The notes beneath the pieces are model-generated. The model was not told the origin of the DNA and did not search any database. It worked only from the letters and a program-made list of their open reading frames with translations. The position numbers were made by a program, and so were the translations under genes. Of a stretch of 64,000 nt of DNA, positions 1 to 64,000 are shown piece by piece. Position 1 is the stretch's first letter. Each line of letters begins with the position of its first letter. Source of the DNA: Bradyrhizobium ontarionense (GTDB taxonomy: Bacteria > Pseudomonadota > Alphaproteobacteria > Rhizobiales > Xanthobacteraceae); contig NZ_CP088156.1 of NCBI RefSeq assembly GCF_021088345.1, positions 1,922,001 through 1,986,000 of the forward strand, in the 5' to 3' direction.

Positions 1-1438
1 CAGCGTACAGCTCAATCGTCGGCGCGCCGATCAGCTCCTGCCCACGCGAGAGCCGGTTGAGAATGACCTCTGCAACCCTTTGGTCGTCGGGCCGTTCAGA
101 CTGAATGATGATGGCATCCGTCAACGCCTCGTCCGTTGGCCCGGCTTGTGGGGACGTCGACGGACTTCCCGCGGTCAACAGCGAACGCATCAACGTACGG
201 GTGTGATCCTCCTGCTGCAGCGAAAAATAGTCGCGGGGCAGGAGATTGAAGCGCTTCCAGTGTGTGGAGTGGCCATCGAGCTCGTTCTCGACTTTCTCCT
301 GCGCGCGGAAAAATCCGTTCTTGGTATCCGGGTTGAGCTCAAAATGCGTCACTACCTCGGCCGGCGGCGCCAAGACGGTCGAACCGAATTCCGGAATTCG
401 CAGTGAGATCGTACCGCTAACCAGCGCATCGCCCACTGCGTCGATCGGAGCGGAGCAATGCACCACCAAACCGAGTTGCTCCATTACGCCAGGATGGTGC
501 TTCAAGCGCGCCAATATCTCGGCAACGCCGGGATGTTCCGCATGCTTGGGGTCCATAGCTTGCCGAGGCCGGTTTCGGGCCAGATTGACACTACGCTGAA
601 CGCGGGCGGCCTCACCGCCGGCGGCAATGTTGGACAGTGACACGGCGGCCGCGAGCTTGAGCATCGCGGTATCCTGCGCGTTATTGGGATCGAGATTGAG
701 CGCGCCGGGGGCAGCCGGGAGCGATAGAGCGTTGCTGACCGCCATCAGTTCCAAGGCTTGACCCGGCCCCACCTTGTTGGCGGCGCGGACGAAATCGGGG
801 CGCCGCGCCGCAACGTGCGCCTTTACCATCGCCAACTGGCGGGGATCTGCCTGCAATACCGTCTGGATGTGCGCTGCCGACTGGTCCAGCCACGCACGCG
901 TGCTCCGCGTTTCAAGAGACTCGATTCGCCGGGTTGGCCGGAGATCCGATCCGCCGCTCGGATTGGTGACCACCCTCTGGTCCGGTCCGGCGCCCACGGC
1001 CGGGTCGGCCGGGGCCTGCGGCTGCCTGAACAAGCTGGCCAGTTGTCCTACGCTTCGCCCGTGCTTCGACCTGTCGACATTCGGGTTCTCGAAGGAAAAT
1101 ATCTTGCTCCACGCTTTCAGCGCTTTCGATGCATCAAGATGGACGGCATCGGTACGCGAAGCTGGCCTGGACTTGCGCGTCTCTGCGATCTTAACGTCCA
1201 CGAACACGCCGCCTTCGATCTCCGCGACCGTTGGATTACCAGCAGCAAAGTTCGCGTTCCGCCACTTCAGGTTATGCAGCGTTTTCGGCCACTCGCGAAA
1301 AATCTCAGGAAAGGTAATTTCCTGATCCTGCGCGTTGCCGGACAGATCGAAATTGAACACCACCGCGAAATGAATTCGCTGTCCGTCGAAAGCACGGGGA
1401 ACGACGATCGGCCTCAGGGAAATCTTTGCGTCAGCCAT
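1..1438 (-). CDS. Hypothetical protein, C-terminus beyond window edge
   Basis: The frame is open from ATG at 1438 down to base 1, giving at least 479 residues with no stop. The ATG lies one base beyond the stop codon of the large Tat protein (TAA at 1442-1440), so the two are almost certainly co-transcribed and translationally coupled. There is no signal peptide or membrane segment; the N-terminus begins MADAKISLRPIVVPRAF and looks like a soluble beta-rich domain, followed by a proline/alanine-rich stretch near residue 140 and mixed helical sequence. I do not recognise the family. Its strict pairing with the exported 1372-residue protein suggests a common function. Confidence 0.8.
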   Translation of the reverse strand, partial: MADAKISLRPIVVPRAFDGQRIHFAVVFNFDLSGNAQDQEITFPEIFREWPKTLHNLKWRNANFAAGNPTVAEIEGGVFVDVKIAETRKSRPASRTDAVHLDASKALKAWSKIFSFENPNVDRSKHGRSVGQLASLFRQPQAPADPAVGAGPDQRVVTNPSGGSDLRPTRRIESLETRSTRAWLDQSAAHIQTVLQADPRQLAMVKAHVAARRPDFVRAANKVGPGQALELMAVSNALSLPAAPGALNLDPNNAQDTAMLKLAAAVSLSNIAAGGEAARVQRSVNLARNRPRQAMDPKHAEHPGVAEILARLKHHPGVMEQLGLVVHCSAPIDAVGDALVSGTISLRIPEFGSTVLAPPAEVVTHFELNPDTKNGFFRAQEKVENELDGHSTHWKRFNLLPRDYFSLQQEDHTRTLMRSLLTAGSPSTSPQAGPTDEALTDAIIIQSERPDDQRVAEVILNRLSRGQELIGAPTIELYA

Positions 1439-1439
1439 A

Positions 1440-4400
1440 TTACGTCCTCGAATAATCGAATTTCGCCCAGTAGTCCGATTCCCAATTCGCGGGCTCGAAG
1501 CGCCAGCCGCGCTTCTTCCTCTCGGCTTTGTCTTTTGCGGTCGGGAAGTAGCTGCGAACCTGATCCGGATCCGGCGCATTCGCAGGTACAAAGGTCGCCC
1601 TGGAAGCGCGCACGAACTTCAGCGTTTCCGCACCGACTGGCGCGTCGAGCAGCACCAATCCTTGTGGCTGGTCCTGACCATTGCTTTCCGATTGGCCCTT
1701 CGAACCAGCGATGGTCTTTTCCATTCCCAGATGGACGTCGTAGCTGTACACCGTGACGTCGATCGAGACCGTAATTTCGCAATAGCCGTAGAGCAGCGAG
1801 TCGCTGCCGCTGCGGCGATAAGCCAGCGCCAGGAAGAACTCGACGCAGACATGGACAAGACCGAGCACATCGAGTTGACCGCCGGCACGAAGATAGCCGG
1901 CCAGCTCCGTCGATGAGTTGGTGATCTTCAGGTATCCGCCCGCCATCACATACAGGCCGCCGCTGGCGATCCCGATGTCGAAGGACAGCGCACCGCCGAA
2001 CTCGAGCGCGCCGATCAGCTCGCGGTTGCCGTTGCTCTCGAAGGCCGCGCTGAAATAGCCGCGGCCGGCGAATCCCATGACGCTGAGCTCAAACGGCTTC
2101 TCGAAGCTCGAAAACGCAAATTCATAGCGGAGCGTGCGATCGCCAAGCGGCAGGGCCAGCCCTGACTTCAGCGCCAGGTTGCGGCAACTGAATGCCCCGA
2201 ATGCGATCGGAGGTATCGTCGTGCTGCTCTTGACGTGGATGAAATCGGTGTCGATGCCGAGGTCGAGACCTCCGAACGACAAGCCGTTTTGCAGCGCTCC
2301 GAGGAATGCCAGCGGGCCGAGGAATTTGACCGGCTTGCTCGCCAGTATCGGTTTGACAGTGGGCGTCGGGATTGGTTGACCCGAAGTGTAGCTCGCTTGA
2401 ATCCGGAGTTCGGCGACCTGGACTTCCAGCAGGTCGAGCAGGTTGATCGCGATGACCGGTGTCTTTTGCCGGCCGGGACCCGGGTCTATCTGGGTCGGTT
2501 TTGGGCTGCCCTGAATCTTGCCGAGGAAGGCGTCCAGAGTCACAACCGCCTGCGGCTTTGCGCCACCGACGAGGTCTTTCGGCTTCGGGATATTGACCGT
2601 CGTCTTCGATGTGATGATGAGGCCGGCGGTAATGTCCGACACCGGAGCGAAGGTCAGAATGCCGAAATTCTGCCGTTTGACCGGAACAGCCCAGCTCCAG
2701 TTGCGCTCGATCTTTTCGGGAAGCTCGATGACGTTGATATCCGGCATCTGGCCGCGTCCGACCGCTGCAATGATCTTGCGCAGCGGGATGACGCCGAAGA
2801 CTTTCGCGTCCGGCACCGCGTCCGAAAGGTCGTTCGTGAATTTGTTGAAATCGGTTCGGGCGATCTCCTTGACTTTGTCCGCCGTCTGCGATGCGACCGC
2901 ACCAAGCTCGCGGGAGATGCCGCTGATCACTGTGCTCGGCTTGGCGAGGCCGTTTTTGATCTGGCCACCGATATCCTCGGCCTTGCCGATCGCCTCGGTC
3001 AATTTCGCATAGACGCCGTTCTGCGCCGACCTGAAACCGCCGGTGATGTAATCCTCGACCAGCTTGATCTCGCGTTCGGGAACATCGGGAAGCATGCCCT
3101 TGACAGCGGGAATAACGACCGAGGCGGCCTCGATGCCGGTGTGGAAAATTCCGGAACCGAATTTGGCGGCCTCGTCCCTGAATTTCTGATACTGGGCGAG
3201 ATACTCCTTCGACTTGGCCCGAAAGTCCGCAAGCGCCTTGTCGGCGTCCTTCTCGATTGCCTTGCTGGTTTCGATCAGCGCGCCGAGGGCATCAGCAATG
3301 CGGTGGCGTGCCGCCTCGTCGATCTTGTCGGCAAAGACATCCAGCCCGTCATGCAGATTCTTGATGAGCTGGTCGACGCCTTCGATCTTTGTGATCTTCG
3401 CCAACTCGGAGATCAGGCGATCGACGATCTCGACCTCGTGCTGGACGAAGTTGCTGGTGAACGTGATCGCCTTGGTCTCGAGCGTCGCGCCGAGTTCGTT
3501 GAGCTTCTTCAGTTTTGCGACGTAGCCGTCGGCGACGTGGAGCACGTCATCGACGACGCCGACGGTGACCGTGTCGAGCTCCTTGCCCAGCTTGTCGAGG
3601 AGATCCTTGCCGACGTCGGCAATCTTCTTGGTTTGCAGGTCGAGATCGCCCAGCGCATCTTTTGCCGCTTGGTTGATCTTCTGTTTCGCCTGATCGAGCG
3701 AGATCGGAGGATTTTTGCGCAGATCCTGGATCCGCTTCGGGACGGCGAGCGCGATCTGCGTCGACGGCCCCTTTTCGGGTGCGAAGGCGATCTTGCTGCT
3801 GGGAAACGGAATCGTGCGCTCGGCAGCGACCTTCTTGCCATACTGGCGGTGGCCCTTGACGATATTCGACGCGAACCAGAGCCTGGCATCAGGCGTGATC
3901 GACTTCTGGCCGCTTTCGTCCTCCACTTCGGTTTCCCACTTGACGATATCTTCGGTCGTTTCCAGCCGCGGCCAGAAGTACAAACCCTTGCCGCCGTCCG
4001 CGTCGGTTTCAATGGCGGGATCGGCGAGATCTGGTGAGCGTACCGTCCGCAGCGTCACGCGCTTGGCCGGCATCATCCGCCCGACCGGGTTGTCCGATCC
4101 GGCGTAGTTTTTGAGCGGATCCTGAACCAGGATGAATCGCCGCTTCAGCAGATAAGCGCCGGGCGCCGACAGGGCGGCCGCGTCCGTACCTTCGGCGTAA
4201 CTCACAAACTTCCGCTGTGTCAGTTCGACATAAATGGACGGGTGGCAGAACGGGAAAAGGAATCCGAAAAACGCTTCCACGAAGAACACGTCGCGCCCGA
4301 TGACGATGCGGTGCTTCCACATCCTGAGCTCGGTGCCGGGATCTCCCTTTTCCGCGATCTGTTCGCGGATGATCTCGTCGACGGTTTTCTGGCTCGCATA

Positions 4401-5558
4401 ATAGAAGTTGGCATCTGCCCCCATAGCGGTGAGGACCAGATGTTCGATATCGATCTGGCCGTCACCCTCCGACATCTGCCTGACCAGGCGATGTCGAGTG
4501 AGGGCGTGCAGCGACAACGGCCGTTCAGCCGGATAATAGAGCGAAAATCGAGGCTCGCTCTTGCGCTGGTAGTCGGGCGAGTACACGGCGCGCGCCTGCA
4601 GCACGACGCGCTTCGGTGGCGCCAGTTCCTCCGGAATATTCGTCGTGCCGGGCGGCAATCCCGCCGGCTTCACCGGATCACGGCTGGTGAGTGAGGCATT
4701 CCAGAGTTCGACCGGCTCGTCGATCCGCGGCGCGGACTCCGGTGGGGGAGCCCCGGCGCCGACTTTCGGACCCGCATCCTTCGGGGGAAGAATGCCGGCC
4801 TTCGATGGCTTCTTGCCGTATTTGGCGGTGTTCTGGTTCTTGGCGAGGAGCTGGTTGTAGCTGTCGGCGCCCGTCCGCCGGGCTGAAGTGCTGTCCTTGC
4901 GGGACAGGGCGGATGCAGAAAAGCGCGTGTTCGGCCCAGGCGAGATATAGAGCCGGAACGGAATTTCCAGCGCGGTCTCGGTCGACGTCGGCATCTGCGG
5001 AACGTAACGCTGGATCCCTGTCGGCGCCTGCGAAACCGTCGGCGGGATCGCGCCCCGCGGAACGCGCAAGGACAGCCGCTCCAGCGCCGGCCACCAGCTT
5101 TCCGGCTCATCCAGCTTGAATGGCTCCATGTGATCGGGGACATCGAAGACCACCCAACTCGGTCCCGAGATGAAACTTGAGACGGGCGGAACAGGACTGT
5201 TGCCGTGATTTTCGGCTTCCTTCAGCGGATCGTTCTCAAAACCGCTATTGGGAGCATGACGCTCGTCGAAGATCGCCTCAGCGAGGTTCTGCGGCGGGAA
5301 AATTACCGCGACCGACGATTGGCCAAGGCCGAGAGGCAGGAGATTGCCGTCCTTGCGCTCAAAGTTGATAAAGCGCACCTCGACATTGAGAAAATCTGTG
5401 TCGCGCAGCAATCGATACGCGAGCGTCGGCAGTCGTTCCATCGCGAAGCCCGGACCAAGGAGGCCGCCTTGCAGCGCAAGCCCCCCGGCTGTGGTAAGGC
5501 CAATCTTGAGGAAGTCTCGGCGAGATACGTTTTCGACGAATTGATGTTTCGAAGTCAT
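1440..5558 (-). CDS. Large Tat-exported protein with coiled-coil centre, function unknown
   Basis: This encodes 1372 residues starting at ATG 5558; an in-frame ATG at 5672 exists, but the Tat motif SRRDFLKIG followed by a hydrophobic stretch (residues about 11-35) fits the later start. Residues about 620-910 are a long run of Lys/Glu/Ala-rich heptads typical of an amphipathic coiled coil. Residues about 1096-1306 are glycine- and beta-rich (AGGYLKITNSSTELAGYLR, GLVHVCVEFFLALAY), suggesting a beta-sheet or barrel-like end domain. I do not recognise a named family. It heads a two-gene unit behind one of the GCGTGAA repeat sites and would be exported folded by the Tat pathway. Confidence 0.8.
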   Translation of the reverse strand: MTSKHQFVENVSRRDFLKIGLTTAGGLALQGGLLGPGFAMERLPTLAYRLLRDTDFLNVEVRFINFERKDGNLLPLGLGQSSVAVIFPPQNLAEAIFDERHAPNSGFENDPLKEAENHGNSPVPPVSSFISGPSWVVFDVPDHMEPFKLDEPESWWPALERLSLRVPRGAIPPTVSQAPTGIQRYVPQMPTSTETALEIPFRLYISPGPNTRFSASALSRKDSTSARRTGADSYNQLLAKNQNTAKYGKKPSKAGILPPKDAGPKVGAGAPPPESAPRIDEPVELWNASLTSRDPVKPAGLPPGTTNIPEELAPPKRVVLQARAVYSPDYQRKSEPRFSLYYPAERPLSLHALTRHRLVRQMSEGDGQIDIEHLVLTAMGADANFYYASQKTVDEIIREQIAEKGDPGTELRMWKHRIVIGRDVFFVEAFFGFLFPFCHPSIYVELTQRKFVSYAEGTDAAALSAPGAYLLKRRFILVQDPLKNYAGSDNPVGRMMPAKRVTLRTVRSPDLADPAIETDADGGKGLYFWPRLETTEDIVKWETEVEDESGQKSITPDARLWFASNIVKGHRQYGKKVAAERTIPFPSSKIAFAPEKGPSTQIALAVPKRIQDLRKNPPISLDQAKQKINQAAKDALGDLDLQTKKIADVGKDLLDKLGKELDTVTVGVVDDVLHVADGYVAKLKKLNELGATLETKAITFTSNFVQHEVEIVDRLISELAKITKIEGVDQLIKNLHDGLDVFADKIDEAARHRIADALGALIETSKAIEKDADKALADFRAKSKEYLAQYQKFRDEAAKFGSGIFHTGIEAASVVIPAVKGMLPDVPEREIKLVEDYITGGFRSAQNGVYAKLTEAIGKAEDIGGQIKNGLAKPSTVISGISRELGAVASQTADKVKEIARTDFNKFTNDLSDAVPDAKVFGVIPLRKIIAAVGRGQMPDINVIELPEKIERNWSWAVPVKRQNFGILTFAPVSDITAGLIITSKTTVNIPKPKDLVGGAKPQAVVTLDAFLGKIQGSPKPTQIDPGPGRQKTPVIAINLLDLLEVQVAELRIQASYTSGQPIPTPTVKPILASKPVKFLGPLAFLGALQNGLSFGGLDLGIDTDFIHVKSSTTIPPIAFGAFSCRNLALKSGLALPLGDRTLRYEFAFSSFEKPFELSVMGFAGRGYFSAAFESNGNRELIGALEFGGALSFDIGIASGGLYVMAGGYLKITNSSTELAGYLRAGGQLDVLGLVHVCVEFFLALAYRRSGSDSLLYGYCEITVSIDVTVYSYDVHLGMEKTIAGSKGQSESNGQDQPQGLVLLDAPVGAETLKFVRASRATFVPANAPDPDQVRSYFPTAKDKAERKKRGWRFEPANWESDYWAKFDYSRT

Positions 5559-5647
5559 TTTAAGATCCAATTGCAAGTGGCCGAACCGAACTTGCGCAAC
5601 GAGATTTCTGAAAATGCCAACCCGGGTATCGCGCCATTTCTCTCCAT
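5555..5647 (-). CDS. Short upstream ORF overlapping the Tat gene start
   Basis: A 30-codon ORF starts at ATG 5647 and ends in a TGA (5557-5555) that overlaps the ATG of the large Tat gene in an ATGA arrangement. A weak GGGAAG lies about 11 bases upstream. The peptide has one cysteine and no signal. The overlap would allow translational coupling. It may be a leader peptide or chance; the ATGA overlap is the only real evidence. Confidence 0.3.
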   Translation of the reverse strand: MERNGAIPGLAFSEISLRKFGSATCNWILK

Positions 5648-5723
5648 CACAGCAACGCTTCCCGGAGGTCACCCACAGCGACTGACCTCGACTGCGAAGT
5701 TATGGGGCGGTTCGGGGCGTGTC

Positions 5724-5741
5724 GCGTGAGATAAGCGTGAA
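5724..5741 (-). promoter_or_regulatory. SARP-type heptamer direct repeat (site 4)
   Basis: On the plus strand GCGTGAG-ATAA-GCGTGAA, i.e. two heptamers with an 11-bp period; on the transcribed strand TTCACGC-N4-CTCACGC. It lies 166 bases upstream of the Tat gene ATG. A 22-base block containing it (5721-5742) recurs exactly at 7868-7889. A CATAAC hexamer 19 bases further along the transcribed strand could be a -10, placing the second heptamer at the -35. Confidence 0.6.
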
Positions 5742-5838
5742 TTGCGATGTACCTGATCTGTCGCAGGCGGCGAGCACGAGCCGCACGAAACCGTCCGCGC
5801 AGTTTCGTCGCGGCAATTCGAGGAACGGCGGCGCCGCA

Positions 5839-6858
5839 CTACTCGCATGTCGCAGTACTTGCTTGCGGCGTATCCCGCTGCTGCGTGAGGACCACCTGTC
5901 CATGCCACCAGCCACGCCACCTGTCATAGAACGGACCGCTCTCCAGCCGAAACTTGAACGTGACCTTGCTCCGGTCGCCCTGGATGTTCAGCACCTTGTC
6001 GAAGACCGCCGCAGCCGACGCCTCGGCGAGCCGCGCCGCCGTAATCTTCGAGCCGGGGTCTGCTTGAAAATCGATGCTGTAGGTCTTTGAGCTCTTGCCT
6101 TCCCGGTGCTCGTCAAAGGTCTCGTCGACCGCATAGGGCCGTTCGAAGATCGGGGCCTGTACCGCGCCGCCCCCGTCCGTAGACGCCGTGACCACGGTGA
6201 CGAATTCGGCCGGCGGCACCTCCAGCAGCGGCTTGGCAAACTGCAGCGGCATGAAATAGTCGAAATTCGGATAACCGCTACCGCCTGCAACGACGCCGAT
6301 GACGCAGCGTCCCGAGCCCAGCAGCACAGGACCTCCGCTCATGCCCGGCGCTAGTCCGACGTTCACGCCCATCGAACCCCTCGGTCCCGCGAGATTGGAC
6401 ACCACGCCAGGACGAACCTCGATGTCCTTTTTTTCCGGGAATCCATAGGCGGTCACATCGTCGAGCAGCTTGAAGACGTGATTGGCCCTAACCTTCAGGA
6501 ACGGCCAGTCCGATTTCAAATTAGGCGAAAACCTCAGAAGCGCGATGTCCGCCGACACGCTAGGCGTGGCTACGTCGAACAGCTGGTTGGGCGCAGCGGT
6601 TCGCGATTTCACCGCACCACGGATAAACCGGATCTTGCCCGCGGGTATCTCCGCATCAGATACGTGTTTTGCGGTCACCACCCAACCCGCCGGATGAACG
6701 ATGAAGCCGGTGCCTTCCCCGACGCTCTGGAATACCCCGTTCTCCATGTATCCAACTTCAATGAAGACCACGCTCGAGGTCGGCTCCGTCGCCCGTGCCG
6801 TGAAGCCTGGGATACCCAGCAGCCATGCGGCAACGAGGAGAACAAGCTTGCCCCGCAT
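5839..6858 (-). CDS. Secreted trypsin-like serine protease (S1 family)
   Basis: About 339 residues. A Sec signal peptide (residues about 1-24, ending in TARA) precedes a chymotrypsin-fold domain with the full triad: His in VVTAKHVSD, Asp in SADIALLRF, Ser in APGMSGGPVL. The remaining 100 residues after the protease core are not recognised. Two ATGs (6861, 6858) are possible; the second is better spaced from GGGGAGG. The start is only 8 bases from the stop of the astacin gene, so the two proteases form one unit and would act together outside the cytoplasm. Confidence 0.88.
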   Translation of the reverse strand: MRGKLVLLVAAWLLGIPGFTARATEPTSSVVFIEVGYMENGVFQSVGEGTGFIVHPAGWVVTAKHVSDAEIPAGKIRFIRGAVKSRTAAPNQLFDVATPSVSADIALLRFSPNLKSDWPFLKVRANHVFKLLDDVTAYGFPEKKDIEVRPGVVSNLAGPRGSMGVNVGLAPGMSGGPVLLGSGRCVIGVVAGGSGYPNFDYFMPLQFAKPLLEVPPAEFVTVVTASTDGGGAVQAPIFERPYAVDETFDEHREGKSSKTYSIDFQADPGSKITAARLAEASAAAVFDKVLNIQGDRSKVTFKFRLESGPFYDRWRGWWHGQVVLTQQRDTPQASTATCE

Positions 6859-6869
6859 CATCGCCTCCC

Positions 6870-7733
6870 CTACTTGTAGATGGAGTTGACGACGGCCGCG
6901 TCGCCCTTGCTGATGTGGTCGCGCTGCCCGATCTGCGTCCCCGGCGGAAGCGGCTGCGTCGCGACAATCGTCGGCTGGTTGTTGCAGGAAAACGCATACG
7001 CCCCGTAGTGCATGATCGAGTCGAGGTCATAAGATCCGGCGTCGGCGAAGTCTGCCGGATATTGCCTGAACTGGCCGCCATATCCGCGAATGATATTGGT
7101 AAACTGCACGCGGACATGGCTGGCGCGGTCGGTCCGGTTCTGCTCGTGATGCAGGCCGATGACATGACCGATCTCGTGCACGATCTGGCCAAAGGCACAG
7201 CCGTCCACCAGTTCCACGTTCTGCTCGCCCCCCATCATCCCCACCCCCATGGAGAGACAGGCCAGGGGATTCGAACCGACGGTGAAATACACATAGTTCG
7301 GATACTGACCGGCGTTTGCGGCAGTCCTTTCCTGGAACTTGAGCGCAGTCACGGCAGACCAGGCCGCCATTGCCTTCAGCACCGTGGCACCGCTAGCGAG
7401 TTTTGGATCAATGACGTAGGGCACGACACTGTTCGGCCATTTCTGCTGACCGGACAGGACCGATCGCGCGACGTAACCGAACGGCGTTATTTCGGACGCA
7501 CCAGCGGCATTCTTGTAGGTCAGCCTGATCGGCCCGCTCTGCGCCGCGAACGCGATCTGACTCGCATCCCCGATTACGATGTCGCCTTCAACGATGGCGT
7601 AGGTCCCGGACTTGATATAGGGCAGCACCTTGATCTGCCCATTGTCCTCGACCTCGACGGTCTTCGGCTCACCCCTCGCGTATTCCAGTCCATCAGACGC
7701 ACCCGCGGCCATTGCCGGCGCCCGCCGGGCCAT
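6870..7733 (-). CDS. Astacin-family (M12A) zinc metalloprotease
   Basis: The 287-codon frame holds the complete astacin zinc signature HEIGHVIGLHHEQNR (His186, Glu187, His190, Gly193, His196, Glu197) followed by the TDR typical of astacins and the Met-turn SIMHYG about 50 residues later. An N-terminal propeptide-like region precedes it. The ATG at 7733 has no convincing ribosome site and no signal peptide follows it; a proper signal peptide with a good ribosome site lies just upstream in another frame (7693-7809). Either a one-base error or a real frameshift has separated them. It is the first gene of the unit with the serine protease. Confidence 0.85.
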   Translation of the reverse strand: MARRAPAMAAGASDGLEYARGEPKTVEVEDNGQIKVLPYIKSGTYAIVEGDIVIGDASQIAFAAQSGPIRLTYKNAAGASEITPFGYVARSVLSGQQKWPNSVVPYVIDPKLASGATVLKAMAAWSAVTALKFQERTAANAGQYPNYVYFTVGSNPLACLSMGVGMMGGEQNVELVDGCAFGQIVHEIGHVIGLHHEQNRTDRASHVRVQFTNIIRGYGGQFRQYPADFADAGSYDLDSIMHYGAYAFSCNNQPTIVATQPLPPGTQIGQRDHISKGDAAVVNSIYK

Positions 7734-7809
7734 CCTCGCACTGCTCGCCCAAAGCCGGCGTGAACGGCAACGCGAACAACAATACAGCGATGATTGTAAA
7801 CCTGCGCAT
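7693..7809 (-). other. Signal-peptide ORF displaced from the astacin frame
   Basis: ATG 7809, preceded by GGGAGC, opens a 38-codon frame beginning MRRFTIIAVLLFALPF and ending TPALG, a textbook Sec signal peptide. It then overlaps the astacin ORF in a different frame and stops at 7693. Shifting one base between about 7693 and 7745 would join it to the protease. This is most simply the true N-terminus of the astacin gene. Confidence 0.65.
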
Positions 7810-7870
7810 CGATGCCGCTCCCGTTACGATTGTATTTCGAGACGACAATATCAACGCGTCAGCCTGCGTC

Positions 7871-7888
7871 GCGTGAGATAAGCGTGAA
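7871..7888 (-). promoter_or_regulatory. SARP-type heptamer direct repeat (site 3)
   Basis: GCGTGAG-ATAA-GCGTGAA, identical to site 4 including flanking bases. It ends 62 bases before the probable astacin ATG (7809). A GATATT hexamer 18 bases downstream on the transcribed strand could serve as -10. Two heptamers 11 bp apart match the geometry known for SARP-family activators. Confidence 0.65.
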
Positions 7889-8039
7889 TAGCGCTTGGTC
7901 GATCAACCAGACGTCGTTACAACCGACGGCATGAGGAAAGCGCGCACATACCGATCCGAAACACGATTTCCAGCTGATGACTGATGCGGCCCACGCGCTG
8001 CTCGAACGGCTTGTCCAAGGGTCGTCGAAGCAAACATGT

Positions 8040-8072
8040 CCGAGGGCGGACCGCAGACCGATCCGCCCTCGG
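8040..8072 (-). terminator. Strong hairpin behind the small peptide gene
   Basis: CCGAGGGCGGA (8040-8050) and TCCGCCCTCGG (8062-8072) form a perfect 11-bp stem with an 11-base loop, starting 37 bases after the stop of the 49-codon peptide. No long U-tract follows, so it may be a weak terminator, an RNA 3'-end stabiliser or both. Apart from this hairpin and site 3, the stretch 7810-8109 holds nothing else I can support. Confidence 0.5.
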
Positions 8073-8109
8073 TTGGTCGTTCGTCAACGCAACGGACCGA
8101 CCGTGTCGA

Positions 8110-8259
8110 TCAACACAACGCCAGGCAGGCGGCGCGAGCGACGGGATCTCCAATTGCGTTGCAGATTGCCTCACAGACCCCTGACGGAGCGACATCGGCG
8201 GCAATCTTGGTCGGCGTCACCGTCCGTTGTACGGCTTTGGCTTGAGTGGGCATTTTCAT
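8110..8259 (-). CDS. Candidate RiPP precursor peptide with CX3C-X11-CX3C core
   Basis: A 49-codon ORF from ATG 8259 to TGA 8110, with an excellent ribosome site AGAGGA seven bases upstream. Residues 1-27 are a charged, cysteine-free leader-like segment (begins MKMPTQAKAVQRTVTP) with no secretion signal. Residues 28-49 are hydrophobic and contain all four cysteines (29, 33, 45, 49) as C-x3-C-x11-C-x3-C, ending on the last cysteine. It follows the PatA/PatG-type protease by 110 bases on the same strand and is itself followed by a strong hairpin. The layout (protease, short leader-core peptide) is that of a ribosomally made, processed peptide. No homologue is known to me; the function is inferred. 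Confidence 0.7.
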   Translation of the reverse strand: MKMPTQAKAVQRTVTPTKIAADVAPSGVCEAICNAIGDPVARAACLALC

Positions 8260-8369
8260 CTGTAAGTCCTCTTTGATCGGCTGGCCCGGGACGCGCAGCG
8301 GTTACATGTCTGCACTTATTTTCCGACCCCGCAGCGGCATGCAGTTCTTGGCCTCAAACCCAGTCCGGC

Positions 8370-10355
8370 TCACACGCGCTTGGTCCAGGTCCGGACGGTT
8401 CCGACCGTAACCGGAATGACGTCGCTGACGTCGACCGTGAAGCGGAACACCCGGTTCGCTGTGTTGGTGTTGTGCGGATTGAAGAACGACAATTCGACGT
8501 CGTAGCATTCGGAGTCGAGCCGGCAGATCGGACTCTTTTTGACCTGGATATCGTCCAGTTCCAGTTGCTGCTGCGTGGAGACTCGAATGACGTCGGCGAT
8601 CTGAACGGCGTTGGTCGCCGAATAATTCAGCGCCCGGTCCTCGCCGGTAATGCCGAGATTTCGCAAGTCGTAGTAAATCCGGTTCAGGAAATTGCCGAGC
8701 CCGCCGGCGAGCGAATCGAAAGTCTTCTGGGCTTCTGCCGCCTTTGGTCGCGGCCCCAGCACATGGCTTACCAGCGCCGGGGTCGCCCAACTGAACATGC
8801 CCCGCATCGAAGGTATAATCACCGGGACCACCTGTCCCGATTGCAGCCGAATGTTGCCGCCGATCACGGCGGGGATCGAAACCAGTTCGACGCCGTCGTT
8901 CAGTTGCCCGCGCAACAAGTCCAGCATGCGAGCGTAGCCTGCTGCAGCAAACGGGCCGGCCGGCTGAATGGCATAGATCGGCGTGACATCGACATTCAGG
9001 GTCCAGATCACCGATCCGGCTTCATAGATATTGTCGGCGAGATACGCCAGCAGTTGCTCGGGGAGCTGCGGATTGTTGGCACCGACCGGCATCGACTGAA
9101 TGAACGAATCGCGACGCGCCTCGGATCCAAAATCATATCCGAGTTTTCCGAGCGCATAGACGAACGGAGCCTTCTGAGCGGCAGTTCCTCCGCAACCGCA
9201 GCTCGATTTCTTCTCCGCTCCCCCGCAACCGCAGCCGCAATCCGACGGCGCGATGTCGGACATCGCGATTTCGGACATCGCGATACCGGCGGCGGGCGCA
9301 AAATCGTCCTGCCGGCGGATTGCTGCGCCATCGTCGCAGCGGATCCCGGATGCATCCAAGCCCGCTTCGTTCAATGAAAGAGTTTCAGCTTCGCTCATGC
9401 TCGTGGCTCCCCTCTGGATTTGATTGATTGCCTGTTGAATATTGATGCGGCCGGCCAGAACTCTCGAACATTCCTCGGCGCCGGACGGAATGCAGGGTGT
9501 TGCGGTTTTCAGCAGCGCCTCACGGACGGCTCGCGGGTTCGGCTGCGACCCGCTTTTGATCTGGACGCTGAGGAGGAGAGCGGCGACCCCCGACACCAAC
9601 GGCGCGGCGAAGCTGGTCCCGCTCTTTCGTGCGACGCCTCCCTGTAGCGCAGCACCCGGAATATTTGATCCGGGCGCAAGTATGCCCTGCTCGCGATAGG
9701 CCGAGCCCCAATTGCTCGAGGGCAACGGCTGACCTTGTTCGTCCATCGCGCCGACCGCCAGCACCGAGGAGACGGCCGCGGGAATATGTAGACAATCGCA
9801 ACCGTCATTGCCGGCCGCCGCCACGATCAGGACGTTTTGTCTGATACAGCTATCAATAGCCTGCGCCAGCACCGGATGCGGTTCGCTGGAATGGGCTAGT
9901 TGTCCGCCGCTGATATTAATGATGTGAGCGCCATTCTCGACCGCCAGCAGAATGGCGCGCGCCACGTCGAGCTGGGAACACCTCAGGCTATCGTCACCGA
10001 AAATCGGAATGATCAGGCCACGGCACAGCGGCGCCAGGCCCTCAACCGAGCTGCCCGGCTGACCGAAAATCAGGCTGGCAACATGCGTGCCGTGCGCTGT
10101 GGCCCCACCGTCCGCGGCCTTTGCGCTTGCGACCGTTTCGAGCCGGCGCACGCGCGTTCCCTGGAAGCAGTCATGGGTAAGGTCCACCGGGCCGTCCAGA
10201 ACAGCGATCATTACCTCCGGATCGCCTCGTCCGAGATACAGCGGAACCTTCCCCAGGAATGTCGCAGCGTCCCAGCCAGCCACCTTACCCCTCGCCAATT
10301 GCTGCGAAACGACACATCGACCACGCCATTCATCTGCTCCGGCAAGTCTCGACAC
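8370..10355 (-). CDS. PatA/PatG-family (cyanobactin maturation-like) subtilase
   Basis: 661 residues from a GTG at 10355. Residues 45-315 are an S8 domain: Asp54 (AVLDGPVDLTH), His88 (AHGTHVASLIFG), Asn183 (AAAGNDG), Ser248 (KSGTSFAAPLVSG). The LDGPVDLTH context is typical of PatA/PatG proteases that cut leader and follower from cyanobactin precursors. A cysteine-rich linker (SDCGCGCGG and SSCGCGG, residues 371-390) leads to a C-terminal domain resembling the PatG C-terminal module (VYALGKLGYDFGSEARRDSF). There is no signal peptide, so it is probably cytoplasmic. The GTG lies inside the upstream six-Cys ORF (26-base overlap), implying coupling. An internal ATG at 9398 with GGGGAG could yield the C-terminal half alone. 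Confidence 0.85.
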   Translation of the reverse strand: MSRLAGADEWRGRCVVSQQLARGKVAGWDAATFLGKVPLYLGRGDPEVMIAVLDGPVDLTHDCFQGTRVRRLETVASAKAADGGATAHGTHVASLIFGQPGSSVEGLAPLCRGLIIPIFGDDSLRCSQLDVARAILLAVENGAHIINISGGQLAHSSEPHPVLAQAIDSCIRQNVLIVAAAGNDGCDCLHIPAAVSSVLAVGAMDEQGQPLPSSNWGSAYREQGILAPGSNIPGAALQGGVARKSGTSFAAPLVSGVAALLLSVQIKSGSQPNPRAVREALLKTATPCIPSGAEECSRVLAGRINIQQAINQIQRGATSMSEAETLSLNEAGLDASGIRCDDGAAIRRQDDFAPAAGIAMSEIAMSDIAPSDCGCGCGGAEKKSSCGCGGTAAQKAPFVYALGKLGYDFGSEARRDSFIQSMPVGANNPQLPEQLLAYLADNIYEAGSVIWTLNVDVTPIYAIQPAGPFAAAGYARMLDLLRGQLNDGVELVSIPAVIGGNIRLQSGQVVPVIIPSMRGMFSWATPALVSHVLGPRPKAAEAQKTFDSLAGGLGNFLNRIYYDLRNLGITGEDRALNYSATNAVQIADVIRVSTQQQLELDDIQVKKSPICRLDSECYDVELSFFNPHNTNTANRVFRFTVDVSDVIPVTVGTVRTWTKRV

Positions 10356-10671
10356 AAAGCGACTCGCAAACGCTCACCAGCGGCCCCCCATTTCTCCGGC
10401 AGTCGCGGATACAGACAGGGACCTGGCATGGATCGGAGGCCGGATTGCGAGTGCTCGTGGCCGGCAAGTGCCTCGTGGCCCGGTTCAGCTGAAGATCCGC
10501 GGCTGTTGCGAACGAAAGCATTAGCCCCGAAAAACAGACCAGCAGCACAGCAACGGCAAACCTGTTTGCGGGGACGCCGACCCGGTTCACCGCCGCATTC
10601 TTGCGTTGCAAGAGTTGCCGATCAGCTCCCATGAACCCATCCCCAAACAACTTGCATTCGATCTCCGTCAT
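10330..10671 (-). CDS. Small secreted six-cysteine protein
   Basis: 113 residues from ATG 10671, which sits directly behind GAGGAGA; a second ATG at 10632 with GGGGATGG gives a shorter N-terminus. A signal peptide core (FAVAVLLVCFSGLMLSF) ends near ATAADLQ. The predicted mature part of about 56 residues has six cysteines spaced C-x4-C-x3-C-x10-C-x3-C-x3-C, the inner four sharing the CX3C-Xn-CX3C layout of the 49-residue peptide at 8110. It overlaps the start of the PatA/PatG-type protease. It could be a second substrate, an immunity-like partner or a defensin-like peptide; the family is not recognised. Confidence 0.65.
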   Translation of the reverse strand: MTEIECKLFGDGFMGADRQLLQRKNAAVNRVGVPANRFAVAVLLVCFSGLMLSFATAADLQLNRATRHLPATSTRNPASDPCQVPVCIRDCRRNGGPLVSVCESLCVETCRSR

Positions 10672-10715
10672 TCTCCTCGACGTGCGTTCACGATACAGAC
10701 GCGCGGAAATTGTGG

Positions 10716-10733
10716 GCGTGAAACTGTCGTAAA
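10716..10733 (-). promoter_or_regulatory. SARP-type heptamer direct repeat (site 2)
   Basis: GCGTGAA-ACTG-TCGTAAA on the plus strand: one perfect heptamer and one with five of seven matches, again 11 bp apart. It lies 45 bases upstream of the ATG of the six-Cys protein. TGTATC 18 bases downstream on the transcribed strand is a possible -10. This is the weakest of the four sites. Confidence 0.5.
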
Positions 10734-10790
10734 AAGCCACCGCGCCGCTCTGCATCGAGAGGCCGGCACAAGCGTGTGTTTGCGCTCGGC

Positions 10791-11771
10791 CTATTCACTC
10801 CACTCGAAAGATGGCGCAGCGAACGTGCCATCGCCGCGATCAGTTGCGACGATCGGGCGTGCGAGGCTCGTCAATCGATACATCCTGGAGACGGCAAACT
10901 CGTATCGCTCGGGCCTTCCGTTGAACGTCTCGTTCAACGCAGTCAGTATGCTCTTGTATGCTACATTAAATGCATCGACGGCTGCTCGCACCGAAGAGCC
11001 CGAAGCGTACATGTAGGTCCTGCTGTTCTCGACGATGTTGACAATGCTTGCTGCATCAAACGGGATCGCGTGCGTCCCGCGTGCCCGCACGAGTTGCAGC
11101 AGCCGGTCTGGGCGCGCGGAGCCGTCGGCGTTGATCGGCATCTCGCCCGTGACGTCACCCTCGCCTGAAATCAGTTGCAGCGCCCGAATGGCCGACCGCG
11201 CGTCGTACACCCGAAACAGCTCGCGCTCGGAGTAGGACACCGCATCGACGAACTGCAACGTCGGATCGCCGATGATCGCGGAATCGCCAAGCTCTCCGAA
11301 TTTTCCAATGATCGCTCGATAAAACTCTCCCAGCCTCGCGTGTGGCCTGTCGCCCGCGGCCGGGTTCGGTGGACGGCGCGCCGGATCGGCGGTGTCATCA
11401 AGAGCTAAGACGGCATCAGAGAAGAGATCAGGCGAGAACTTCTTCAATCCCAGCTCGTCGTTCCTTGCACAGAGCGGCAGCCGCGCCGGATAACCGCGCG
11501 CAAGGTTTTGCGCGGAGAGAATTGGCGAGAAACCAATCGCATTTTGAATGTTGGCGATCAGAGCCACATGCTGCATCTCGGCAACAATGGCGCTGCGCAA
11601 GATCTCGCGAATCTCCTCGTTCTTCCCGTCGCAGAGCGAGAACAACGCCGTCAGGTATGGCGGGATGACGATGAGTTTGAGCTCAAGGGCGGCCTGGAGA
11701 TACGGCTGCAATTCCCGAGCCGAACGAGCTGACCCAATCGCGGTCATGTGGACGGGGAGAATCCCGGGCAT
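10791..11771 (-). CDS. VioB/iminophenylpyruvate dimer synthase-type ferritin-like protein
   Basis: 326 residues. The N-terminal 150 residues match the ferritin-like domain seen in VioB and RebD-type proteins: LKLIVIPPYLTALFSL, then EILRSAIVAEMQHVALIANI, whose Glu and EMQH supply metal ligands of a four-helix bundle. Such domains occur in natural-product enzymes that couple imine intermediates and in uncharacterised oxidases. No signal peptide is present, so it is cytoplasmic. It stands alone on the left side of a divergent promoter shared with the regulator. The GGAGG at about 13 bases before ATG 11771 is further than usual, so the start is uncertain. Confidence 0.75.
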   Translation of the reverse strand: MPGILPVHMTAIGSARSARELQPYLQAALELKLIVIPPYLTALFSLCDGKNEEIREILRSAIVAEMQHVALIANIQNAIGFSPILSAQNLARGYPARLPLCARNDELGLKKFSPDLFSDAVLALDDTADPARRPPNPAAGDRPHARLGEFYRAIIGKFGELGDSAIIGDPTLQFVDAVSYSERELFRVYDARSAIRALQLISGEGDVTGEMPINADGSARPDRLLQLVRARGTHAIPFDAASIVNIVENSRTYMYASGSSVRAAVDAFNVAYKSILTALNETFNGRPERYEFAVSRMYRLTSLARPIVATDRGDGTFAAPSFEWSE

Positions 11772-11909
11772 GTGGGTCGTCTATCCTCCGCACAAACGAG
11801 CAGCAGCGCCCCGCGATTGCGCGGATATCGACCGGCCGGACCGCCCAAGGGCCCGGATCTTTGCATGCCCGAGGCCTGCGACATTGTCGCGGAATGACGG
11901 CAGGGTGTG

Positions 11910-11927
11910 CCGTGAAATGCGCGTGAA
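11910..11927 (-). promoter_or_regulatory. SARP-type heptamer direct repeat (site 1)
   Basis: CCGTGAA-ATGC-GCGTGAA, 11-bp period, in the divergent region between the ferritin-like gene (ATG 139 bases to the left) and the regulator (GTG 101 bases to the right). Orientation matches the other three sites, so control of the leftward gene is expected and autoregulation is possible. GACAAT 22 bases downstream on the minus strand may be a -10. Confidence 0.6.
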
Positions 11928-12028
11928 ATTCGATCAACAGCCCAGATTGCACCTTCGATCCCGTGCAGTTTATGGTAACAATAAGGCATACTGATAAGGC
12001 CTTACTGTAGTTGTTGGGAGATCGTCTG

Positions 12029-13888
12029 GTGCCGCCCGATAAGGGTTTCGAGGATGTTGGGCCGCTTCTGCGCCTGCGAGTATTCGGCGCGATGGAGGCG
12101 TGGAGTTGGTCCGGCGAGAGCGTTTTGCCACGCGGGCGCAAGGCGCAGGCGATCCTTGCCTACCTGGCATTTTCCGACGATGCCGCCGTCCCGCGCCAAC
12201 GCCTCATCAAATTGCTCTGGAGCAAGCGCTGGCACGAGCAGGCGCGGGCTAGCCTACGTCAAAGCCTGATGGAATTGAGGCGCTATGTCAGCGCCATCGA
12301 TCCGAAGCTGCTGCTGATCGAGAAGGATCGCGTCTCCCTGCAGAACGACAAGGTCTGGATCGACGGGATCGACGCCCGGTCTGCGCGTCAGACCGCGGTG
12401 CCGCCGGCCTCTCAGCGGGCTGACAGATTTCTTGAATCGTTGCGCGGACTGGACCCGGCATTCGACCAATGGATCGAGGCGCGATCGTCCAACCTGTTCC
12501 ATCAGGACGATGCGCCCGCCGCGTCCCGACCGGACGAGCCGTCCGCGCTGCTCGCCGTCCTGCCGGCGACCACCGGCGCCATCGACCCGGACTGCGAGGA
12601 AGATCCGGTCGCCCTGAACCCGCTAGAGGACCGGCGGCTGACGGTCGCCGTGACGCCCTTCATCAACGTCGACAGAGATTCGAGTGCCACGCATCTGTCG
12701 ATGGCGTTCACGCGGGAAATCGTCACCGCGCTCGCACGTTTCCGATGGTTCATCGTTCGCGTCGGAAGCATCGAGGAAGCGAAGCAAGCCGACTATCGGC
12801 TGGATGGTTCGGTGTCGGCTTCCGCGAAGGGCTACCGGGTTGCGTTTCGCCTGGTCGACTGCCGGACCGCCGAGCAGCCGGTCTGGGTGCACGAATGCGA
12901 TCTCGACCGGACGACCCTGCAGGATTTCCTTGGCAATGTCGCCGAACGCGTCGTCGAGCATGTCGACCCCGAGATCCTGTCGATCGAACTCAAACGCGCG
13001 CGAGTCAAGGCGTCGATCGACTGCGCGGCATACGAGTGCCTGCTGCGCGCAATCCATCTCGTCTACTCCTTTGAGCGGGATAACTGGAAGCTCGCCCGTA
13101 CCTTGCTCGAACAGGCGATCGCGAAGGACCCGCAGTTCGGCCGCGCCTATGCGGTCAGCGCCGTGGCACGCAGCACAGCGCTGTCGCAGGGCTGGATCGC
13201 TCCGACCGAAGCCGAGATCGAAACGCTGGATGCCTATGCGACCCGCGCGATCGCCTGCGATCCCCGCGACTCGATGGCACTGGCAGTCAGCGCCCACACC
13301 AGGCTGCGCGTGAAGCGGGACTTCGGCTATGCAATGCCTATCTACGAGCGTGCGCTCCAGCTAAACCCGAGCTGCGGATTCGCGTGGGGCTACTCCGCAC
13401 TCGCCCACGGATATCTCGGACACACCGAAGAGGCAATGCGCCGTCTGGCCCGGGCGCGCGACCTGATGGTCTGGGACTCGTTCGGCCAGTTTCTCGATTC
13501 CTTCGACATGCCGATATTCTATTGCAGCCGCGACTGGTCCAGGACGATCGCGCTTGGCGAACAGTTTTCGGCGCGCGGCGTGCGGGTCAACAACATGTAC
13601 AAGCTGTGGGTCGCCGCACTATGCCAGGTCGGCCGCTTTGCGGAGGCGCGACAGCACAACCGCGACGTCGTGCTGAAGGAGCCGGACTTTTCCTGGCGCC
13701 GCTTCATCGCCGGATATCCGTTCGGTCGGGAGCAGGACCGGTTGGAACTTGCCATTGCGATTGCCCGCGCCGGCCTGATCGACGATGCCGATGCCGTTCC
13801 TGCCGGAGAGACCTCGAACGTGGTGGCGCTTCCCGGTAACGGGCTGCGGCGCGCCGGTCGCACGCCACCGTTCGAGCGCGACGTATGA
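12029..13888 (+). CDS. SARP/BTAD-type transcriptional regulator with TPR domain
   Basis: About 619 residues from GTG 12029, eight bases after GGGAG (a TTG at 12011 is also in frame). Residues about 15-105 form an OmpR-like winged helix of the SARP type (LRLRVFGAMEAW, RKAQAILAYLAFS, WHEQARASLRQSLMELR). A central segment (LTVAVTPFINVD to LDGSVSASAKGYRVAFRLVD) resembles the TolB/FlgO-like part of adenylate-cyclase-associated regulators. The C-terminal half is TPR helices. SARP proteins activate by binding heptamer repeats with an 11-bp period near the -35; four such sites lie upstream of the adjacent units, so this is the likely local activator. Confidence 0.85.
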   Translation: MPPDKGFEDVGPLLRLRVFGAMEAWSWSGESVLPRGRKAQAILAYLAFSDDAAVPRQRLIKLLWSKRWHEQARASLRQSLMELRRYVSAIDPKLLLIEKDRVSLQNDKVWIDGIDARSARQTAVPPASQRADRFLESLRGLDPAFDQWIEARSSNLFHQDDAPAASRPDEPSALLAVLPATTGAIDPDCEEDPVALNPLEDRRLTVAVTPFINVDRDSSATHLSMAFTREIVTALARFRWFIVRVGSIEEAKQADYRLDGSVSASAKGYRVAFRLVDCRTAEQPVWVHECDLDRTTLQDFLGNVAERVVEHVDPEILSIELKRARVKASIDCAAYECLLRAIHLVYSFERDNWKLARTLLEQAIAKDPQFGRAYAVSAVARSTALSQGWIAPTEAEIETLDAYATRAIACDPRDSMALAVSAHTRLRVKRDFGYAMPIYERALQLNPSCGFAWGYSALAHGYLGHTEEAMRRLARARDLMVWDSFGQFLDSFDMPIFYCSRDWSRTIALGEQFSARGVRVNNMYKLWVAALCQVGRFAEARQHNRDVVLKEPDFSWRRFIAGYPFGREQDRLELAIAIARAGLIDDADAVPAGETSNVVALPGNGLRRAGRTPPFERDV

Positions 13889-13956
13889 TGGATGATCGGC
13901 GGTAGCGACCGAACGGGTTTCCGATCCAGGATTCTGTTGCAATGGGGAGTACTCAC

Positions 13957-15003
13957 ATGAACAAGTCTCTGACGTTTCCACCCTACGGACGCATGGTCGC
14001 CGAGTTCGAAGAGCGCGTCGGACAGGGCGAGCCGCCAACCGACTGGAACGCCGACGACAACTGGCCGTTGTGGCGCGACAAGATGTTGGAAATCATCACG
14101 ACGCTGTTGTGGCCGGTCTACGATTTCTCGACCCTGAGCTGGCAGGGCCCCGCCACCACGCGGATGCTCGGTTTGACCGAGGCGGATTTCGAGCTCTTTA
14201 CGGGGTTGCGGCCCTACAACAGGCAGGATGTTCCAGGCCTTGCCAAGCCGCGTCAGCATTTCGAGCTGTTCCAGATGGAAGATCACGCCGAGGACAAGCT
14301 CGACCATGACGCCGGCGTCGATCGCGGCGTGGATCTGACGTTGCGATATTATCTCGAAGGTCATGCCGACAAGCTGACCACCGATACCCTCGCAAACTGG
14401 GTCGAATCCGGAATGCTCCGCAAGGCCGGAGGGCTTCCGGTTCAGCTCAAGCAGTTCCTGCAGCGGCCCCGCGCCTATCAGATGTCGGATTCGATGGGCA
14501 AGAGCTGGTTCACCTATCACCAGGCGCTGCAGTCGGTCTCGCCGTCCATGATCAGCGGTCACTGCTTCAAGGGGTGCACGCTGGGCATGGCTGCTGTCTA
14601 TCACGCCACCGCGCTGGGGTGCGAACCGCGGGTGTTCGACGCCCTGACCCGGCTCTGCGTGGATTTCGGCGACCGACGGGTCTTTGCCGGCGTGCACTAT
14701 CCGAGCGACAACCTCTCCTCGTGGATCACTGCCATGCTGATCGCCAAGCATGTATGCGCCGCCGATAGCGGCCGCCTCGGCCGCAAGTTCCTGTGGAACG
14801 CGATCTCGACCAAGAGCGTGGTTCATGCCGCGATCGGCAACGCCATTGCACTCGGTCAGGCACCGGACCACGCACCGGCGTTTGAGTTGCTGAACCAGTT
14901 GGGCGCTAACCCCGACATGGACATCGACGACGCGCTTGCATTCGCGAAGTCGATCGCAAAGCCAAGATCGGAGCCGCTCTCGCCAGCCAACGCCGCGGAG
15001 TAA
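13957..15003 (+). CDS. PAP2 / vanadium-haloperoxidase-fold protein
   Basis: 348 residues from ATG 13957, seven bases after GGGGAG. It carries the three phosphate/vanadate-binding motifs of the PAP2 superfamily: KQFLQRPRAY, PSMISGH, and RRVFAGVHYPSD. There are no clear transmembrane helices or signal peptide, which fits the soluble haloperoxidase/acid-phosphatase branch better than the membrane lipid phosphatases. It follows the regulator by 68 bases on the same strand. It may halogenate or dephosphorylate a product of the neighbouring cluster; the substrate cannot be read from sequence. Confidence 0.82.
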   Translation: MNKSLTFPPYGRMVAEFEERVGQGEPPTDWNADDNWPLWRDKMLEIITTLLWPVYDFSTLSWQGPATTRMLGLTEADFELFTGLRPYNRQDVPGLAKPRQHFELFQMEDHAEDKLDHDAGVDRGVDLTLRYYLEGHADKLTTDTLANWVESGMLRKAGGLPVQLKQFLQRPRAYQMSDSMGKSWFTYHQALQSVSPSMISGHCFKGCTLGMAAVYHATALGCEPRVFDALTRLCVDFGDRRVFAGVHYPSDNLSSWITAMLIAKHVCAADSGRLGRKFLWNAISTKSVVHAAIGNAIALGQAPDHAPAFELLNQLGANPDMDIDDALAFAKSIAKPRSEPLSPANAAE

Positions 15004-15025
15004 CCGCGGACCGGGCAAGTCAGGC

Positions 15026-16558
15026 TTATTTCCACTTCGCGAGGTAGAAACGTGGCAGCTCGTCGGAATACGGCGTGAAGTCGAGCTGCCGGGAGACACC
15101 ATAGGTCGTCACATAGGTGTGCAGTGGCACCCAGTAGGCCTGTTCGGTGATGCGCTGCAGCGCCATCGAATAAGCTTTCTTGCGCACCTCCGGATCGTTC
15201 GATGATCCGCCCTCGATCAGCCATTTCTGGACGTCGGTGTCGCGCGCATAATCGTCCGCGCCGCCGTCGAAGAAATTGGGAAGAATGGCGGCGACGTCGT
15301 TGATCGAATAGCTGCCCCAGCTTCCGAGATGCATGCGCAATTCGCCGGCCTTCGCGCGCTGGATCAGGGCTGCGACCTGGAGCTGGTTGAGCTTGGCGCG
15401 AATGCCGACCGCGAGAAGGTAGTTCTGCACGGCGGCACCCCACTGCGGCAGCACGTAGCTGGCGAGCTCGACGTCAAAGCCGCTGGCGTAGCCAGCCTCG
15501 GCAAGCAGTTCCCTCGCCTTCGCCGGATTGTAATCGTAGACCGTGAGTTCGCCATCGCAGCCAAACTGCGACGGGACACATGGCGCGAGCGGAACGCGGC
15601 TCCCCCCGGTAACCAGCTTGTCGGCAATCGCTTTGCGGTCGATGGCGTAAAAGATCGCCTGGCGCACCTTGAGCTTGGTCATGGGATTGTCGGCACCGGT
15701 GCGGCCACCGGCATCGAGCGAGAGATAGCCGATCCGCATCGACTCCTTACGCATCGCCTCGAGATGCGGCATCCGGTTCACGGGCTCGAACTGGTCCGGA
15801 TTCAGGTTCCAGATCCAGTCGGCGCGGCCGGCCAGCAATTCCGTCATCTCGGTCGCAGCATCCGGCACGAAGCGCACGCTCAGCTTCGCGATCGCCGGCC
15901 GGCCCTTGGGGCTGCCGGCCCAGTAATCCTCGAACCGTTCGAAGTCGATCGAGATGCCGGGTTCGACCTTGACGATCTTGTAGGGACCGGTGCCGATCGG
16001 TGCCTTGGCGTAACCTTCCGCACCGACCTTCTCGCGATATGCTTTGGGATAGATCGGAAGCACCAGCGCGAAATATTCAAGCGCAGCGGGGGTCGCCCGC
16101 TTGAGCTTGACACGCACGGAAAGCTCACCGGTCTTCTCCGCCTTTTCGATCCAGACGTAATTGGACGGGGTCGACACCCGGCTCGCCGGATCGGACACGA
16201 GGTTGATCGTATAAACCACGTCGTCGGCCGTGAACGGGCTACCGTCGTGGAACTTGACCCCCGGCCGCAGCGCAAACTCGATCGTGGTCGGGTCCGGCCG
16301 CTTCCATTCGGTTGCGAGCAACGGTTCGATCTTGAAGGTGATCGGGTCGCGGTAGACCAGCGTGTCCCAGCCTTGGTGATGCATCACCACGCCGGTGCGC
16401 AGATTGTTGTAATAGGGATCGATGTTCGGCAGTGCGTCGCGCATCACGATCCGCAATGTATCGGCGGATTTCTGCCCGGCTGCCGGCACAGCGCCAACAA
16501 CCATCGCCGCGAGGATCGCGGCACCGAGCCTCAGATGCAGGCGCATGGCACGTTCCAT
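15026..16558 (-). CDS. Peptide-type ABC transporter substrate-binding protein
   Basis: About 510 residues of the SBP_bac_5 (DppA/OppA) family: Sec signal peptide (AAILAAMVVGAVPAAG), family motif GVKFHDGSPFTADDVVYTI, and the usual LRIVMRDALPNIDPY opening of the mature chain. It binds oligopeptides, nickel or similar solutes in the periplasm. It is the last gene of a five-gene importer operon, 47 bases after the OppF-like ATPase. Starts at GTG 16567, ATG 16558 and ATG 16546 are all possible; the signal peptide is intact in each. Confidence 0.92.
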   Translation of the reverse strand: MERAMRLHLRLGAAILAAMVVGAVPAAGQKSADTLRIVMRDALPNIDPYYNNLRTGVVMHHQGWDTLVYRDPITFKIEPLLATEWKRPDPTTIEFALRPGVKFHDGSPFTADDVVYTINLVSDPASRVSTPSNYVWIEKAEKTGELSVRVKLKRATPAALEYFALVLPIYPKAYREKVGAEGYAKAPIGTGPYKIVKVEPGISIDFERFEDYWAGSPKGRPAIAKLSVRFVPDAATEMTELLAGRADWIWNLNPDQFEPVNRMPHLEAMRKESMRIGYLSLDAGGRTGADNPMTKLKVRQAIFYAIDRKAIADKLVTGGSRVPLAPCVPSQFGCDGELTVYDYNPAKARELLAEAGYASGFDVELASYVLPQWGAAVQNYLLAVGIRAKLNQLQVAALIQRAKAGELRMHLGSWGSYSINDVAAILPNFFDGGADDYARDTDVQKWLIEGGSSNDPEVRKKAYSMALQRITEQAYWVPLHTYVTTYGVSRQLDFTPYSDELPRFYLAKWK

Positions 16559-16605
16559 CCATCTCACTTGCTGACCGGCCTGACCCAGGCCCTATGAGGC
16601 ATGCC

Positions 16606-17556
16606 TTATGCCAGATGGCACTCTACCATCGTCCCCGCAGCCCCGGCCATAGGCACCGGCGCCGCAGTGCGGCAGCGTTCGACCGCCATGCGGCAGCGCG
16701 GATTGAACCGGCAGCCCGCGGGAATGTTGGCGGGATCGGGCATGACATCGCCGAGGCCAATGTCCGGCACGCCGCGGCCCGGCTCCGGCGTCAGTACGCT
16801 TTGCATCAAGGCCTGCGTATAGGGATGCCGGGGCGCGCGAAACAACGCCTCGGTCTCGTTGCGCTCGACGATGCGGCCGAGATACATCACCGCGACTTCG
16901 CTCGACACGTGCTCGACCACCGCCAGATTGTGACTGATGATGAGGTAGGTCAAACCGAGATTGCGGCGAAGTTCGGCCAGCAGATTGAGGATTTGCGCCT
17001 GTACCGAAACGTCGAGCGCGCTGGTCGGCTCATCGCAGATCACGATCCGCGGCTCCAGCACTAGCGCGCGCGCAATCGCCGCCCGTTGGCGTTGCCCGCC
17101 AGACAATTGCGACGGCATCTGCTCGCCCATCGCCGCCGAGAGCCCGACGCGCTCGAGAATCCCGGCAACCCGGCGCTCGATCTCGGCGCGCGAGAAGGTG
17201 CCCTGCGCCGTCAGCGGCAGGGCGACAATATCCTTGATGCGCTGGCGCGGATTGAGCGAAGCGAACGGATCCTGGAATACCGGCTGGATCAGCCGGGCAC
17301 GCGCCTTGCGGTCGAGGTCGAACAGGTACTTGCCGTCGACCAGCGCGGTGCCCGCTGTCGGCTTGAGCAGTCCGAGGATCAGACGCGCGAGCGTCGATTT
17401 CCCGCAACCGGATTCGCCAACAACGCCGAGCACGCTACCCGCCGGTACACTGAAGGTGACATCGTCAACCGCGATCACCCCCTTCGTCGCCCACAGCAGG
17501 CCTGAGCGCGAGGGGAATTCGCATCGCAGATTCCGGACTTCGATCGTGGCGCTCAT
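16606..17556 (-). CDS. ABC transporter ATP-binding protein, OppF/DppF type
   Basis: 316 residues from ATG 17556, overlapping the stop of the upstream ATPase as ATGA. Walker [10 protein letters not shown], signature LSGGQRQRAAIARAL, Walker B RIVICDEPTSALD and the C-terminal oligopeptide-transporter extension with a cysteine cluster (GCRFNPRC) identify it as the second ATPase of a peptide importer. It powers transport with the DppD-like partner upstream. Confidence 0.94.
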   Translation of the reverse strand: MSATIEVRNLRCEFPSRSGLLWATKGVIAVDDVTFSVPAGSVLGVVGESGCGKSTLARLILGLLKPTAGTALVDGKYLFDLDRKARARLIQPVFQDPFASLNPRQRIKDIVALPLTAQGTFSRAEIERRVAGILERVGLSAAMGEQMPSQLSGGQRQRAAIARALVLEPRIVICDEPTSALDVSVQAQILNLLAELRRNLGLTYLIISHNLAVVEHVSSEVAVMYLGRIVERNETEALFRAPRHPYTQALMQSVLTPEPGRGVPDIGLGDVMPDPANIPAGCRFNPRCRMAVERCRTAAPVPMAGAAGTMVECHLA

Positions 17557-18533
17557 TCCGGTTGCCGCTCCCGAAGTCCCGGCGCCAGCCGGCACAGATA
17601 GTCGTGCGCGCTGCCGGCTAGGTGGCGCGGCACCTCGCGCACGCAGCTATCGTCCGCATCGGAGCAGCGCGAACGAAACGCACAACCGGAAAATCCGGGC
17701 ACGATCGCCGATACCGAGCCCGGGATCGAGCCGAGCGGTTGATCGCGCCGTACCCGGCCCGGCACCGGCACGCAGGACAACAAGCCACGCGTATAGGGGT
17801 GTTGCGGCGCGCCGAACAACTCCGCCGTCGGAGCACGCTCGACCACCTCGCCGGCATACATCACCGACACCCGGTCGGCGACACGTGCGACGATGCCGAG
17901 ATCGTGAGTGATCAACAGGATTGATAGCCCGAGTTCGCGTTTGAGTGTGGCCAACAGCCGCAGGATCTGCGCCTGGACGGTAACATCCAGCGCGGTGGTC
18001 GGTTCGTCGGCGATCAGCAATTCGGGCTCGCACATCAACGCCATCGCGATCATGACCCGCTGACGCAATCCGCCCGAGAGCTGGTGCGGAAACTGGCCGA
18101 CCCGCATCCCCGGCGCGGTGATGGCGACGCGGTCCATCAGTTCGACCGCCCGGTCGAGTGCCACGGCACGGGAGACGCCCTTGTGACGCGTCAGCACCTC
18201 CGCCATTTGCGAGCCAACCGTAAAGGCCGGGTTGAGGCTGGTCATCGGTTCCTGGAAGATCATCGACATGCGGTTGCCGCGGAGGCGGGCCATCTCGCGC
18301 TCCGATAGCGACAGCAGATCGGCGTCGGCAAAGCGCATGCGCTTTGCCGAAAAGCGGCCGCCGCGCGCGAGCAGGTTCATGACCGCCAGGACAGTCACCG
18401 ACTTGCCGCAGCCAGATTCGCCGACCAGGCAATGGATCTCTCCCTTCGCGACCTCGAACGAGGCGCCGCGCACCGCTGCGATCCGGTTCTCGAACGTCAC
18501 CTCCAGACCATCGATCTCCAGCAGCGCGCTCAT
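17553..18533 (-). CDS. ABC transporter ATP-binding protein, OppD/DppD type
   Basis: 326 residues. The frame is open further upstream, but ATG 18533 ([14 protein letters not shown]) overlaps the permease stop as ATGA and is the natural start. Walker A GESGCGKS, signature [15 protein letters not shown], Walker [19 protein letters not shown], and the C-terminal GCAFRSRC cysteine motif of the family are present. It pairs with the OppF-like ATPase. Confidence 0.94.
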
Positions 18534-19396
18534 CGCGACCGCTCCGCGCCGAGCCAATTGCGCAGTCCGTCGCCGACCAGATTGATGCCGAGCACCAGAA
18601 CGAACAAGGCGACGCCGGGGATCATGATCACCCAGGGCGAGAAGAACATATAGTCCTTGCCCTCGGCGATCATCAGGCCCCATGACGGCAACGGTGGCGG
18701 CACGCCGAGACCGAGAAACGACAACGCCGCCTCGAGCAGGATCGCCAGCGCCATTTCCAGCGTCGCCACCACGGCCAGATGGCTGGCGATGTTCGGAAGG
18801 ATCTCCTTGATCAGCAGATGCGACGTCGAGGCGCCGGCGCAGCGGGCGGCGTCGACGTAGTCGAGATGCCGGATCTGCATGGTGGTGGCGCGCGCCACGA
18901 CGGCGAAGCGGTCCCATAACAACAGACCAAGCGTCGCGACGACGAGCCCAAGGCCCGCCCCCATCAGTCCGACCACCGCGAGCGCAACCAGCACCACCGG
19001 GATCGACAGCCGTGTCGTGATGGCGAACAGCACGAAATCATCGACGAACCCGCCGAAGAAGCCGCCGAGCACGCCGAGGGTGATGCCGATCATGCCCGAC
19101 GTGATCACCGTCATAAGGCCGATCAGCAGCGAAATGCGCGCGCCATAGACGAGCCGGGCGAGATAGTCGCGGCCGAGTTGATCGGTGCCGAGCGGGTGTT
19201 CGGGCTGGCTGCCCTCCATCCAGAATGGCGGCTTGAGACGGTTACCGAGATCCTGGGTGAACGGGTCCTGCGGCACCAAGTGATTACCGACCAGCGCAAC
19301 CACGACGATGAGGCCGACGATCGCGATCCCGATCGCAAAGCCAACGCCGCCTACGCGGGACGTCAGCGACGCACGAATGGCAATCGGCCCGCTCAT
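18530..19396 (-). CDS. ABC transporter permease, OppC/DppC type
   Basis: 288 residues from ATG 19396, overlapping the DppB-like stop as ATGA. About six membrane helices; the first follows [17 protein letters not shown]. The cytoplasmic loop [20 protein letters not shown] is the EAA motif that contacts the ATPase. [19 protein letters not shown] near residue 70 is characteristic of DppC proteins. Confidence 0.94.
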
Positions 19397-20310
19397 CTGG
19401 TCCGAAGCCTCGGATCGAGCAGCGCGTTGAGGATATCGGCCAGCAGCGTGAGGCCGATATAGATCGCGGCCAGTAGCAGCACCACCGCCTGCACCACCGG
19501 GAAATCGTTCTTCGCGATGCTCTCCCAGCCGAGATAACCGACGCCGTGCAGCGCGAACACTGTCTCGATGACGATGGAGCCGCCCAGCATGAAGCCGAGC
19601 TGGACTGCGGCGATCGAAACCACCGGGACCGCGGCGTTGCGCAGCGCGTGCTTCAGGACGATACGAGCGCGCGACAGGCCCTTGGCGCGCGCGGTGCGGA
19701 TATAGTCGGACGCCATCGCCTCGATCATGCCCGAGCGCGTCAGCCGTGTCAGCGCCGGGACCGCGGTAAAGGCGAGCACGATGCCCGGCATCACAAAGTG
19801 CTGCCAAGTGCCGGTACCAGATATCGGCAGAATGCCGAGATTGAGACCGAGCACAATCATCAGGATCAGCGCGAGCCAGAAGCTCGGGATCGCCTGCCCC
19901 ACCATCGCGAACATGGTAACGCCGCGGTCGATCCAGCTGTTCTCGCGGAGCGCCGCCATGATGCCGAGCGGAATCGAGACGATCAGGGCGAGGCTCAGGC
20001 CAACCAAGCCGAGCGTGAGAGTTATCGGCAGGCGCCGCCCGATCAGGTTGGCCACGCTGTCCTTGAAGAAATAGCTCTGGCCGAAATCGCCGATCATTGC
20101 GCGCCCGACCCAGATGAAGAACTGGACGTAGAGCGGACGATCGAGGCCGTACGCCTTGCGTATGATCTCGACGTCTGCCTGGCTCGCCTGCGGGCCAGCG
20201 ACGGAAATCGCAAGGTCGCCTGACAGCCGCGTCAGCAAAAATGCTAGCGTCATCACGGTGAACGCGACCAAGAGGCCGAGTGCGAGACGCCGGGCAATCA
20301 AATACAGCAT
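19393..20310 (-). CDS. ABC transporter permease, OppB/DppB type
   Basis: 305 residues from ATG 20310 (MLYLIARRLALGLLVAF); a start four codons earlier is possible. Six membrane helices and the EAA loop DYIRTARAKGLSRARIVLKH mark it as the DppB-type inner-membrane permease. It is the first gene of the operon, whose five members are joined by ATGA overlaps down to the second ATPase, so they are translated as one block. The 250 bases upstream (20311-20561) hold the presumed promoter but no site I can name. Confidence 0.94.
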   Translation of the reverse strand: MLYLIARRLALGLLVAFTVMTLAFLLTRLSGDLAISVAGPQASQADVEIIRKAYGLDRPLYVQFFIWVGRAMIGDFGQSYFFKDSVANLIGRRLPITLTLGLVGLSLALIVSIPLGIMAALRENSWIDRGVTMFAMVGQAIPSFWLALILMIVLGLNLGILPISGTGTWQHFVMPGIVLAFTAVPALTRLTRSGMIEAMASDYIRTARAKGLSRARIVLKHALRNAAVPVVSIAAVQLGFMLGGSIVIETVFALHGVGYLGWESIAKNDFPVVQAVVLLLAAIYIGLTLLADILNALLDPRLRTR

Positions 20311-20561
20311 GCAAGAGTCCAACAGCCAAGCCCAGCGACAGTTTTCAGGTCAGCGGCCATACTCGAACGGTGTCATTAAACTGTCGTTCCATGCAAGAGA
20401 TCCGGGTAATATTTCCTGCGCCGCGCGTACGTTTTTTGCGGCGCAGGCGCGCACAAAAATCGGTTCAGATTGGTATACCCTCTTGCTCCGCGGCACGGTC
20501 TGCATTGTCTGAGGACACACTGCCATTCGCAGCAACACTCCGTGAAACTTCGGAGGAAAAC

Positions 20562-20636
20562 ATGCCAACACCCCATTGTCCCAGGTGCGGCAAGCCCATG
20601 TATCGCTGCCCAAAATGCGAAGGAGGGATTGGATAG
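20562..20636 (+). CDS. 24-residue zinc-ribbon microprotein
   Basis: ATG 20562 follows GGAGGAAAAC, a near-perfect ribosome site, and the ORF ends at TAG 20636. The 24 residues contain two CPxC knuckles, HCPRCGK and RCPKCEG, separated by nine residues, an arrangement able to bind one zinc ion. No family is known to me. The strong ribosome site and the paired knuckles argue against chance, though the size makes proof from sequence impossible. Confidence 0.5.
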   Translation: MPTPHCPRCGKPMYRCPKCEGGIG

Positions 20637-21008
20637 AAGTCGTGAGGAAAGTGGGAAAGAAAGCTGAGGGCCATGCTCCCGATCGATCAACCGCATCTCG
20701 GTCCTTCGTCGCCCCCACCAGCCAAATACAACCGTGCATAGCCTTCGAAGATACGGCTGCTCCATGTGCCATTGAAGGACGCAAAGTGCGACCTGCTATC
20801 TAGTTTCGCTTTCGCTGTGGGAGATCGAAATGCCAGATTGCTATTGCGTCGCGTCCAGGTGGAACAGTATCTCGAAGGAAGCTACTCCGACGGGACGATC
20901 TGAACAGTTAGAGCTAAAGCATTTTCCTTTCTTTTCAATGGCTTAATCTTATCACCCAACTATTTTCGCTTATTTCGACCATGCCCGGTACTACACGGTA
21001 TTACCAAA
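20637..21008. other. No gene recognised
   Basis: About 370 bases with no ORF that shows recognisable protein features, ribosome site or family match on either strand. Base composition turns more AT-rich towards 20920-20990, as expected near an island edge. Confidence 0.5.
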
Positions 21009-21175
21009 ATGCCAGTGGAGTACCGCTACACGCCAAAGGCTTTTGGCCACGCCCAACCACACCAGTTCGTCGAATTTGAAATGGGAATGGGAGGACTATC
21101 TGAAGCAGACGCTGACCTGCCCCTAAGAATTTCCTCCAGAAGGATTTAGAGTCCGCCCTGACGAAGGACGGACGG

Positions 21176-21442
21176 ATGAAGCGGAAGCGGTTCACGGAAG
21201 AGCAGATCATCGCGGTTTTGAAAGAGCACGAGGCCGGCGCGAAGACGGCCGATCTGGCTCGCAAGCACGGGATCTCGGAGGCGACGCTCTACAATTGGAA
21301 GGCCAAATTCGGCGGTATGGACGTCTCCGAGGCCAAGCGGCTCAAGGCACTCGAGGACGAGAATGCCAAGCTGAAGAAGCTGCTGGCCGAGCAGATGCTC
21401 GATGCGGCAGCACTGCGGGAGCTGCTCTCAAAAAAATGGTAG
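21176..21442 (+). CDS. IS3-family OrfA
   Basis: 88 residues beginning MKRKRFTEEQIIAVLKEHE. The HTH (TADLARKHGISEATLYNWK) binds the element ends, and a leucine-zipper-like tail (LKALEDENAKLKKLLAEQM) mediates oligomerisation. The end of the ORF carries A-AAA-AAA (21430-21436) phased for -1 slippage into OrfB, which gives the OrfAB transposase. Confidence 0.93.
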   Translation: MKRKRFTEEQIIAVLKEHEAGAKTADLARKHGISEATLYNWKAKFGGMDVSEAKRLKALEDENAKLKKLLAEQMLDAAALRELLSKKW

Positions 21443-22362
21443 GGCCCGCCGCCAAGCGCGCCGCAGCGGCGCACCTGCAGGCCCGGCTCGGCCTGTCGGA
21501 ACGGCGGGCCTGCTCGATCGTGGGGGCGGATCGGACGATGGTCCGTTACCGGTCTCGGCGGCCCTCTGACGCCGGGCTTCGGGTCAGGCTGCGGGAGCTT
21601 GCCAACGAGCGGCGGCGGTTCGGCTATCGTCGGCTGTTCATCCTGCTGCGACGGGAGGGCGAGCGATCCGGCATCAACCGGATTCATCGGCTGTACCGGG
21701 AAGAAGGACTTACGGTGCGCAAGCGACGCGCCCGTCGTAAGGCCATCGGGATGCGGGCTCCGATCCCGGTGGAAGCGAAACCGAATGCGCGCTGGTCGCT
21801 GGACTTCGTCTCTGACCAACTCGCCAACGGCCGGCGCTTCCGCATCCTCAACATCGTCGGTGATGTCACCAAGGAGTGTCTGGGCGCGATCCCGGACACC
21901 TCGATCTCGGGCCCGCGGGTGGCACGAGAGCTATCGACCATCATCGCCTGGCGCGGCAACCCGGGCTCGATCGTGTCCGACAACGGCACCGAGTGCACCT
22001 GCAACGCGATGCTGGCCTGGTGCAAGGACAACAGCATCGACTGGCACTTCATAGCACAGGGCAAGCCGATCCAGAACGCCTTCATCGAAAGCTTCAATGG
22101 CAGGATGCGCGACGAGTTGCTGAACGAGACGCTGTTCTTTGGCATCGCCGCGGCACGAAGCAAGATTGCTGCATGGGTTGCCGACTACAACGACGAGCGG
22201 CCGCACTCCTCGCTGAAATACCAGACCCCGGCGGCCTACGCTGCCACATTCACCGCAACGGGCGATCGGCTGCGCAACCCCGACCAGCTCCGCCAATCGC
22301 CCGTTGCTCCACCCGCGCCAATTGGCGTACAACCCACTCGGACTCTAAATGCTGCTGGATGA
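21436..22362 (+). CDS. IS3-family OrfB transposase (DDE integrase core)
   Basis: From ATG 21436 the frame gives 308 residues; it is also open back to 21295, so it is made mainly as an OrfAB fusion by -1 slippage on the A7 run. The rve catalytic core shows WSLDFVSD (Asp), IVSDNGTE (Asp) and FNGRMRDELLNE (Glu), the DDE triad. An HTH_21-type region (RRFGYRRLFILLRREG) precedes it. It catalyses excision and integration of the element. Confidence 0.93.
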   Translation: MVGPAAKRAAAAHLQARLGLSERRACSIVGADRTMVRYRSRRPSDAGLRVRLRELANERRRFGYRRLFILLRREGERSGINRIHRLYREEGLTVRKRRARRKAIGMRAPIPVEAKPNARWSLDFVSDQLANGRRFRILNIVGDVTKECLGAIPDTSISGPRVARELSTIIAWRGNPGSIVSDNGTECTCNAMLAWCKDNSIDWHFIAQGKPIQNAFIESFNGRMRDELLNETLFFGIAAARSKIAAWVADYNDERPHSSLKYQTPAAYAATFTATGDRLRNPDQLRQSPVAPPAPIGVQPTRTLNAAG

Positions 22363-22502
22363 AACTTCGGTGGCAGGTCAACGCCTGCCGCGTCAGATAT
22401 CCGCGCGAGACTTATGTGGATTTGTTCGACGTAACCGCTGGGTCAGAAAACAGATCGCGCGTGCCTCGCACCTTGTAGCCCTTCGCCTGATCGCCGACAC
22501 GG

Positions 22503-22576
22503 CGTTTCACCGCAAAACGCAGCGCGTGAGGCGAATAGCGATGTCGTCTTTGTCTATCCCCGCTCGCCGGGGTTAG
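22503..22576 (-). pseudogene. Fragment duplicating part of the IetS-like subtilase gene
   Basis: These 74 bases match 23473-23545 at most positions, and on the minus strand both encode the same block (RRHRYSPHALRFAVKR here, RRHRYSSHSLRFAVKR there). The surrounding ORF does not continue to resemble the subtilase. It appears to be a relic of a second, deleted copy. The rest of 22479-22828 contains nothing else I can support. Confidence 0.6.
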
Positions 22577-22828
22577 CCGGTCATTCTGCGAAGTGAGACC
22601 CTCGGCAACATGGTCGGCACAATCTCGCGACTCGCCGAACGAGACTACTCGCCTCCCGAAACGTCGGCTCAGCGCCTCAAGCGGACCGTAGTCAAGCAAC
22701 GCCAAGAGAGATTGTGTGTCGATCTAATGAGTCATACGCGCGAGTTGTGTTATCGATTTCTTCAAACTTTGAAGCACATGAACAAGTCCGACCGCAAAAA
22801 ATAACAGAAACCGCGTCAAGCGCAGTCA

Positions 22829-23089
22829 ATGAATACCCATTTTCTCTTGATAGCCCAATACGGAAGTAAGGCGATTATACCGATCGAGGATGTGTGCCGA
22901 GACTACTTCCCACACCTCAAGCCCCTTAAATTGGTGCAGAAGATATCGACCGGAGCAATCGCGATTCCATTGGTCAGGATCGAAGCGAGCCAAAAATGCG
23001 CAAAGGGAATCGCTCTCGTTGATCTCGCAAAATATCTCGGTGCCCGTGTTGAAGCGGCGAGAAAAGAAATGATCGCCCTTACCCGTTGA
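22829..23089 (+). CDS. PrtN-like pyocin activator family protein
   Basis: 86 residues of the pyocin activator PrtN family: MNTHFLLIAQYGSKAIIP, VCRDYFPHLKP, PLVRIEASQKCAKGI and the final LVDLAKYLGARVEAARKE match the conserved order of that small HTH-like domain. PrtN activates bacteriocin genes in Pseudomonas; relatives are widespread near phage-derived islands in Rhizobiales. No bacteriocin genes are adjacent here. The ribosome site is weak. Confidence 0.75.
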   Translation: MNTHFLLIAQYGSKAIIPIEDVCRDYFPHLKPLKLVQKISTGAIAIPLVRIEASQKCAKGIALVDLAKYLGARVEAARKEMIALTR

Positions 23090-23120
23090 AGGCGGACTCG
23101 CCATCCCACGCTGCCACTGC

Positions 23121-25582
23121 TCATGAAGCAGGTATTGGAATTTCCAGCAGATTTGCGATTGGCGTATAGATATCGATGTTGGCTCCCGGTGCTCTCACGG
23201 AAACGACTAGGGCATACCGCGCCGAGCGATCCCAGCGCTGAAGCGCAGGTTTTTCTTTCCACCAGCCACTGATGGGAAACACCCCAATCGCATCGCGCTC
23301 AGCTAGTTCTGCCGCACTTCCGCGCCAAATATCCGAGTGGATCGATCCTTTATCGCGAATCGTACCGAGCACCCAATTGTCGCCACCTGCCGCAGCTCCA
23401 GCCTGCCCCTCCTCTTCCGCCTCCGCAGCCTTGTTGATACGTTGGCGAAATTGCTGGAGGCTCTCCAATGACCGCTTCACCGCAAAACGCAGCGAATGAG
23501 ACGAATAGCGGTGTCGTCTCGTCCATCCCCGCTCGCCGGGATTAGGCTCGACGAAATAGGACAAGGTCACACGTAGCTCAACATCCTGCTCCGCCAGCGC
23601 GAGCAGCTCGTCCCGGGGCCACGGCAAGCGGTGGAGGTTCATGCTGCGAGTCTTGATCGTCGAGCCATCTTTCCGGAACGGAAGAAGCGCATCTTCGACC
23701 ATCAATGTCGCATCATCCGTCGCGCTCATCACCGCGCGACCGATATCAGGTACGCCCCATCCGTACCTGTGAAGCATTGCAGCCTTTTGTGCCTGAGCAG
23801 CCCCTTCGATCCGCGCACGCATCGCAGACGTCCATTCCGCCGAGTGCACTGCGAGAGCTCGCACGGTTTCTGGCCAAAGCTGGGGCCGAGCAACCAAAAC
23901 GCTGGCGCAAAGATGCGATCCCAGTGCCGCGGCTGCGCTGGTGTCGCCGAAGGTCTCGAAGAGACGCATTTGCGGACGATAGTGTGTTGTTATTAGTTGA
24001 AGGTCATCGATCGCTGACGCTGGATTGACACCGTCATGGGCGAAGTTGCCACCTTCGAACACGACGTCCGGTCGGATCGGCCACTGGCGATCCCAGATGC
24101 CGGACGTTCGGCTCGCCGGCGATAGTCGCCAGCTGGCGCCACAGGCAGCCAGCCGTCGAAGTCGCGATGAAATATGCCGATCTTGTCGGTGTACGCACCA
24201 ACAACTAGCGGATTCCACGCCTGGGCAGGGCTCTCGACCTCTTCAAGGTCGTTACGATCTGGATAGTCCGGAGCGGCAATGTCACCTCGCAAATTCCCTG
24301 CGGCGAGCACCATGAGACGCCGACGGTCGCCACCTCCATAGCAAAGCTGGTCGATAGCCGCCGACCACGAAGATGGGCGACCGCGACCGAGACCGACTTC
24401 GCTCGTCACTGCCATGCAGAACACGCGGCGACGACGGGGAGCCTGTGCCTCAGCCTTGCCGATGCCCGCTTCGGTGATTGCACCATAAAGCTCAGGATCG
24501 TTCTGGCCAGCGGGCGGCAAGATCTTGACCGTCTCCAATCGATGGCGCAGGTCGACCTGACCACCATGACTAAGCGCCGCCTCGAGATCGCCATAGAGCG
24601 CGACACCAGACATCGACGTACCGTGGCCATTCCAATAAGAGCTATCGCCTACGCCCCAGTCTTTGTCATAGGCATGCTGGTCGACTGCGTTCAAGCCCGG
24701 CTCGATCAAGGGGTGCGCTCGCGTCGCTCCGCTGTCGAGCAGACAGATGGCCGGCGCCACCGCGTCAGGTGCGTTAACTCGATCGACGAGATCACCCGCC
24801 CAGTCAGCCTGTTCGACTGGTCTCATTTCGAGAAAAAGCGTGGGCGTGTCCTTGGCAATGCGCAGTTCGGCTACGGCGTCACTATTGTCGACGAGCCTCG
24901 CCATCGCTTCTTCGTTGGCGAGCGCCAGAATCACGTCGCGCTCGGGGAAGCTGATGGCATGCTCTTTCAGGGTCACATTGAGGCGTTGTGCGACGTGCCG
25001 AAGTGTCTCTAGGCGACCGTCGCGAACCCATACCTCCCACCACGCCTGACGACCTGCCGTCGGAAAAAGCACCATGTCGTCCGTGAAGAGCGAACGAACA
25101 GCTGCAAGGCGGACATCCTCGATACGAGCCACTAAAGCTTCGTTCCTGGGCCTTCCCGACTTCTTGTTGTCTTTGTCGCGATACGTCTCGACCTTTTTGG
25201 CGAAGAATTCGGCTGAGCGTTCAGGCACGAACACGGTGGCCGAAACCATCTCCTGATTGTCGGCGGCAGGCCTAACGGCGACGAGCTCAATTTCGGCGGG
25301 CTTATTTTCAAGACCTTCGACAGCGTCCCGCTCCGCCGCCGGGATCTCGAATTCGAGATAGAACCCCTTCTCGCCTTCAGCGACCGTTTGGTCGCGGGTT
25401 CCAAGTTTCTGCCGAGCCTGAAGGACGGCGGCACCGATCGCGTGGCCGAGTTTCTCTGCGTGCTGCGCTCTTACCCGGGCGGGAGGCAGTCCCGTGATGA
25501 CAATGCGAGGCGATGTGTACGGCTCTGCTTCACCGCCACCCTCAACATGAAAATGCGGCCGATTGCGCGGCGGTCGTGCCAT
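23121..25582 (-). pseudogene. ietS: IetS-like subtilase, split by a frameshift
   Basis: Two overlapping frames (25582 to 23993 and 24218 to 23121) make up one S8 protease of roughly 800 residues. The first carries Asp (CLLDSGATRAHPLI), His (YWNGHGTSMSGVALYG) and Asn (VLAAGNLRG); the second carries Ser (FGDTSAAAALGS). The break is at about 24121-24128, where adding one base would give APAGDLSPASRTSGIW. It starts 14 bases after a AAA ATPase gene, the pairing of the IetAS antiphage system. As read, the triad is divided and the protease inactive; a sequencing error is equally possible. Confidence 0.8.
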
Positions 25583-25596
25583 CTATCGTCTGCGCC

Positions 25597-26580
25597 TCAG
25601 CCGGTGGCGGCTCTGCGTTCCGCCAATGTCGAGAGCAGCGTTGGCGTCCTGATCTCGCTTCTATCCTCGAGTACGGCGATCTTCGCCGCCTCATCGGCAG
25701 CCCGCGATACTTCCGCCTGGCTCAATCCCGCAGTGGCTTCTAAAATCGATGACCAATTGATATCCGAGACATCAAATCCCGTCAGGTGCGATTCCAATAT
25801 GCCGCGAGCGATCTCCGGGTCCGGCAATCCATAGACAATGACGTCGTCGAACCGTCGGAAAACTGCCTTGTCCAGCAGCTCCGGGTGGTTGGTCGCGGCA
25901 ACGATCAGGCTCTGGCCATCATCATTTTCCAAAAACTGGAGGAATGAATTGAGCACGCGCCGGATCTCGCCGACATCGTTTGTGTATGATCGTTGTGAAC
26001 CGATCGCATCGAATTCGTCGAAGAAGTATACGCCGCGCTGAACCGCGACAGCATCGAACACCAGGCGAAGCCGCGTCGCCGTTTCGCCCATGAGCTTGCC
26101 GATCAAGCCTTCATAGAGAACTGTGAACAGCGGCAGCTTCAACTCGCCGGCAAGAGCGGACGCCGTCATTGTCTTGCCTGACCCCGGAGGCCCAATTAGC
26201 AACAGCTTCCGACGAGGCATCAGGCCTCGAGCGCGTAGGCGCTGCTGCTGGCGCTGTTCGGTCAAAACGCGTGCCAGGCGCTCTTTCAGAGCCGGCCCCA
26301 ACACCATGCTGTTGAGGCGAATATCTGAATATCGCGCCGAAAGTAGGCTGCTCAGTTCGCCTTTTGGCTGCGCTAGAGGAACGGGACCGGCGCCGCGCCG
26401 GCCGACGTGCGCGGTCTTGCCCTTGGCCGCGTCGATCAGCGCGCGCAGTTCTTGGGCGAGTTTGCCGTGTCCTTGCCTCGCCTCGTGCGCAGCAAGCTGT
26501 GTCGCCACGGAGAAGAAGCGGTCCTCATCCCCGTCGATATGGCTGCGCAGTAACGCGACGATGTGACGAGCGGTCGTCAT
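25597..26580 (-). CDS. ietA: AAA ATPase of an IetAS-type defence pair
   Basis: 327 residues. The AAA core has Walker A GPPGSGKT (residues 130-137), Walker B VYFFDEFDAIG (184-194), sensor AATNHPELLDKAVFRRFDD and a C-terminal helical lid. An N-terminal helical region of about 90 residues precedes it. Together with the subtilase 14 bases downstream it matches the two-gene ietAS arrangement, known from Rhizobiaceae plasmids and shown to protect against phage. The ATPase is thought to control the protease. GGGAAGC precedes ATG 26580. Confidence 0.85.
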   Translation of the reverse strand: MTTARHIVALLRSHIDGDEDRFFSVATQLAAHEARQGHGKLAQELRALIDAAKGKTAHVGRRGAGPVPLAQPKGELSSLLSARYSDIRLNSMVLGPALKERLARVLTEQRQQQRLRARGLMPRRKLLLIGPPGSGKTMTASALAGELKLPLFTVLYEGLIGKLMGETATRLRLVFDAVAVQRGVYFFDEFDAIGSQRSYTNDVGEIRRVLNSFLQFLENDDGQSLIVAATNHPELLDKAVFRRFDDVIVYGLPDPEIARGILESHLTGFDVSDINWSSILEATAGLSQAEVSRAADEAAKIAVLEDRSEIRTPTLLSTLAERRAATG

Positions 26581-27110
26581 GCTTCCCTACTTCCGGTCCC
26601 AGCCTGAAGTTCCCCAGGGACCGACACTAACGATCAAGCGTTGGGCTGTATCGGACAAAAGGGCTCACATCTATTCGACCTAGCCCTGATTTCACAGGAT
26701 TCGGCGACTTCGGCACGGTTTGAGCCTGATCACCAGTCTACCGATGACTGGTTAAGCGTTCTGGTCCTATCCCTGGAGAGAGCGTGGTTGGTCTACCGTG
26801 GGCAGAAACATCCACTTTCCGTGATGACAGAACAAAACAAGAACATTATACGCATTGGTCGTCTTTGGTCAAGAACAGCGGCCGCGATTGCGGTGGCCAA
26901 ATGCCACTGAAGGGTGCGGCTTAAATGACTTTCTGGGATCGGCGCAAACAACCATGGGTAGCCGTCGCCTGAAGAACCTCCGTGCCAAACCATGGCATCA
27001 CCGATATCGGCCCTCCTGTGTTTAGCGGTCGTCTACGGCTGATTTGCTTTGACGGACGCCGCTCATCGGGCCACCATTGCGAGGTTATTTCAAGTGGTTA
27101 TGGGGCACGC
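26581..27110. other. No gene recognised
   Basis: About 530 bases between the divergent AAA ATPase and DUF2397 genes. It must hold promoters for both, but no ORF here has recognisable features. It includes the AT-richer stretch 26820-26870. Confidence 0.5.
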
Positions 27111-28001
27111 ATGAGCGGTCAATTCGAGATCGCCACGCATCAGGACCTTTTCCGCCACGTCACCGCCGATAATGCGGCGCTGTACCGGTGCGTCCTGGAT
27201 GTGTGCGCGGCAGCTGAACGTCAACTGCTGCTTTACGTCCGGCCTTCCGAGATTCTCACGCAAGCAAAGTGGCCGGGCGAGCCGCCGACCGCGTCCGAAC
27301 TGGATGCGATCCTCGACAAGCTGACCGAGTGGGGCAATCTCGACTGCCAGGCCGACAACTCGCGCGTCACCTCGTTGAGCGGGTTCTATCGCCGCCGCAT
27401 GCTCTACCGGCTTTCGAAGGGCGGCGTCTCGGTCGAGATGGCGCTGAGCGCCTTCGCCAAGGAAATGCAGCGCCGCGGCGAGCTGCAGACGGTCGCGCTT
27501 GAAGACATCGGCAAAAGCCTCTTTACGCTGATACACCTCGGCCAGGGCAACGACCCTGACGTCGCCAAGATCTACGAGACCCTCAACGGTCTGATGACCG
27601 TGTTCAACAACATGGCCGAGACCGCGCGCGCCTTCATGGCCGGTGTCCTCCGCGGTGTCGATTTGCAGGACGGCGACGTGGACGCCGTGCTGAACTACAA
27701 GCAGCGTCTCATCGATTACATCCGCCAATTCGTCGGCGACCTGGTTAGCCGAAGCGGTGCGATTTCGGAAGACATCAATGCCCTTCAGTTGCGCATCGAC
27801 GCGATGCTCCAGTCTGTCGCTCGCCGTCAGGCACGCAACGCACCTCCGGGCGAAGAGCAAGCGGCCTACGAAGCCGAATTGAAGATGTGGGACGAGCGGT
27901 GGCAGGGCCTGCGAAAGTGGTTCGTCGGCGGGTCGAACGGCGAGCGGTCCCAGAGCGAACAGCTCAGACCGTTGAGCGATACCTCGCCGATCACAGCGTG
28001 A
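27111..28001 (+). pseudogene. jetA: Truncated DUF2397 protein (type II Wadjet JetA)
   Basis: From ATG 27111 (MSGQFEIATHQDLFRHVT) 296 residues match the N-terminal part of DUF2397: LTEWGNLDCQADN, FYRRRMLYRLSKGG, ending in MWDERWQGLRKWFVGG. Full-length members are near 500 residues and form, with DUF2398, an SMC-like ATPase and a DUF2399/DUF3323 nuclease, the type II Wadjet plasmid-exclusion system. Here the reading frame runs into a LysR fragment around 27975 and none of the partner genes follow, so it is a remnant. Confidence 0.78.
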
Positions 28002-28234
28002 CTTACCGACCGGGGTGCGAGCTGAGTACAAATGAAGCAGTCAAGCAGGCCGGCCTCGGGATCGGTATCGTTCCGGCTCAGACCATAGAACTCGAGGTCG
28101 AAACAAGACGGCTGGTGATTCTTCCGGTGGAAGGCTTTCCCCTGAACCGGCGCTGGTTCATGCTGCACAGGAAGGACAAACGCCTGTCAGGAGCCGTCGG
28201 GGCGTTCCGCGATTCGCTCGTCCGCGAGAGCTGA
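27975..28234 (+). pseudogene. LysR-family regulator, C-terminal fragment
   Basis: In the frame ending at TGA 28234, about 86 codons encode the end of a LysR substrate-binding domain: LSTNEAVKQAGLGIGIVPAQ, RRLVILPVEGFPLNRRW, and GAVGAFRDSLVRES. The DNA-binding N-terminus is absent; the fragment begins where the DUF2397 homology stops, in another frame. This marks a recombination junction. Confidence 0.7.
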
Positions 28235-28365
28235 CGAGATGCATTCACCGGCCGAGTGAAAGAGATCGCGTAGCGGATGCGGAAAGAAGTCGGCTCACGA
28301 CGCCTGGCAACTTTTAGAACCACCAGGTCTTGAGACGTCGAGAGACCGGCGTCGGCCCCGAAACC

Positions 28366-28406
28366 TGGGAGGGATCGAACCTTCGAATGGCGGAATCAAA
28401 ATCCGC
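28366..28406 (-). other. tRNA-Gln(UUG)-like 3' half fragment
   Basis: On the minus strand a perfect anticodon arm GCGGA-TTTTGAT-TCCGC (anticodon UUG) is followed by a variable loop and a T-arm with TTCGATC, then homology ends before the acceptor stem and CCA. There is no matching 5' half upstream. Such 3' pieces of tRNA genes are typical of attachment sites left by integrative elements. Confidence 0.5.
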
Positions 28407-28938
28407 TAAGTCAGCTAACGCGAAAAGCCCCCTCGACAGCGACTGCATCCCTCTTGGCAACTTCGCCATGCGGATAATGTGACCAGACCAGTTTCGCTCC
28501 AGAAATGACCTGAACGTAACGTAGTAAAACCGCAGCAAAATCAACACAACTGATCGATGTTCTCCCGCTCACAGCATCTGCTTGCAGCATTAGAGGCGGG
28601 TAAATGCAAGCGGCGCCCAAGGTCGGCTGATCACAGGGCTGCTTCTGGAGCTTTCGCGCCGGATGCGCCTGTGGCTGGCCCAAGTCGTGCGATCGATGAT
28701 ACCAGCGGAAGAGCGAGTGGCCGCGCGCTGCTGGCTAATCGCTTTCAGAAGCTGTGGCGATTGGAGGCGACCGATCGATCGACTGGAAACAAACAGCGCC
28801 CTCCCTGCAATCCGCGCTTTGTTCGGCGCACCAACCTTTGAGCAAGAAGCTTGTTGATAACTGCAAGACAGAACGACCCGTCCCACGATTTGTCCCTCGA
28901 ACCACACTCTTGCAAAATAATGCAAATAAATTAAGCTC
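28407..28938. other. No gene recognised
   Basis: About 530 bases between the two tRNA-like fragments, of lower coding quality than its surroundings and without a credible ORF on either strand. Confidence 0.45.
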
Positions 28939-28973
28939 TTAGGAATTCAGTTCGAATCCCTCCGAGCGCGCCA
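28939..28973 (+). other. tRNA 3'-end fragment (tRNA-Arg-like)
   Basis: AGTTCGAATCCCTC followed by CGAGCGC-G-CCA reads as the T-arm, acceptor 3' strand, discriminator and CCA of a tRNA whose 5' end would be GCGCTCG, as in alphaproteobacterial tRNA-Arg. No D-arm or anticodon arm precedes it. It probably is an attachment-site duplicate marking the right edge of the accessory island. Confidence 0.5.
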
Positions 28974-29198
28974 GCGGCCGTCCTCCCCTACGGCCTTACG
29001 CGACAATGTCCCCTTCGTTGGAACAGCCGGAAAACATCCCGAAGCTTCGATCTGCCCGCGGGCCGCTTCCAGAGCCCTGTTGCGGGTATCTCCACGCAAT
29101 AGCTGCGGGGATTGCCCGGGGCTGCCGCGGTTTCTACAACCGAAAGCGACGGCGCCACCTTCCCGTCCTTCCACGACGCGCCAGGGTGATTTGTCAAC

Positions 29199-30115
29199 GT
29201 GAATGACCAACGTTTCATCGGCTCGCTGACCGGCCTGCGTTTCGTCGCCGCCGTAACAGTGGCGGTCGGACATGGCGCTCCGTCACTGGCGCACGGCTGG
29301 CTTTCCGAGCTGATCGCGCAGGTCAGCAGCATCGGCATGACCATGTTCTTCGTGCTGAGCGGATTCGTCCTGTGGTTCAACTATGCCGCGCGCTTCCAGT
29401 CACAGCCGCTCGGAGTTGCCCTTCGCGAATTCGTGGTGGCGCGCTTTGCCCGCCGAACATTCTGGCCTTTGCCCTGACAATCGTCGCGTTCTTCACCGTC
29501 GGCGACGCGGCGCTGAAAGCCACCGTTCCGAGCCTCGAGCAGAATGGCATGCAGTGGCTCACCTACTACTCGCCCTACCTGCATGTGGCGCAGTTCCTGG
29601 CTGGGTGTTTCGCCGCCATGATCTACAACAACCGCGCATGCGCCAAGATCGGCCTCCGCGAGCGCAAGGGCGTAGCGGCCCTGTTCTGGCTTTCCTTGGC
29701 GGGCCTGGTCTGCGCCCCTATTCTGCTTTTTCTGCAGCCGCGCCTCCCCGGCTGGTCGTTCGCGATAGAACTCACGGTGCGCCTCATCGAGATCACGGGA
29801 TTCTCGATCGCCTTCATCGCTGCCAGCCGCTACGGCCACGCCCGCAGCCTGTCCTCGCGCGCGATGATCATCGGCGGCGAATGCAGCTATTCGATCTATC
29901 TGCTGCATCCCTTCCTCATTCGAATCGCGATGATCGGCAAGACCGACGACCCTGGAGCAATCGAGCTTGTGGTTAGGCTCGGCCTGTTCGTTGCAATTGC
30001 AACGGCGGTTGCCTGGACCACGTACGTGCTCATCGAGGTGCCCTCGCGAACATGGTTACGGAGGGCTTTCGGCGCGAGCGCTCCGCGCGATGTGATCCAC
30101 GCCAAGCCGACCTGA
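29199..30115 (+). pseudogene. Acyltransferase-3 family membrane protein, broken
   Basis: The first frame (29199-29477) encodes the start of an OafA-like acyltransferase: FIGSLTGLRFVAAVTVAVGH with the catalytic-type His, then GMTMFFVLSGFVLWFNY. It stops at 29477, while the C-terminal membrane helices continue in another frame to 30115 (SPYLHVAQFLAGCFAAMIY, GGECSYSIYLLHPFLIRI). The middle region, which normally holds a conserved SWSIS-E motif, is missing. A deletion plus frameshift makes it non-functional as read. Confidence 0.75.
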
Positions 30116-30251
30116 CCTTCATGTCGTGAGACGCACGCCACCTGGCCGGCCTCGAGGTGTGAAACTACCGGTGTTTTATTCGGAACATTTTGCGCGAATT
30201 TAACAGGATTGCCCCACGCTCAGTCATCCGATCACGGCGCGAGATGCAGCG

Positions 30252-30464
30252 ATGATAATTCAGATCAAGGCGATGTGTGAAGCTAACGGCTCGATCCTGG
30301 CCGCCACGAGCTACGACGACAGCAACGCTCAGGATCGGACGAACGCCGTGATCGCGCTGCTCGAGCAAGTCCTGGCCCATTCCGATAGAGGCGATGATCA
30401 GCGGCTATTTACCCTGGACATCGAGACGGCGTCGCCGGCGTCCGACATTCAGTCCAACATCTGA
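30252..30464 (+). CDS. Small hypothetical protein
   Basis: 70 codons from ATG 30252 to 30464, acidic, without membrane segment, cysteine pair or known motif. No clear ribosome site. It is retained only because it fills a gap and has balanced amino-acid use. Confidence 0.35.
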   Translation: MIIQIKAMCEANGSILAATSYDDSNAQDRTNAVIALLEQVLAHSDRGDDQRLFTLDIETASPASDIQSNI

Positions 30465-30536
30465 ATTCGACGGATCAGCTGAACTCACAGGCGTCCATCG
30501 CCGTCTGGCCTGACGCGGGTAGCCGACGTCGGCAGT

Positions 30537-30776
30537 TCATTTGATGACACAGGCCTGCGCACGTCTGCTCCATTTGAATGCCGCTCCGCATGGCGGCCTC
30601 GGCCGGGAGCCGGCGGGGCACTCGTTCCACACCGGCGCGCCCGCTTCCCAGCCATTCACGACGCAGCCACCGTTGGGCGCGACATGACACCCTGGGCCGC
30701 AATATTCGCTGGCGAAGGACGCCCCGACTCCTGCCGACGAGCCCGTCAGCAGCACGACCAAAAGCATCAGCCTCAT
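30537..30776 (-). CDS. Small secreted cysteine-rich protein
   Basis: 79 residues from ATG 30776, six bases after AGGAGA. A signal peptide (MRLMLLVVLLTGSSAGVGA) is followed by a mature domain of about 56 residues with six cysteines (CGPGCH, GGCVVNGW, NECPAG, PPCGAA, QACVIK). The CGPGCH start resembles glycine-cysteine-rich secreted proteins common in Bradyrhizobium. Function unknown. A longer frame to 31118 exists but lacks its own start signal. Confidence 0.7.
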   Translation of the reverse strand: MRLMLLVVLLTGSSAGVGASFASEYCGPGCHVAPNGGCVVNGWEAGAPVWNECPAGSRPRPPCGAAFKWSRRAQACVIK

Positions 30777-31383
30777 CGTCGATCTCCTGTCCGCGCGCCA
30801 CGCCGCCAGTGACTCAGGCGACGCGCGTCTGAGAACCGCGGACGGATCGCTCTGTTCCAGGAATGAGGCGGCACGAAGCGCTTCGGAAAATTCTTTCGCC
30901 AGCCGAGTTAGCTGCAAAGGCCGCCGACGTAGGTCGGAGGGTTCCGAGCCCGACCAGCTGCACCACCCGAGCTGCAGCCTCGTCTCAGATTTCTGGTTCA
31001 CGCTGTGACGAAAAACCGCGCCCCCCGTCATGGGTCCGCCTTGTTGTCTGCCCGCCGCCGCCACACCCCACGCCTCGAAATGGCGGCAGTTCAACTGCGG
31101 CGAGAAGGCTTTCACCATTTTTGGAACGAACCGGGGGGAGATGGAGGCGACGAAAGGTAAAAGTCACTCCTGCGCACCGAAATGGACTGTAACGCAAAAG
31201 GCCAACTTCCATCGCAAAAAAGCGAAACTCTACGGACACGGTCTACGCGTGTGGGGAGAAAAGCAGTCGAAACAACGGCTGCTCACTGGGATGAAGGCGT
31301 CAGCCGCGCGAACTGCTGGCGAGCGATGGACCGCTCGACACAGGTGGGGCGGATCTGCAGGGAATCAGGGGCGGACGGGTATC
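30777..31383. other. No gene recognised
   Basis: About 600 bases upstream of both the secreted Cys-rich gene and the tandem small ORFs. Several overlapping frames are open on each strand because the region is GC-rich, but none shows a family match or ribosome site. Confidence 0.45.
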
Positions 31384-31569
31384 ATGTCTCGAAAATTCAC
31401 GGCACGTGAAGTCATCGCGAGATCCTATCCAACGTGGGATTACGCCATGGCCGACAGATTGATCGCATGGCTCGATGATTGCGGGTACGTGATCGTTGAA
31501 AAGCAGCAAGCCCTTGCCGCAGCTTGTGTCGCGGAAGAGCCTGGATCTCAAACAATCAGCGCCTGCTGA
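31384..31569 (+). CDS. Small conserved-repeat protein, copy 1
   Basis: 61 residues. Residues 8-40 (ending DDCGYVIVEK) are nearly identical to those of the ORF at 31787. The shared core SYPTWDYAMADRLIAWLDD is probably a short helical domain. The C-terminal tails of the two differ. Function unknown; the copies are 400 bases apart on the same strand and arose by duplication. Confidence 0.6.
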   Translation: MSRKFTAREVIARSYPTWDYAMADRLIAWLDDCGYVIVEKQQALAAACVAEEPGSQTISAC

Positions 31570-31786
31570 GGCAGTTGCGGCCTCACGCATTGGTCGGGGA
31601 ACCGGATCCAGGAACTAGATTGCGCGGTGTAGCAGAGTGCTTGGAAGAAGCATCACCTGTCCGACGCAGGAGCCTCACGTATGAAGCGGCAGGTTTGCCC
31701 AGGAACCAGTGCTTCCTTCCCGGGTTCAACAGGCAATACCAGACGTCGTCATTGAAGTACGACATTCAGAAGCAAAAGGTTACGAA

Positions 31787-31981
31787 ATGCCTCGCAAGCT
31801 CACGCCCCGTCAAGTCATCGCCCGCTCCTATCCTACCTGGGATTACGCAATGGCCGACCGGCTCATCGCCTGGCTCGACGATTGTGGATACGAGATCGTC
31901 GAAAAAGGCGCTCCACACCAGGATGCGAGCCTGGTACCCACCGCATCGGAAGCTGGCGAGACGTTTGAGAGCGCACATTGA
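31787..31981 (+). CDS. Small conserved-repeat protein, copy 2
   Basis: 64 residues from ATG 31787. The N-terminal 40 residues repeat those of copy 1 with only a few substitutions (RKLTPRQVIARSYP versus RKFTAREVIARSYP), while the DNA differs mostly at third codon positions. That pattern supports both being, or having been, translated. No known family. Confidence 0.6.
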   Translation: MPRKLTPRQVIARSYPTWDYAMADRLIAWLDDCGYEIVEKGAPHQDASLVPTASEAGETFESAH

Positions 31982-32066
31982 TCTCGGTGCCATCGACGCC
32001 AGCTGCAACGAGATTGTCGATCGTCCGTTAGCACCTCGATGCTGGGAGGAACACCGTGCTGACGGC

Positions 32067-32513
32067 TCAGGCCAGAAGCTGTTTCTCGATCTCATAAACC
32101 GGAAGCTTCACCAAATCCTTGTGAACCTCGCCGTGCAGCACCTTGCGCACCGCATCGGAATAATCGGCTCGGATCATACCGAGCGCGCGTGGTGAAGCCA
32201 CCATTGTCAGGGCCTTGGTCTCACCCGCCTCGACGGCATGATGCAGGCGGTCAGCGAGTTGCTTGAGGAACGCGCGCTCGGCCTGGTCATGCCAATCGGT
32301 CTGCTCCACCGAGCTTCGGGCATGGCCGAATGACTGTTGCACCGACCCCGGCGCATCGGACCCTTGTGCGCTTGTGCGCTCGTCTTCGTGCTCGTGAACC
32401 TCTTTGGTGTGCAGGTTCGGAAACATGCTGTCACCGATGTTCTCGAGGATCAGCGCCTTGCGACCATCGCAAACGACGACCCAGTCGCCGGTCCCAACCT
32501 TCATCTTGTCCAT
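32067..32513 (-). CDS. Host attachment family protein
   Basis: 148 residues resembling the host-attachment (baeRF-type) family of Rhizobiales: VGTGDWVVVCDGRKALILEN at the N-terminus, a Gly/Ser/His-rich variable centre, and the conserved tail MVASPRALGMIRADYSDAVR. Such proteins have a degenerate release-factor/pelota-like fold; a role in attachment was inferred genetically in Agrobacterium. No signal peptide. ATG 32513 is followed by a second Met two codons on. Confidence 0.75.
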   Translation of the reverse strand: MDKMKVGTGDWVVVCDGRKALILENIGDSMFPNLHTKEVHEHEDERTSAQGSDAPGSVQQSFGHARSSVEQTDWHDQAERAFLKQLADRLHHAVEAGETKALTMVASPRALGMIRADYSDAVRKVLHGEVHKDLVKLPVYEIEKQLLA

Positions 32514-32599
32514 GAGCTTACTCCATCATCGCTTTGCGATCCTCATGCAGGGCGCAGATTGAAGTTCCGCCACCGAATGGAGAACTTCGACCCGTCCAG

Positions 32600-33010
32600 C
32601 TAGAGGCTCTCTTCAAAATCTTCCAAGGAGAGGCCGAACTCCGACAGAGCCTCCTCCAGATAGTCACCGAGCATCGGCGTCTCGATCAGGTAGGTTGCCG
32701 TGCGGTTGTTATGTGCCTGGGCCGCCTGCGCGCGAAGCTCGTCCCAATTGTCGAGCGAGCCGTCACCTCGGCCCAACCACATCAGCGCCACCAGTTCGAT
32801 CTGTTCGTCGACGTTGAGGCCCTTGATGAAGCTGACCAATTCCGACCGGTCCGTGTTCACCCCGCGACCACCAGTCGCCGGCGCCGTGTCATCATCCGTC
32901 AGATCTGTCAGCAATTCCGGCTCGGCCGCTTCCATTTCATACTGATGAGCCTTGGTTACGACGAACGCGACCTTTTCCGGCGATATCGAGAGATTGGGTG
33001 TGGTGGTCAT
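32600..33010 (-). CDS. DUF3775 protein
   Basis: 136 residues matching DUF3775: LSISPEKVAFVVTKAHQYE near the N-terminus and LVALMWLGRGDGSLDNWDEL in the middle. Acidic, soluble, biochemical role unknown; common in Bradyrhizobium. It lies 86 bases upstream of the host-attachment gene on the same strand and may share its transcript. Confidence 0.8.
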   Translation of the reverse strand: MTTTPNLSISPEKVAFVVTKAHQYEMEAAEPELLTDLTDDDTAPATGGRGVNTDRSELVSFIKGLNVDEQIELVALMWLGRGDGSLDNWDELRAQAAQAHNNRTATYLIETPMLGDYLEEALSEFGLSLEDFEESL

Positions 33011-33168
33011 GCAGCGTCTCCATGGGATGCCGGTAACGCTCCCGGTCCCATTGAGGTGACGCTAGGCGCTCCGGAGAGAGCGCACTTTGCGCGAGATCAA
33101 GGCAGTCTGGCGGCGCGAAGACGTGCGGCCGCGAGTGTCACGGGCTCAGCCAGCCGCGCGACCGCAGG

Positions 33169-33651
33169 CTACCACGTCGAGGCAAAGAATCCGAAGTGCG
33201 GCTGCTGGGCGACCAGGATCATCGGCTTTCCAGGATGGACCTTGGCAACCTTGCGTTTCTTGACGTCCGTTGGCTTGGCGGTGGTCTCGGCAAGCTTCGC
33301 AGCGGACCCCTGAGGCTTCTCGGCTGCCTTCGCAGACCCAGCTTGAGGCCTGATTTCGACGGCCGCCATCTGCGCATAGGCGTCGCGGACGCTGCCCTTG
33401 GCCGGCTCTGCAGCCGCAATGGGGGCAGGCTGCTCCACCTTCGCGAGCTTCACGGGAGCCGGTATCGCGATCGACGTATCCATCACGATCCGCTCCGGCC
33501 ATTTGCGGGCGGACTGAATGCGGATTGGGGGCAGATCCGATGCAGAGGTGAAGCTCGCCGGCAACTGCACGTTAGGAAGCACAGCGTCAGCAAGCACCAA
33601 CAGCGCAAGCAGAGCTCCGCCGACGAAAAGAAAGTAACGCAAAATGGGCAT
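33169..33651 (-). CDS. Membrane-anchored hypothetical protein
   Basis: 160 residues with one N-terminal membrane helix (FLFVGGALLALLVLADAVL), then a Pro/Ala/Lys-rich chain that is probably periplasmic and disordered, ending in AQQPHFGFFASTW. No enzymatic motif. This type is frequent in Bradyrhizobium but uncharacterised. Confidence 0.65.
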   Translation of the reverse strand: MPILRYFLFVGGALLALLVLADAVLPNVQLPASFTSASDLPPIRIQSARKWPERIVMDTSIAIPAPVKLAKVEQPAPIAAAEPAKGSVRDAYAQMAAVEIRPQAGSAKAAEKPQGSAAKLAETTAKPTDVKKRKVAKVHPGKPMILVAQQPHFGFFASTW

Positions 33652-33768
33652 AATTTACCGCTCCGTCGGCACACCAGCGCCGACCATCCACCTAACGGAG
33701 GACCATGACAGTATGTTCCCGGTGGTCCGGCTCAGGTTCAAAGACCGCGGGTAACTAGCGCGACATAA

Positions 33769-34440
33769 CTAAATTTTCGCCGCTGCAACCAGCGCGCATT
33801 TGGCCGTGCTGGCATTAACGTTGACAAATCCGACGTGGACGGCTGCGAACGTCTTCCGGCTCCGCGACCTCACTTCCCCCGAAACGAGACGTCTGCGGTC
33901 CGTGACGTGGCTTCCGTCGCGCCGGCTGAAGGCGCAGCTGATCTCGACATCCCTGACCGCGAATTGGTTGGCATTCCGCACCGTAAACGTGACCAGCGCC
34001 TTCGACCCGAGGCCCCCGCGTTGCCAGGATTGGGAGCTGATACGCAGGCCGGACAAGATGACCGGGTCCGACGCAGCGGCCTGTATCCTCTGCTGCGTGG
34101 CGGGGGCGATGCTTGCGTTGGCTTCCATGAGGCTGCCGCCCGGAGTCGGGGATGATGAGCCGACGATCGCGCGCGAAAGCCCCATCCCGTCCTCATCACC
34201 GACGGGCATTCCGGCCATCGTCTCCGGCGTGAGCCTCAGCAGGCTGCCATCGACGCTCTCGCCATCGTCCGCGGACACCGTCAGCCAGGCGGCCGTTCCC
34301 AACACCATCGTGGCGAGCACGACAAGTCCGACCAGCGCCGACCTCAACTGCAGATCCGGGCCGGCGGTGCGCGAGGCTGCGCTCCGCAGGGCCGTGCCAC
34401 CAGTCCGGCGCCCGAGCAAACGAGAGAGACCAGCGCTCAT
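33769..34440 (-). CDS. Membrane-anchored hypothetical protein
   Basis: 223 residues. A cytoplasmic basic N-terminus is followed by one membrane helix (ALVGLVVLATMVLGTAAWL, about residues 34-52) and an extracytoplasmic domain. Residues about 130-215 (LGSKALVTFTVRNANQFAVR, VEISCAFSRRDGSH) look like a small beta-sandwich of the kind seen in interaction domains. Not a named family that I can confirm. Confidence 0.6.
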   Translation of the reverse strand: MSAGLSRLLGRRTGGTALRSAASRTAGPDLQLRSALVGLVVLATMVLGTAAWLTVSADDGESVDGSLLRLTPETMAGMPVGDEDGMGLSRAIVGSSSPTPGGSLMEANASIAPATQQRIQAAASDPVILSGLRISSQSWQRGGLGSKALVTFTVRNANQFAVRDVEISCAFSRRDGSHVTDRRRLVSGEVRSRSRKTFAAVHVGFVNVNASTAKCALVAAAKI

Positions 34441-34681
34441 GTCGGCTCCATCGGCTGCCCTGGTGTGGCGGATCGGACACTCGCTTCAGAAAGCTTCAAT
34501 CGTCGAACTCCGCCTTGGTTGCATGCAAAGCCGACAATTGGAGGGCAGCCGCGACGACGGGTGCGATTGCCGGACTGGCGTTGCCGATCCCGAGTGGGTA
34601 AACAGGCGCGCCCGCCACTATGTCAGCAGACCTAAAACGCCGCGGCCATGCCGGCGGTTCACTTTCCGAAAGAGTCCGACG

Positions 34682-35065
34682 ATGCTGAACGTCACTTGGG
34701 ACCATATCCATCTGCGCAGCCCGGACCCGGAAGCCACCGCCAACTGGCTCCACGACATTCTCGGCGGTGAGATCGTCCGCAATCCGGGCCGCATCGACGT
34801 CAGGCTCGGCGGCGCCAGCGTGTTCATCGCCAAGGTCGAGCCTGGCGATGGCGTCAGTGATCCGCCCGTGACGCCACACCAGGGCCTCGATCATTTTGGC
34901 CTGAGCGTGAAGGACATCGACATCGTCGCCGCCGAGCTCAAGGCCAAGGGCGTCACCTTCACGACCGAGCCGACCACGATCCGCCCCGGTGTTCGCATCT
35001 GCTTCATCCGCGGTCCCGAAGGTATCTCCATCGAGCTGCTGGAGCGCGACAAGAAATACGCCTGA
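34682..35065 (+). CDS. Glyoxalase/bleomycin-resistance family protein
   Basis: 127 residues of the vicinal oxygen chelate fold: WDHIHLRSPDPEATANWLHD supplies the first metal His, LDHFGLSVKDID the second, and ISIELLERD the metal Glu. The gene begins at ATG 34682; a much longer open frame to the left is not coding. Substrate unknown; VOC enzymes include lyases, dioxygenases and isomerases. It is convergent with the next gene, 15 bases away. Confidence 0.85.
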   Translation: MLNVTWDHIHLRSPDPEATANWLHDILGGEIVRNPGRIDVRLGGASVFIAKVEPGDGVSDPPVTPHQGLDHFGLSVKDIDIVAAELKAKGVTFTTEPTTIRPGVRICFIRGPEGISIELLERDKKYA

Positions 35066-35080
35066 GCGACCGCGCACCGA

Positions 35081-35551
35081 CTACGTCATGCTCCCCGGCA
35101 TGAAGCAGCGGATCGACAGACCCTGATAGCCGCGCATCGGCCAGACCATCGTGCGCCCGACCCGGTTGGGCTCGGTGATGACGGCCTCGTCGGGAACATC
35201 GAACCATTCGCCTTCGATGCGGACGCGGTAGTGACCGTTCCTGGTCTCCCAATCGACATCGCTGACGGCGCTGCCGTCGGCGTCCGAGCAGCACGGTCCC
35301 TTGCCGCTGCGCAACCCATCGAACCACGCCTTCATCTCCGGCGAGGAGTTCGCGTACTGGCCGCGGTCGCGCGCCAGTGCGGGTGTCACGGCGAGCGCGA
35401 TCAGCAGCGCCGCGCCGGTAACCTGGATGGGAGGCTTCCAGCGTCGTGCCTCCTGCCGCCTCGAACCTTGGTTGCGGAGATCGGCGTGATCAGCTTGATG
35501 CGGCTTATGGCCGCCGGACACGATCCATTTGCTCATTTCCATCTGGTCCAT
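35081..35551 (-). CDS. Secreted hypothetical protein
   Basis: 156 residues from ATG 35551, four bases after AGGAG; longer and shorter in-frame starts exist. A hydrophobic segment (VTGAALLIALAVTPALA) about 50 residues in would be the export signal, which suggests the start may be even later. The mature part contains KGPCCSDADG, WETRNGHYRVRIEGEW and VPDEAVITEPNRVGRTMVWP, conserved in uncharacterised Bradyrhizobium proteins. Function unknown. Confidence 0.65.
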   Translation of the reverse strand: MDQMEMSKWIVSGGHKPHQADHADLRNQGSRRQEARRWKPPIQVTGAALLIALAVTPALARDRGQYANSSPEMKAWFDGLRSGKGPCCSDADGSAVSDVDWETRNGHYRVRIEGEWFDVPDEAVITEPNRVGRTMVWPMRGYQGLSIRCFMPGSMT

Positions 35552-35692
35552 CTGGCTCCTGCACCACCCCAGGGTGCGCAGATGATGATGCATCAACCGG
35601 GCCAGAATTTGATTCGATCGCGGCTTCGTGAGAGTCAATCCGGACTACCACGTAGCAACACGGCATATTGCCAGGTGTGGCAGATATCCAAC

Positions 35693-38374
35693 CTACTCGG
35701 CCGCCTGCTCCAGCGGTGCGACGCGCGGCAGGATGATCTGAATGCGCGTGCCGGCGCCGGGCTCCGAGTCGAGATCGAGCCGGCCACCGAGGCGATTGGT
35801 CACGATGTTGTAGACGATATGCAGGCCGAGGCCCGTGCCGCCCTGATCGCGGCGGGTGGTGAAGAACGGATCGAACGCACGGCGGCGGACGTCCAAGCTC
35901 ATGCCGCAGCCATTGTCGGAAAAGATGATCTCGACGTTGTCCCGGCCCGATTCGCGTGCCGCGATCGCGATCACCCCGGAACGGCCGTCCGGAAAAGCGT
36001 GCGCGACGGCGTTGAGAAACAGATTGGTCAGCACCTGACCGTAGGGTCCGGGATAGCTGTTCATGATGAGATCGGGCTGGCAATCCACATTGACCGTCAG
36101 GTTCTGTCGACGAACGCCGGGGCGCAGGCTCATCACCACCTGCTCGGTCAGATCGGCCAGATCGAACGTGCGCTGGTCAGAATAGTTGCGGTCGGCCGCC
36201 ACCTGCTTGAACGACTGGATCAGTTCGGCCGCGCGGTTGAGATTGGCGACGAGCTGTGACGCCGCATTGCGGCTCGTCTCGAGGAACTCATTGAGGCTCG
36301 AGCGCCTGAGTTCGCCGCGTGCCACCTGCTCCCCGAACCGTTCGGTCTTGCGCTCGAGCGCTGATGCAACGGTCAAACTGATGCCGACCGGATTGTTGAC
36401 CTCGTGGGCGACGCCGGCGACCATGCGGCCGAGAGCGGCAAGCTTTTCCGCCTCGATCAGCGAGGCCTGGGTCTCGCGCAGATTGCGCAGCGCGGTCTCC
36501 GCGGCCTCCTTGGCCTTGCGCATCTCCTGCTCGCTCTTCTTGCGCTCGCCGATGTCGAGCGCCACCGTTACGATCTTGTCGACCTCGCCGTCGGCGTCTA
36601 GCAGCGGCAGCTTGTTGACCAGCCACTGTCGCATGACGCTGCACGAATCGAGATATTCCTCCTCATAGAATCCGAGGCCGGCTTTCGTCACCAGCACGCG
36701 CTTGTCGTTGCCGTCCGTCTTGCTGGCGCCGTAGCGCGACATCAGCTCGCCGGTGGTGCGCCCCAGCGCATCCTCGGGCTCGACGTTGAAGATGCCCGCC
36801 ATGTAGCGGTTCATCAGCACATAGCGCAGCTCGCGGTCCTTGACGTTGATGACCGCAGGCACCGTGTCGATGACCTGCTGCAGCAATCGCCGACCTTCGG
36901 CGATCGCATCCTCGGCGCGCTTCTGATCCGTGATGTCGCGAACGACGCCTTCGTAGCGGACGACCTCGCCGCTCTCGTCGCGCACCACCGTGGCGCTGTC
37001 CGAGAGCCAGCGGATCTCGCCATTGCGCCGGCGCACCTGGTACTCGAACTCGCGCACCATGCCGTCGCGTTGCATCAGCTTCTGATATCGTTTCCGCGCC
37101 AGAGGATGGACATAGATCGTGTCGGCGATGTCGTTCACGCCCTGGATCAGCTCGCTCGTCGAGTCGTAGCCCATGATGCGAGCAAGCGCCGGATTGGCGT
37201 TCAGAACGAGGCCGCCCGGCGTCGTGACGTAGATGCCGTCGATCGAGGCCTCGAACAGCTTGCGGTAGCTCTCCTCGGCCAGCCGCTGCTCGGCGAGCGC
37301 GCGCACGGCCGCTTCGCGCGCCGCGTCGGCATCCTGCAGCGTCTGCCGAAACACCTCTGCCGCGCGGGCGATATCGCCAATCTCGTTCCGGACCTCGGTT
37401 TGGGGAATGGACATGGCCTTCTCACCCGCGGCCAAGGCCCGGATCGAGCGTGCGATCGAGGCCAACGGACGCACCGTGCGGCGAACCACGAATGACGCGG
37501 CAAAGATGCCGATCAGAACGCCGGCGGTTCCGAAGATGATGCTCTGCCATTTGGTTTCGGCCAGCGTGCGGGCGAAGTCGCGCGACAGCACCTTGCCCTG
37601 GCTGGCGCTCAAGGCGCGCAGCAGCTCCGTGACGCGCCCGATCAAGCGCCCCTCGATGCCCAGCACTTCCTTGTCGAGCCGCGCGATCTCGTCCTCCGTG
37701 CCTGCGATGGCGATGATCGCCTCGGCATAACGATCCGCTGCGCCCCGTAGCGCGCTGTCCTCGATCGGCATCGCCCGCATCGTGCGAGCCGCCTGCTCGG
37801 CGCCGGCGGGGTCGCGCGCCAACAGTGCCGCGCCAATCTGGTTCTGGACCTGGAACAGCGCCCGTGCCGTGCCGCGCTCGGTCACACCCGCAATCGTCTC
37901 CTCGAAGCTCTCGCGCACGGCCGGCAAGCCCGACAGCAGCTCGGAGCGCTGCGCGATCAGCGCACTGATCCGGTCGATCCCCTCCCGATAGTTGGTCAGG
38001 CGCTGTGCGACGCCGTCGATCGTCGCCTGCTGTTCGGGCGCGAGCTGAAGCCGCGTCTTCTTCAAGAGTGCGCTCAGCTCGGTGGCGGCCTGCATCACCC
38101 GGTCCGAGCGCGAAGCGGGATCGGTGACGAAGTCGCGCGCCGCGAGCCGCAGCTCGTTCATGCGCCGGTCGATCTCCTCGGCCAGATCACCGACGCCCTG
38201 CAGCCGCTGCAATTCGGCAAAGGTCGAATCGATGTGGCGGATCGCGATCACGCTCGCCATGCTGGTGGCGGTGATCACGGCCAACAGCAGCAGAAAGCTG
38301 CCAAAGATCATCTGTCCGATCGTCATCGATCGGAGGCGACTGCAAATTGCGCCGAACGCTGCTGGTCTACTCAT
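35693..38374 (-). CDS. Membrane sensor histidine kinase with HAMP and two PAS domains
   Basis: 893 residues from ATG 38374 (a further 32 codons are open). Two membrane helices (about residues 22-45 and 278-297) bracket a helical periplasmic sensor domain. A HAMP linker, two PAS/PAC domains (about 370-500 and 505-620), a dimerisation domain with H-box GVAHEVNNPVG (near 656) and a HATPase_c domain (FSDNGCGM, GTGLGLHIVYN) follow. It would autophosphorylate on the H-box His and pass phosphate to a response regulator, none of which is adjacent. The ligand is unknown. Confidence 0.9.
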   Translation of the reverse strand: MSRPAAFGAICSRLRSMTIGQMIFGSFLLLLAVITATSMASVIAIRHIDSTFAELQRLQGVGDLAEEIDRRMNELRLAARDFVTDPASRSDRVMQAATELSALLKKTRLQLAPEQQATIDGVAQRLTNYREGIDRISALIAQRSELLSGLPAVRESFEETIAGVTERGTARALFQVQNQIGAALLARDPAGAEQAARTMRAMPIEDSALRGAADRYAEAIIAIAGTEDEIARLDKEVLGIEGRLIGRVTELLRALSASQGKVLSRDFARTLAETKWQSIIFGTAGVLIGIFAASFVVRRTVRPLASIARSIRALAAGEKAMSIPQTEVRNEIGDIARAAEVFRQTLQDADAAREAAVRALAEQRLAEESYRKLFEASIDGIYVTTPGGLVLNANPALARIMGYDSTSELIQGVNDIADTIYVHPLARKRYQKLMQRDGMVREFEYQVRRRNGEIRWLSDSATVVRDESGEVVRYEGVVRDITDQKRAEDAIAEGRRLLQQVIDTVPAVINVKDRELRYVLMNRYMAGIFNVEPEDALGRTTGELMSRYGASKTDGNDKRVLVTKAGLGFYEEEYLDSCSVMRQWLVNKLPLLDADGEVDKIVTVALDIGERKKSEQEMRKAKEAAETALRNLRETQASLIEAEKLAALGRMVAGVAHEVNNPVGISLTVASALERKTERFGEQVARGELRRSSLNEFLETSRNAASQLVANLNRAAELIQSFKQVAADRNYSDQRTFDLADLTEQVVMSLRPGVRRQNLTVNVDCQPDLIMNSYPGPYGQVLTNLFLNAVAHAFPDGRSGVIAIAARESGRDNVEIIFSDNGCGMSLDVRRRAFDPFFTTRRDQGGTGLGLHIVYNIVTNRLGGRLDLDSEPGAGTRIQIILPRVAPLEQAAE

Positions 38375-38485
38375 GGGATCCGTGGGTCGGAACCACACTA
38401 TATCCGAGCCGCCGCGCGGCCAAAGGAACAAATAAAGAACAAGTTGCGTCAGTTCAACGGCGAACGTCAAAAAAGACCCGCGCGG

Positions 38486-39289
38486 TTAACCCGCCGCGCC
38501 GAACTCGAAAACCTCCCCGTCATAACCGGCCTCGCGTGGAATGCGCAGCTGGCGGCCGCCATCGGCGGTCCTGGTCATGACCGGCATCACCGTCACGATG
38601 TCCATGCCCTGCGCCGCCGCCAGCGCGTCCGAAACGGATGGCTGCTGGCCCAACCGGATCAGGTTGCGGGTCGTGGGAAACGGCAGCTTGAAGCGGCCAT
38701 CCTCACCGCCCACCAGCGCCTCGCGCGGCGAAACCCAGACCGAGTCGGTGGATTCCCGCCCGTCATGGGCGCCAAGCTGGTCCGGCGGCGCCGCCGCCAG
38801 GAAGAACCAGGTATCGAAGCGCTTCGGCATGCCCTCCGGTGTGATCCAGTGGGCGTAAGGCACGAGCGCATCGAGCGCCAGCACCAGGCCGTGCGTCTCG
38901 ATGACCTCGAGGAAGCTGACCTTGCCCTCGCACAGCGTCAGCCGATGCGCGGCCTCGATCTGGCGCGCAGCGGCGGCATCGATCAGCGTGTCCGAACGGC
39001 GTGGCCGCGCCAGCAGGATGCCGCTCTCCTCGAAGGTCTCGCGGATGCCGGCGATACGGAAGCCAAGCGCCTCGGCCGCCACACCGTCGCCGCCGGAATA
39101 GAGCTCGGGCATCCCGGCAATCTCCTGGTCGCCCTTGTCGACGCTGCCGCCCGGAAACACCAGGGCCCCCGAGTTGAACTCGATCTGATGGTGACGCACC
39201 ATCATGAACACCTCGAGCTCGCGTGCGGCTGCGCTGTCGCGCAGCAGCAGCACGGTCGAAGCGGGACGGACGGCGGCAGCGTCAGCCAT
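38486..39289 (-). CDS. NUDIX hydrolase
   Basis: 267 residues from ATG 39289; the frame is open further but nothing supports an earlier start. LVFPGGSVD begins the NUDIX fold and the box continues FRIAGIRETFEESGILLA, where REXXEE Glu residues bind magnesium. NUDT19-type proteins of this length hydrolyse CoA derivatives, which would suit the acyl-CoA operon it terminates. It starts two bases after the aldolase stop. Confidence 0.88.
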   Translation of the reverse strand: MADAAAVRPASTVLLLRDSAAARELEVFMMVRHHQIEFNSGALVFPGGSVDKGDQEIAGMPELYSGGDGVAAEALGFRIAGIRETFEESGILLARPRRSDTLIDAAAARQIEAAHRLTLCEGKVSFLEVIETHGLVLALDALVPYAHWITPEGMPKRFDTWFFLAAAPPDQLGAHDGRESTDSVWVSPREALVGGEDGRFKLPFPTTRNLIRLGQQPSVSDALAAAQGMDIVTVMPVMTRTADGGRQLRIPREAGYDGEVFEFGAAG

Positions 39290-39291
39290 GG

Positions 39292-40248
39292 TCACTCCGC
39301 GGCGCTGGCACGAGGTTGCAGATTGGCGCGGGCGTCGTAGCGCGCCACGCGTGACAACAGATAGTCGACCTCGGCCTTGGCCGCCGCGCTGATGCCGGAC
39401 GCCGGCTTGCGCTGGGCGCTGGAGGCAATCGCGCCACGCTTCTGCAGCACGTATTTGCGCACGGCCAACCCTGCGCCCGGCTGCTGCTCGTAGCGCACCA
39501 GCGGCAGATGCGCGTCGAACAGATCGTGCGCGGCATCGCGCTTCCCCGCCTGCGACAGCTTGACGACGTCGACCAGCATTTCCGGGAAGGCGTAGCCGGT
39601 CATCGCGCCGTCGGCGCCGCGATCCATCTCGAAATCGAGGAACAGGCCGCCATTGCCGCACAGGATCGACAGCGGCCGCAGCGAGCCGTCCTTCTGGAAC
39701 GCGCGCAACGCGGAGATCTTCTCCAGGCCCGGCCAGTCCTCGTGCTTGAGCATCACGCAGGACGGGCTGTCCATGACGATCTTGCGGATCACGGAGGGCG
39801 TGAACTGGACACTCAGCGTCAGCGGGTAATCCTGCAGCACCCACGGAATGTCGTCGCCGATGGCCTCCTGGGCCTGCTTGAAATAGCCCGTGATCTGATC
39901 ATCGGTGCGCAGGCTGGGCGGCGGCGCGATCATCACGCCGGCAGCGCCTGCATCCATCGAGGCGCGCGCCAGCGCGCGCATGGTCGCAAAACCCGGCGCG
40001 GAGACACCGACGATGATCTGCAGGTTCTTGGCTCGCTTGGCAAAGCGCACTGCAACCTGCTCGGATTCTGCGGCGTCCAGCTTCGGCGCCTCTCCCATGA
40101 TGCCCAGCACCGTGATGCCGTCGCAGCCGGCCTCGGCATAGAAATCGACCAGCCGGTCGATCGAGGCCTCGTCGATGCGGCCGTCATCATGGAACGGCGT
40201 CGGCGCGATCGCGAAGGTGCCCTTGGCGTCAGGTGTGAGCTTCATCAT
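39292..40248 (-). CDS. Dihydrodipicolinate synthase family aldolase
   Basis: 318 residues of the DHDPS/N-acetylneuraminate lyase TIM-barrel family. The Schiff-base lysine is in CVMLKHEDWPG and the catalytic Tyr in VLQDYPLTL; GITVLGIMGEAPKLDAAES is the substrate-carboxylate loop, with GIMGE instead of the GTTGE of true DapA. It is therefore probably not lysine biosynthetic but an aldolase or lyase of a degradation route. GGAGACGA precedes ATG 40248. Located between SDR and NUDIX genes. Confidence 0.85.
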   Translation of the reverse strand: MMKLTPDAKGTFAIAPTPFHDDGRIDEASIDRLVDFYAEAGCDGITVLGIMGEAPKLDAAESEQVAVRFAKRAKNLQIIVGVSAPGFATMRALARASMDAGAAGVMIAPPPSLRTDDQITGYFKQAQEAIGDDIPWVLQDYPLTLSVQFTPSVIRKIVMDSPSCVMLKHEDWPGLEKISALRAFQKDGSLRPLSILCGNGGLFLDFEMDRGADGAMTGYAFPEMLVDVVKLSQAGKRDAAHDLFDAHLPLVRYEQQPGAGLAVRKYVLQKRGAIASSAQRKPASGISAAAKAEVDYLLSRVARYDARANLQPRASAAE

Positions 40249-40267
40249 TCGTCTCCAATCTCTCTGC

Positions 40268-40352
40268 CGTCATTCCGGGATCGTCCGAAGGACGAGACCC
40301 GGAATCTCGAGATTCCGGGTTCGCTCGCTGTCGCGAGCGCCCCGGAACGACG
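40268..40352. repeat. Palindromic intergenic repeat
   Basis: 85 bases with imperfect outer inverted ends CGTCATTCCGG and CCGGAACGACG and an inner palindrome GGAATCTCGAGATTCC. Belongs to the same class as the elements at 41264 and 42471; it sits between two genes of one operon. Confidence 0.75.
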
Positions 40353-40363
40353 ACCTGAATACA

Positions 40364-41242
40364 TCAAAACCGTCGGGCGGACTTCTGAATGTCGGCCTCC
40401 GAAAAGAATATCTCCTCTGCGTGGGCTGCGATGTCCTCGGCGTTCCAGGCCGACGATTGCGGCTTCCAGCCCTCCATCTCCATCATCCGCATCTCGCGCA
40501 CGCCGCGCGCGCCGGACACGCCGAGCACCTTGCCGGTCTGGTCACCTGAGAGGTCGCTGACCATGTAGAGCACGGCCGGCGCAATGCCTTCGGGCGTGAG
40601 CGCCGCGCCCGGATTTTCCTTGTAGCGCGGCAGATCCGCGGTCATCCGCGTCAGCGCGCCCGGCGCCAGCGTCCACACCCGGATGTTGTACTTGCGCCCC
40701 TCGATCGCCAGCACGTTGGACAGGCCCCAGATACCGCCCTTGGCGGCGCCGTAATTGGACTGGCCGAAATTGCCGATCAGGCCTGAGGTCGACGAGGTGT
40801 TGACGATGACGCCGCCGCCGTTGTCGCGCATCCAGCGGAACACGGGCAAGGTGCAGCAGAAGGTGCCTTTGAGGTGCACCTGGATCACCTTGTCCCAGTC
40901 GGCCTCGCTGGATTTGGCGAAGGTCTGGTCGCGCAGGATGCCGGCATTGTTGACCAGGATGTCGGCGCGGCCGAAATGGCGGATGGCATCGTCGAACACC
41001 GACTGCCCGCCGGCCATGGTGGAGATGTCGGCGGCGTTGGCAACCGCGCGGCCGCCGTCGGCCGTGATTGCTGCCACCACCAGCTCGGCCATCGACAGGT
41101 CGGAGCCGGAGCCGTCGCGCGGGCCGCCACGATCGTTGACGACGACCGCCGCGCCCTCGCGCGCGAACAGTTTGGCATAGGCCTCACCGAGCCCACCGCC
41201 CGCCCCCGTGATCAGCGCCACCTTGCCGTCGAGCAGTCCCAT
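40364..41242 (-). CDS. Short-chain dehydrogenase/reductase (acyl-CoA pathway type)
   Basis: 292 residues from ATG 41242, behind GGAGGAGGCACAG. NAD(P) motif TGAGGGLGEAYA, active-site Ser in VNTSSTSGL and YxxxK in SNYGAAKGG mark a classical SDR. The sequence resembles the (3R)-hydroxyacyl-CoA dehydrogenase domain of multifunctional beta-oxidation enzymes (VVVNDRGG, LRDQTFAKSSEADWDKVIQ). With the MaoC-like hydratase and thiolase upstream it would oxidise a 3-hydroxyacyl-CoA. Confidence 0.92.
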   Translation of the reverse strand: MGLLDGKVALITGAGGGLGEAYAKLFAREGAAVVVNDRGGPRDGSGSDLSMAELVVAAITADGGRAVANAADISTMAGGQSVFDDAIRHFGRADILVNNAGILRDQTFAKSSEADWDKVIQVHLKGTFCCTLPVFRWMRDNGGGVIVNTSSTSGLIGNFGQSNYGAAKGGIWGLSNVLAIEGRKYNIRVWTLAPGALTRMTADLPRYKENPGAALTPEGIAPAVLYMVSDLSGDQTGKVLGVSGARGVREMRMMEMEGWKPQSSAWNAEDIAAHAEEIFFSEADIQKSARRF

Positions 41243-41263
41243 CTGTGCCTCCTCCGTGGAGCC

Positions 41264-41356
41264 GTCATTCCGGGGCATCGCGCAGCGATGAGCCCGGATT
41301 CCATACTCCCGATCGTGGTGGATTCCGGGCTCGCCCTCCGGGCGCCCCGGAATGAC
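41264..41356. repeat. Palindromic intergenic repeat
   Basis: 93 bases bounded by perfect 13-bp inverted repeats GTCATTCCGGGGC and GCCCCGGAATGAC with a second inner symmetry (GAGCCCGGATTCCA, GGATTCCGGGCTC). Would fold as a long hairpin in the operon transcript. Confidence 0.8.
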
Positions 41357-41365
41357 AGCGAACAA

Positions 41366-42226
41366 TCAACCCAGCACCGTCTTGCCGTTCTTGATCACGG
41401 TGACGTTGCGCGCCTTCACACGCGCCTCGAACGAGATCACGTCGCCGTCCTGCCAGAGATCGACCGTGACGGTCTCGCCGGGAAACACCGGCGAGGAGAA
41501 CCGCGCCGCGTGCTGCCGGAACGCTGACGCGTCGTAATCGGCATAGGTCTGCAGCACGGCGCGGCAGGTGAGGCCGTAGGTGCACATGCCGTGCAGGATC
41601 GGCCGCGGGAAGCCGGCGCGGCGCGCGAATTCAGGGTCCGAGTGCAGCGGATTGCGGTCGCCGCACAAGCGGTAGATCAGCGCCTGGTCCAGCCGCGTGG
41701 AGATGTCGACGCCGCGGTCGGGCGCACGCGACGGCACCGGATGCGGCTCGGGGATGCCGCCGGACGGACCGCCGAAGCCGCCGTCGCCGCGGGCGAAACG
41801 CGAGGCAACGAGCGTCGCCAACGCTGCGCCGCTCTCGTCGCGCAGGATCGTCTGATGACGGATCACGGCGCCCTTGTCCTTGCCCTTGTCGGACACCGCG
41901 AGCACGGAGGAGTCGGCGGTGATCTTCGCGGCCGTCGCCAGCGGCTTGTGGAAGGTGATGTCGCGCTCGCCGTCGACGACCAGCACGCGGTTGAGCTTCA
42001 TGTCCCCGGGCCCTGCCCCCCAGGCCGCGACGGAGGCGAAGGTCGGCACCACCTTCAGCGGCCGCGGCTCGGCGGTGGCCTCGTTGACGAAGGCGAGCTC
42101 CTTCTCGTCCATCGGATCGGCGCCCATGCCGATGCCATAGGCGTACAGCATCACCTCGCGATCACCATAGGCATATGGCTGCCCGATCGCCTTCATCGCC
42201 ATCAGCTCATCGTAGTTGATCGGCAT
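41366..42226 (-). CDS. MaoC-like enoyl-CoA hydratase 2
   Basis: 286 residues from ATG 42226 after AAGGAG. A double hotdog protein: the N-terminal half is substrate-binding, the C-terminal half has the hydratase 2 motif YRLCGDRNPLHSDPEFARRAGFPRPILHG with catalytic Asp and His. It hydrates trans-2-enoyl-CoA to the (3R)-hydroxyacyl-CoA, the substrate of the adjacent SDR. Confidence 0.92.
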   Translation of the reverse strand: MPINYDELMAMKAIGQPYAYGDREVMLYAYGIGMGADPMDEKELAFVNEATAEPRPLKVVPTFASVAAWGAGPGDMKLNRVLVVDGERDITFHKPLATAAKITADSSVLAVSDKGKDKGAVIRHQTILRDESGAALATLVASRFARGDGGFGGPSGGIPEPHPVPSRAPDRGVDISTRLDQALIYRLCGDRNPLHSDPEFARRAGFPRPILHGMCTYGLTCRAVLQTYADYDASAFRQHAARFSSPVFPGETVTVDLWQDGDVISFEARVKARNVTVIKNGKTVLG

Positions 42227-42281
42227 CCCCTGCTCCTTCTCGAGCTTCTTTTCTTGTCGTTGCACGGTGCCCGTTGCTGCG

Positions 42282-42431
42282 CCCTCTCCCCCTGCGGGAG
42301 AGGGCTCCGCCGACGCCAGCGTCATACTCGCTCGGGTGAGGGCTTGGCTCCGCGAGCGCAACCGTCTCTGCGGAAAGAGACCCCTCACCCGGCAGCCTTC
42401 GGCTGCCCCCCTCTCCCGCAAGGGGAGAGGG
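42282..42431. repeat. Compound inverted repeat
   Basis: CCCTCTCCCCCTGCGGGAGA at the left and CCCTCTCCCGCAAGGGGAGA at the right enclose about 110 bases, with further internal symmetry (CGGCAGCCTTCGGCTGCC). This dispersed element is common in Rhizobiales intergenic DNA. Confidence 0.75.
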
Positions 42432-42470
42432 TGTACCTTTTGTGTGGCGACGGGCGCGCTCATTCTCGGT

Positions 42471-42552
42471 CGTCATTGCGAGGAGCGAAGCGACGACGCA
42501 ATCCAGAGTCGTGGAGACCGCCCTGGATTGCTTCGCTGCGCTCGCAATGACG
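42471..42552. repeat. Palindromic intergenic repeat
   Basis: 82 bases with perfect 12-bp ends CGTCATTGCGAG and CTCGCAATGACG and inner symmetric CAATCCAG and CTGGATTG. Typical Bradyrhizobium-type dispersed palindrome. Confidence 0.8.
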
Positions 42553-42575
42553 TCCAACTGCATCGGAGCTCCCAA

Positions 42576-42965
42576 CTACGCCGGCGTGAAGAACGGCAGC
42601 GGGGCGCCGTCGGTCGGCTTGAACACGACTTTCACCTTCTGGCCGATCTTCAACGCATCGAACTCACAATCGACGAAATTGGTCTGCAGCGACGGCCCCT
42701 CCTTCAAGGTGACGTAGCCGATCGCGTAGGGGCCGGTCGGCGACTTCCGCATGATCGAGAACGTGTAGATCTCGCCCTCGCCCGCGCTCTGCTCCCACAC
42801 CGTCTGGTCGGAGAAGCAGAACGGACAGATCGAACGCGGGAAGTAATGCGCCTCGCCGCAGGCGGTGCAGCGCTTGATCATGAACTTGCCCTCGGCGGCA
42901 GCATCCCAGAACGCCTTGGTCTCGGGATTGGTGATGGGGGCCGGCAGCTTCTTCTGATCAGACAT
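42576..42965 (-). CDS. Zn-ribbon OB-fold (DUF35) protein, thiolase partner
   Basis: 129 residues from ATG 42965, whose first base is the last of the thiolase stop (TGATG). A rubredoxin-like zinc ribbon (RCTACGEAHYFPRSICPFC) is followed by an OB fold (YTFSIMRKSPTGPYAIGYVT). DUF35 proteins bind acyl-CoA thiolases or aldolases and are needed for their activity in sterol-type degradation. Coupling to the thiolase gene supports a complex. Confidence 0.9.
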   Translation of the reverse strand: MSDQKKLPAPITNPETKAFWDAAAEGKFMIKRCTACGEAHYFPRSICPFCFSDQTVWEQSAGEGEIYTFSIMRKSPTGPYAIGYVTLKEGPSLQTNFVDCEFDALKIGQKVKVVFKPTDGAPLPFFTPA

Positions 42966-44113
42966 CACACGCGCTCCAGAATGCAGGTCGAGGCGGCGTG
43001 GCGCACGCCGAGCAGGCCGCCGGTGCCATGGGCGATGGCGAGATCACAGTTTTGCACCTGCACCTTGGGATGGGCCTCGCCGCGCAGCTGGCGCACGGCC
43101 TCGATCACCTTGGTCATGCCGCCGCGATTGACCGGATGGTTGCTGCAGAGGCCGCCGCCATCGGTGTTGAACGGCAGCTTGCCGACGCCCGAGATGAGAT
43201 TGCCGTCGGCAACGAACTTGCCGCCCTCGCCCTTCCTGCAGAAGCCGAGGTCCTCGAGCTGCATCAGCACGGTGATGGTGAAGCTGTCATAGATCGAGGC
43301 GTATTTGATGTCATTCGGCGTCACGCCCGCCTCCTCGAAAGCGCGCGGGCCGGACCACACGCCGGCGGAATAAGTCAGATCGAGATCCTTGCCACCGCGC
43401 GGTCCCTTCATCGCTTCGCCGTGACCAATGAGGCGCACCAGCGGCTTCTTCAGGCTCTTCGCGATCTCCGGCGTGGTCACGATCAGCGCGCCGCCGCCAT
43501 CGGTGACGACACAGCAATCCATGCGATGCAAGGGATCGGAGATCATCGGCGAATTGATGACGTCCTCGACCGTCACGACCTCCTTCAGCATCGCGTGCGG
43601 ATTGTACTGCGCGTGATGCGACGCTGCGACCTTGATCCAGGCGAGCTGCTCCGACGTGGTGCCGTAGTCGTGCATGTGGCGCATCGCGCACATGCCATAG
43701 GCATTGTGCGTGGTGGCCCCATAGGCCAGCTCGAAATCGGCCTCGGCGCCGGCGGCGCGCGGCGGCATCGGACCGGTGCGCGGCTTGCCGGCGAGCGTGA
43801 TCAGCGCGATCGAGCATTTGCCCGCGGCGATCGCCTCGGCGGCGTGGCCGACATGAATGAGGTAGGAACAGCCGCCGGTCTCGGTGGAATCGATGTGCCG
43901 CACCTTCAGCCCGAGATAGTCGACCATCGGCCAGGCGCCGCCCGGCGCATCGCCGGCGCAGAAATAGCCGTCGACATCCCTGGCGCCGAGCCCGGCATCC
44001 TCCAGCGCGCCCTTGGCGACCTCGGCATGCAGCTGCGCGGTCGACTTGTCGGGTGCGTGCCGGGTGGGATGCTCATAGATGCCGGCAATGTAGGCCTTGC
44101 CCTTGATGGTCAA
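42965..44113 (-). CDS. Thiolase family protein (SCP-x type)
   Basis: 382 residues from a TTG at 44113 behind GGAGACGGAA. SCP2/SCP-x-like thiolases lack some classical motifs; here GGCSYLIHVGHAAEAIAAG carries the nucleophile Cys region, and GGGLCSNHPVNRGGMTKVIEA and DLAIAHGTGGLLG the C-terminal active-site loops. These usually act with a DUF35 subunit. It is the first gene of the acyl-CoA operon, which suggests cleavage of a branched or ring-derived acyl-CoA. Confidence 0.9.
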   Translation of the reverse strand: MTIKGKAYIAGIYEHPTRHAPDKSTAQLHAEVAKGALEDAGLGARDVDGYFCAGDAPGGAWPMVDYLGLKVRHIDSTETGGCSYLIHVGHAAEAIAAGKCSIALITLAGKPRTGPMPPRAAGAEADFELAYGATTHNAYGMCAMRHMHDYGTTSEQLAWIKVAASHHAQYNPHAMLKEVVTVEDVINSPMISDPLHRMDCCVVTDGGGALIVTTPEIAKSLKKPLVRLIGHGEAMKGPRGGKDLDLTYSAGVWSGPRAFEEAGVTPNDIKYASIYDSFTITVLMQLEDLGFCRKGEGGKFVADGNLISGVGKLPFNTDGGGLCSNHPVNRGGMTKVIEAVRQLRGEAHPKVQVQNCDLAIAHGTGGLLGVRHAASTCILERV

Positions 44114-44262
44114 TTCCGTCTCCGCTTCCTGTCGTTTCGTCCCGAATGGTTGGAGATTTTTTGGACCCTCGCATGAGGCTTGGCAAGCGGGGAAAATATT
44201 CCGCGCGGTGGAGATGATCGCACTCAGCCATAGACTTCAACGTTGCGCGATAGCGCCCCCGC

Positions 44263-44367
44263 TGTCATCGCCCGGCTTGACCGGGCGATCCAGTATTCCA
44301 GAGACCGCAATGATAGAATCGAGAAGCCGCGGCGTACTGGATTGCCCGGTCAAGCCGGGCGATGACA
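44263..44367. repeat. Palindromic repeat upstream of the thiolase operon
   Basis: 105 bases with 24-bp inverted ends, TGTCATCGCCCGGCTTGACC on the left and its complement on the right, plus a weaker centre. Confidence 0.8.
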
Positions 44368-44469
44368 TCTGAGTGGTTGGTCGGCACCTCGCATCAGCCA
44401 CACACTCGCGGCCCCGCGACATCTCTGCCCGGGTCATGCTGGTATCGCTCACCCTCATCAAGTCGGAGG

Positions 44470-44880
44470 GCGCAGGGAAGGCCAGGCGTCGGCTGACGCC
44501 TGCGGCCCGCCTGCGAAAAAAATGCAGGCGGCAGGTACCACAGGTGCAGCCGAGAACACCCGGCCTTCCCTGCGCGATGGTCTTCACGCTTATACGCAGT
44601 CTGCCTGGTGCGCCGGGCTTGTTGGCCACCATAGCGACAATGCGCTTTCGCGCATTGCGCGGGACACCAGCATCGGGGTGTCAGCACGCTGCGACTTCGC
44701 GTCCGCGACAAAGCCGTTCGTCGGCGCGTCCGAAGACACGCTGCGGCTCCCTCGCGGCCATCGCACCCCGCCTCGCGTGTCGTGACGATCGCGCGCAACG
44801 CCCCTCCGATTGAGGCGGGATGCGTGCATCAAAGCACGGTTTCTGAATTTCGTAAAGCCAAATCTGCCCGACGGGCATTC
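44470..44880. repeat. Long dispersed repeat, copy 1
   Basis: About 410 bases sharing blocks in order with 62110-62570: GCGCAGGGAAG, a hairpin, CCCGGCCTTCCCTGCGCGAT, CTTATACG, GTGACGATCGCG and a final GCCCGACGGGC. The rest of 44114-44925 holds no gene; open frames inside the repeat are not supported. This is a Bradyrhizobium-type non-coding repeat of unknown function. Confidence 0.65.
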
Positions 44881-44925
44881 TACGCATGGGGCCTATGCCG
44901 CGAGTCTTAACCTCTGACTTCCAAA

Positions 44926-45429
44926 CTAGCGAGCGCAGAGGCCGAACCAATTGCCCTCCGTGAGATCGGGCTGGGCCGCCCGGAGGCCGACCGATACCTC
45001 GGGCGACCATGGAAAGCGTCCGTCGCGATCGGGATAGAACAACTGCAGACATTCGAAACGATCACCGCCGTAGAACCAGCGGCCCCATCCCAGGTGATCG
45101 CGATAGTGCCGTTGGGCGACCGGGAGCAGCACAGCGGGGACATTCTCGAAGACATCGAGTGTTGAGCTGCCAACAGCAACCCGTCGTCCAGCTTCGAGCT
45201 CGCGATAGAAATGCCAGAACGTATCATGTGCGGTCTGGCCAGGGAGGGAGAACACGATCAGCTCGGGATGACCGAACTTCAACCAGAAGCCGGTCGTATA
45301 AGCGAATCCCGGCCCTTCATCGTCTGCTCCGACATCGGTCGTGGACCAGCCGTACTGGCGAATCTTGCCAACAAAAGCCCGTTCGCGTTCGTCGAGTTTC
45401 TCCGGATCAACGTCGAGCGCCGTGTACAT
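44926..45429 (-). CDS. DUF4262 protein
   Basis: 167 residues from ATG 45429; the frame is open 30 codons further. EGPGFAYTTGFWLKFGHPEL is the DUF4262 signature, followed by DTFWHFYRELEAGRRVAVG. The domain is small, soluble and uncharacterised, and often occurs in actinobacteria and Rhizobiales. It is transcribed away from the hydrolase at 45612. Confidence 0.78.
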   Translation of the reverse strand: MYTALDVDPEKLDERERAFVGKIRQYGWSTTDVGADDEGPGFAYTTGFWLKFGHPELIVFSLPGQTAHDTFWHFYRELEAGRRVAVGSSTLDVFENVPAVLLPVAQRHYRDHLGWGRWFYGGDRFECLQLFYPDRDGRFPWSPEVSVGLRAAQPDLTEGNWFGLCAR

Positions 45430-45611
45430 ATGTCGTGCGTCCTCCACCACCATCATTGCAATATCACGGAATGCTCGTCCTGGTCGTCCGCGACCGCTCT
45501 TACCATGCGACCGGCGCAACGGAACGAAGCGCGTGACCGGCCGTTGCTCCTGCGCTGCATCATGTCTCGGATCCTCCGGGCGTCATGCACGCCTTTCCAT
45601 GAGGGCAGACG

Positions 45612-46664
45612 ATGACTGCAGCCCGAACCGCGACACGCACGCTCGCAGCTTCAACGCCGAGCCTCCTTGCCAGCCGATCGGCGTCCATCGCGCCCATGGC
45701 GCGTCGCGGCCTGAGGCGTGCGAAGGCTCATCCCTTTCTGCTGGCCGCAGCTGCGGCCACGGCCGTCCTGGCCGTGACGGCGCTCGTCAATCGCCGGCTC
45801 GCCAAGTCTGCCGAACAGGCCAATCCCCCTGCCGGCCGGTTCCTGGACGTCGACGGCGTCCGGCTGCACTATGTCGAGCGCGGCACGGGCGTGCCGCTGG
45901 TGCTGCTGCATGGCAACGGCAGCATGATCCAGGACTTCGCCTCCAGCGGCCTGATCGACCTGGCTGCGCAGAACTACCGTGTCATTGCGTTCGACCGGCC
46001 CGGCTTCGGCGACAGCGACCGGCCGCGCAACGTCGTGTGGACGCCGACGGCGCAGGCCCGGCTGATCAAGAGCGCGCTCGAGCGCCTGGGCGTCTCGGAA
46101 GCGTTCGTCCTGGGTCACTCCTGGGGAGCATCAGTTGCCGTGGCGCTCGCCCTCGAACATCCGGCCATGGTCAAGGGCATGGTGCTCGCCTCCGGCTACT
46201 ATTATCCGACCTTCCGGTCTGACGTGGTGGCCGGATCGGCTCCGGCCATTCCATTGCTGGGCGATATTCTGCGCTACACGATCTCACCCTTGATCAGCCG
46301 CATGATGTGGCCGCTGCTGATGGCCAAGCTGTTCGGTCCGCGGTCGGTTCCGGCGAAATTTGCCGGCTTCCCCAAGGAAATGGCGGTTCGCCCGTCGCAG
46401 ATCCGCGCTTCTGCCGCGGAGGCCGCGCTCATGATTCCCGATGCTTTCCGCTTCAGGAGAGCGTACGGTGAACTGAAGATGCCGATCGTGATCGTTGCCG
46501 GCGATCAGGATCGCTTGATCGACATCGAAGCGCAGTCCAGACGGCTTCATCACGACGTCAGCCAGAGCACCTTTCGCCGCGTGCGCGGCGCCGGCCACAT
46601 GGTCCATCAGACGGCGACCGAGGCCGTCATGTCCTCGATCGATGAAGTCGCCGCGGCTGCGTAG
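45612..46664 (+). CDS. Alpha/beta hydrolase with N-terminal membrane anchor
   Basis: 350 residues. One membrane helix (FLLAAAAATAVLAVTALV, near residues 42-60) precedes an alpha/beta-hydrolase fold. The nucleophile elbow is VLGHSWGAS, the oxyanion region VLLHGNGSM, the acid lies in AGDQDRLID and the base in GAGHMVHQ. FDRPGFGDSDRP resembles haloalkane dehalogenase or epoxide hydrolase relatives. Substrate not predictable. Confidence 0.88.
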   Translation: MTAARTATRTLAASTPSLLASRSASIAPMARRGLRRAKAHPFLLAAAAATAVLAVTALVNRRLAKSAEQANPPAGRFLDVDGVRLHYVERGTGVPLVLLHGNGSMIQDFASSGLIDLAAQNYRVIAFDRPGFGDSDRPRNVVWTPTAQARLIKSALERLGVSEAFVLGHSWGASVAVALALEHPAMVKGMVLASGYYYPTFRSDVVAGSAPAIPLLGDILRYTISPLISRMMWPLLMAKLFGPRSVPAKFAGFPKEMAVRPSQIRASAAEAALMIPDAFRFRRAYGELKMPIVIVAGDQDRLIDIEAQSRRLHHDVSQSTFRRVRGAGHMVHQTATEAVMSSIDEVAAAA

Positions 46665-46731
46665 TCTGAGCGCGGACATGGCTGCGGGATTGCGGGATCC
46701 GTAGCAGCGACGAAATGGGGGGATCGAACTC

Positions 46732-47730
46732 ATGCGGGCCGAGGACGCGTGCATGCCGATCTGGCACGAAAAGCACCTGCGCGCCGCCACCAAAGCAGCC
46801 GGCGTGGCCTTGTGGTCGTGGAATGTCGATACCGACGCGATCACGATGGACGAGCGCGCCTATGAGCTGTGGGAGGTGTCCAAGACCAATAGCAGGATCA
46901 CATTCGAGGTGCTGTCCCGGAACATTCACCCCGCCGACCTCGAGCGGGTGAGATCGGCGTTTTCAGCGACGCGGGCGATCGTCGGCGCGTATGAGATCGA
47001 TTTTCGCATTCTCGCTGATGGCGAGATCCGCTGGATTTCCGCACGAGGCCAAGGCGACGACGCCGACATCGCGGATCGGCTGATGTTCGGCATCTTTCTC
47101 GATGTGACCCAGCGCAAGCAGGCCGAGGAAGCCAATGAGCTGCTGGCGGGTGAGATGAGCCATCGGGTCAAGAACCTGCTGACGATCGCGACCGCGCTGA
47201 CGCAGATGACGTCGCGTACGGCGGCGACGAAGGAGGACATGGCCCACGAGCTGGCCAGCCGGCTGATCGCGCTCGGACGTGCCCAGGACCTGATACGTCC
47301 GCGGCCTGGCCAGACGAATGAAGCGGCTCTGCTCGGCGATCTCGTCTCCTTGCTGCTTGCCCCCTACGACGAGAAAGGCGCCAGCGTCCGCATTCGCGTG
47401 TCGGTGCCGAAGATGAATGTCGGAGAGCGCTCAAGCACGACATTGGCGCTGGTCATCCACGAGCTCGCAACCAACTCGGCGAAATACGGCTCGCTGTCGG
47501 TTGCGAGCGGCACACTGGACGTCTCCTGCACGGCGCATGACGACGAGGTGGTGATGACGTGGACCGAACGCGGCGGGCCGCCGAAGTCGGCCGACACCAC
47601 CGAAGGCTTCGGCAGCAAACTGATCCATCACAGCGTGAACGCCCAGCTCGGCGGCACCATCGCCTTCGACTGGTCCGACGAAGGCCTGGTCGCGACGCTG
47701 CGCGTGAGCCGGGAGCGGATGGCGAATTGA
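46732..47730 (+). CDS. PAS-containing HWE/HisKA_2 sensor histidine kinase
   Basis: 332 residues, soluble. A PAS domain (about residues 20-130, GVALWSWNVDTDAITMDERA) is followed by a HisKA_2/HWE-type dimerisation domain with H-box GEMSHRVKNLLTIATALT and a HATPase_c with the N-box HELATNSAKYGSLS. These kinases often signal to PhyR-type general stress or light responses in alphaproteobacteria. No response regulator is adjacent. Confidence 0.9.
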   Translation: MRAEDACMPIWHEKHLRAATKAAGVALWSWNVDTDAITMDERAYELWEVSKTNSRITFEVLSRNIHPADLERVRSAFSATRAIVGAYEIDFRILADGEIRWISARGQGDDADIADRLMFGIFLDVTQRKQAEEANELLAGEMSHRVKNLLTIATALTQMTSRTAATKEDMAHELASRLIALGRAQDLIRPRPGQTNEAALLGDLVSLLLAPYDEKGASVRIRVSVPKMNVGERSSTTLALVIHELATNSAKYGSLSVASGTLDVSCTAHDDEVVMTWTERGGPPKSADTTEGFGSKLIHHSVNAQLGGTIAFDWSDEGLVATLRVSRERMAN

Positions 47731-47781
47731 GGGTGAGAGCCGTTGTACACGCGGCGTGACTGATCCGCAGTGTATGGCTGT

Positions 47782-48381
47782 CTATATGCAGTGCTCGTTC
47801 ATCACCGCTTCGGGTTTCAAGCCGATACTGAAGTGAAGCACCTTTCCGGCTTCCGTCTCGAACACAATCGCCCGCTTGCGATCGGGGCTCTCCGCGATCA
47901 TCCAGTAATGCGGCGGCGGCTCCGGCTCGGTGATCCCTTGCTTGGCGCGCTCCCGTGCAAATTCCTCCGCCTCTTCCGCACTGATGCCGCGGAAATCGGG
48001 CGACAGCTCCTTCCTGACATGCGGATAGGAGCGGCGGATCTCGGCTTCCGTAGCGCCGACGCCAATTCCGTTGATGTCGACGACAAGCGGATTCGGCTTT
48101 GAATAGTCGCGGAGAAACACTGTCATCACAACGATACGTCCGTCGACGATCACGTAGGATAGCGCCTTTTCCCTGCTGTCCTTGCGTCCCGTGATATAGC
48201 AGTCCTTGGTGAACGGCGGGGCGATCGGCCCGAGCTTCGCCTTCAGCGCCCGCTCAGCCTGGGCGACGGTCATGCCCAACCGGACCGGCCCGACACCCCG
48301 CCATGAGACTTCATGCGCGCCCGCTGACAGCGGTGCGGTAACCAGCCACGCGACGAATAATCCCATGCGCCACGTGCGCAT
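47782..48381 (-). CDS. Secreted hypothetical protein
   Basis: 199 residues from ATG 48381, behind GAGGCGTCAGCA. Signal peptide MGLFVAWLVTAPLSAGA; mature start HEVSWRGVGPVRLGMTVAQA resembles small periplasmic domains that begin with an RLGM-T motif. No catalytic residues are evident. Common in Bradyrhizobium and uncharacterised. Confidence 0.7.
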   Translation of the reverse strand: MRTWRMGLFVAWLVTAPLSAGAHEVSWRGVGPVRLGMTVAQAERALKAKLGPIAPPFTKDCYITGRKDSREKALSYVIVDGRIVVMTVFLRDYSKPNPLVVDINGIGVGATEAEIRRSYPHVRKELSPDFRGISAEEAEEFARERAKQGITEPEPPPHYWMIAESPDRKRAIVFETEAGKVLHFSIGLKPEAVMNEHCI

Positions 48382-48417
48382 TGCTGACGCCTCTACTAGA
48401 CCTACCTCATGTACGCC

Positions 48418-51400
48418 CTACTCCGCCGCCATCTGCCGTGGCGCCGGCGGCGGGCTGGCGAGGTCGGCGGCGAGTTGGGCGTAGCGCGCCTTCGCATCGT
48501 TCACCGCCTTGTCCTTGACCGGGCCGTAGCCGCGGATCTTGTCGGGCAGCGACAACAGCTCGACCGCGATCTCGACATTGGCAGGCGACAGCAGGCTCAG
48601 CGCGGTCGCGACGTCCTTCTCGTAGCCGGCGATCAGGTCGCGCTCCATCTTGCGCTCGGCGGCATAGCCGAAGATGTCGAGCGGCGTGCCGCGCAGGCCC
48701 TTCAGCCTGGCCAGCAGCCGGAACACCTTCATCATACCCGGGCCGTAGCTCTTCTTCTTCGGCCGGCCCTGCGCGTCGAGGCCGGAATTGAAGATCGGCG
48801 GCGCGAGGTTGAACGAGATCTTGTAGTCGCCCTCGAACGCGTCGTGGAGCTGCTTCTCGAAGCTTCCGTCCGAGAACAGCCGCGCCACCTCGTACTCGTC
48901 CTTGTAGGCCAGCAGCTTGGCGTAGTTGATCGCCACCGCGCGCGGCAGCGCCTCGCCATAGCCGCCCTTGTCGGCGGCCTCGCGCACCTGGTCGACCAGC
49001 CTGCTGTAGCGTTTGGCGAGCCTCGCGTTCTGGTAGGCGGTGAGATACGTCATGCGATGGGCGATGATCTCGTCGAGCGTCATCGCCTCCAGCGATTTCG
49101 GCGGCACGGCCTCGTCCTTGCCGGTCATCATGTCGGCGAGCCGCTCAGGATTGACCACCGCGAGGCGGCCCAGCCGGAACGCCTCGGTGTTCATCTTGAT
49201 CGCGACTCCGTTGATCGCGATCGCCTTCTCGATCGCCTCCGCCGACAGTGGCAGCAGGCCTTTCTGATAGGCGTACCCCATCATCATCATGTTGGTGGCG
49301 ATGCTGTCACCGAGCAGCGCCTCGGCCGGCTTGGTGAAGTCGAGGAAGCTCGAGTCCTTGTGCAGCGCCGTTTCCAGCAGGCCCGTCACCTTACGGTTCT
49401 GGAAGTTGAAGTCGCGGTTGAGCACGAAATCGGCGGTCGGGATCAGATGGCTGTTGATGACGCCATGGGTGCGCGCGGCGTCGCACAGCGTGATGGTCTC
49501 CTTCGCGCCGGCCACCACCTCGTCGGCGGCGATGACGAGATCGGCGGTGCCGGTGACGATGCGCGAGCAGGTCACGTCAGCCGTGTGCTCGGACAGCCGG
49601 ACATGGCTGAGCACGGCGCCGCCCTTCTGCGCGAGGCCCGACATGTCCAGGATCATCGAGGCCTTGCCCTCGATATGCGCGGCCATGCCGAGCAGCGCAC
49701 CGATCGTCAGCACGCCGGTGCCGCCGACGCCGCCGACGGCGACGTTGTACGGCCGATCCAGCGACGGCTTGGTCAGGGGCTCCGGCATCACGCCGATGTC
49801 GCCGAGTTCGGCTGGGGCGCGGCTGCGCGGCTTGCCGCCGTCGACCGTGACGAAGGACGGGCAGAAGCCCTTCACGCAGGAATAGTCCTTGTTGCAGGAG
49901 GACTGGTTGATGACGCGCTTGCGCCCGAGCTCGGTCTCCAGCGGCTCGACCGAGATGCAGTTCGACTGCACGGAGCAGTCGCCGCAGCCCTCGCAGACGG
50001 CGGGATTGATGAAGACGCGGCGCTGCGGATCCTCCATCGTACCGCGCTTGCGGCGGCGGCGCTTCTCGGCGGCGCAGGTCTGCACGAACACGATCGCCGA
50101 GGCGCCCTTGGTCTCGCGCAGCGTCTTCATGACGTTCTCGAGCTCGTCGCGATGCGCCAGCTTGACGCCGGGCGCAATGCTGTCGGCGGGATACGCGTCG
50201 GGATTCTCCGAGACCAGATAGATCTCGCGGATGCCCTCGGCATGGAGCTGGAAGGTGATCTGCTGCGGCGACAGCTCGCCGTCATGGCGCTGACCGCCGG
50301 TCATCGCGACCGCGTCGTTGTAGAGGATCTTGTAGGTGATGTTGGCCTTGGAGGCGATCGACTGGCGGATCGCGAGGCTGCCGGAATGGAAATAGGTGCC
50401 GTCGCCGAGGTTGGCGAAGATGTGCTTCTCGTCGGTGAACGGCGCGATGCCGACCCACGGCACGCCCTCGCCGCCCATATGGGTGAAGGTTTCCGTGTTG
50501 CGGTTCATCCACAGCGACATGAAGTGGCAGCCGATGCCGGCCAGCGCGCGGCTGCCGTCGGGCACTTTGGTCGAGGTGTTGTGCGGACAGCCCGAGCAGA
50601 AATACGGCGTACGCGCGACCGGCGAGACCAGCTGCATCTGCGAGGCGTCGCGGCCGTTGAACCAGTCGGCCTTGGCGCGCAGCATCGCCTTGATCTCGGG
50701 ATTGAGGTCGAGGCGGAGAAGTCGCTCCGTCAGCGAGGATGCGAGCGAGGCGACGGAGAGTTCGGTGGCGAACGGCAGGAAGCGCTTGTCGTGCTCGTCC
50801 ATCTTGCCGACGATGCGCGGGCGGACGTCGTCGCGCCAGTTGAACAGCTCCTGCTTGACCTGGTTCTCGACGATCTCGCGGCGCTCCTCGATGATGAAGA
50901 TCTCTTCGAGCCCCACCGCGAACTGCCGCACGCCTTCCGGCTCGAGCGGCCAGGGCATGCCGATTTTGTAGAGCCGCAGCCCGATCTTGGCAGCGACCTC
51001 CTCGGTGATCCCAAGCTCGCGCAGCGCCTGGCGGATATCCTCGTAGCTCTTGCCGGACGCCATGATGCCGTAGCGGGCGTTCGGTGAATCCATCGTGATG
51101 CGGTTGACCTTGTTGGCGCGGGCAAAGGCGATCGCGGCAAAGCCCTTGTAGTCCTGCAGCCGGCGGTCCTGCTCGAAGCGGTCGTCGGGCCAGCGCAGAT
51201 TGAGGCCGCCCGGCGGCATCTCGAAATCCGGGGGGATGACGAACGGCGTCATCTCGTCGTTGAGGTTGATCTCGGCGGTTGTCTCCACCGTCTCGGTGAT
51301 CACCTTCATGCCGACCCAGCAGCCGGAATAGCGCGACATCGCGATGCCGAGCAGGCCCATCTCGATCATCTCGTGGATCGAGGACGGATAGAGATAGGGC

Positions 51401-51909
51401 ATCAGCGCCGAGATGAAGGCATGGTCGGACTGATGCGGCACGGTCGAGGATTTGGCGCCGTGGTCGTCGCCGGCCAGACACAGCACGCCGCCGTTCTTGG
51501 CCGAGCCCGCGGCGTTGCCGTGGCGGAACACGTCGCCGCAGCGGTCGACGCCGGGGCCCTTGCCGTACCAGATGCCGACCACGCCGTCATACCTGCCGCC
51601 GGGCGACAGTGCGAGCTGCTGCGAGCCCCAGATCGCGGTGGCCGCGAGGTCCTCGTTCACGCCGGGCTGGAATTTGATGTTGTACTGTTCGAGATGCTTG
51701 CGGGCCGAGAACAGCTGCTGGTCGTAGCCGCCGAGCGGCGAGCCGCGATAGCCGGAGATGAAGCCCGCGGTGTTGAGGCCGGCGGCGCGGTCGCGCCGGA
51801 TCTGGGCCATCGGCAGCCGCACCAGGGCCTGGATGCCGGTCAGAAAGATATGGCCGGAGCTTGCGGTGTATTTCTGGTCGAGATTGATCTCGCTCTCGTT
51901 GAGTCCCAT
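48418..51909 (-). CDS. Indolepyruvate:ferredoxin oxidoreductase, alpha-beta fusion
   Basis: 1163 residues in one chain. The N-terminal part is the TPP enzyme (GYRGSPLGGYDQQL; VGIWYGKGPGVDRCGDVFRH; APFTDEKHIFANLGDGTYFH binding Mg-TPP), then a ferredoxin-like segment with PAVCEGCGDCSVQSNC and other cysteines for Fe-S clusters, then the gamma-type oxidoreductase domain (VGGVGGTGVLTIGALLGMAA). It converts aryl pyruvates, or related 2-oxoacids, to acyl-CoA with reduction of ferredoxin. Fusions of this size are standard in alpha- and betaproteobacteria. It lies alone, not in an operon. Confidence 0.95.
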   Translation of the reverse strand: MGLNESEINLDQKYTASSGHIFLTGIQALVRLPMAQIRRDRAAGLNTAGFISGYRGSPLGGYDQQLFSARKHLEQYNIKFQPGVNEDLAATAIWGSQQLALSPGGRYDGVVGIWYGKGPGVDRCGDVFRHGNAAGSAKNGGVLCLAGDDHGAKSSTVPHQSDHAFISALMPYLYPSSIHEMIEMGLLGIAMSRYSGCWVGMKVITETVETTAEINLNDEMTPFVIPPDFEMPPGGLNLRWPDDRFEQDRRLQDYKGFAAIAFARANKVNRITMDSPNARYGIMASGKSYEDIRQALRELGITEEVAAKIGLRLYKIGMPWPLEPEGVRQFAVGLEEIFIIEERREIVENQVKQELFNWRDDVRPRIVGKMDEHDKRFLPFATELSVASLASSLTERLLRLDLNPEIKAMLRAKADWFNGRDASQMQLVSPVARTPYFCSGCPHNTSTKVPDGSRALAGIGCHFMSLWMNRNTETFTHMGGEGVPWVGIAPFTDEKHIFANLGDGTYFHSGSLAIRQSIASKANITYKILYNDAVAMTGGQRHDGELSPQQITFQLHAEGIREIYLVSENPDAYPADSIAPGVKLAHRDELENVMKTLRETKGASAIVFVQTCAAEKRRRRKRGTMEDPQRRVFINPAVCEGCGDCSVQSNCISVEPLETELGRKRVINQSSCNKDYSCVKGFCPSFVTVDGGKPRSRAPAELGDIGVMPEPLTKPSLDRPYNVAVGGVGGTGVLTIGALLGMAAHIEGKASMILDMSGLAQKGGAVLSHVRLSEHTADVTCSRIVTGTADLVIAADEVVAGAKETITLCDAARTHGVINSHLIPTADFVLNRDFNFQNRKVTGLLETALHKDSSFLDFTKPAEALLGDSIATNMMMMGYAYQKGLLPLSAEAIEKAIAINGVAIKMNTEAFRLGRLAVVNPERLADMMTGKDEAVPPKSLEAMTLDEIIAHRMTYLTAYQNARLAKRYSRLVDQVREAADKGGYGEALPRAVAINYAKLLAYKDEYEVARLFSDGSFEKQLHDAFEGDYKISFNLAPPIFNSGLDAQGRPKKKSYGPGMMKVFRLLARLKGLRGTPLDIFGYAAERKMERDLIAGYEKDVATALSLLSPANVEIAVELLSLPDKIRGYGPVKDKAVNDAKARYAQLAADLASPPPAPRQMAAE

Positions 51910-52224
51910 TCCGCCCTCTTGCCGTGCTTTGTCGGGGTGCGCGTAGGCCCGCCCGCCGGCGGAAGCACGCGATCTGTCAACACTTTACGTCGGCTTTCGA
52001 AGCTTGCGCATCACAAATCTCGCGGACGCAGGGCAGCTAACCGAAATCGCAATTTCGTGGCGGCAGCAGGCTGCGGCTTTTGCGGTTTGTGTCGAAAAGG
52101 GCTGCGCCTGCGAAATGGGATGATGCGCGCCATGGCTTGGATGCGACGCGCGGACGGTTACCGACGGTTGCAACCCGCGAATCTGGCTTGAGGCTCATTG
52201 TGCAACGCGACAGGCGACGGCCCG
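51910..52224. other. No gene recognised
   Basis: About 315 bases upstream of the oxidoreductase gene and downstream of the channel gene. It should hold the oxidoreductase promoter. No ORF with protein features, hairpin or known repeat is visible. Confidence 0.5.
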
Positions 52225-52869
52225 TCAGCCCCGCTCCTCCCCGGTGAAGACGAAGCGCGGCATGTTCCACTTGTAGCGGATGGCGAGCAGCCGGAACGAC
52301 AGCCCCAGCGCGAAGGTCACCGCCGTCCAGAGCCCGCCGCCGATGCCGAGCGACAGGCCTGTCGCATAGACCAGGCCCGTCAGCAGCGACACGCTGGCAT
52401 AGAGCTCGGCGCGAAACAGCAGCGGCACGTCGTTGCAGAGGATGTCGCGCAGCACCCCGCCGGCGCAGCCCGTGATCATCCCGGCGACGATGACGATGCC
52501 GAACGGGACGTTCATCTGCCAGGCGATGTCGCAACCGGCGATCGTGAACACGACCAGGCCGATGGCATCGAGCACGAGGAACGCCGTCGTCAGCCGGTGA
52601 ACCAGCCGCGCCATCGCGATGGTGACGAACGGCGCCAGCAAGGTCAGCAGCAGGTAGGACGGCCGCTCGACCCAGGCGAGCGGATAATGCCCGAGCAGCA
52701 CGTCGCGCAGGGTGCCGCCGCCGAGCGCGGTGATGGCACCGAGCAGGCACACACCCATCCAATCCATGCTGCGGCGTCCCGCCGCAAGCGCAGCGGTCAT
52801 CGCCTGCGCCGCCAGAGCGAGCCATGACAACAGATGCAACACGCTGTCGGCCGGCGGCAGGTTCCACAT
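52225..52869 (-). CDS. TRIC/UPF0126 family cation channel protein
   Basis: 214 residues from ATG 52869 behind GGAG. Seven membrane helices arranged as two UPF0126 repeats, each with a glycine-rich pore signature: ALGGGTLRDVLLGHYPLAWV and MITGCAGGVLRDILCNDVP. Bacterial TRIC homologues form trimeric potassium-permeable channels. A longer open frame to 53091 reads through non-membrane sequence and is rejected. Confidence 0.92.
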   Translation of the reverse strand: MWNLPPADSVLHLLSWLALAAQAMTAALAAGRRSMDWMGVCLLGAITALGGGTLRDVLLGHYPLAWVERPSYLLLTLLAPFVTIAMARLVHRLTTAFLVLDAIGLVVFTIAGCDIAWQMNVPFGIVIVAGMITGCAGGVLRDILCNDVPLLFRAELYASVSLLTGLVYATGLSLGIGGGLWTAVTFALGLSFRLLAIRYKWNMPRFVFTGEERG

Positions 52870-53024
52870 CAGGGAGCTCCAGAAGTTCCAACGAGAACGA
52901 GAATCGCAGTGTTCGCGAGGAACCTTAGCGCGCCGTACAACGGTACAGATTGGGATTTGCAGAGGTTTCGCGGAACGGCCCGGAGCTGCCCTGGTTGTCA
53001 GGTGACAATCACGAGGAGGATGAG

Positions 53025-53435
53025 ATGGCCAACGAACGGCTTCCCAACGAACGTTATCCCGACGGCATGAACCGTCCCGACATGCCCCCACGTCCCGACA
53101 TCACTGGGGCGGGAATGACGGGCACAGACTATGAGCGCACGCCGCCATTTGACAGCCGGCTGCAGCCCGATCCCGAGCCCACGAACGGTCCGGCCTCGAC
53201 CGGCCGCATCGCGGCCTATGCGCTGGGCATCGCGCTCCTGCTCGGCGCCGTGTTCTACGGGCTGAACAACATGTCGGTGCGCAACGATCAGGCGAGCACC
53301 ACGCCGGCGTCGCAATCGGCCTCGCCCCCCAGCGGCAGCACGTCCAACGGCTCGCCTGGCGTCACCACCGGCGCCGCGGGCGATCGTACGACGGCACCGG
53401 CGGCCCCGAGCGGCCAGACCAACACCGTCAAATAA
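53025..53435 (+). CDS. Single-helix membrane hypothetical protein
   Basis: 136 residues from ATG 53025, six bases after GAGGAGG. The cytoplasmic half is Pro/Asp-rich, one membrane helix (IAAYALGIALLLGAVFYGL) follows, and the tail is Ser/Thr/Gly/Pro-rich and probably disordered in the periplasm. No known family; similar proteins recur in Bradyrhizobium. Confidence 0.75.
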   Translation: MANERLPNERYPDGMNRPDMPPRPDITGAGMTGTDYERTPPFDSRLQPDPEPTNGPASTGRIAAYALGIALLLGAVFYGLNNMSVRNDQASTTPASQSASPPSGSTSNGSPGVTTGAAGDRTTAPAAPSGQTNTVK

Positions 53436-53634
53436 TCTGGCCGTCGGCGACCAAGCGTCACGATTGGGCGGCGGGTGAGCGATCACCCGCCGCTCTCTTG
53501 CTTGCCCGCAGCGCCCTTCCAACAAGGCCGTTCTCCATCCTCCAACAAATTAGGCGAAGTGTGCGAGGGCCGCCATGGAACCATACCGGCGCGAACCGAT
53601 TGGCTCACTGACACTCTCACCCCAGGAGATACTA

Positions 53635-53949
53635 ATGAAAGCTCTCGCCATAGCTATTGCAGCCGCGGCAAGCACGCTGGCCGTAACCGCCGCTTCGGCG
53701 GCGCCAATCTCTCCCGCAGCCTCGGCGGTCCCGCAACGAGACATCCAGAACGTCCGGATGGTCTGTAACGAGGAAGGCCGGTGCTGGCGCGAGCGCAGTG
53801 AACGCCGCGTCATCATTCAGGGCGAAGATCGTGATTCCTACGCATACGCTCCGCGCGAGCGCTACGAGCGGCGCGGCTACGAAGACCGCGGCGGCGTCGG
53901 CTTCCGCGCCCCGGGCGTGAGCGTCGGCATCGGAACGGATCGCTACTAA
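53635..53949 (+). CDS. Small secreted arginine/tyrosine-rich protein
   Basis: 104 residues from ATG 53635, seven bases after AGGAG. Signal peptide ALAIAIAAAASTLAVTAASA; the mature part has one cysteine pair (MVCNEEGRCWRE) and an Arg/Tyr/Glu-rich low-complexity tail (RERYERRGYEDRGG). A strong bidirectional terminator follows. Function unknown. Confidence 0.78.
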   Translation: MKALAIAIAAAASTLAVTAASAAPISPAASAVPQRDIQNVRMVCNEEGRCWRERSERRVIIQGEDRDSYAYAPRERYERRGYEDRGGVGFRAPGVSVGIGTDRY

Positions 53950-53971
53950 GGAGTTTTGGCGAATCAGAATG

Positions 53972-53999
53972 AAAAGCCGCGGCAGGGTCCGCGGCTTTT
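53972..53999. terminator. Bidirectional rho-independent terminator
   Basis: AAAAGCCGCGG-CAGGGT-CCGCGGCTTTT: an 11-bp stem with A and T flanks on both sides, between convergent genes at 53949 and 54053. Confidence 0.9.
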
Positions 54000-54052
54000 C
54001 TACAGGTGGACGAGATCAGGATCTGCTGGAAGGCTGGCGGCGCAGGCTGATC

Positions 54053-54868
54053 TCACCCGAAGATCTTGTTCAGCTCGCCGCCGGGATAGCCGCCGGCCAG
54101 TTCAGTGAAGGTGCCCTGCTCGGCCATCTCCTTGGCCGCCCGCATGAAGCCGGCCCAAGCCATGCGCGCCAGCGACCCGCCGACGCTGATTCGGCGCACG
54201 CCGAGTTCGGTGGCCTGCCCCAGCGAGAGGCCGGAGGCGCCGATCAGCAGATTGACCGGCTTGGGCGCCACGGCTTTCACCACCGCAGTGATCTCCTCAA
54301 TCGTCTTGATCCCGGGCGCATAGAGACAGTCTGCGCCGGCCCCGGCATAGGCTTTGAGACGATCGGTCACGAGGGCAAGATCTGGCTTGCCCCAGAGAAA
54401 AGCCTCGCAGCGGCCGGTCAGCAGCACGTCCCCGCCGCTCGCATCGATGGCCTGCCGGGCGGCGCGGATGCGGGCAACCGCAAGCGCGCGCTCATAGAGC
54501 GGATCGGCCTTGTCGCCCGTCGAGTCCTCGATCGAGAGACCCGCCACGCCGGTTGCGACCGCACGCGTGACGTTGGCTGCCACGCCCTCCGGCGCATCGG
54601 CGAAACCGCCCTCGAAATCGGCATTGACGGGAATGTCGACGGCCGCGCACAGCGCCGTCAGGTGACTCAGCACCTCATCCAGCTCGACCCTCGTGTCCGC
54701 TTTGCCGACCGACCAGGCGAAGCCGGCGCTGGTCGAGGCGATCGCCTTGAAGCCGAGCTGTTGCAGCATCTTCGCCGTGCCGACGTCGAACGGGTTGGGC
54801 AGCACGAAGCAGCCCGCCTCGTGCAGCCTGCGAAATGCCGCGCGCTTGTCCGCAATCGTCACCGTCAT
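54053..54868 (-). CDS. Isocitrate lyase/PEP mutase family protein
   Basis: 271 residues from ATG 54868 after GGGAGGATGAC. TIM-barrel of the ICL/PEPM superfamily: PNPFDVGTAKMLQQLGFKAIASTSAG at the start, DADFEGGF-type metal loop (NADFEGGFADAPEG), and GLSIEDSTGD. The KKCGH-type catalytic loop of true isocitrate lyase is absent; here the loop reads LLTGRCEAFLWG. Most relatives are uncharacterised C-C or P-C lyases such as oxaloacetate or methylisocitrate-like lyases. Confidence 0.88.
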   Translation of the reverse strand: MTVTIADKRAAFRRLHEAGCFVLPNPFDVGTAKMLQQLGFKAIASTSAGFAWSVGKADTRVELDEVLSHLTALCAAVDIPVNADFEGGFADAPEGVAANVTRAVATGVAGLSIEDSTGDKADPLYERALAVARIRAARQAIDASGGDVLLTGRCEAFLWGKPDLALVTDRLKAYAGAGADCLYAPGIKTIEEITAVVKAVAPKPVNLLIGASGLSLGQATELGVRRISVGGSLARMAWAGFMRAAKEMAEQGTFTELAGGYPGGELNKIFG

Positions 54869-54913
54869 GTCATCCTCCCATGCGTCTTTCGTTGCACCAG
54901 CATAAGGCGGCGA

Positions 54914-55228
54914 TCATTGCACCGCCACGACATTGCGCAAAAATGTTCGCTCTTCGCCCAGAATGAATTTGTGCTCCTCGGCAAGCGCGAAGTTCGCTCG
55001 CCCTTCCACGTCGGCGCGCAAGGTTGCGCGATAGCGCTCGTAAGCGGCGAGGCTATCGAAGGAAATCAGGCCGTAGGCGATGTCGTTGGTGCCCTCATGC
55101 GGCATGAAATAGCCGAGCAGGTTGCCGCCACAGCGGGGAATGATCGACAGCCAGCGCTGCGCGTAGGCCTCGAACAACTCCCGCTTGAACGGATCGATGC
55201 GATAACGGATGAAGACGGTGATGGTCAT
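54914..55228 (-). CDS. NIPSNAP family protein
   Basis: 104 residues from ATG 55228. The dimeric alpha-beta barrel NIPSNAP fold is shown by [22 protein letters not shown] and [20 protein letters not shown]. Physiological role unknown. It diverges from the ArsR-type regulator at 55304 across 75 bases, so the regulator probably controls it. Confidence 0.88.
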
Positions 55229-55303
55229 GACAACCTCGCGTTGGCTTGGGATCATCGACACTATCCGCTTGCCCCGAGGGAATGCTTCGTCTAGCATCGA
55301 ACT

Positions 55304-56002
55304 ATGAAATCTGGCCCGGACATTGCGATGGTTGCGGCGCTGGTCGGCGATCCCGCCCGCGCCAATATGCTGACCGCCCTGCTGTCGGGCCGCGCGCTGA
55401 CCGCGACCGAGCTCGCACAGGAAGCGGGCGTGACCCCGCAGACCGCGAGCTCGCATCTCGCCAAGCTCGAATTCGGCCGCTTGATCGAGCCGGAGAAGCA
55501 GGGCCGCCACCGCTACTACCGCCTCGCCGATCCCGATGTCGCCGACCTGCTCGAGAAGCTCGCCGGGCTTGCGGCGCGCGCCGGCCACATGCGCGTGCGC
55601 ACCGGGCCGAAGGAGCCGGAGCTGCGGCGCGCGCGCATCTGCTATGACCATCTCGCCGGCGATCTCGGCGTGCAGATGCTCGACAGCATGGTCAGGCAGA
55701 AGCTGGTGCGCCGGCGCAAGCAGGAGATCGCGCTGACCGAGGAAGGCGAGCGCTTCCTGGCGCGGCATCTGCGAATCTCGCCGGAAATGCTGACCCACCC
55801 CCGCCGTCCCGTCTGCAAGGCCTGTCTCGACTGGAGCGCGCGGCGCCATCATCTCGCCGGCACGCTGGGCGCGGCATTGATGAAGCGCTTCGCCGAGTTG
55901 AAATGGGCGGCGCGCGATTCCGCTCCGGGCAGCCGCGTGGTGAACTTCAGTCGCGCCGGCGAGAAGCATTTCACGGCGTTGTTCGGACCTGCCGGCGACT
56001 GA
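55304..56002 (+). CDS. ArsR-family winged-helix regulator
   Basis: 232 residues. The N-terminal HTH ([40 protein letters not shown]) is ArsR-like; the longer C-terminal part contains a conserved [19 protein letters not shown], seen in a subgroup of ArsR regulators. Divergent from the NIPSNAP gene, its likely target. No ribosome site is evident. Confidence 0.88.
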
Positions 56003-56114
56003 CGATCACGCGCTGTTTATCGCAGCGCGGCGTTCATGCCTTGCGCGACAGGCGAACAACGGCCACCGCCAGACGGTTGACGATCATCTCGTTCCCGTCC
56101 GCCTTGGAGTCTCG

Positions 56115-57119
56115 ATGTCCCGTTTCGTTGTCATGCTGTGTGCCGCCCTGCTCGCGCTCGCGCCCGCCGTCGCCCCGGCGGCGGAGCCGTCGCGCGAAGC
56201 CTATGGCATCAATCTCGAAGGTTTCCCCTATCCCTACCCGGTCAGCCTGCTGCCGCTGGTGAACGAGGGCGAGCAGCTGCGCATGGCCTATATGGATGTC
56301 GCGCCGGCGCAGCCGAACGGCCGCACCGTACTGCTGCTGCACGGCCGCAACTTTCCATCGAGCTACTGGGCGCCGGTGATCAAGACGCTCACCGCGGCCG
56401 GCTTCCGCGTCGTGGTGCCGGACCAGATCGGCTTCGGCAAGTCCTCCAAGCCGTCGGGTGAGCTGCATTTCGACACGCTGGCGCGCAACACGGTTACACT
56501 GCTCGATCATCTCGGCATCGCCAGGGCGGAGGTTGTGGCGCATTCCCTGGGCGGCATGCTCGCCGTGCGCGTCGCCCGCGCGTACCCGGAGCGCGTCGCG
56601 CATCTGGTGCTGACGGCGCCGATCGGCCTCGAAGACTATCGGCTCTCCGTGCCGCCGATCCCGTCCGAGAAGATCATCGAGAGCGAGGACAAGCTCACGG
56701 CGGATGGCTACCGCAGGCAGCTCGAAACCAACTACGCGTTGAAGCTGCCGCCCGAGCAGGTCACGCCGTTCATCGACGCCCGCTTCAACCTCAAAGGCAG
56801 CGCCGATTATGCGCGCTGGCTGCGCGCCTTCGCCAGCTCCTACCAGATGATCTATCGCGAGCCTGTCGTGCACGAGATTCCGCTGCTCACACAGCCGACG
56901 CTGTTCATCATGGGCGCCGACGATCACAATGCGCCGGGACGCCCCAATGCGCCGGAGGCGCTGAGGGCGATGATGGGACAGAACGCCGAGCTGGCGATGA
57001 CCCTCGCGAGCCGGATGCCAAATGGTCGTGCTGAGGTGATCCCGAATGCGGGCCACCTCGTCTTCCTCGACGCGCCGGACAAGTACGACGCGCTGCTGCT
57101 CGACTTCCTCGGCAAGTAG
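56115..57119 (+). CDS. Secreted alpha/beta hydrolase
   Basis: 334 residues from ATG 56115 after GGAG. Signal peptide (VVMLCAALLALAPAVAPAA). Hydrolase fold with oxyanion loop LLLHGRNFPSSYW, nucleophile VAHSLGGML, acid in MGADDHNAPG and base in PNAGHLVFLD. Acts in the periplasm; esterase or C-C hydrolase, substrate unknown. Confidence 0.9.
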   Translation: MSRFVVMLCAALLALAPAVAPAAEPSREAYGINLEGFPYPYPVSLLPLVNEGEQLRMAYMDVAPAQPNGRTVLLLHGRNFPSSYWAPVIKTLTAAGFRVVVPDQIGFGKSSKPSGELHFDTLARNTVTLLDHLGIARAEVVAHSLGGMLAVRVARAYPERVAHLVLTAPIGLEDYRLSVPPIPSEKIIESEDKLTADGYRRQLETNYALKLPPEQVTPFIDARFNLKGSADYARWLRAFASSYQMIYREPVVHEIPLLTQPTLFIMGADDHNAPGRPNAPEALRAMMGQNAELAMTLASRMPNGRAEVIPNAGHLVFLDAPDKYDALLLDFLGK

Positions 57120-57191
57120 AGGGCAAACAAGATCAACGGCAGGGATCGCGGCACGGCTGCCATCCCTGCCCACCATCCGCTGCACTCGCAG

Positions 57192-57521
57192 CTACCAGTA
57201 ATGGCGCCTGTGCCAACGATGCCGCCAGTGCCGGTGGTGATGGTGCCAGCCCCAGTGCCGCCGGCGCCAGCCCCAATGATGACCGTGATGGCCATGGTGT
57301 CCGTGATGACCCCAGCGCACCTGTTCGGGCGCGAGCCGGTCGGCCTCGTCCTGCGAGCCGACCGCGCGTTCGACCTTCTGACCGCTTGCTGCTGGTGCCG
57401 TTTCGCTCAGCGGCGACGGCAGCAGCGGCGCGGCAACCGACTCCCTCGGACGGAGCGCCGCACCTGCCGCAGCCACGCAGCCGAAACCCAAAACCAGTTT
57501 CAGGAAATATCGTCGTTCCAT
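57192..57521 (-). CDS. Small histidine-rich protein with Tat-like signal
   Basis: 109 residues from ATG 57521 after GGAGGAGCGCG. The N-terminus MERRYFLKLVLGFGCVAAAG resembles a Tat signal (RRYFLK). The last 40 residues are almost only His, Trp, Arg and Gly (GHHGHHGHHGHHWGWRRRHW), a likely metal-binding or low-complexity tail. Related His-rich proteins are common in Bradyrhizobium; function unknown. Confidence 0.72.
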   Translation of the reverse strand: MERRYFLKLVLGFGCVAAAGAALRPRESVAAPLLPSPLSETAPAASGQKVERAVGSQDEADRLAPEQVRWGHHGHHGHHGHHWGWRRRHWGWHHHHRHWRHRWHRRHYW

Positions 57522-57663
57522 CGCGCTCCTCCGTGATGTCTGCCAACCAGAATCGCGGAGGAATTATTCGCCCCTTCACCTGAACGTGTGCTGAACTACG
57601 ACGCGGCAAATCAAGGAGCCCGCGCGGCGGCGCGCCCAATAATTGCCATTTCTCGATGCGGCG

Positions 57664-57979
57664 TCAGCCGTCGACGGCCTGCGCCAGCACAAAACTCTCC
57701 CGCGTGCGCGTCACATCCGGCCAATCGCGATTGAAGTCGGCGATCAGCCGCTTCATCTCGTCGCCGCTGACCGCCTGCTCCACCGCATCGACGTCGTCGA
57801 ACTGATACATCGCCTGATGCACTGCAGCATCCGTGAGGCTCCAGGACCCGCCACGCCTTGCGCATGCCAAAGCTCCTGATCGCATCGGGCAGATGCACGT
57901 CGCGGTACCGGCGATCGAACGCATCCCGTCGCGCAGGATCCGGCACCGTGGCGCGGACGACGCAAACGGCTGACGGCAT
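57664..57979 (-). pseudogene. Small dimeric-barrel (EthD-like) protein, frameshifted
   Basis: ATG 57979 behind GGAGGAAACGTG starts MPSAVCVVRATVPDPARRDA and runs well to KAWRVLEPHG near 57842. The continuation AAVHQAMYQFDDVDAVEQAV to TGA 57664 lies in another frame. Joined, they make a roughly 104-residue ferredoxin-like alpha-beta barrel protein. One base too many or two too few near 57840 explains the break, either mutation or sequencing error. Confidence 0.65.
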
Positions 57980-58033
57980 CACGTTTCCTCCGGACATGCT
58001 GGTCTTGTTCGGATACCTGGCCACAACCGCCGC

Positions 58034-58723
58034 TCAGCGAAATCCTGCGGCCAGCCCGACCACCTGCCCGTCGAGCCCGTTGAAGCCGTGATGGCCGCGC
58101 GCCTCACAGGCATCGCCCTGCTCCGCGCCGCCCGACAGCCACTTCACGCGCGCCTTGCCACCCGACCATCTGATGAACGGGGCGACCCCGGCCGGCAGCG
58201 TGAACCTGCAGGCATCGGCGGTGTGATGAATGACCAGCGTGCGCGGCAAGGCCGACGGCGAGCCCAGGATCGACATCGCGTTCGAGGAGCTGCCGGACTC
58301 CTGGCTGAGGAAGCCCGAGGTCAAGACCAGTGCATCCGGCCGCGCGCCGCGTGCGATGCCCTCAGCGGCGCGCAAGGTGCCGCGGCTGGTCGCGATGACC
58401 GTCACCGGCCGCTTGATCGCGGCCATGTAATCGACCGCCGCCTTCAGATCGGTGCCGTAATCGGCGACCAGCACCGCCAGTCCACGCGCCGCATAGGCGT
58501 TGCGCGTGCGCACCAGCTGGTTGCCGAGCAGGCCATGGATGTCGCCGTGATCGCCGACATTGATGGCGCCGTCGCCGCCGGGCAGCAGGATCACGCTGGC
58601 GCGCACCGCGGCCGGTCTGATCAGCGCCGCCCGCGAGCCACCGACCGTGACGGTTTCGTCGGCGAATGCGGCGCCCATCGCAGGCGCCGACAGCATGAGC
58701 GCAAGGCACACACGTAAGATCAT
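58034..58723 (-). CDS. Secreted alpha/beta-hydrolase-like protein
   Basis: 229 residues from ATG 58723 after GGGAGGCCAGG. Signal peptide (CLALMLSAPAMGAAFA). SVILLPGGDGAI is the oxyanion loop, VIATSRGTLRA carries the nucleophile Ser, and GHHGFNG the probable catalytic His near the C-terminus. A dienelactone-hydrolase-like or esterase role is plausible. Confidence 0.78.
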   Translation of the reverse strand: MILRVCLALMLSAPAMGAAFADETVTVGGSRAALIRPAAVRASVILLPGGDGAINVGDHGDIHGLLGNQLVRTRNAYAARGLAVLVADYGTDLKAAVDYMAAIKRPVTVIATSRGTLRAAEGIARGARPDALVLTSGFLSQESGSSSNAMSILGSPSALPRTLVIHHTADACRFTLPAGVAPFIRWSGGKARVKWLSGGAEQGDACEARGHHGFNGLDGQVVGLAAGFR

Positions 58724-58781
58724 CCTGGCCTCCCAGCGCCGACTCAGCGGTCGGCCGGTGGAGAGACTAGCAAAAAAGCGA

Positions 58782-58814
58782 CGAGGCCCGGAGTGCCTAG
58801 GAGTCCGGGCCTCG
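58782..58814 (-). terminator. Rho-independent terminator
   Basis: CGAGGCCCGGA (58782-58792) pairs with TCCGGGCCTCG (58804-58814), an 11-bp stem followed on the minus strand by TCGCTTTTTTG. It terminates the leftward gene at 58905-59354. Confidence 0.85.
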
Positions 58815-58904
58815 TAACCTCGCGACCCCGCAGAGCGAGGCCGGTCGGTATCCTTGAAAATCTAGCGCGCAATCCCGATGCTCGCATTGAGCTGGCTCAA
58901 GACC

Positions 58905-59354
58905 TCAGTAGCAGCGCGTGATGTTGACGGTCTGCTCGCCGCCGTGGCGTCCGGGCACGGTGACGGTCTGCATCGGACAGCTCGACACATACGGACGGTC
59001 GGACGGCACGACGTTCGGCGGATAGCGATGCGCCCAGTCCCACGGCACGTCATAGGTATAGGTGTAACGCATGTCGGCCGACGTCTGCTCCGGGATCTGC
59101 TGCGGCACCGACTCGCCGTCCGGACCGTAAGCGAACGCGCCGACAGCCGGCAGATAGGCGCCGTGACCGCGGTGGTGGTGAATGAACGGCCGCGCCCCGG
59201 GCGCCCGCGGTCCGCCATGGACCGACACCCCCGGTGCAGCGGCGGCGACGCCCGACCGGGCCGCGGCCGCCTCGACCGAAAGCATCAGCGCAACGGCCGC
59301 CCCGACGACGACGACAACTCTGGAAATCCGAAACGCCGATGTCCTGTCAGCCAT
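58905..59354 (-). CDS. Secreted hypothetical protein
   Basis: 149 residues from ATG 59354 (12 further codons are open). Signal peptide VVVVVGAAVALMLSVEAAAA; the mature chain has GVSVHGGPRAPGARPFIHHH and a C-terminal cysteine pair (SSCPMQTVTVPGRHGGEQ, ITRCY). No family known to me. A clear terminator follows the gene. Confidence 0.72.
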   Translation of the reverse strand: MADRTSAFRISRVVVVVGAAVALMLSVEAAAARSGVAAAAPGVSVHGGPRAPGARPFIHHHRGHGAYLPAVGAFAYGPDGESVPQQIPEQTSADMRYTYTYDVPWDWAHRYPPNVVPSDRPYVSSCPMQTVTVPGRHGGEQTVNITRCY

Positions 59355-59494
59355 GATACGCGACCCACTCTTCTCGACCCACCAGCACACCGATAAGGCT
59401 AGGCCCGCCGGCTGGTTCCCGCAAACCCATCGTTAAAGGTTAGTTAAGCCGTAAGCTTAACGCCAGCCCCTCCAAGTGCCAGATTGCCGCGGGC

Positions 59495-59758
59495 CTAGCA
59501 GAACCATGCGATCCGCATTTCCTGGAGGAAATCCTCTGTGATCGGGAGGCCAGAGGCGTCTCCGAGCACACTGACGATTCCACAGAACGGACAGAGCGCG
59601 GTGTCGTCCTCACGGATCCAGTCGATGATGAGCGGCGCAACGAAGATCCGCTCGCAAAAGAAGCAGCCGCAGAGACGGCTGGCTTCGATCTCGGCGCGGT
59701 GCCGGATCGAGCGGCGATGCGCCAGCTTCAGCGGATGGTCGTCGGGCAGATGGGACAT
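59495..59758 (-). CDS. Small cytoplasmic protein with two cysteine knuckles
   Basis: 87 residues from ATG 59758 (MSHLPDDHPLKLAHRR). CGCFFCERIF and ALCPFCGIVSV form two CxxC pairs 30 residues apart, a likely zinc-binding fold. Conserved in Rhizobiales as an uncharacterised cytoplasmic protein. Confidence 0.7.
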   Translation of the reverse strand: MSHLPDDHPLKLAHRRSIRHRAEIEASRLCGCFFCERIFVAPLIIDWIREDDTALCPFCGIVSVLGDASGLPITEDFLQEMRIAWFC

Positions 59759-59847
59759 CGGACATGCGGCAGCTCCTGCTGCCATCAATTTTTAGGTTCG
59801 GTCGGCGAGCCACACGGCGTGGCCCGCCCTCACTGTCATGCCGCTGC

Positions 59848-61380
59848 TCACAGCGGCAGATTGTCGTGCTTCTTCGCCGGCATCTCCATCTTCTTGTCTC
59901 TGAGCATGGCGAGCGCACGCGCGATGCGGCGGCGGGTGGAGTGCGGCATGATGACGTCGTCGATGTAGCCGCGCTCGGCGGCGATGAAGGGCGACAGGAA
60001 GCGGTCCTCGTATTCCTTGGTGCGTGCGGCGATCTTCTCGGGGTCCGCCATGTCGGCGCGGAAGATGATCTCGACCGCGCCCTTGGCGCCCATGACCGCG
60101 ATCTGCGCCGTCGGCCAGGCGTAGTTCATGTCGGCGCCGATCTCCTTGGAGGCCATGACGTCGAAGGCGCCGCCATAGGCCTTGCGGGTGATGATCGTGA
60201 CCAGCGGCACCGTGCACTGCGAGTACGCAAACAACAGCTTGGCGCCATGCTTGATCAGCCCGCCATATTCCTGCGCGGTGCCCGGCAGGAAGCCGGGCAC
60301 ATCGACGAAGGTGACGATCGGAATGTTGAAGGCGTCACAAAAACGGACAAAGCGCGCGGCTTTTCGCGAGGCGTCAGAGTCGAGCACACCGGCCAGCACC
60401 ATCGGCTGGTTGGCGACGAAGCCGACGGTGCGGCCGGCGATGCGGCCGAAGCCGGTGACGATGTTCTTGGCAAACAGGTCGGCGATCTCGAAGAAGTCGC
60501 CCTCGTCGACGACCTTCAGGATCAGCTCCTTCATGTCGTAGGGCTTGTTCGGATTGTCGGGGATCAGCGTGTCCAAGGACATGTCGACCCGCTCGATGTC
60601 GTCGAAGCTCGGCCATTCCGGCACGCCGTCGGTGTTGTTCGCCGGCAGGAAGTCGATCAACCGGCGCATCTGCAGCAGGGTCTCGACGTCGTTCTCGAAG
60701 GCGCCGTCGGCGATCGAGGAGCGCGTCGCGTGCACCGAGGCGCCGCCGAGCTCCTCTGCCGTCACCACCTCGTTGGTCACGGTCTTCACGACGTCCGGTC
60801 CGGTCACGAACATGTAGCTCGTGTGCTTCACCATGAAGATGAAGTCGGTCATGGCCGGCGAATAGACATCGCCGCCGGCGCACGGACCCATGATGACGGA
60901 GATCTGCGGGATCACGCCGGAGGCCAGCACGTTGCGGCGGAAGACGTAGGAATAGCCCGCGAGCGCGGCGACGCCCTCCTGGATGCGGGCGCCGCCGGCA
61001 TCATAGAGGCCGATGATCGGCGCACGCGCCTTCATCGCCATGTCCTGCAGCTTGGTGATCTTCAGCGCATGGGTCTCGGACAGCGAGCCGCCGAACACGG
61101 TAAAATCCTTGGCGAAGACGAAGGTCTTACGGCCGTTGACCGTGCCCCAGCCGGTGACGACGCCGTCGCCGGGGATCTTGTTCTTCTCCATGCCGAACTC
61201 GGTCGAGCGGTGCTCGACGAACATGTCGAACTCCTCGAAGCTGCCCTTGTCGAGCAGCAGCTCGATGCGCTCGCGCGCGGTCAGCTTGCCGCGGGCATGC
61301 TGCGCCTCGATGCGCTTCTCGCCGCCGCCGAGCTTGGCGCCCGCGCGGCGCTCCTCGAGGGTGTCCAGGATGTCCTTCAT
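59848..61380 (-). CDS. pccB: Propionyl-CoA carboxylase beta subunit
   Basis: 510 residues from ATG 61380 after GGGAAACGC, the standard PccB length. Carboxyltransferase domains show [38 protein letters not shown] and [19 protein letters not shown], the acyl-CoA and carboxybiotin oxyanion sites. With a biotin-carrying alpha subunit (not in this window) it makes (S)-methylmalonyl-CoA from propionyl-CoA, a product of branched-chain and odd-chain degradation. Confidence 0.96.
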
Positions 61381-61505
61381 GCGTTTCCCGCCCGTTCCCG
61401 ATGTCGTGACTGTTGGCGGCCTTCTAACACGGCTATTTCGAAAGCGAAAAGCGGCTTTCGGCAGTGCCGGCCGCTCTCCCACAGTTCGGAATTGGAAGCA
61501 GAATC

Positions 61506-61937
61506 ATGGATATGGCCACTCAACCGAATCTGGTCACTGAGCCTGCGGGCGCATCCCCTGGCGCCGTCCTGGGCGGCGTGCGCCTGCTGTTGCGGCTCGA
61601 AGGGCTGGTGCTGGCGGCCGCAGCGGCGGCCTTCTATGCCCACCAGGGCGGATCGTGGTGGCTGTTCGCGGCGCTGTTCCTGGCCCCCGACGTCAGCTTC
61701 GCCGGGTATCTGAGCGGGCCGCGCGTGGGCGCCCTGGTCTACAATGCCGTCCACAACACGCTCGCACCCGCCGCCCTGCTCGCGATCGGACTCGTGGCCG
61801 GACAGCCGCTCGTCGTCGAGATCGCCACCATCTGGCTCGCCCATATCGGCGTCGACCGGCTCGCCGGCTACGGACTGAAATACGTCGACGGCTTCGGCTT
61901 CACCCATCTCGGCCGGATCGGGCGAGCCGCGGCGTGA
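61506..61937 (+). CDS. DUF4260 membrane protein
   Basis: 143 residues from ATG 61506. Three or four membrane helices and the conserved pattern LFLAPDVSFAGYLSGPRVGA and IWLAHIGVDRLAGYGLKY identify DUF4260. Function unknown. Divergent from pccB with 125 bases between the starts. Confidence 0.88.
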   Translation: MDMATQPNLVTEPAGASPGAVLGGVRLLLRLEGLVLAAAAAAFYAHQGGSWWLFAALFLAPDVSFAGYLSGPRVGALVYNAVHNTLAPAALLAIGLVAGQPLVVEIATIWLAHIGVDRLAGYGLKYVDGFGFTHLGRIGRAAA

Positions 61938-62109
61938 CCCGGCCGATCGACGCCGACTCTGCCGAGGCGCCGGGCGGCGGCCGTTGCTCGGCGTGTCGGC
62001 CAGGCTGGCGGTCAAAGACGTGAGGTCGTAGCGAAGGGTCATGGCGTAGCGATCCCGCGGCCGATTGCGCCCGGGCTTTGCATCAGTTCGGCCTCTCCTT
62101 CGGAAGAAG

Positions 62110-62570
62110 AGGCGCAGGGAAGACCGGGAGCCTGCCGCCCCCATGGCCCCCGTGCAGTGAAAAAGCACGGGGTAGGACCACAGGTTCGGCGGGGACATCC
62201 CGGCCTTCCCTGCGCGATGGTTTGACAGCTTATACGTGCTCTCCCCGGGGACCGGCTTGATTGCCCCCGTCGTCAGCGGATCATCATCACCACCGACTTG
62301 GCCTCAGCATCGGGAGGCCAGGACCACACGATTTCACCGTCGCATCGCTCCGTTCGTCCGCCCGATCGTGAGACCAGGCTGCAGAGCGACGCGCCCACCG
62401 CATCCCCGGCCCGACGTTCGTGACGATCGCGAAACGTCCCTCTTGGCGGGCCGGGATGCGCGGAAATGTGGAGCTGATTTGCCCGACGGTGCAAGTGATG
62501 AGTCCGCGACAAACTGGCACGACGAGCAGTTTGGGTATGAGAGACATGCACGGATTGCCCGTCGGGCAGA
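62110..62570. repeat. Long dispersed repeat, copy 2
   Basis: Shares ordered blocks with 44470-44880 (GCGCAGGGAAG, GGCCTTCCCTGCGCGATGGT, CTTATACG, GTGACGATCGCG, terminal GCCCGTCGGGC). Its right end abuts the truncated PIN toxin gene. The stretch 61938-62579 contains no supported gene. Confidence 0.65.
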
Positions 62571-62579
62571 TCGACGACT

Positions 62580-62735
62580 TCATGATAAGATCAAGGACGC
62601 TCGGTTCGATCTCTGCACGCATTCATACGACACGAACAATGACGCCGACTGCGCGTCCATCCAGGCGAGCAGCGCGGGAGGCACGGGCCGTCCCGGAGAC
62701 CCGGCGGAAATGACGTTGGTGTCGACGAGGTACAA
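62580..62735 (-). pseudogene. Truncated VapC-type PIN toxin
   Basis: From a TTG at 62735, four bases after the antitoxin stop, 51 codons encode a PIN-domain start (LYLVDTNVIS with the first metal Asp, then LLAWMDAQSASLFVSY). It stops where the dispersed repeat begins; full VapC toxins have about 130 residues and three further acidic ligands, absent here. Non-functional as read. Confidence 0.7.
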
Positions 62736-62739
62736 GGCG

Positions 62740-62982
62740 TCAGAATTTAGCGGCCCGGACCGGAACGGGATTTCGTTCAGGCAGATCGTCGGCCGTGAGT
62801 GGCGCGGCCATCAGCAATCGCCCGAAGGTCGGAACGTGGGAAAGCCGCTCCCACTCCTCGTAGCTCAAGACGACCGCCTGGCGTTTGCCGTGGCGCGTGA
62901 TCACCGAGGGCTTTCCTTCCATGGCCTCATCGACCACGGCAGACGGGCTGGCCTTTGCCTCGCGAAGCTGGATTTCCCGCAT
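62740..62982 (-). CDS. Phd/YefM-family antitoxin
   Basis: 80 residues from ATG 62982 after GAGGTGGCC. The Phd DNA-binding fold appears as MREIQLREAKASPSAVVDEA and VITRHGKRQAVVLSYEEWER. It would normally neutralise the PIN toxin encoded directly downstream and repress the pair. Here the toxin gene is truncated, leaving an orphan antitoxin. Confidence 0.85.
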   Translation of the reverse strand: MREIQLREAKASPSAVVDEAMEGKPSVITRHGKRQAVVLSYEEWERLSHVPTFGRLLMAAPLTADDLPERNPVPVRAAKF

Positions 62983-63136
62983 GGCCACCTCACTGTGACT
63001 ACAGTAGTCATATCACGGAAAGTGCAGCTTTCTGCAAGACCGCCCCGCAAAGGCCCATCTTTGACGATGAAGATCCAAGGTTCTTCTGTCGATTGAGTGC
63101 ACTGTCATCGACATACGAAGTCCACGCGGCTTGTCC

Positions 63137-64000
63137 TCAATCCCACCAGAAGTACCACCAGTCATTCGCCATCAGCGCGGCGGCAAGAGCGCTCAAGGTC
63201 TCCGCTCCCTGGTCGATGATATCGTTGCAGTACACGTAGTGTTCCCGCGCCAGCGCGAGCGCTTCCTCGCGCGTCTTCGGCCGGCTTGCCACCCGCAAAT
63301 TGATGGTGTCGGCGCTCATGCCGACGAGCTCCGCGCCATAGCGGTCGCGCCAGCTCCGCAGGGCAGCGACATGTTCTTCGGGCTTGGGGCAGCCGTTCCA
63401 ATCGCCCCAGCGGAGAAGAGCCGGAATGGTCGTCCAGTCATCGGTCGGCGCCAGACCGATGATGACCTTCTGAAGCGGCTGTCCTGTGCGAGTATCCTCC
63501 GCCACCGACAAGCCCCACCCCGTCTCCGGCCTGTCCGGCCATTCGCCGATCGGAGGCTCATGCCTGTCTCTGACCATCGCCGCGATGGTCTCGTCGCGTG
63601 TCAGGGTTCGGGTCTTCCCGTCTTTGGTCTCGGTGATCACCGGCAGCGGCATGTCCGGTTTTGCCGCGAGAAGATCCTTCAGGTGCTGGACCGCGGCCTG
63701 GTGGCCGGCCACGTTGCGCGCGGCGAGATCATCGGGAAACCTGATCTCTGCTGCTTTTTGCAGGATCTCTTCGACCGACCGTAGCGGCGGGCCATAGGGT
63801 CCGTTCGGACCAAAGGGCGTCAGGAGATTGCCCAACGAGTGATGCTCGTCTTCACCTCCGAGCACGACCGGGATTCCCTGCCCGGCGGCTTTCAGCTCCT
63901 GCCATTTCGCCAGCGCATTATCGCCCGTGGTCTCGACCAGCTTGAGCGGAAACCTCTCGATCGCTTGTCGCTGATAGTTCTGTGCGATCTCGTCCGGTGT
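63137..64000 (-). CDS. DUF4253 protein, N-terminus beyond window edge
   Basis: The frame is open from base 64000 to TAA/TGA at 63137, at least 287 residues. The C-terminal 150 residues match DUF4253: IPALLRWGDWNGCPKPEEHV, YGAELVGMSADTINLRVA and ALMANDWWYFWWD. The N-terminal FPLKLVETTGDNALAKWQEL is also conserved in the family. Function unknown. Confidence 0.85.
   Translation of the reverse strand, partial: TPDEIAQNYQRQAIERFPLKLVETTGDNALAKWQELKAAGQGIPVVLGGEDEHHSLGNLLTPFGPNGPYGPPLRSVEEILQKAAEIRFPDDLAARNVAGHQAAVQHLKDLLAAKPDMPLPVITETKDGKTRTLTRDETIAAMVRDRHEPPIGEWPDRPETGWGLSVAEDTRTGQPLQKVIIGLAPTDDWTTIPALLRWGDWNGCPKPEEHVAALRSWRDRYGAELVGMSADTINLRVASRPKTREEALALAREHYVYCNDIIDQGAETLSALAAALMANDWWYFWWD

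Follow-up and report, generated by a model that had tools for sequence, protein, structure and literature searches.

The window analysed here, a stretch of 64,000 nucleotides from Bradyrhizobium ontarionense, carries a 49-codon open reading frame that probably encodes a ribosomal precursor peptide, from which a PatA-only, cyanobactin-derived pathway would release an unmodified two-disulfide α-hairpin. An earlier note on this DNA had already read the frame as a ribosomal precursor tied to a PatA/PatG-type protease, and the leader profile, the motif ahead of the core and the adjacency of the protease all support that reading. The computations gave a leader and a cleavage-like motif shared with other precursors, a PatA-type protease next door that is PatA-like in its matches, a genome with no YcaO and a core with a helix-turn-helix model.

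In the mechanism that we propose, the precursor would be made together with its protease. The PatA-type subtilase would read a cyanobactin-like leader and cut after an xVxPS-type motif, ADVAPS|GVCEAICNAIGDPVARAACLALC, that is after S26, to give a 23-residue peptide. We infer that this 23-mer is exported from the cell and presume that its two disulfides close once it meets an oxidising compartment, with C29/C33 and C45/C49 clamping the two helices of the folded core. The product would carry no heterocycles and would not be cyclised head to tail; its role would most likely be antimicrobial, signalling being the other candidate. The system would be one member of a branch of the cyanobactin machinery that works with PatA only, in which a single protease serves one to several precursors with a constant leader and a variable core.

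The probable precursor gene and its signals

The frame, MKMPTQAKAVQRTVTPTKIAADVAPSGVCEAICNAIGDPVARAACLALC, lies at 8110..8259 and is read on the minus strand from 8259 to 8110, as the list of open reading frames and a coordinate check agree; the 49-codon frame of the earlier note, whose strand had been left unstated, is therefore real. The ribosome-binding-site-like hexamer AGAGGA (8267..8272, minus strand) ends exactly seven bases before the ATG, as had been described. All four cysteines are confined to the last 21 residues and the C-terminal residue is itself a cysteine, again in keeping with the first description; they are residues 29, 33, 45 and 49, which gives the spacing CX3C-X11-CX3C. 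A hairpin at 8040..8072, to which no strand is assigned and which may mark the end of the transcript, starts 37 nt past the precursor stop. This hairpin had been given as 11 bp long; it exists, but its arms are 14 nt (8040-8053 and 8059-8072, 93% complementary). The folding energy over 53 nt is -31.9 kcal/mol, with a z of -5.2 against 200 shuffles, and no strong U-run follows the hairpin.

Only two of the 744 window frames of at least 25 aa carry C-X3-C-X9-12-C-X3-C with no other cysteine in between, in a spacing range picked after the peptide was seen: the precursor itself and a frame on the far side of the protease. The codon composition of the precursor frame is unremarkable (GC1-3 of 0.61/0.57/0.63) and would not, taken alone, reveal the gene.

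The adjacent protease

Directly upstream of the precursor and in the same direction (8370..10355, minus strand) lies the gene of a 661-aa PatA-type protease, composed of an S8 subtilase domain, PatG_D and PatG_C; 110 nt separate its stop from the precursor frame behind it. The protein scores 696 bits against TIGR03895. Its S8 domain matches the solved structures 4h6w (336 bits), 4h6v (331 bits) and 4h6x (165 bits), and its C-terminal part matches 4uvq; we take these four to be PagA, PatA, the PatG protease and the PatG domain of unknown function, respectively. Since 4h6w and 4h6v are N-terminal cyanobactin proteases and 4h6x is a thiazoline oxidase/protease chain, the enzyme is, judged by sequence matches, PatA-like (a leader cutter) rather than PatG-like (a macrocyclase). 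The earlier assignment to a PatA/PatG type is thereby confirmed for the family and narrowed, by the bits of the structure matches, to its PatA-like side. The second protease of the same genome, at locus L045, has the same preference and scores about twice as high against the N-terminal cyanobactin proteases as against the PatG chain, and a third TIGR03895 match in this genome is weak (74 bits, below cut-off). In a tree of 26 proteases, several branches of which are long or weakly supported, the window enzyme falls with those of L051, L054 and L045 (support 95/87), while the true cyanobactin proteases fall elsewhere. Between the S8 and PatG_D domains of the window protease there is a Cys-Gly-rich linker of the CGCGCGG type, and the L045 protease has one likewise.

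At the thresholds used, TIGR03895 matches occur in 5/249 genomes of the order, 2/398 of the phylum, 32/265 of the genus, 1/4 of the genus of G549 and 6/397 of a wider sample of the order; these samples overlap, and all except that of the G549 genus include the genome of the window. With the window protease as query, matches were found in 2/385 genomes of the class, the own genome included, and one scan for related loci returned two, both cyanobacterial. Other genomes of the genus either are without this protease type or have other types.

The leader and the cleavage-like motif

The leader (residues 1-26, 8182..8259, minus strand), the end of which is placed by the motif before the core, is modelled by AlphaFold2 with low confidence. 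Near its start stands a recognition-like motif, MPTQAKAVQR (residues 3-12, 8224..8253, minus strand), which related precursors have in common in a form near PxQxxPVxR. P4, Q6 and R12 are invariant in 16/16 rows of our alignment A1; a precursor not included in A1 has A in place of the leader P, and the window leader has A9 against P in most relatives. At the other end, DVAPS (residues 22-26, 8182..8196, minus strand) resembles a PatA-type cleavage site, and the cut would be expected after S26. The available part of PMC10885120 gives the PatA cleavage consensus as G(L/V)E(A/P)S; the DVAPS|G of the window precursor is like this site without being identical to it, with D22 against G in PatA sites. 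Most relatives have a short hydrophobic-x-P/A-S/D/N motif directly ahead of the core, as in GVEPS|GC of L054 and in GVTPS of the true cyanobactin precursor of L046, and the deviants have QS (L050, L084, L053) or NPQ (L055-L059) instead of PS.

A leader-only profile was built from 15 precursors of other genomes, including the cyanobactin-like one of L048, which were chosen with the motif in mind. Among the 944 open reading frames of the window and L045, it ranks the window frame and four L045 frames in places 1-5 (E 4e-5 to 0.005; the next at 0.42), with the window leader third. Applied unchanged to L084, a locus fetched later, it gives the top place among 138 frames (E 4e-6) to one that lies 384 nt behind the protease, and second place to another L084 frame, at E 0.1. 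At E 0.1 the profile has no match in L006, L007, L052, L057 and L065, and a single L069 match (E 7e-4), on the upstream side of the protease, appears spurious. A strict pattern of leader plus site occurs 22 times within 1.7 kb downstream of the proteases of 21 loci, against 0 occurrences in 653,734 other strand-bases of these loci. It is absent at 10/21 loci (L052, L006, L007, L063, L069 and L055-L059); looser searches find candidates at nine of these ten (L063, L006, L052, L069, L055, L056, L058, L059 and L057), those of L055, L056, L058 and L059 being weak profile matches (E 0.04-0.08), and at L007 they find none. Because both the strict pattern and the training precursors were chosen after the motif had been seen, the profile and pattern tests are not wholly independent. 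The profile of A1 has five matches in the own genome, all beside PatA-type proteases and all themselves rows of A1; the best family matches among the 16 rows, TIGR03678 (E 3e-7) and DUF5837 (E 1e-13), probably come from the cyanobactin-like L048 row. At the level of the family, the leader and the cleavage-like motif are found again next to related proteases, and at that level the reading withstands the refutation that the earlier note had set.

Related loci and their precursors

Judged by their sequences, related loci are found in Cyanobacteria, in Streptomyces and in the window's own order; the DNA of the window itself matches proteobacterial plasmids, which fits a proteobacterium. With the peptide as query, the own genome yields, after the peptide itself, a weak full-length match (E 0.08) and three others at E 1.2 to 8.9. 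The match at E 0.08 adjoins the second PatA-type protease, at L045, where four small frames start with M(R/K)LPxQxxPVxR and two of the four have CX3C-X10-CX3C. The expectation that the cysteine spacing would recur beside related proteases thus holds for these two; elsewhere there are other cysteine frameworks. Small frames with a similar leader lie downstream of the protease at L050, L051, L054, L049 and L084 (two at each), at L063 of Acaryochloris, L064 of Gloeocapsa and L070 of Nostoc (one at each) and, several at each, on the Streptomyces plasmids L066-L069. L052 has three Cys-rich frames whose start is only vaguely similar and which the profile does not match; L053, where the protease is in pieces, has two candidate precursors, and L071 has one, 387 nt behind an 833-aa protease frame. 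The cores are of the types CX3C-X10/11-CX3C, 8-Cys, CC-C-C and Cys-free helices, with a predicted length of 23 residues in the window and about 10-55 elsewhere.

The Streptomyces plasmids L066, L067, L068 and L069 carry tandem precursors with near-identical leaders and a GVEA(N/D/A) or GIEPS-type motif. Their cores are short, hydrophobic and helical, for example FLPLLGALGSLLF and NLFDIIKSLF, and are reminiscent of amphibian skin peptides; those precursors that are present in the gene tables are called hypothetical. Long PatA-like proteases, mostly of about 840-870 aa, are found at L055-L059 and at the short loci L020-L044; the neighbourhood is common to all five of L055-L059, each with a small downstream precursor that has a variable helical core. 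Two precursors, at 7202-7375 of L053 and 6324-6500 of L054 (both minus strand), have very similar Cys-rich cores, SDCCGxGxCCVGACxPFxGxCAGxCVPNIGQC, a further framework whose hosts belong to different families. In the window's own genus, L046, L047 and L048 are true cyanobactin-like clusters with two proteases, YcaO and L(A/S)ELSEETL precursors, and the precursors of L046 and L047 have AYSG tails.

The predicted core

The predicted mature core, GVCEAICNAIGDPVARAACLALC (8113..8181, minus strand), would consist of two helices with two cysteine pairs, a picture drawn from the sequence, AlphaFold2 and Foldseek. AlphaFold2 (three sequences) places helices at residues 26-34 and 39-48 with a short turn between them (pTM 0.38); mean pLDDT is 91 over residues 31-40 and 89 over 41-49, and is low in the leader region, at 55, 48 and 65 for residues 1-10, 11-20 and 21-30. 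The 8-Cys relative of L054 is likewise modelled as helical, with moderate confidence (no residue at or above 90) and a low-confidence leader. Foldseek returned 13 matches, among them Nigellin-1.1, the Ara h 1 leader and Tk-hefu, which superpose at 0.8-1.0 Å over 24 columns and which we take to be hairpin peptides; these hairpin-peptide matches are not significant (E 5-9), and it is from their superpositions that an antiparallel packing of the predicted helices is read.

Plant α-hairpinins combine CX3C-Xn-CX3C with two helices, and their disulfides join C1-C4 and C2-C3. The window peptide is like them (Nigellin-1.1, the Ara h 1 leader) and like Tk-hefu in its cysteine spacing and, by prediction only, in its two helices. 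There is, however, no credible sequence relation, the structural matches fall short of significance, and the window peptide would be freed by a PatA-type protease if our reading holds; the resemblance is likely a convergence. Sequence searches of solved structures with the window peptide gave nothing credible, no NCBIfam or Pfam family matching it was found, and the cyanobactin family models do not match it at E 0.1. Ser and Thr are absent from core residues 27-49. An oxazole product was ruled out on this ground, and so was a lanthipeptide, the core having no Ser/Thr and ending at a cysteine.

Modifying enzymes and the relation to cyanobactins

The one-contig genome has 0 YcaO matches at E 1e-5, which extends to the whole genome what had first been noticed for the window. 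Together with the two predicted helices, this absence is consistent with the earlier preference for a helical hairpin over a heterocyclised cyanobactin. The YcaO search covered nine genomes, G1267, G120 and G1093 lying outside it: G040, G090 and G549 have none (E 1e-5), G087 has one on another contig, and G789 has two on other contigs, with its protease on a contig of 5 kb, too short for adjacency of protease and YcaO to be judged.

The window resembles the cyanobactin pathway (PatA/PatE/PatG of the patellamides; TIGR03895) in its PatA-type S8 protease with PatG-type C-terminal domains and in its short precursor, which has a conserved leader and, before a hypervariable core, a motif related but not identical to G(L/V)E(A/P)S. 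It differs in having no YcaO, no L(A/S)ELSEETL, no C-terminal recognition tail and no PatG-like macrocyclase, both above-cut-off TIGR03895 proteases of the genome being PatA-like. No residue follows the last cysteine for a macrocyclase to remove, and the core suggests not a small ring but a peptide that is folded or helical. The L(A/S)ELSEETL element missing from the window leader is carried by the precursors of the YcaO clusters in the same genus and is, we assume, the heterocyclase-docking RSI. Anacyclamides and piricyclamides (TIGR04446) share with the window a PQxxxPVxR leader and the lack of heterocyclisation, but they are macrocyclised once a C-terminal signal has been removed, and the window peptide has no such tail. 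Two PatA-only precursors match TIGR04446 weakly, below cut-off (E 0.05 and 0.08), and the cyanobacterial locus L006 has frames that resemble, by eye, anacyclamide/piricyclamide-type precursors.

The RSI has a role in directing heterocyclisation, according to passages of PMC4663559. The papers found treat cyanobactin proteases outside cyanobacteria only in passing, as far as the available sections go: a cyanobactin peptidase gene is mentioned for Roseomonas (PMC8776678) and cyanobactin-like genes for Saccharopolyspora (PMC10145562). A description of PatA-only precursors was not found in the open-access literature, the scope of the search, which left aside subscription papers and preprints.

Alternative explanations

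The same protease family (TIGR03895, 696 bits), the related leader and the cleavage-like motif would also fit an orthodox cyanobactin, with cysteines heterocyclised by YcaO and/or a chain macrocyclised head to tail by PatG in trans. True clusters with YcaO exist in the same genus (L046, L047, L048), and cyanobactins that lack a heterocyclase are known from the accessible parts of PMC4663559 and PMC4603692. Such a product is nevertheless quite unlikely here: the one-contig genome has no YcaO, both above-cut-off proteases score roughly twice as high with the N-terminal proteases as with the PatG chain, and the precursor has neither L(A/S)ELSEETL nor a tail after its last cysteine. We regard as very unlikely a metal-binding or redox microprotein that would hold Zn or Cu in its cysteine pairs and be regulated or degraded by the protease. 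Precursors with the same leader have other cysteine frameworks or Cys-free helical cores, so that metal binding is not a common theme, and most precursors have the cut-like motif directly before the core; against this, CX3C pairs can bind metals, and the protease has its own Cys-Gly-rich CGCGCGG-type linker.

Conservation of the leader motif beside a protease might also point to an inhibitor or a propeptide acting in trans, the leader filling the active site and the hairpin acting like the α-hairpinin trypsin inhibitors of plants; some plant α-hairpinins do inhibit serine proteases. Many loci, however, combine several precursors of unrelated cores with one protease, which fits substrates better and makes an inhibitor highly improbable. 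Finally, the frame is short, has an unremarkable codon composition and has no direct ortholog in the genomes searched, as would a chance frame with no product; that it is one is hardly credible in view of the leader-profile result, its position, the ribosome-binding-like site and the five own-genome A1 matches, all of them A1 rows, that lie without exception beside PatA-type proteases.

Orthologues and codon-level constraint

For the reading of the frame as a PatA-released precursor, conservation has to be sought among paralogues and family members, because a strict ortholog was found neither in 257 genomes of the genus (A1 profile) nor at the fetched loci. In the 257 genomes, the A1 search picked up the five precursors of the own genome, the one already known from L048 (G726) and four weak matches, one of which, L074, sits opposite a long frame. 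The codon-level constraint that the earlier note had looked for is seen where orthologues exist; the window frame itself has no ortholog from which to read it. The 8-Cys precursors of L051 and L054 have 23/19/49 differences at first, second and third codon positions. Among the long-protease loci of the genus (L020-L044, L055-L059), an intact small frame with the leader SPIQCEGIERG is present in 17/30 stretches; many of the remaining stretches may stop short of the gene. With five genomes represented twice, the 17 stretches stand for 14 of 25 genomes; 12 of the 17 frames are distinct at the DNA level, with a mean dN of 0.088 and dS of 0.37 (66 pairs). The eight distinct peptides vary in 7/41 leader and site columns as against 14/23 core columns, the conserved leader and variable core that had been anticipated.

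Implications

PatA/PatG-family proteases are read as cyanobactin markers. The Acaryochloris and Gloeocapsa relatives are annotated as cyanobactin maturation proteases, and no YcaO is listed in the stretches seen, for which the gene table is incomplete. In the present case unmodified peptides, disulfide-rich or helical, seem to be released by the same leader logic, and the marker would therefore point to a varied peptide pool, the precursor genes of which, in the relatives, are either missing from gene tables or listed as hypothetical. We see about an even chance that a lone PatA-type protease, unaided by any modifying enzyme, serves bacteria in several phyla as a general means of releasing defence-like peptides that are folded or helical. 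These would include α-hairpins, the 8-Cys and CC-C-C frameworks, and the short hydrophobic helices of Streptomyces and of the genus of the window. Such peptides would form a separate class, set by their leader and protease and not by their chemistry, of which orthodox cyanobactins may be an elaborated form. One protease with swappable cores is also a simple natural system for studying leader recognition by a PatA enzyme and for working out the function of the conserved PatG-type domain, which the structure paper of that domain left open, as far as the portion available tells (PMC4259220).

Neighbouring genes

On the other side of the protease, and overlapping its start by 26 nt, lies a possible second Cys-hairpin protein (10330..10671, minus strand; the frame extends to 10755, with the likely start at 10671) with a CX4CX3C-X10-CX3CX3C tail. 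By eye, a signal-peptide-like segment precedes this tail, and the protein is not among the 14 best leader-profile matches. It is possibly a Sec-exported partner or immunity factor, with a putative link to the precursor system. Downstream of the precursor, in the same direction (minus strand), follow an astacin metalloprotease (6870-7733; LegP model, below cut-off), a trypsin-like protease (5839-6861) and a protein of 1410 aa that shows a weak TAT-signal match (1440-5672). A wider operon that would take in the astacin, trypsin-like, ferritin-like and 1410-aa genes was set aside, as none of these was matched among 17 other loci.

The all-against-all comparison with these 17 loci used rough gene calls and missed the L045 protease, for which the opposite strand was chosen. 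Two window genes further off are shared in it: 16606-17595 with L048 and L051, from a transporter-like family that is common, and 12011-13888 with L047. Housekeeping, transposase, metalloprotease and unknown genes make up the twenty neighbours scanned from L045, L050, L051, L052, L054, L084 and the window, and no exporter, immunity or disulfide-forming gene common to the loci appears among the neighbours compared and scanned. A reprolysin-like metalloprotease is encoded near the L084 locus. In the window itself, genes of an oligopeptide/dipeptide-type ABC transporter lie at about 15000-20000, about 5 kb past the upstream end of the locus; this is a common gene set, and it might move peptides.
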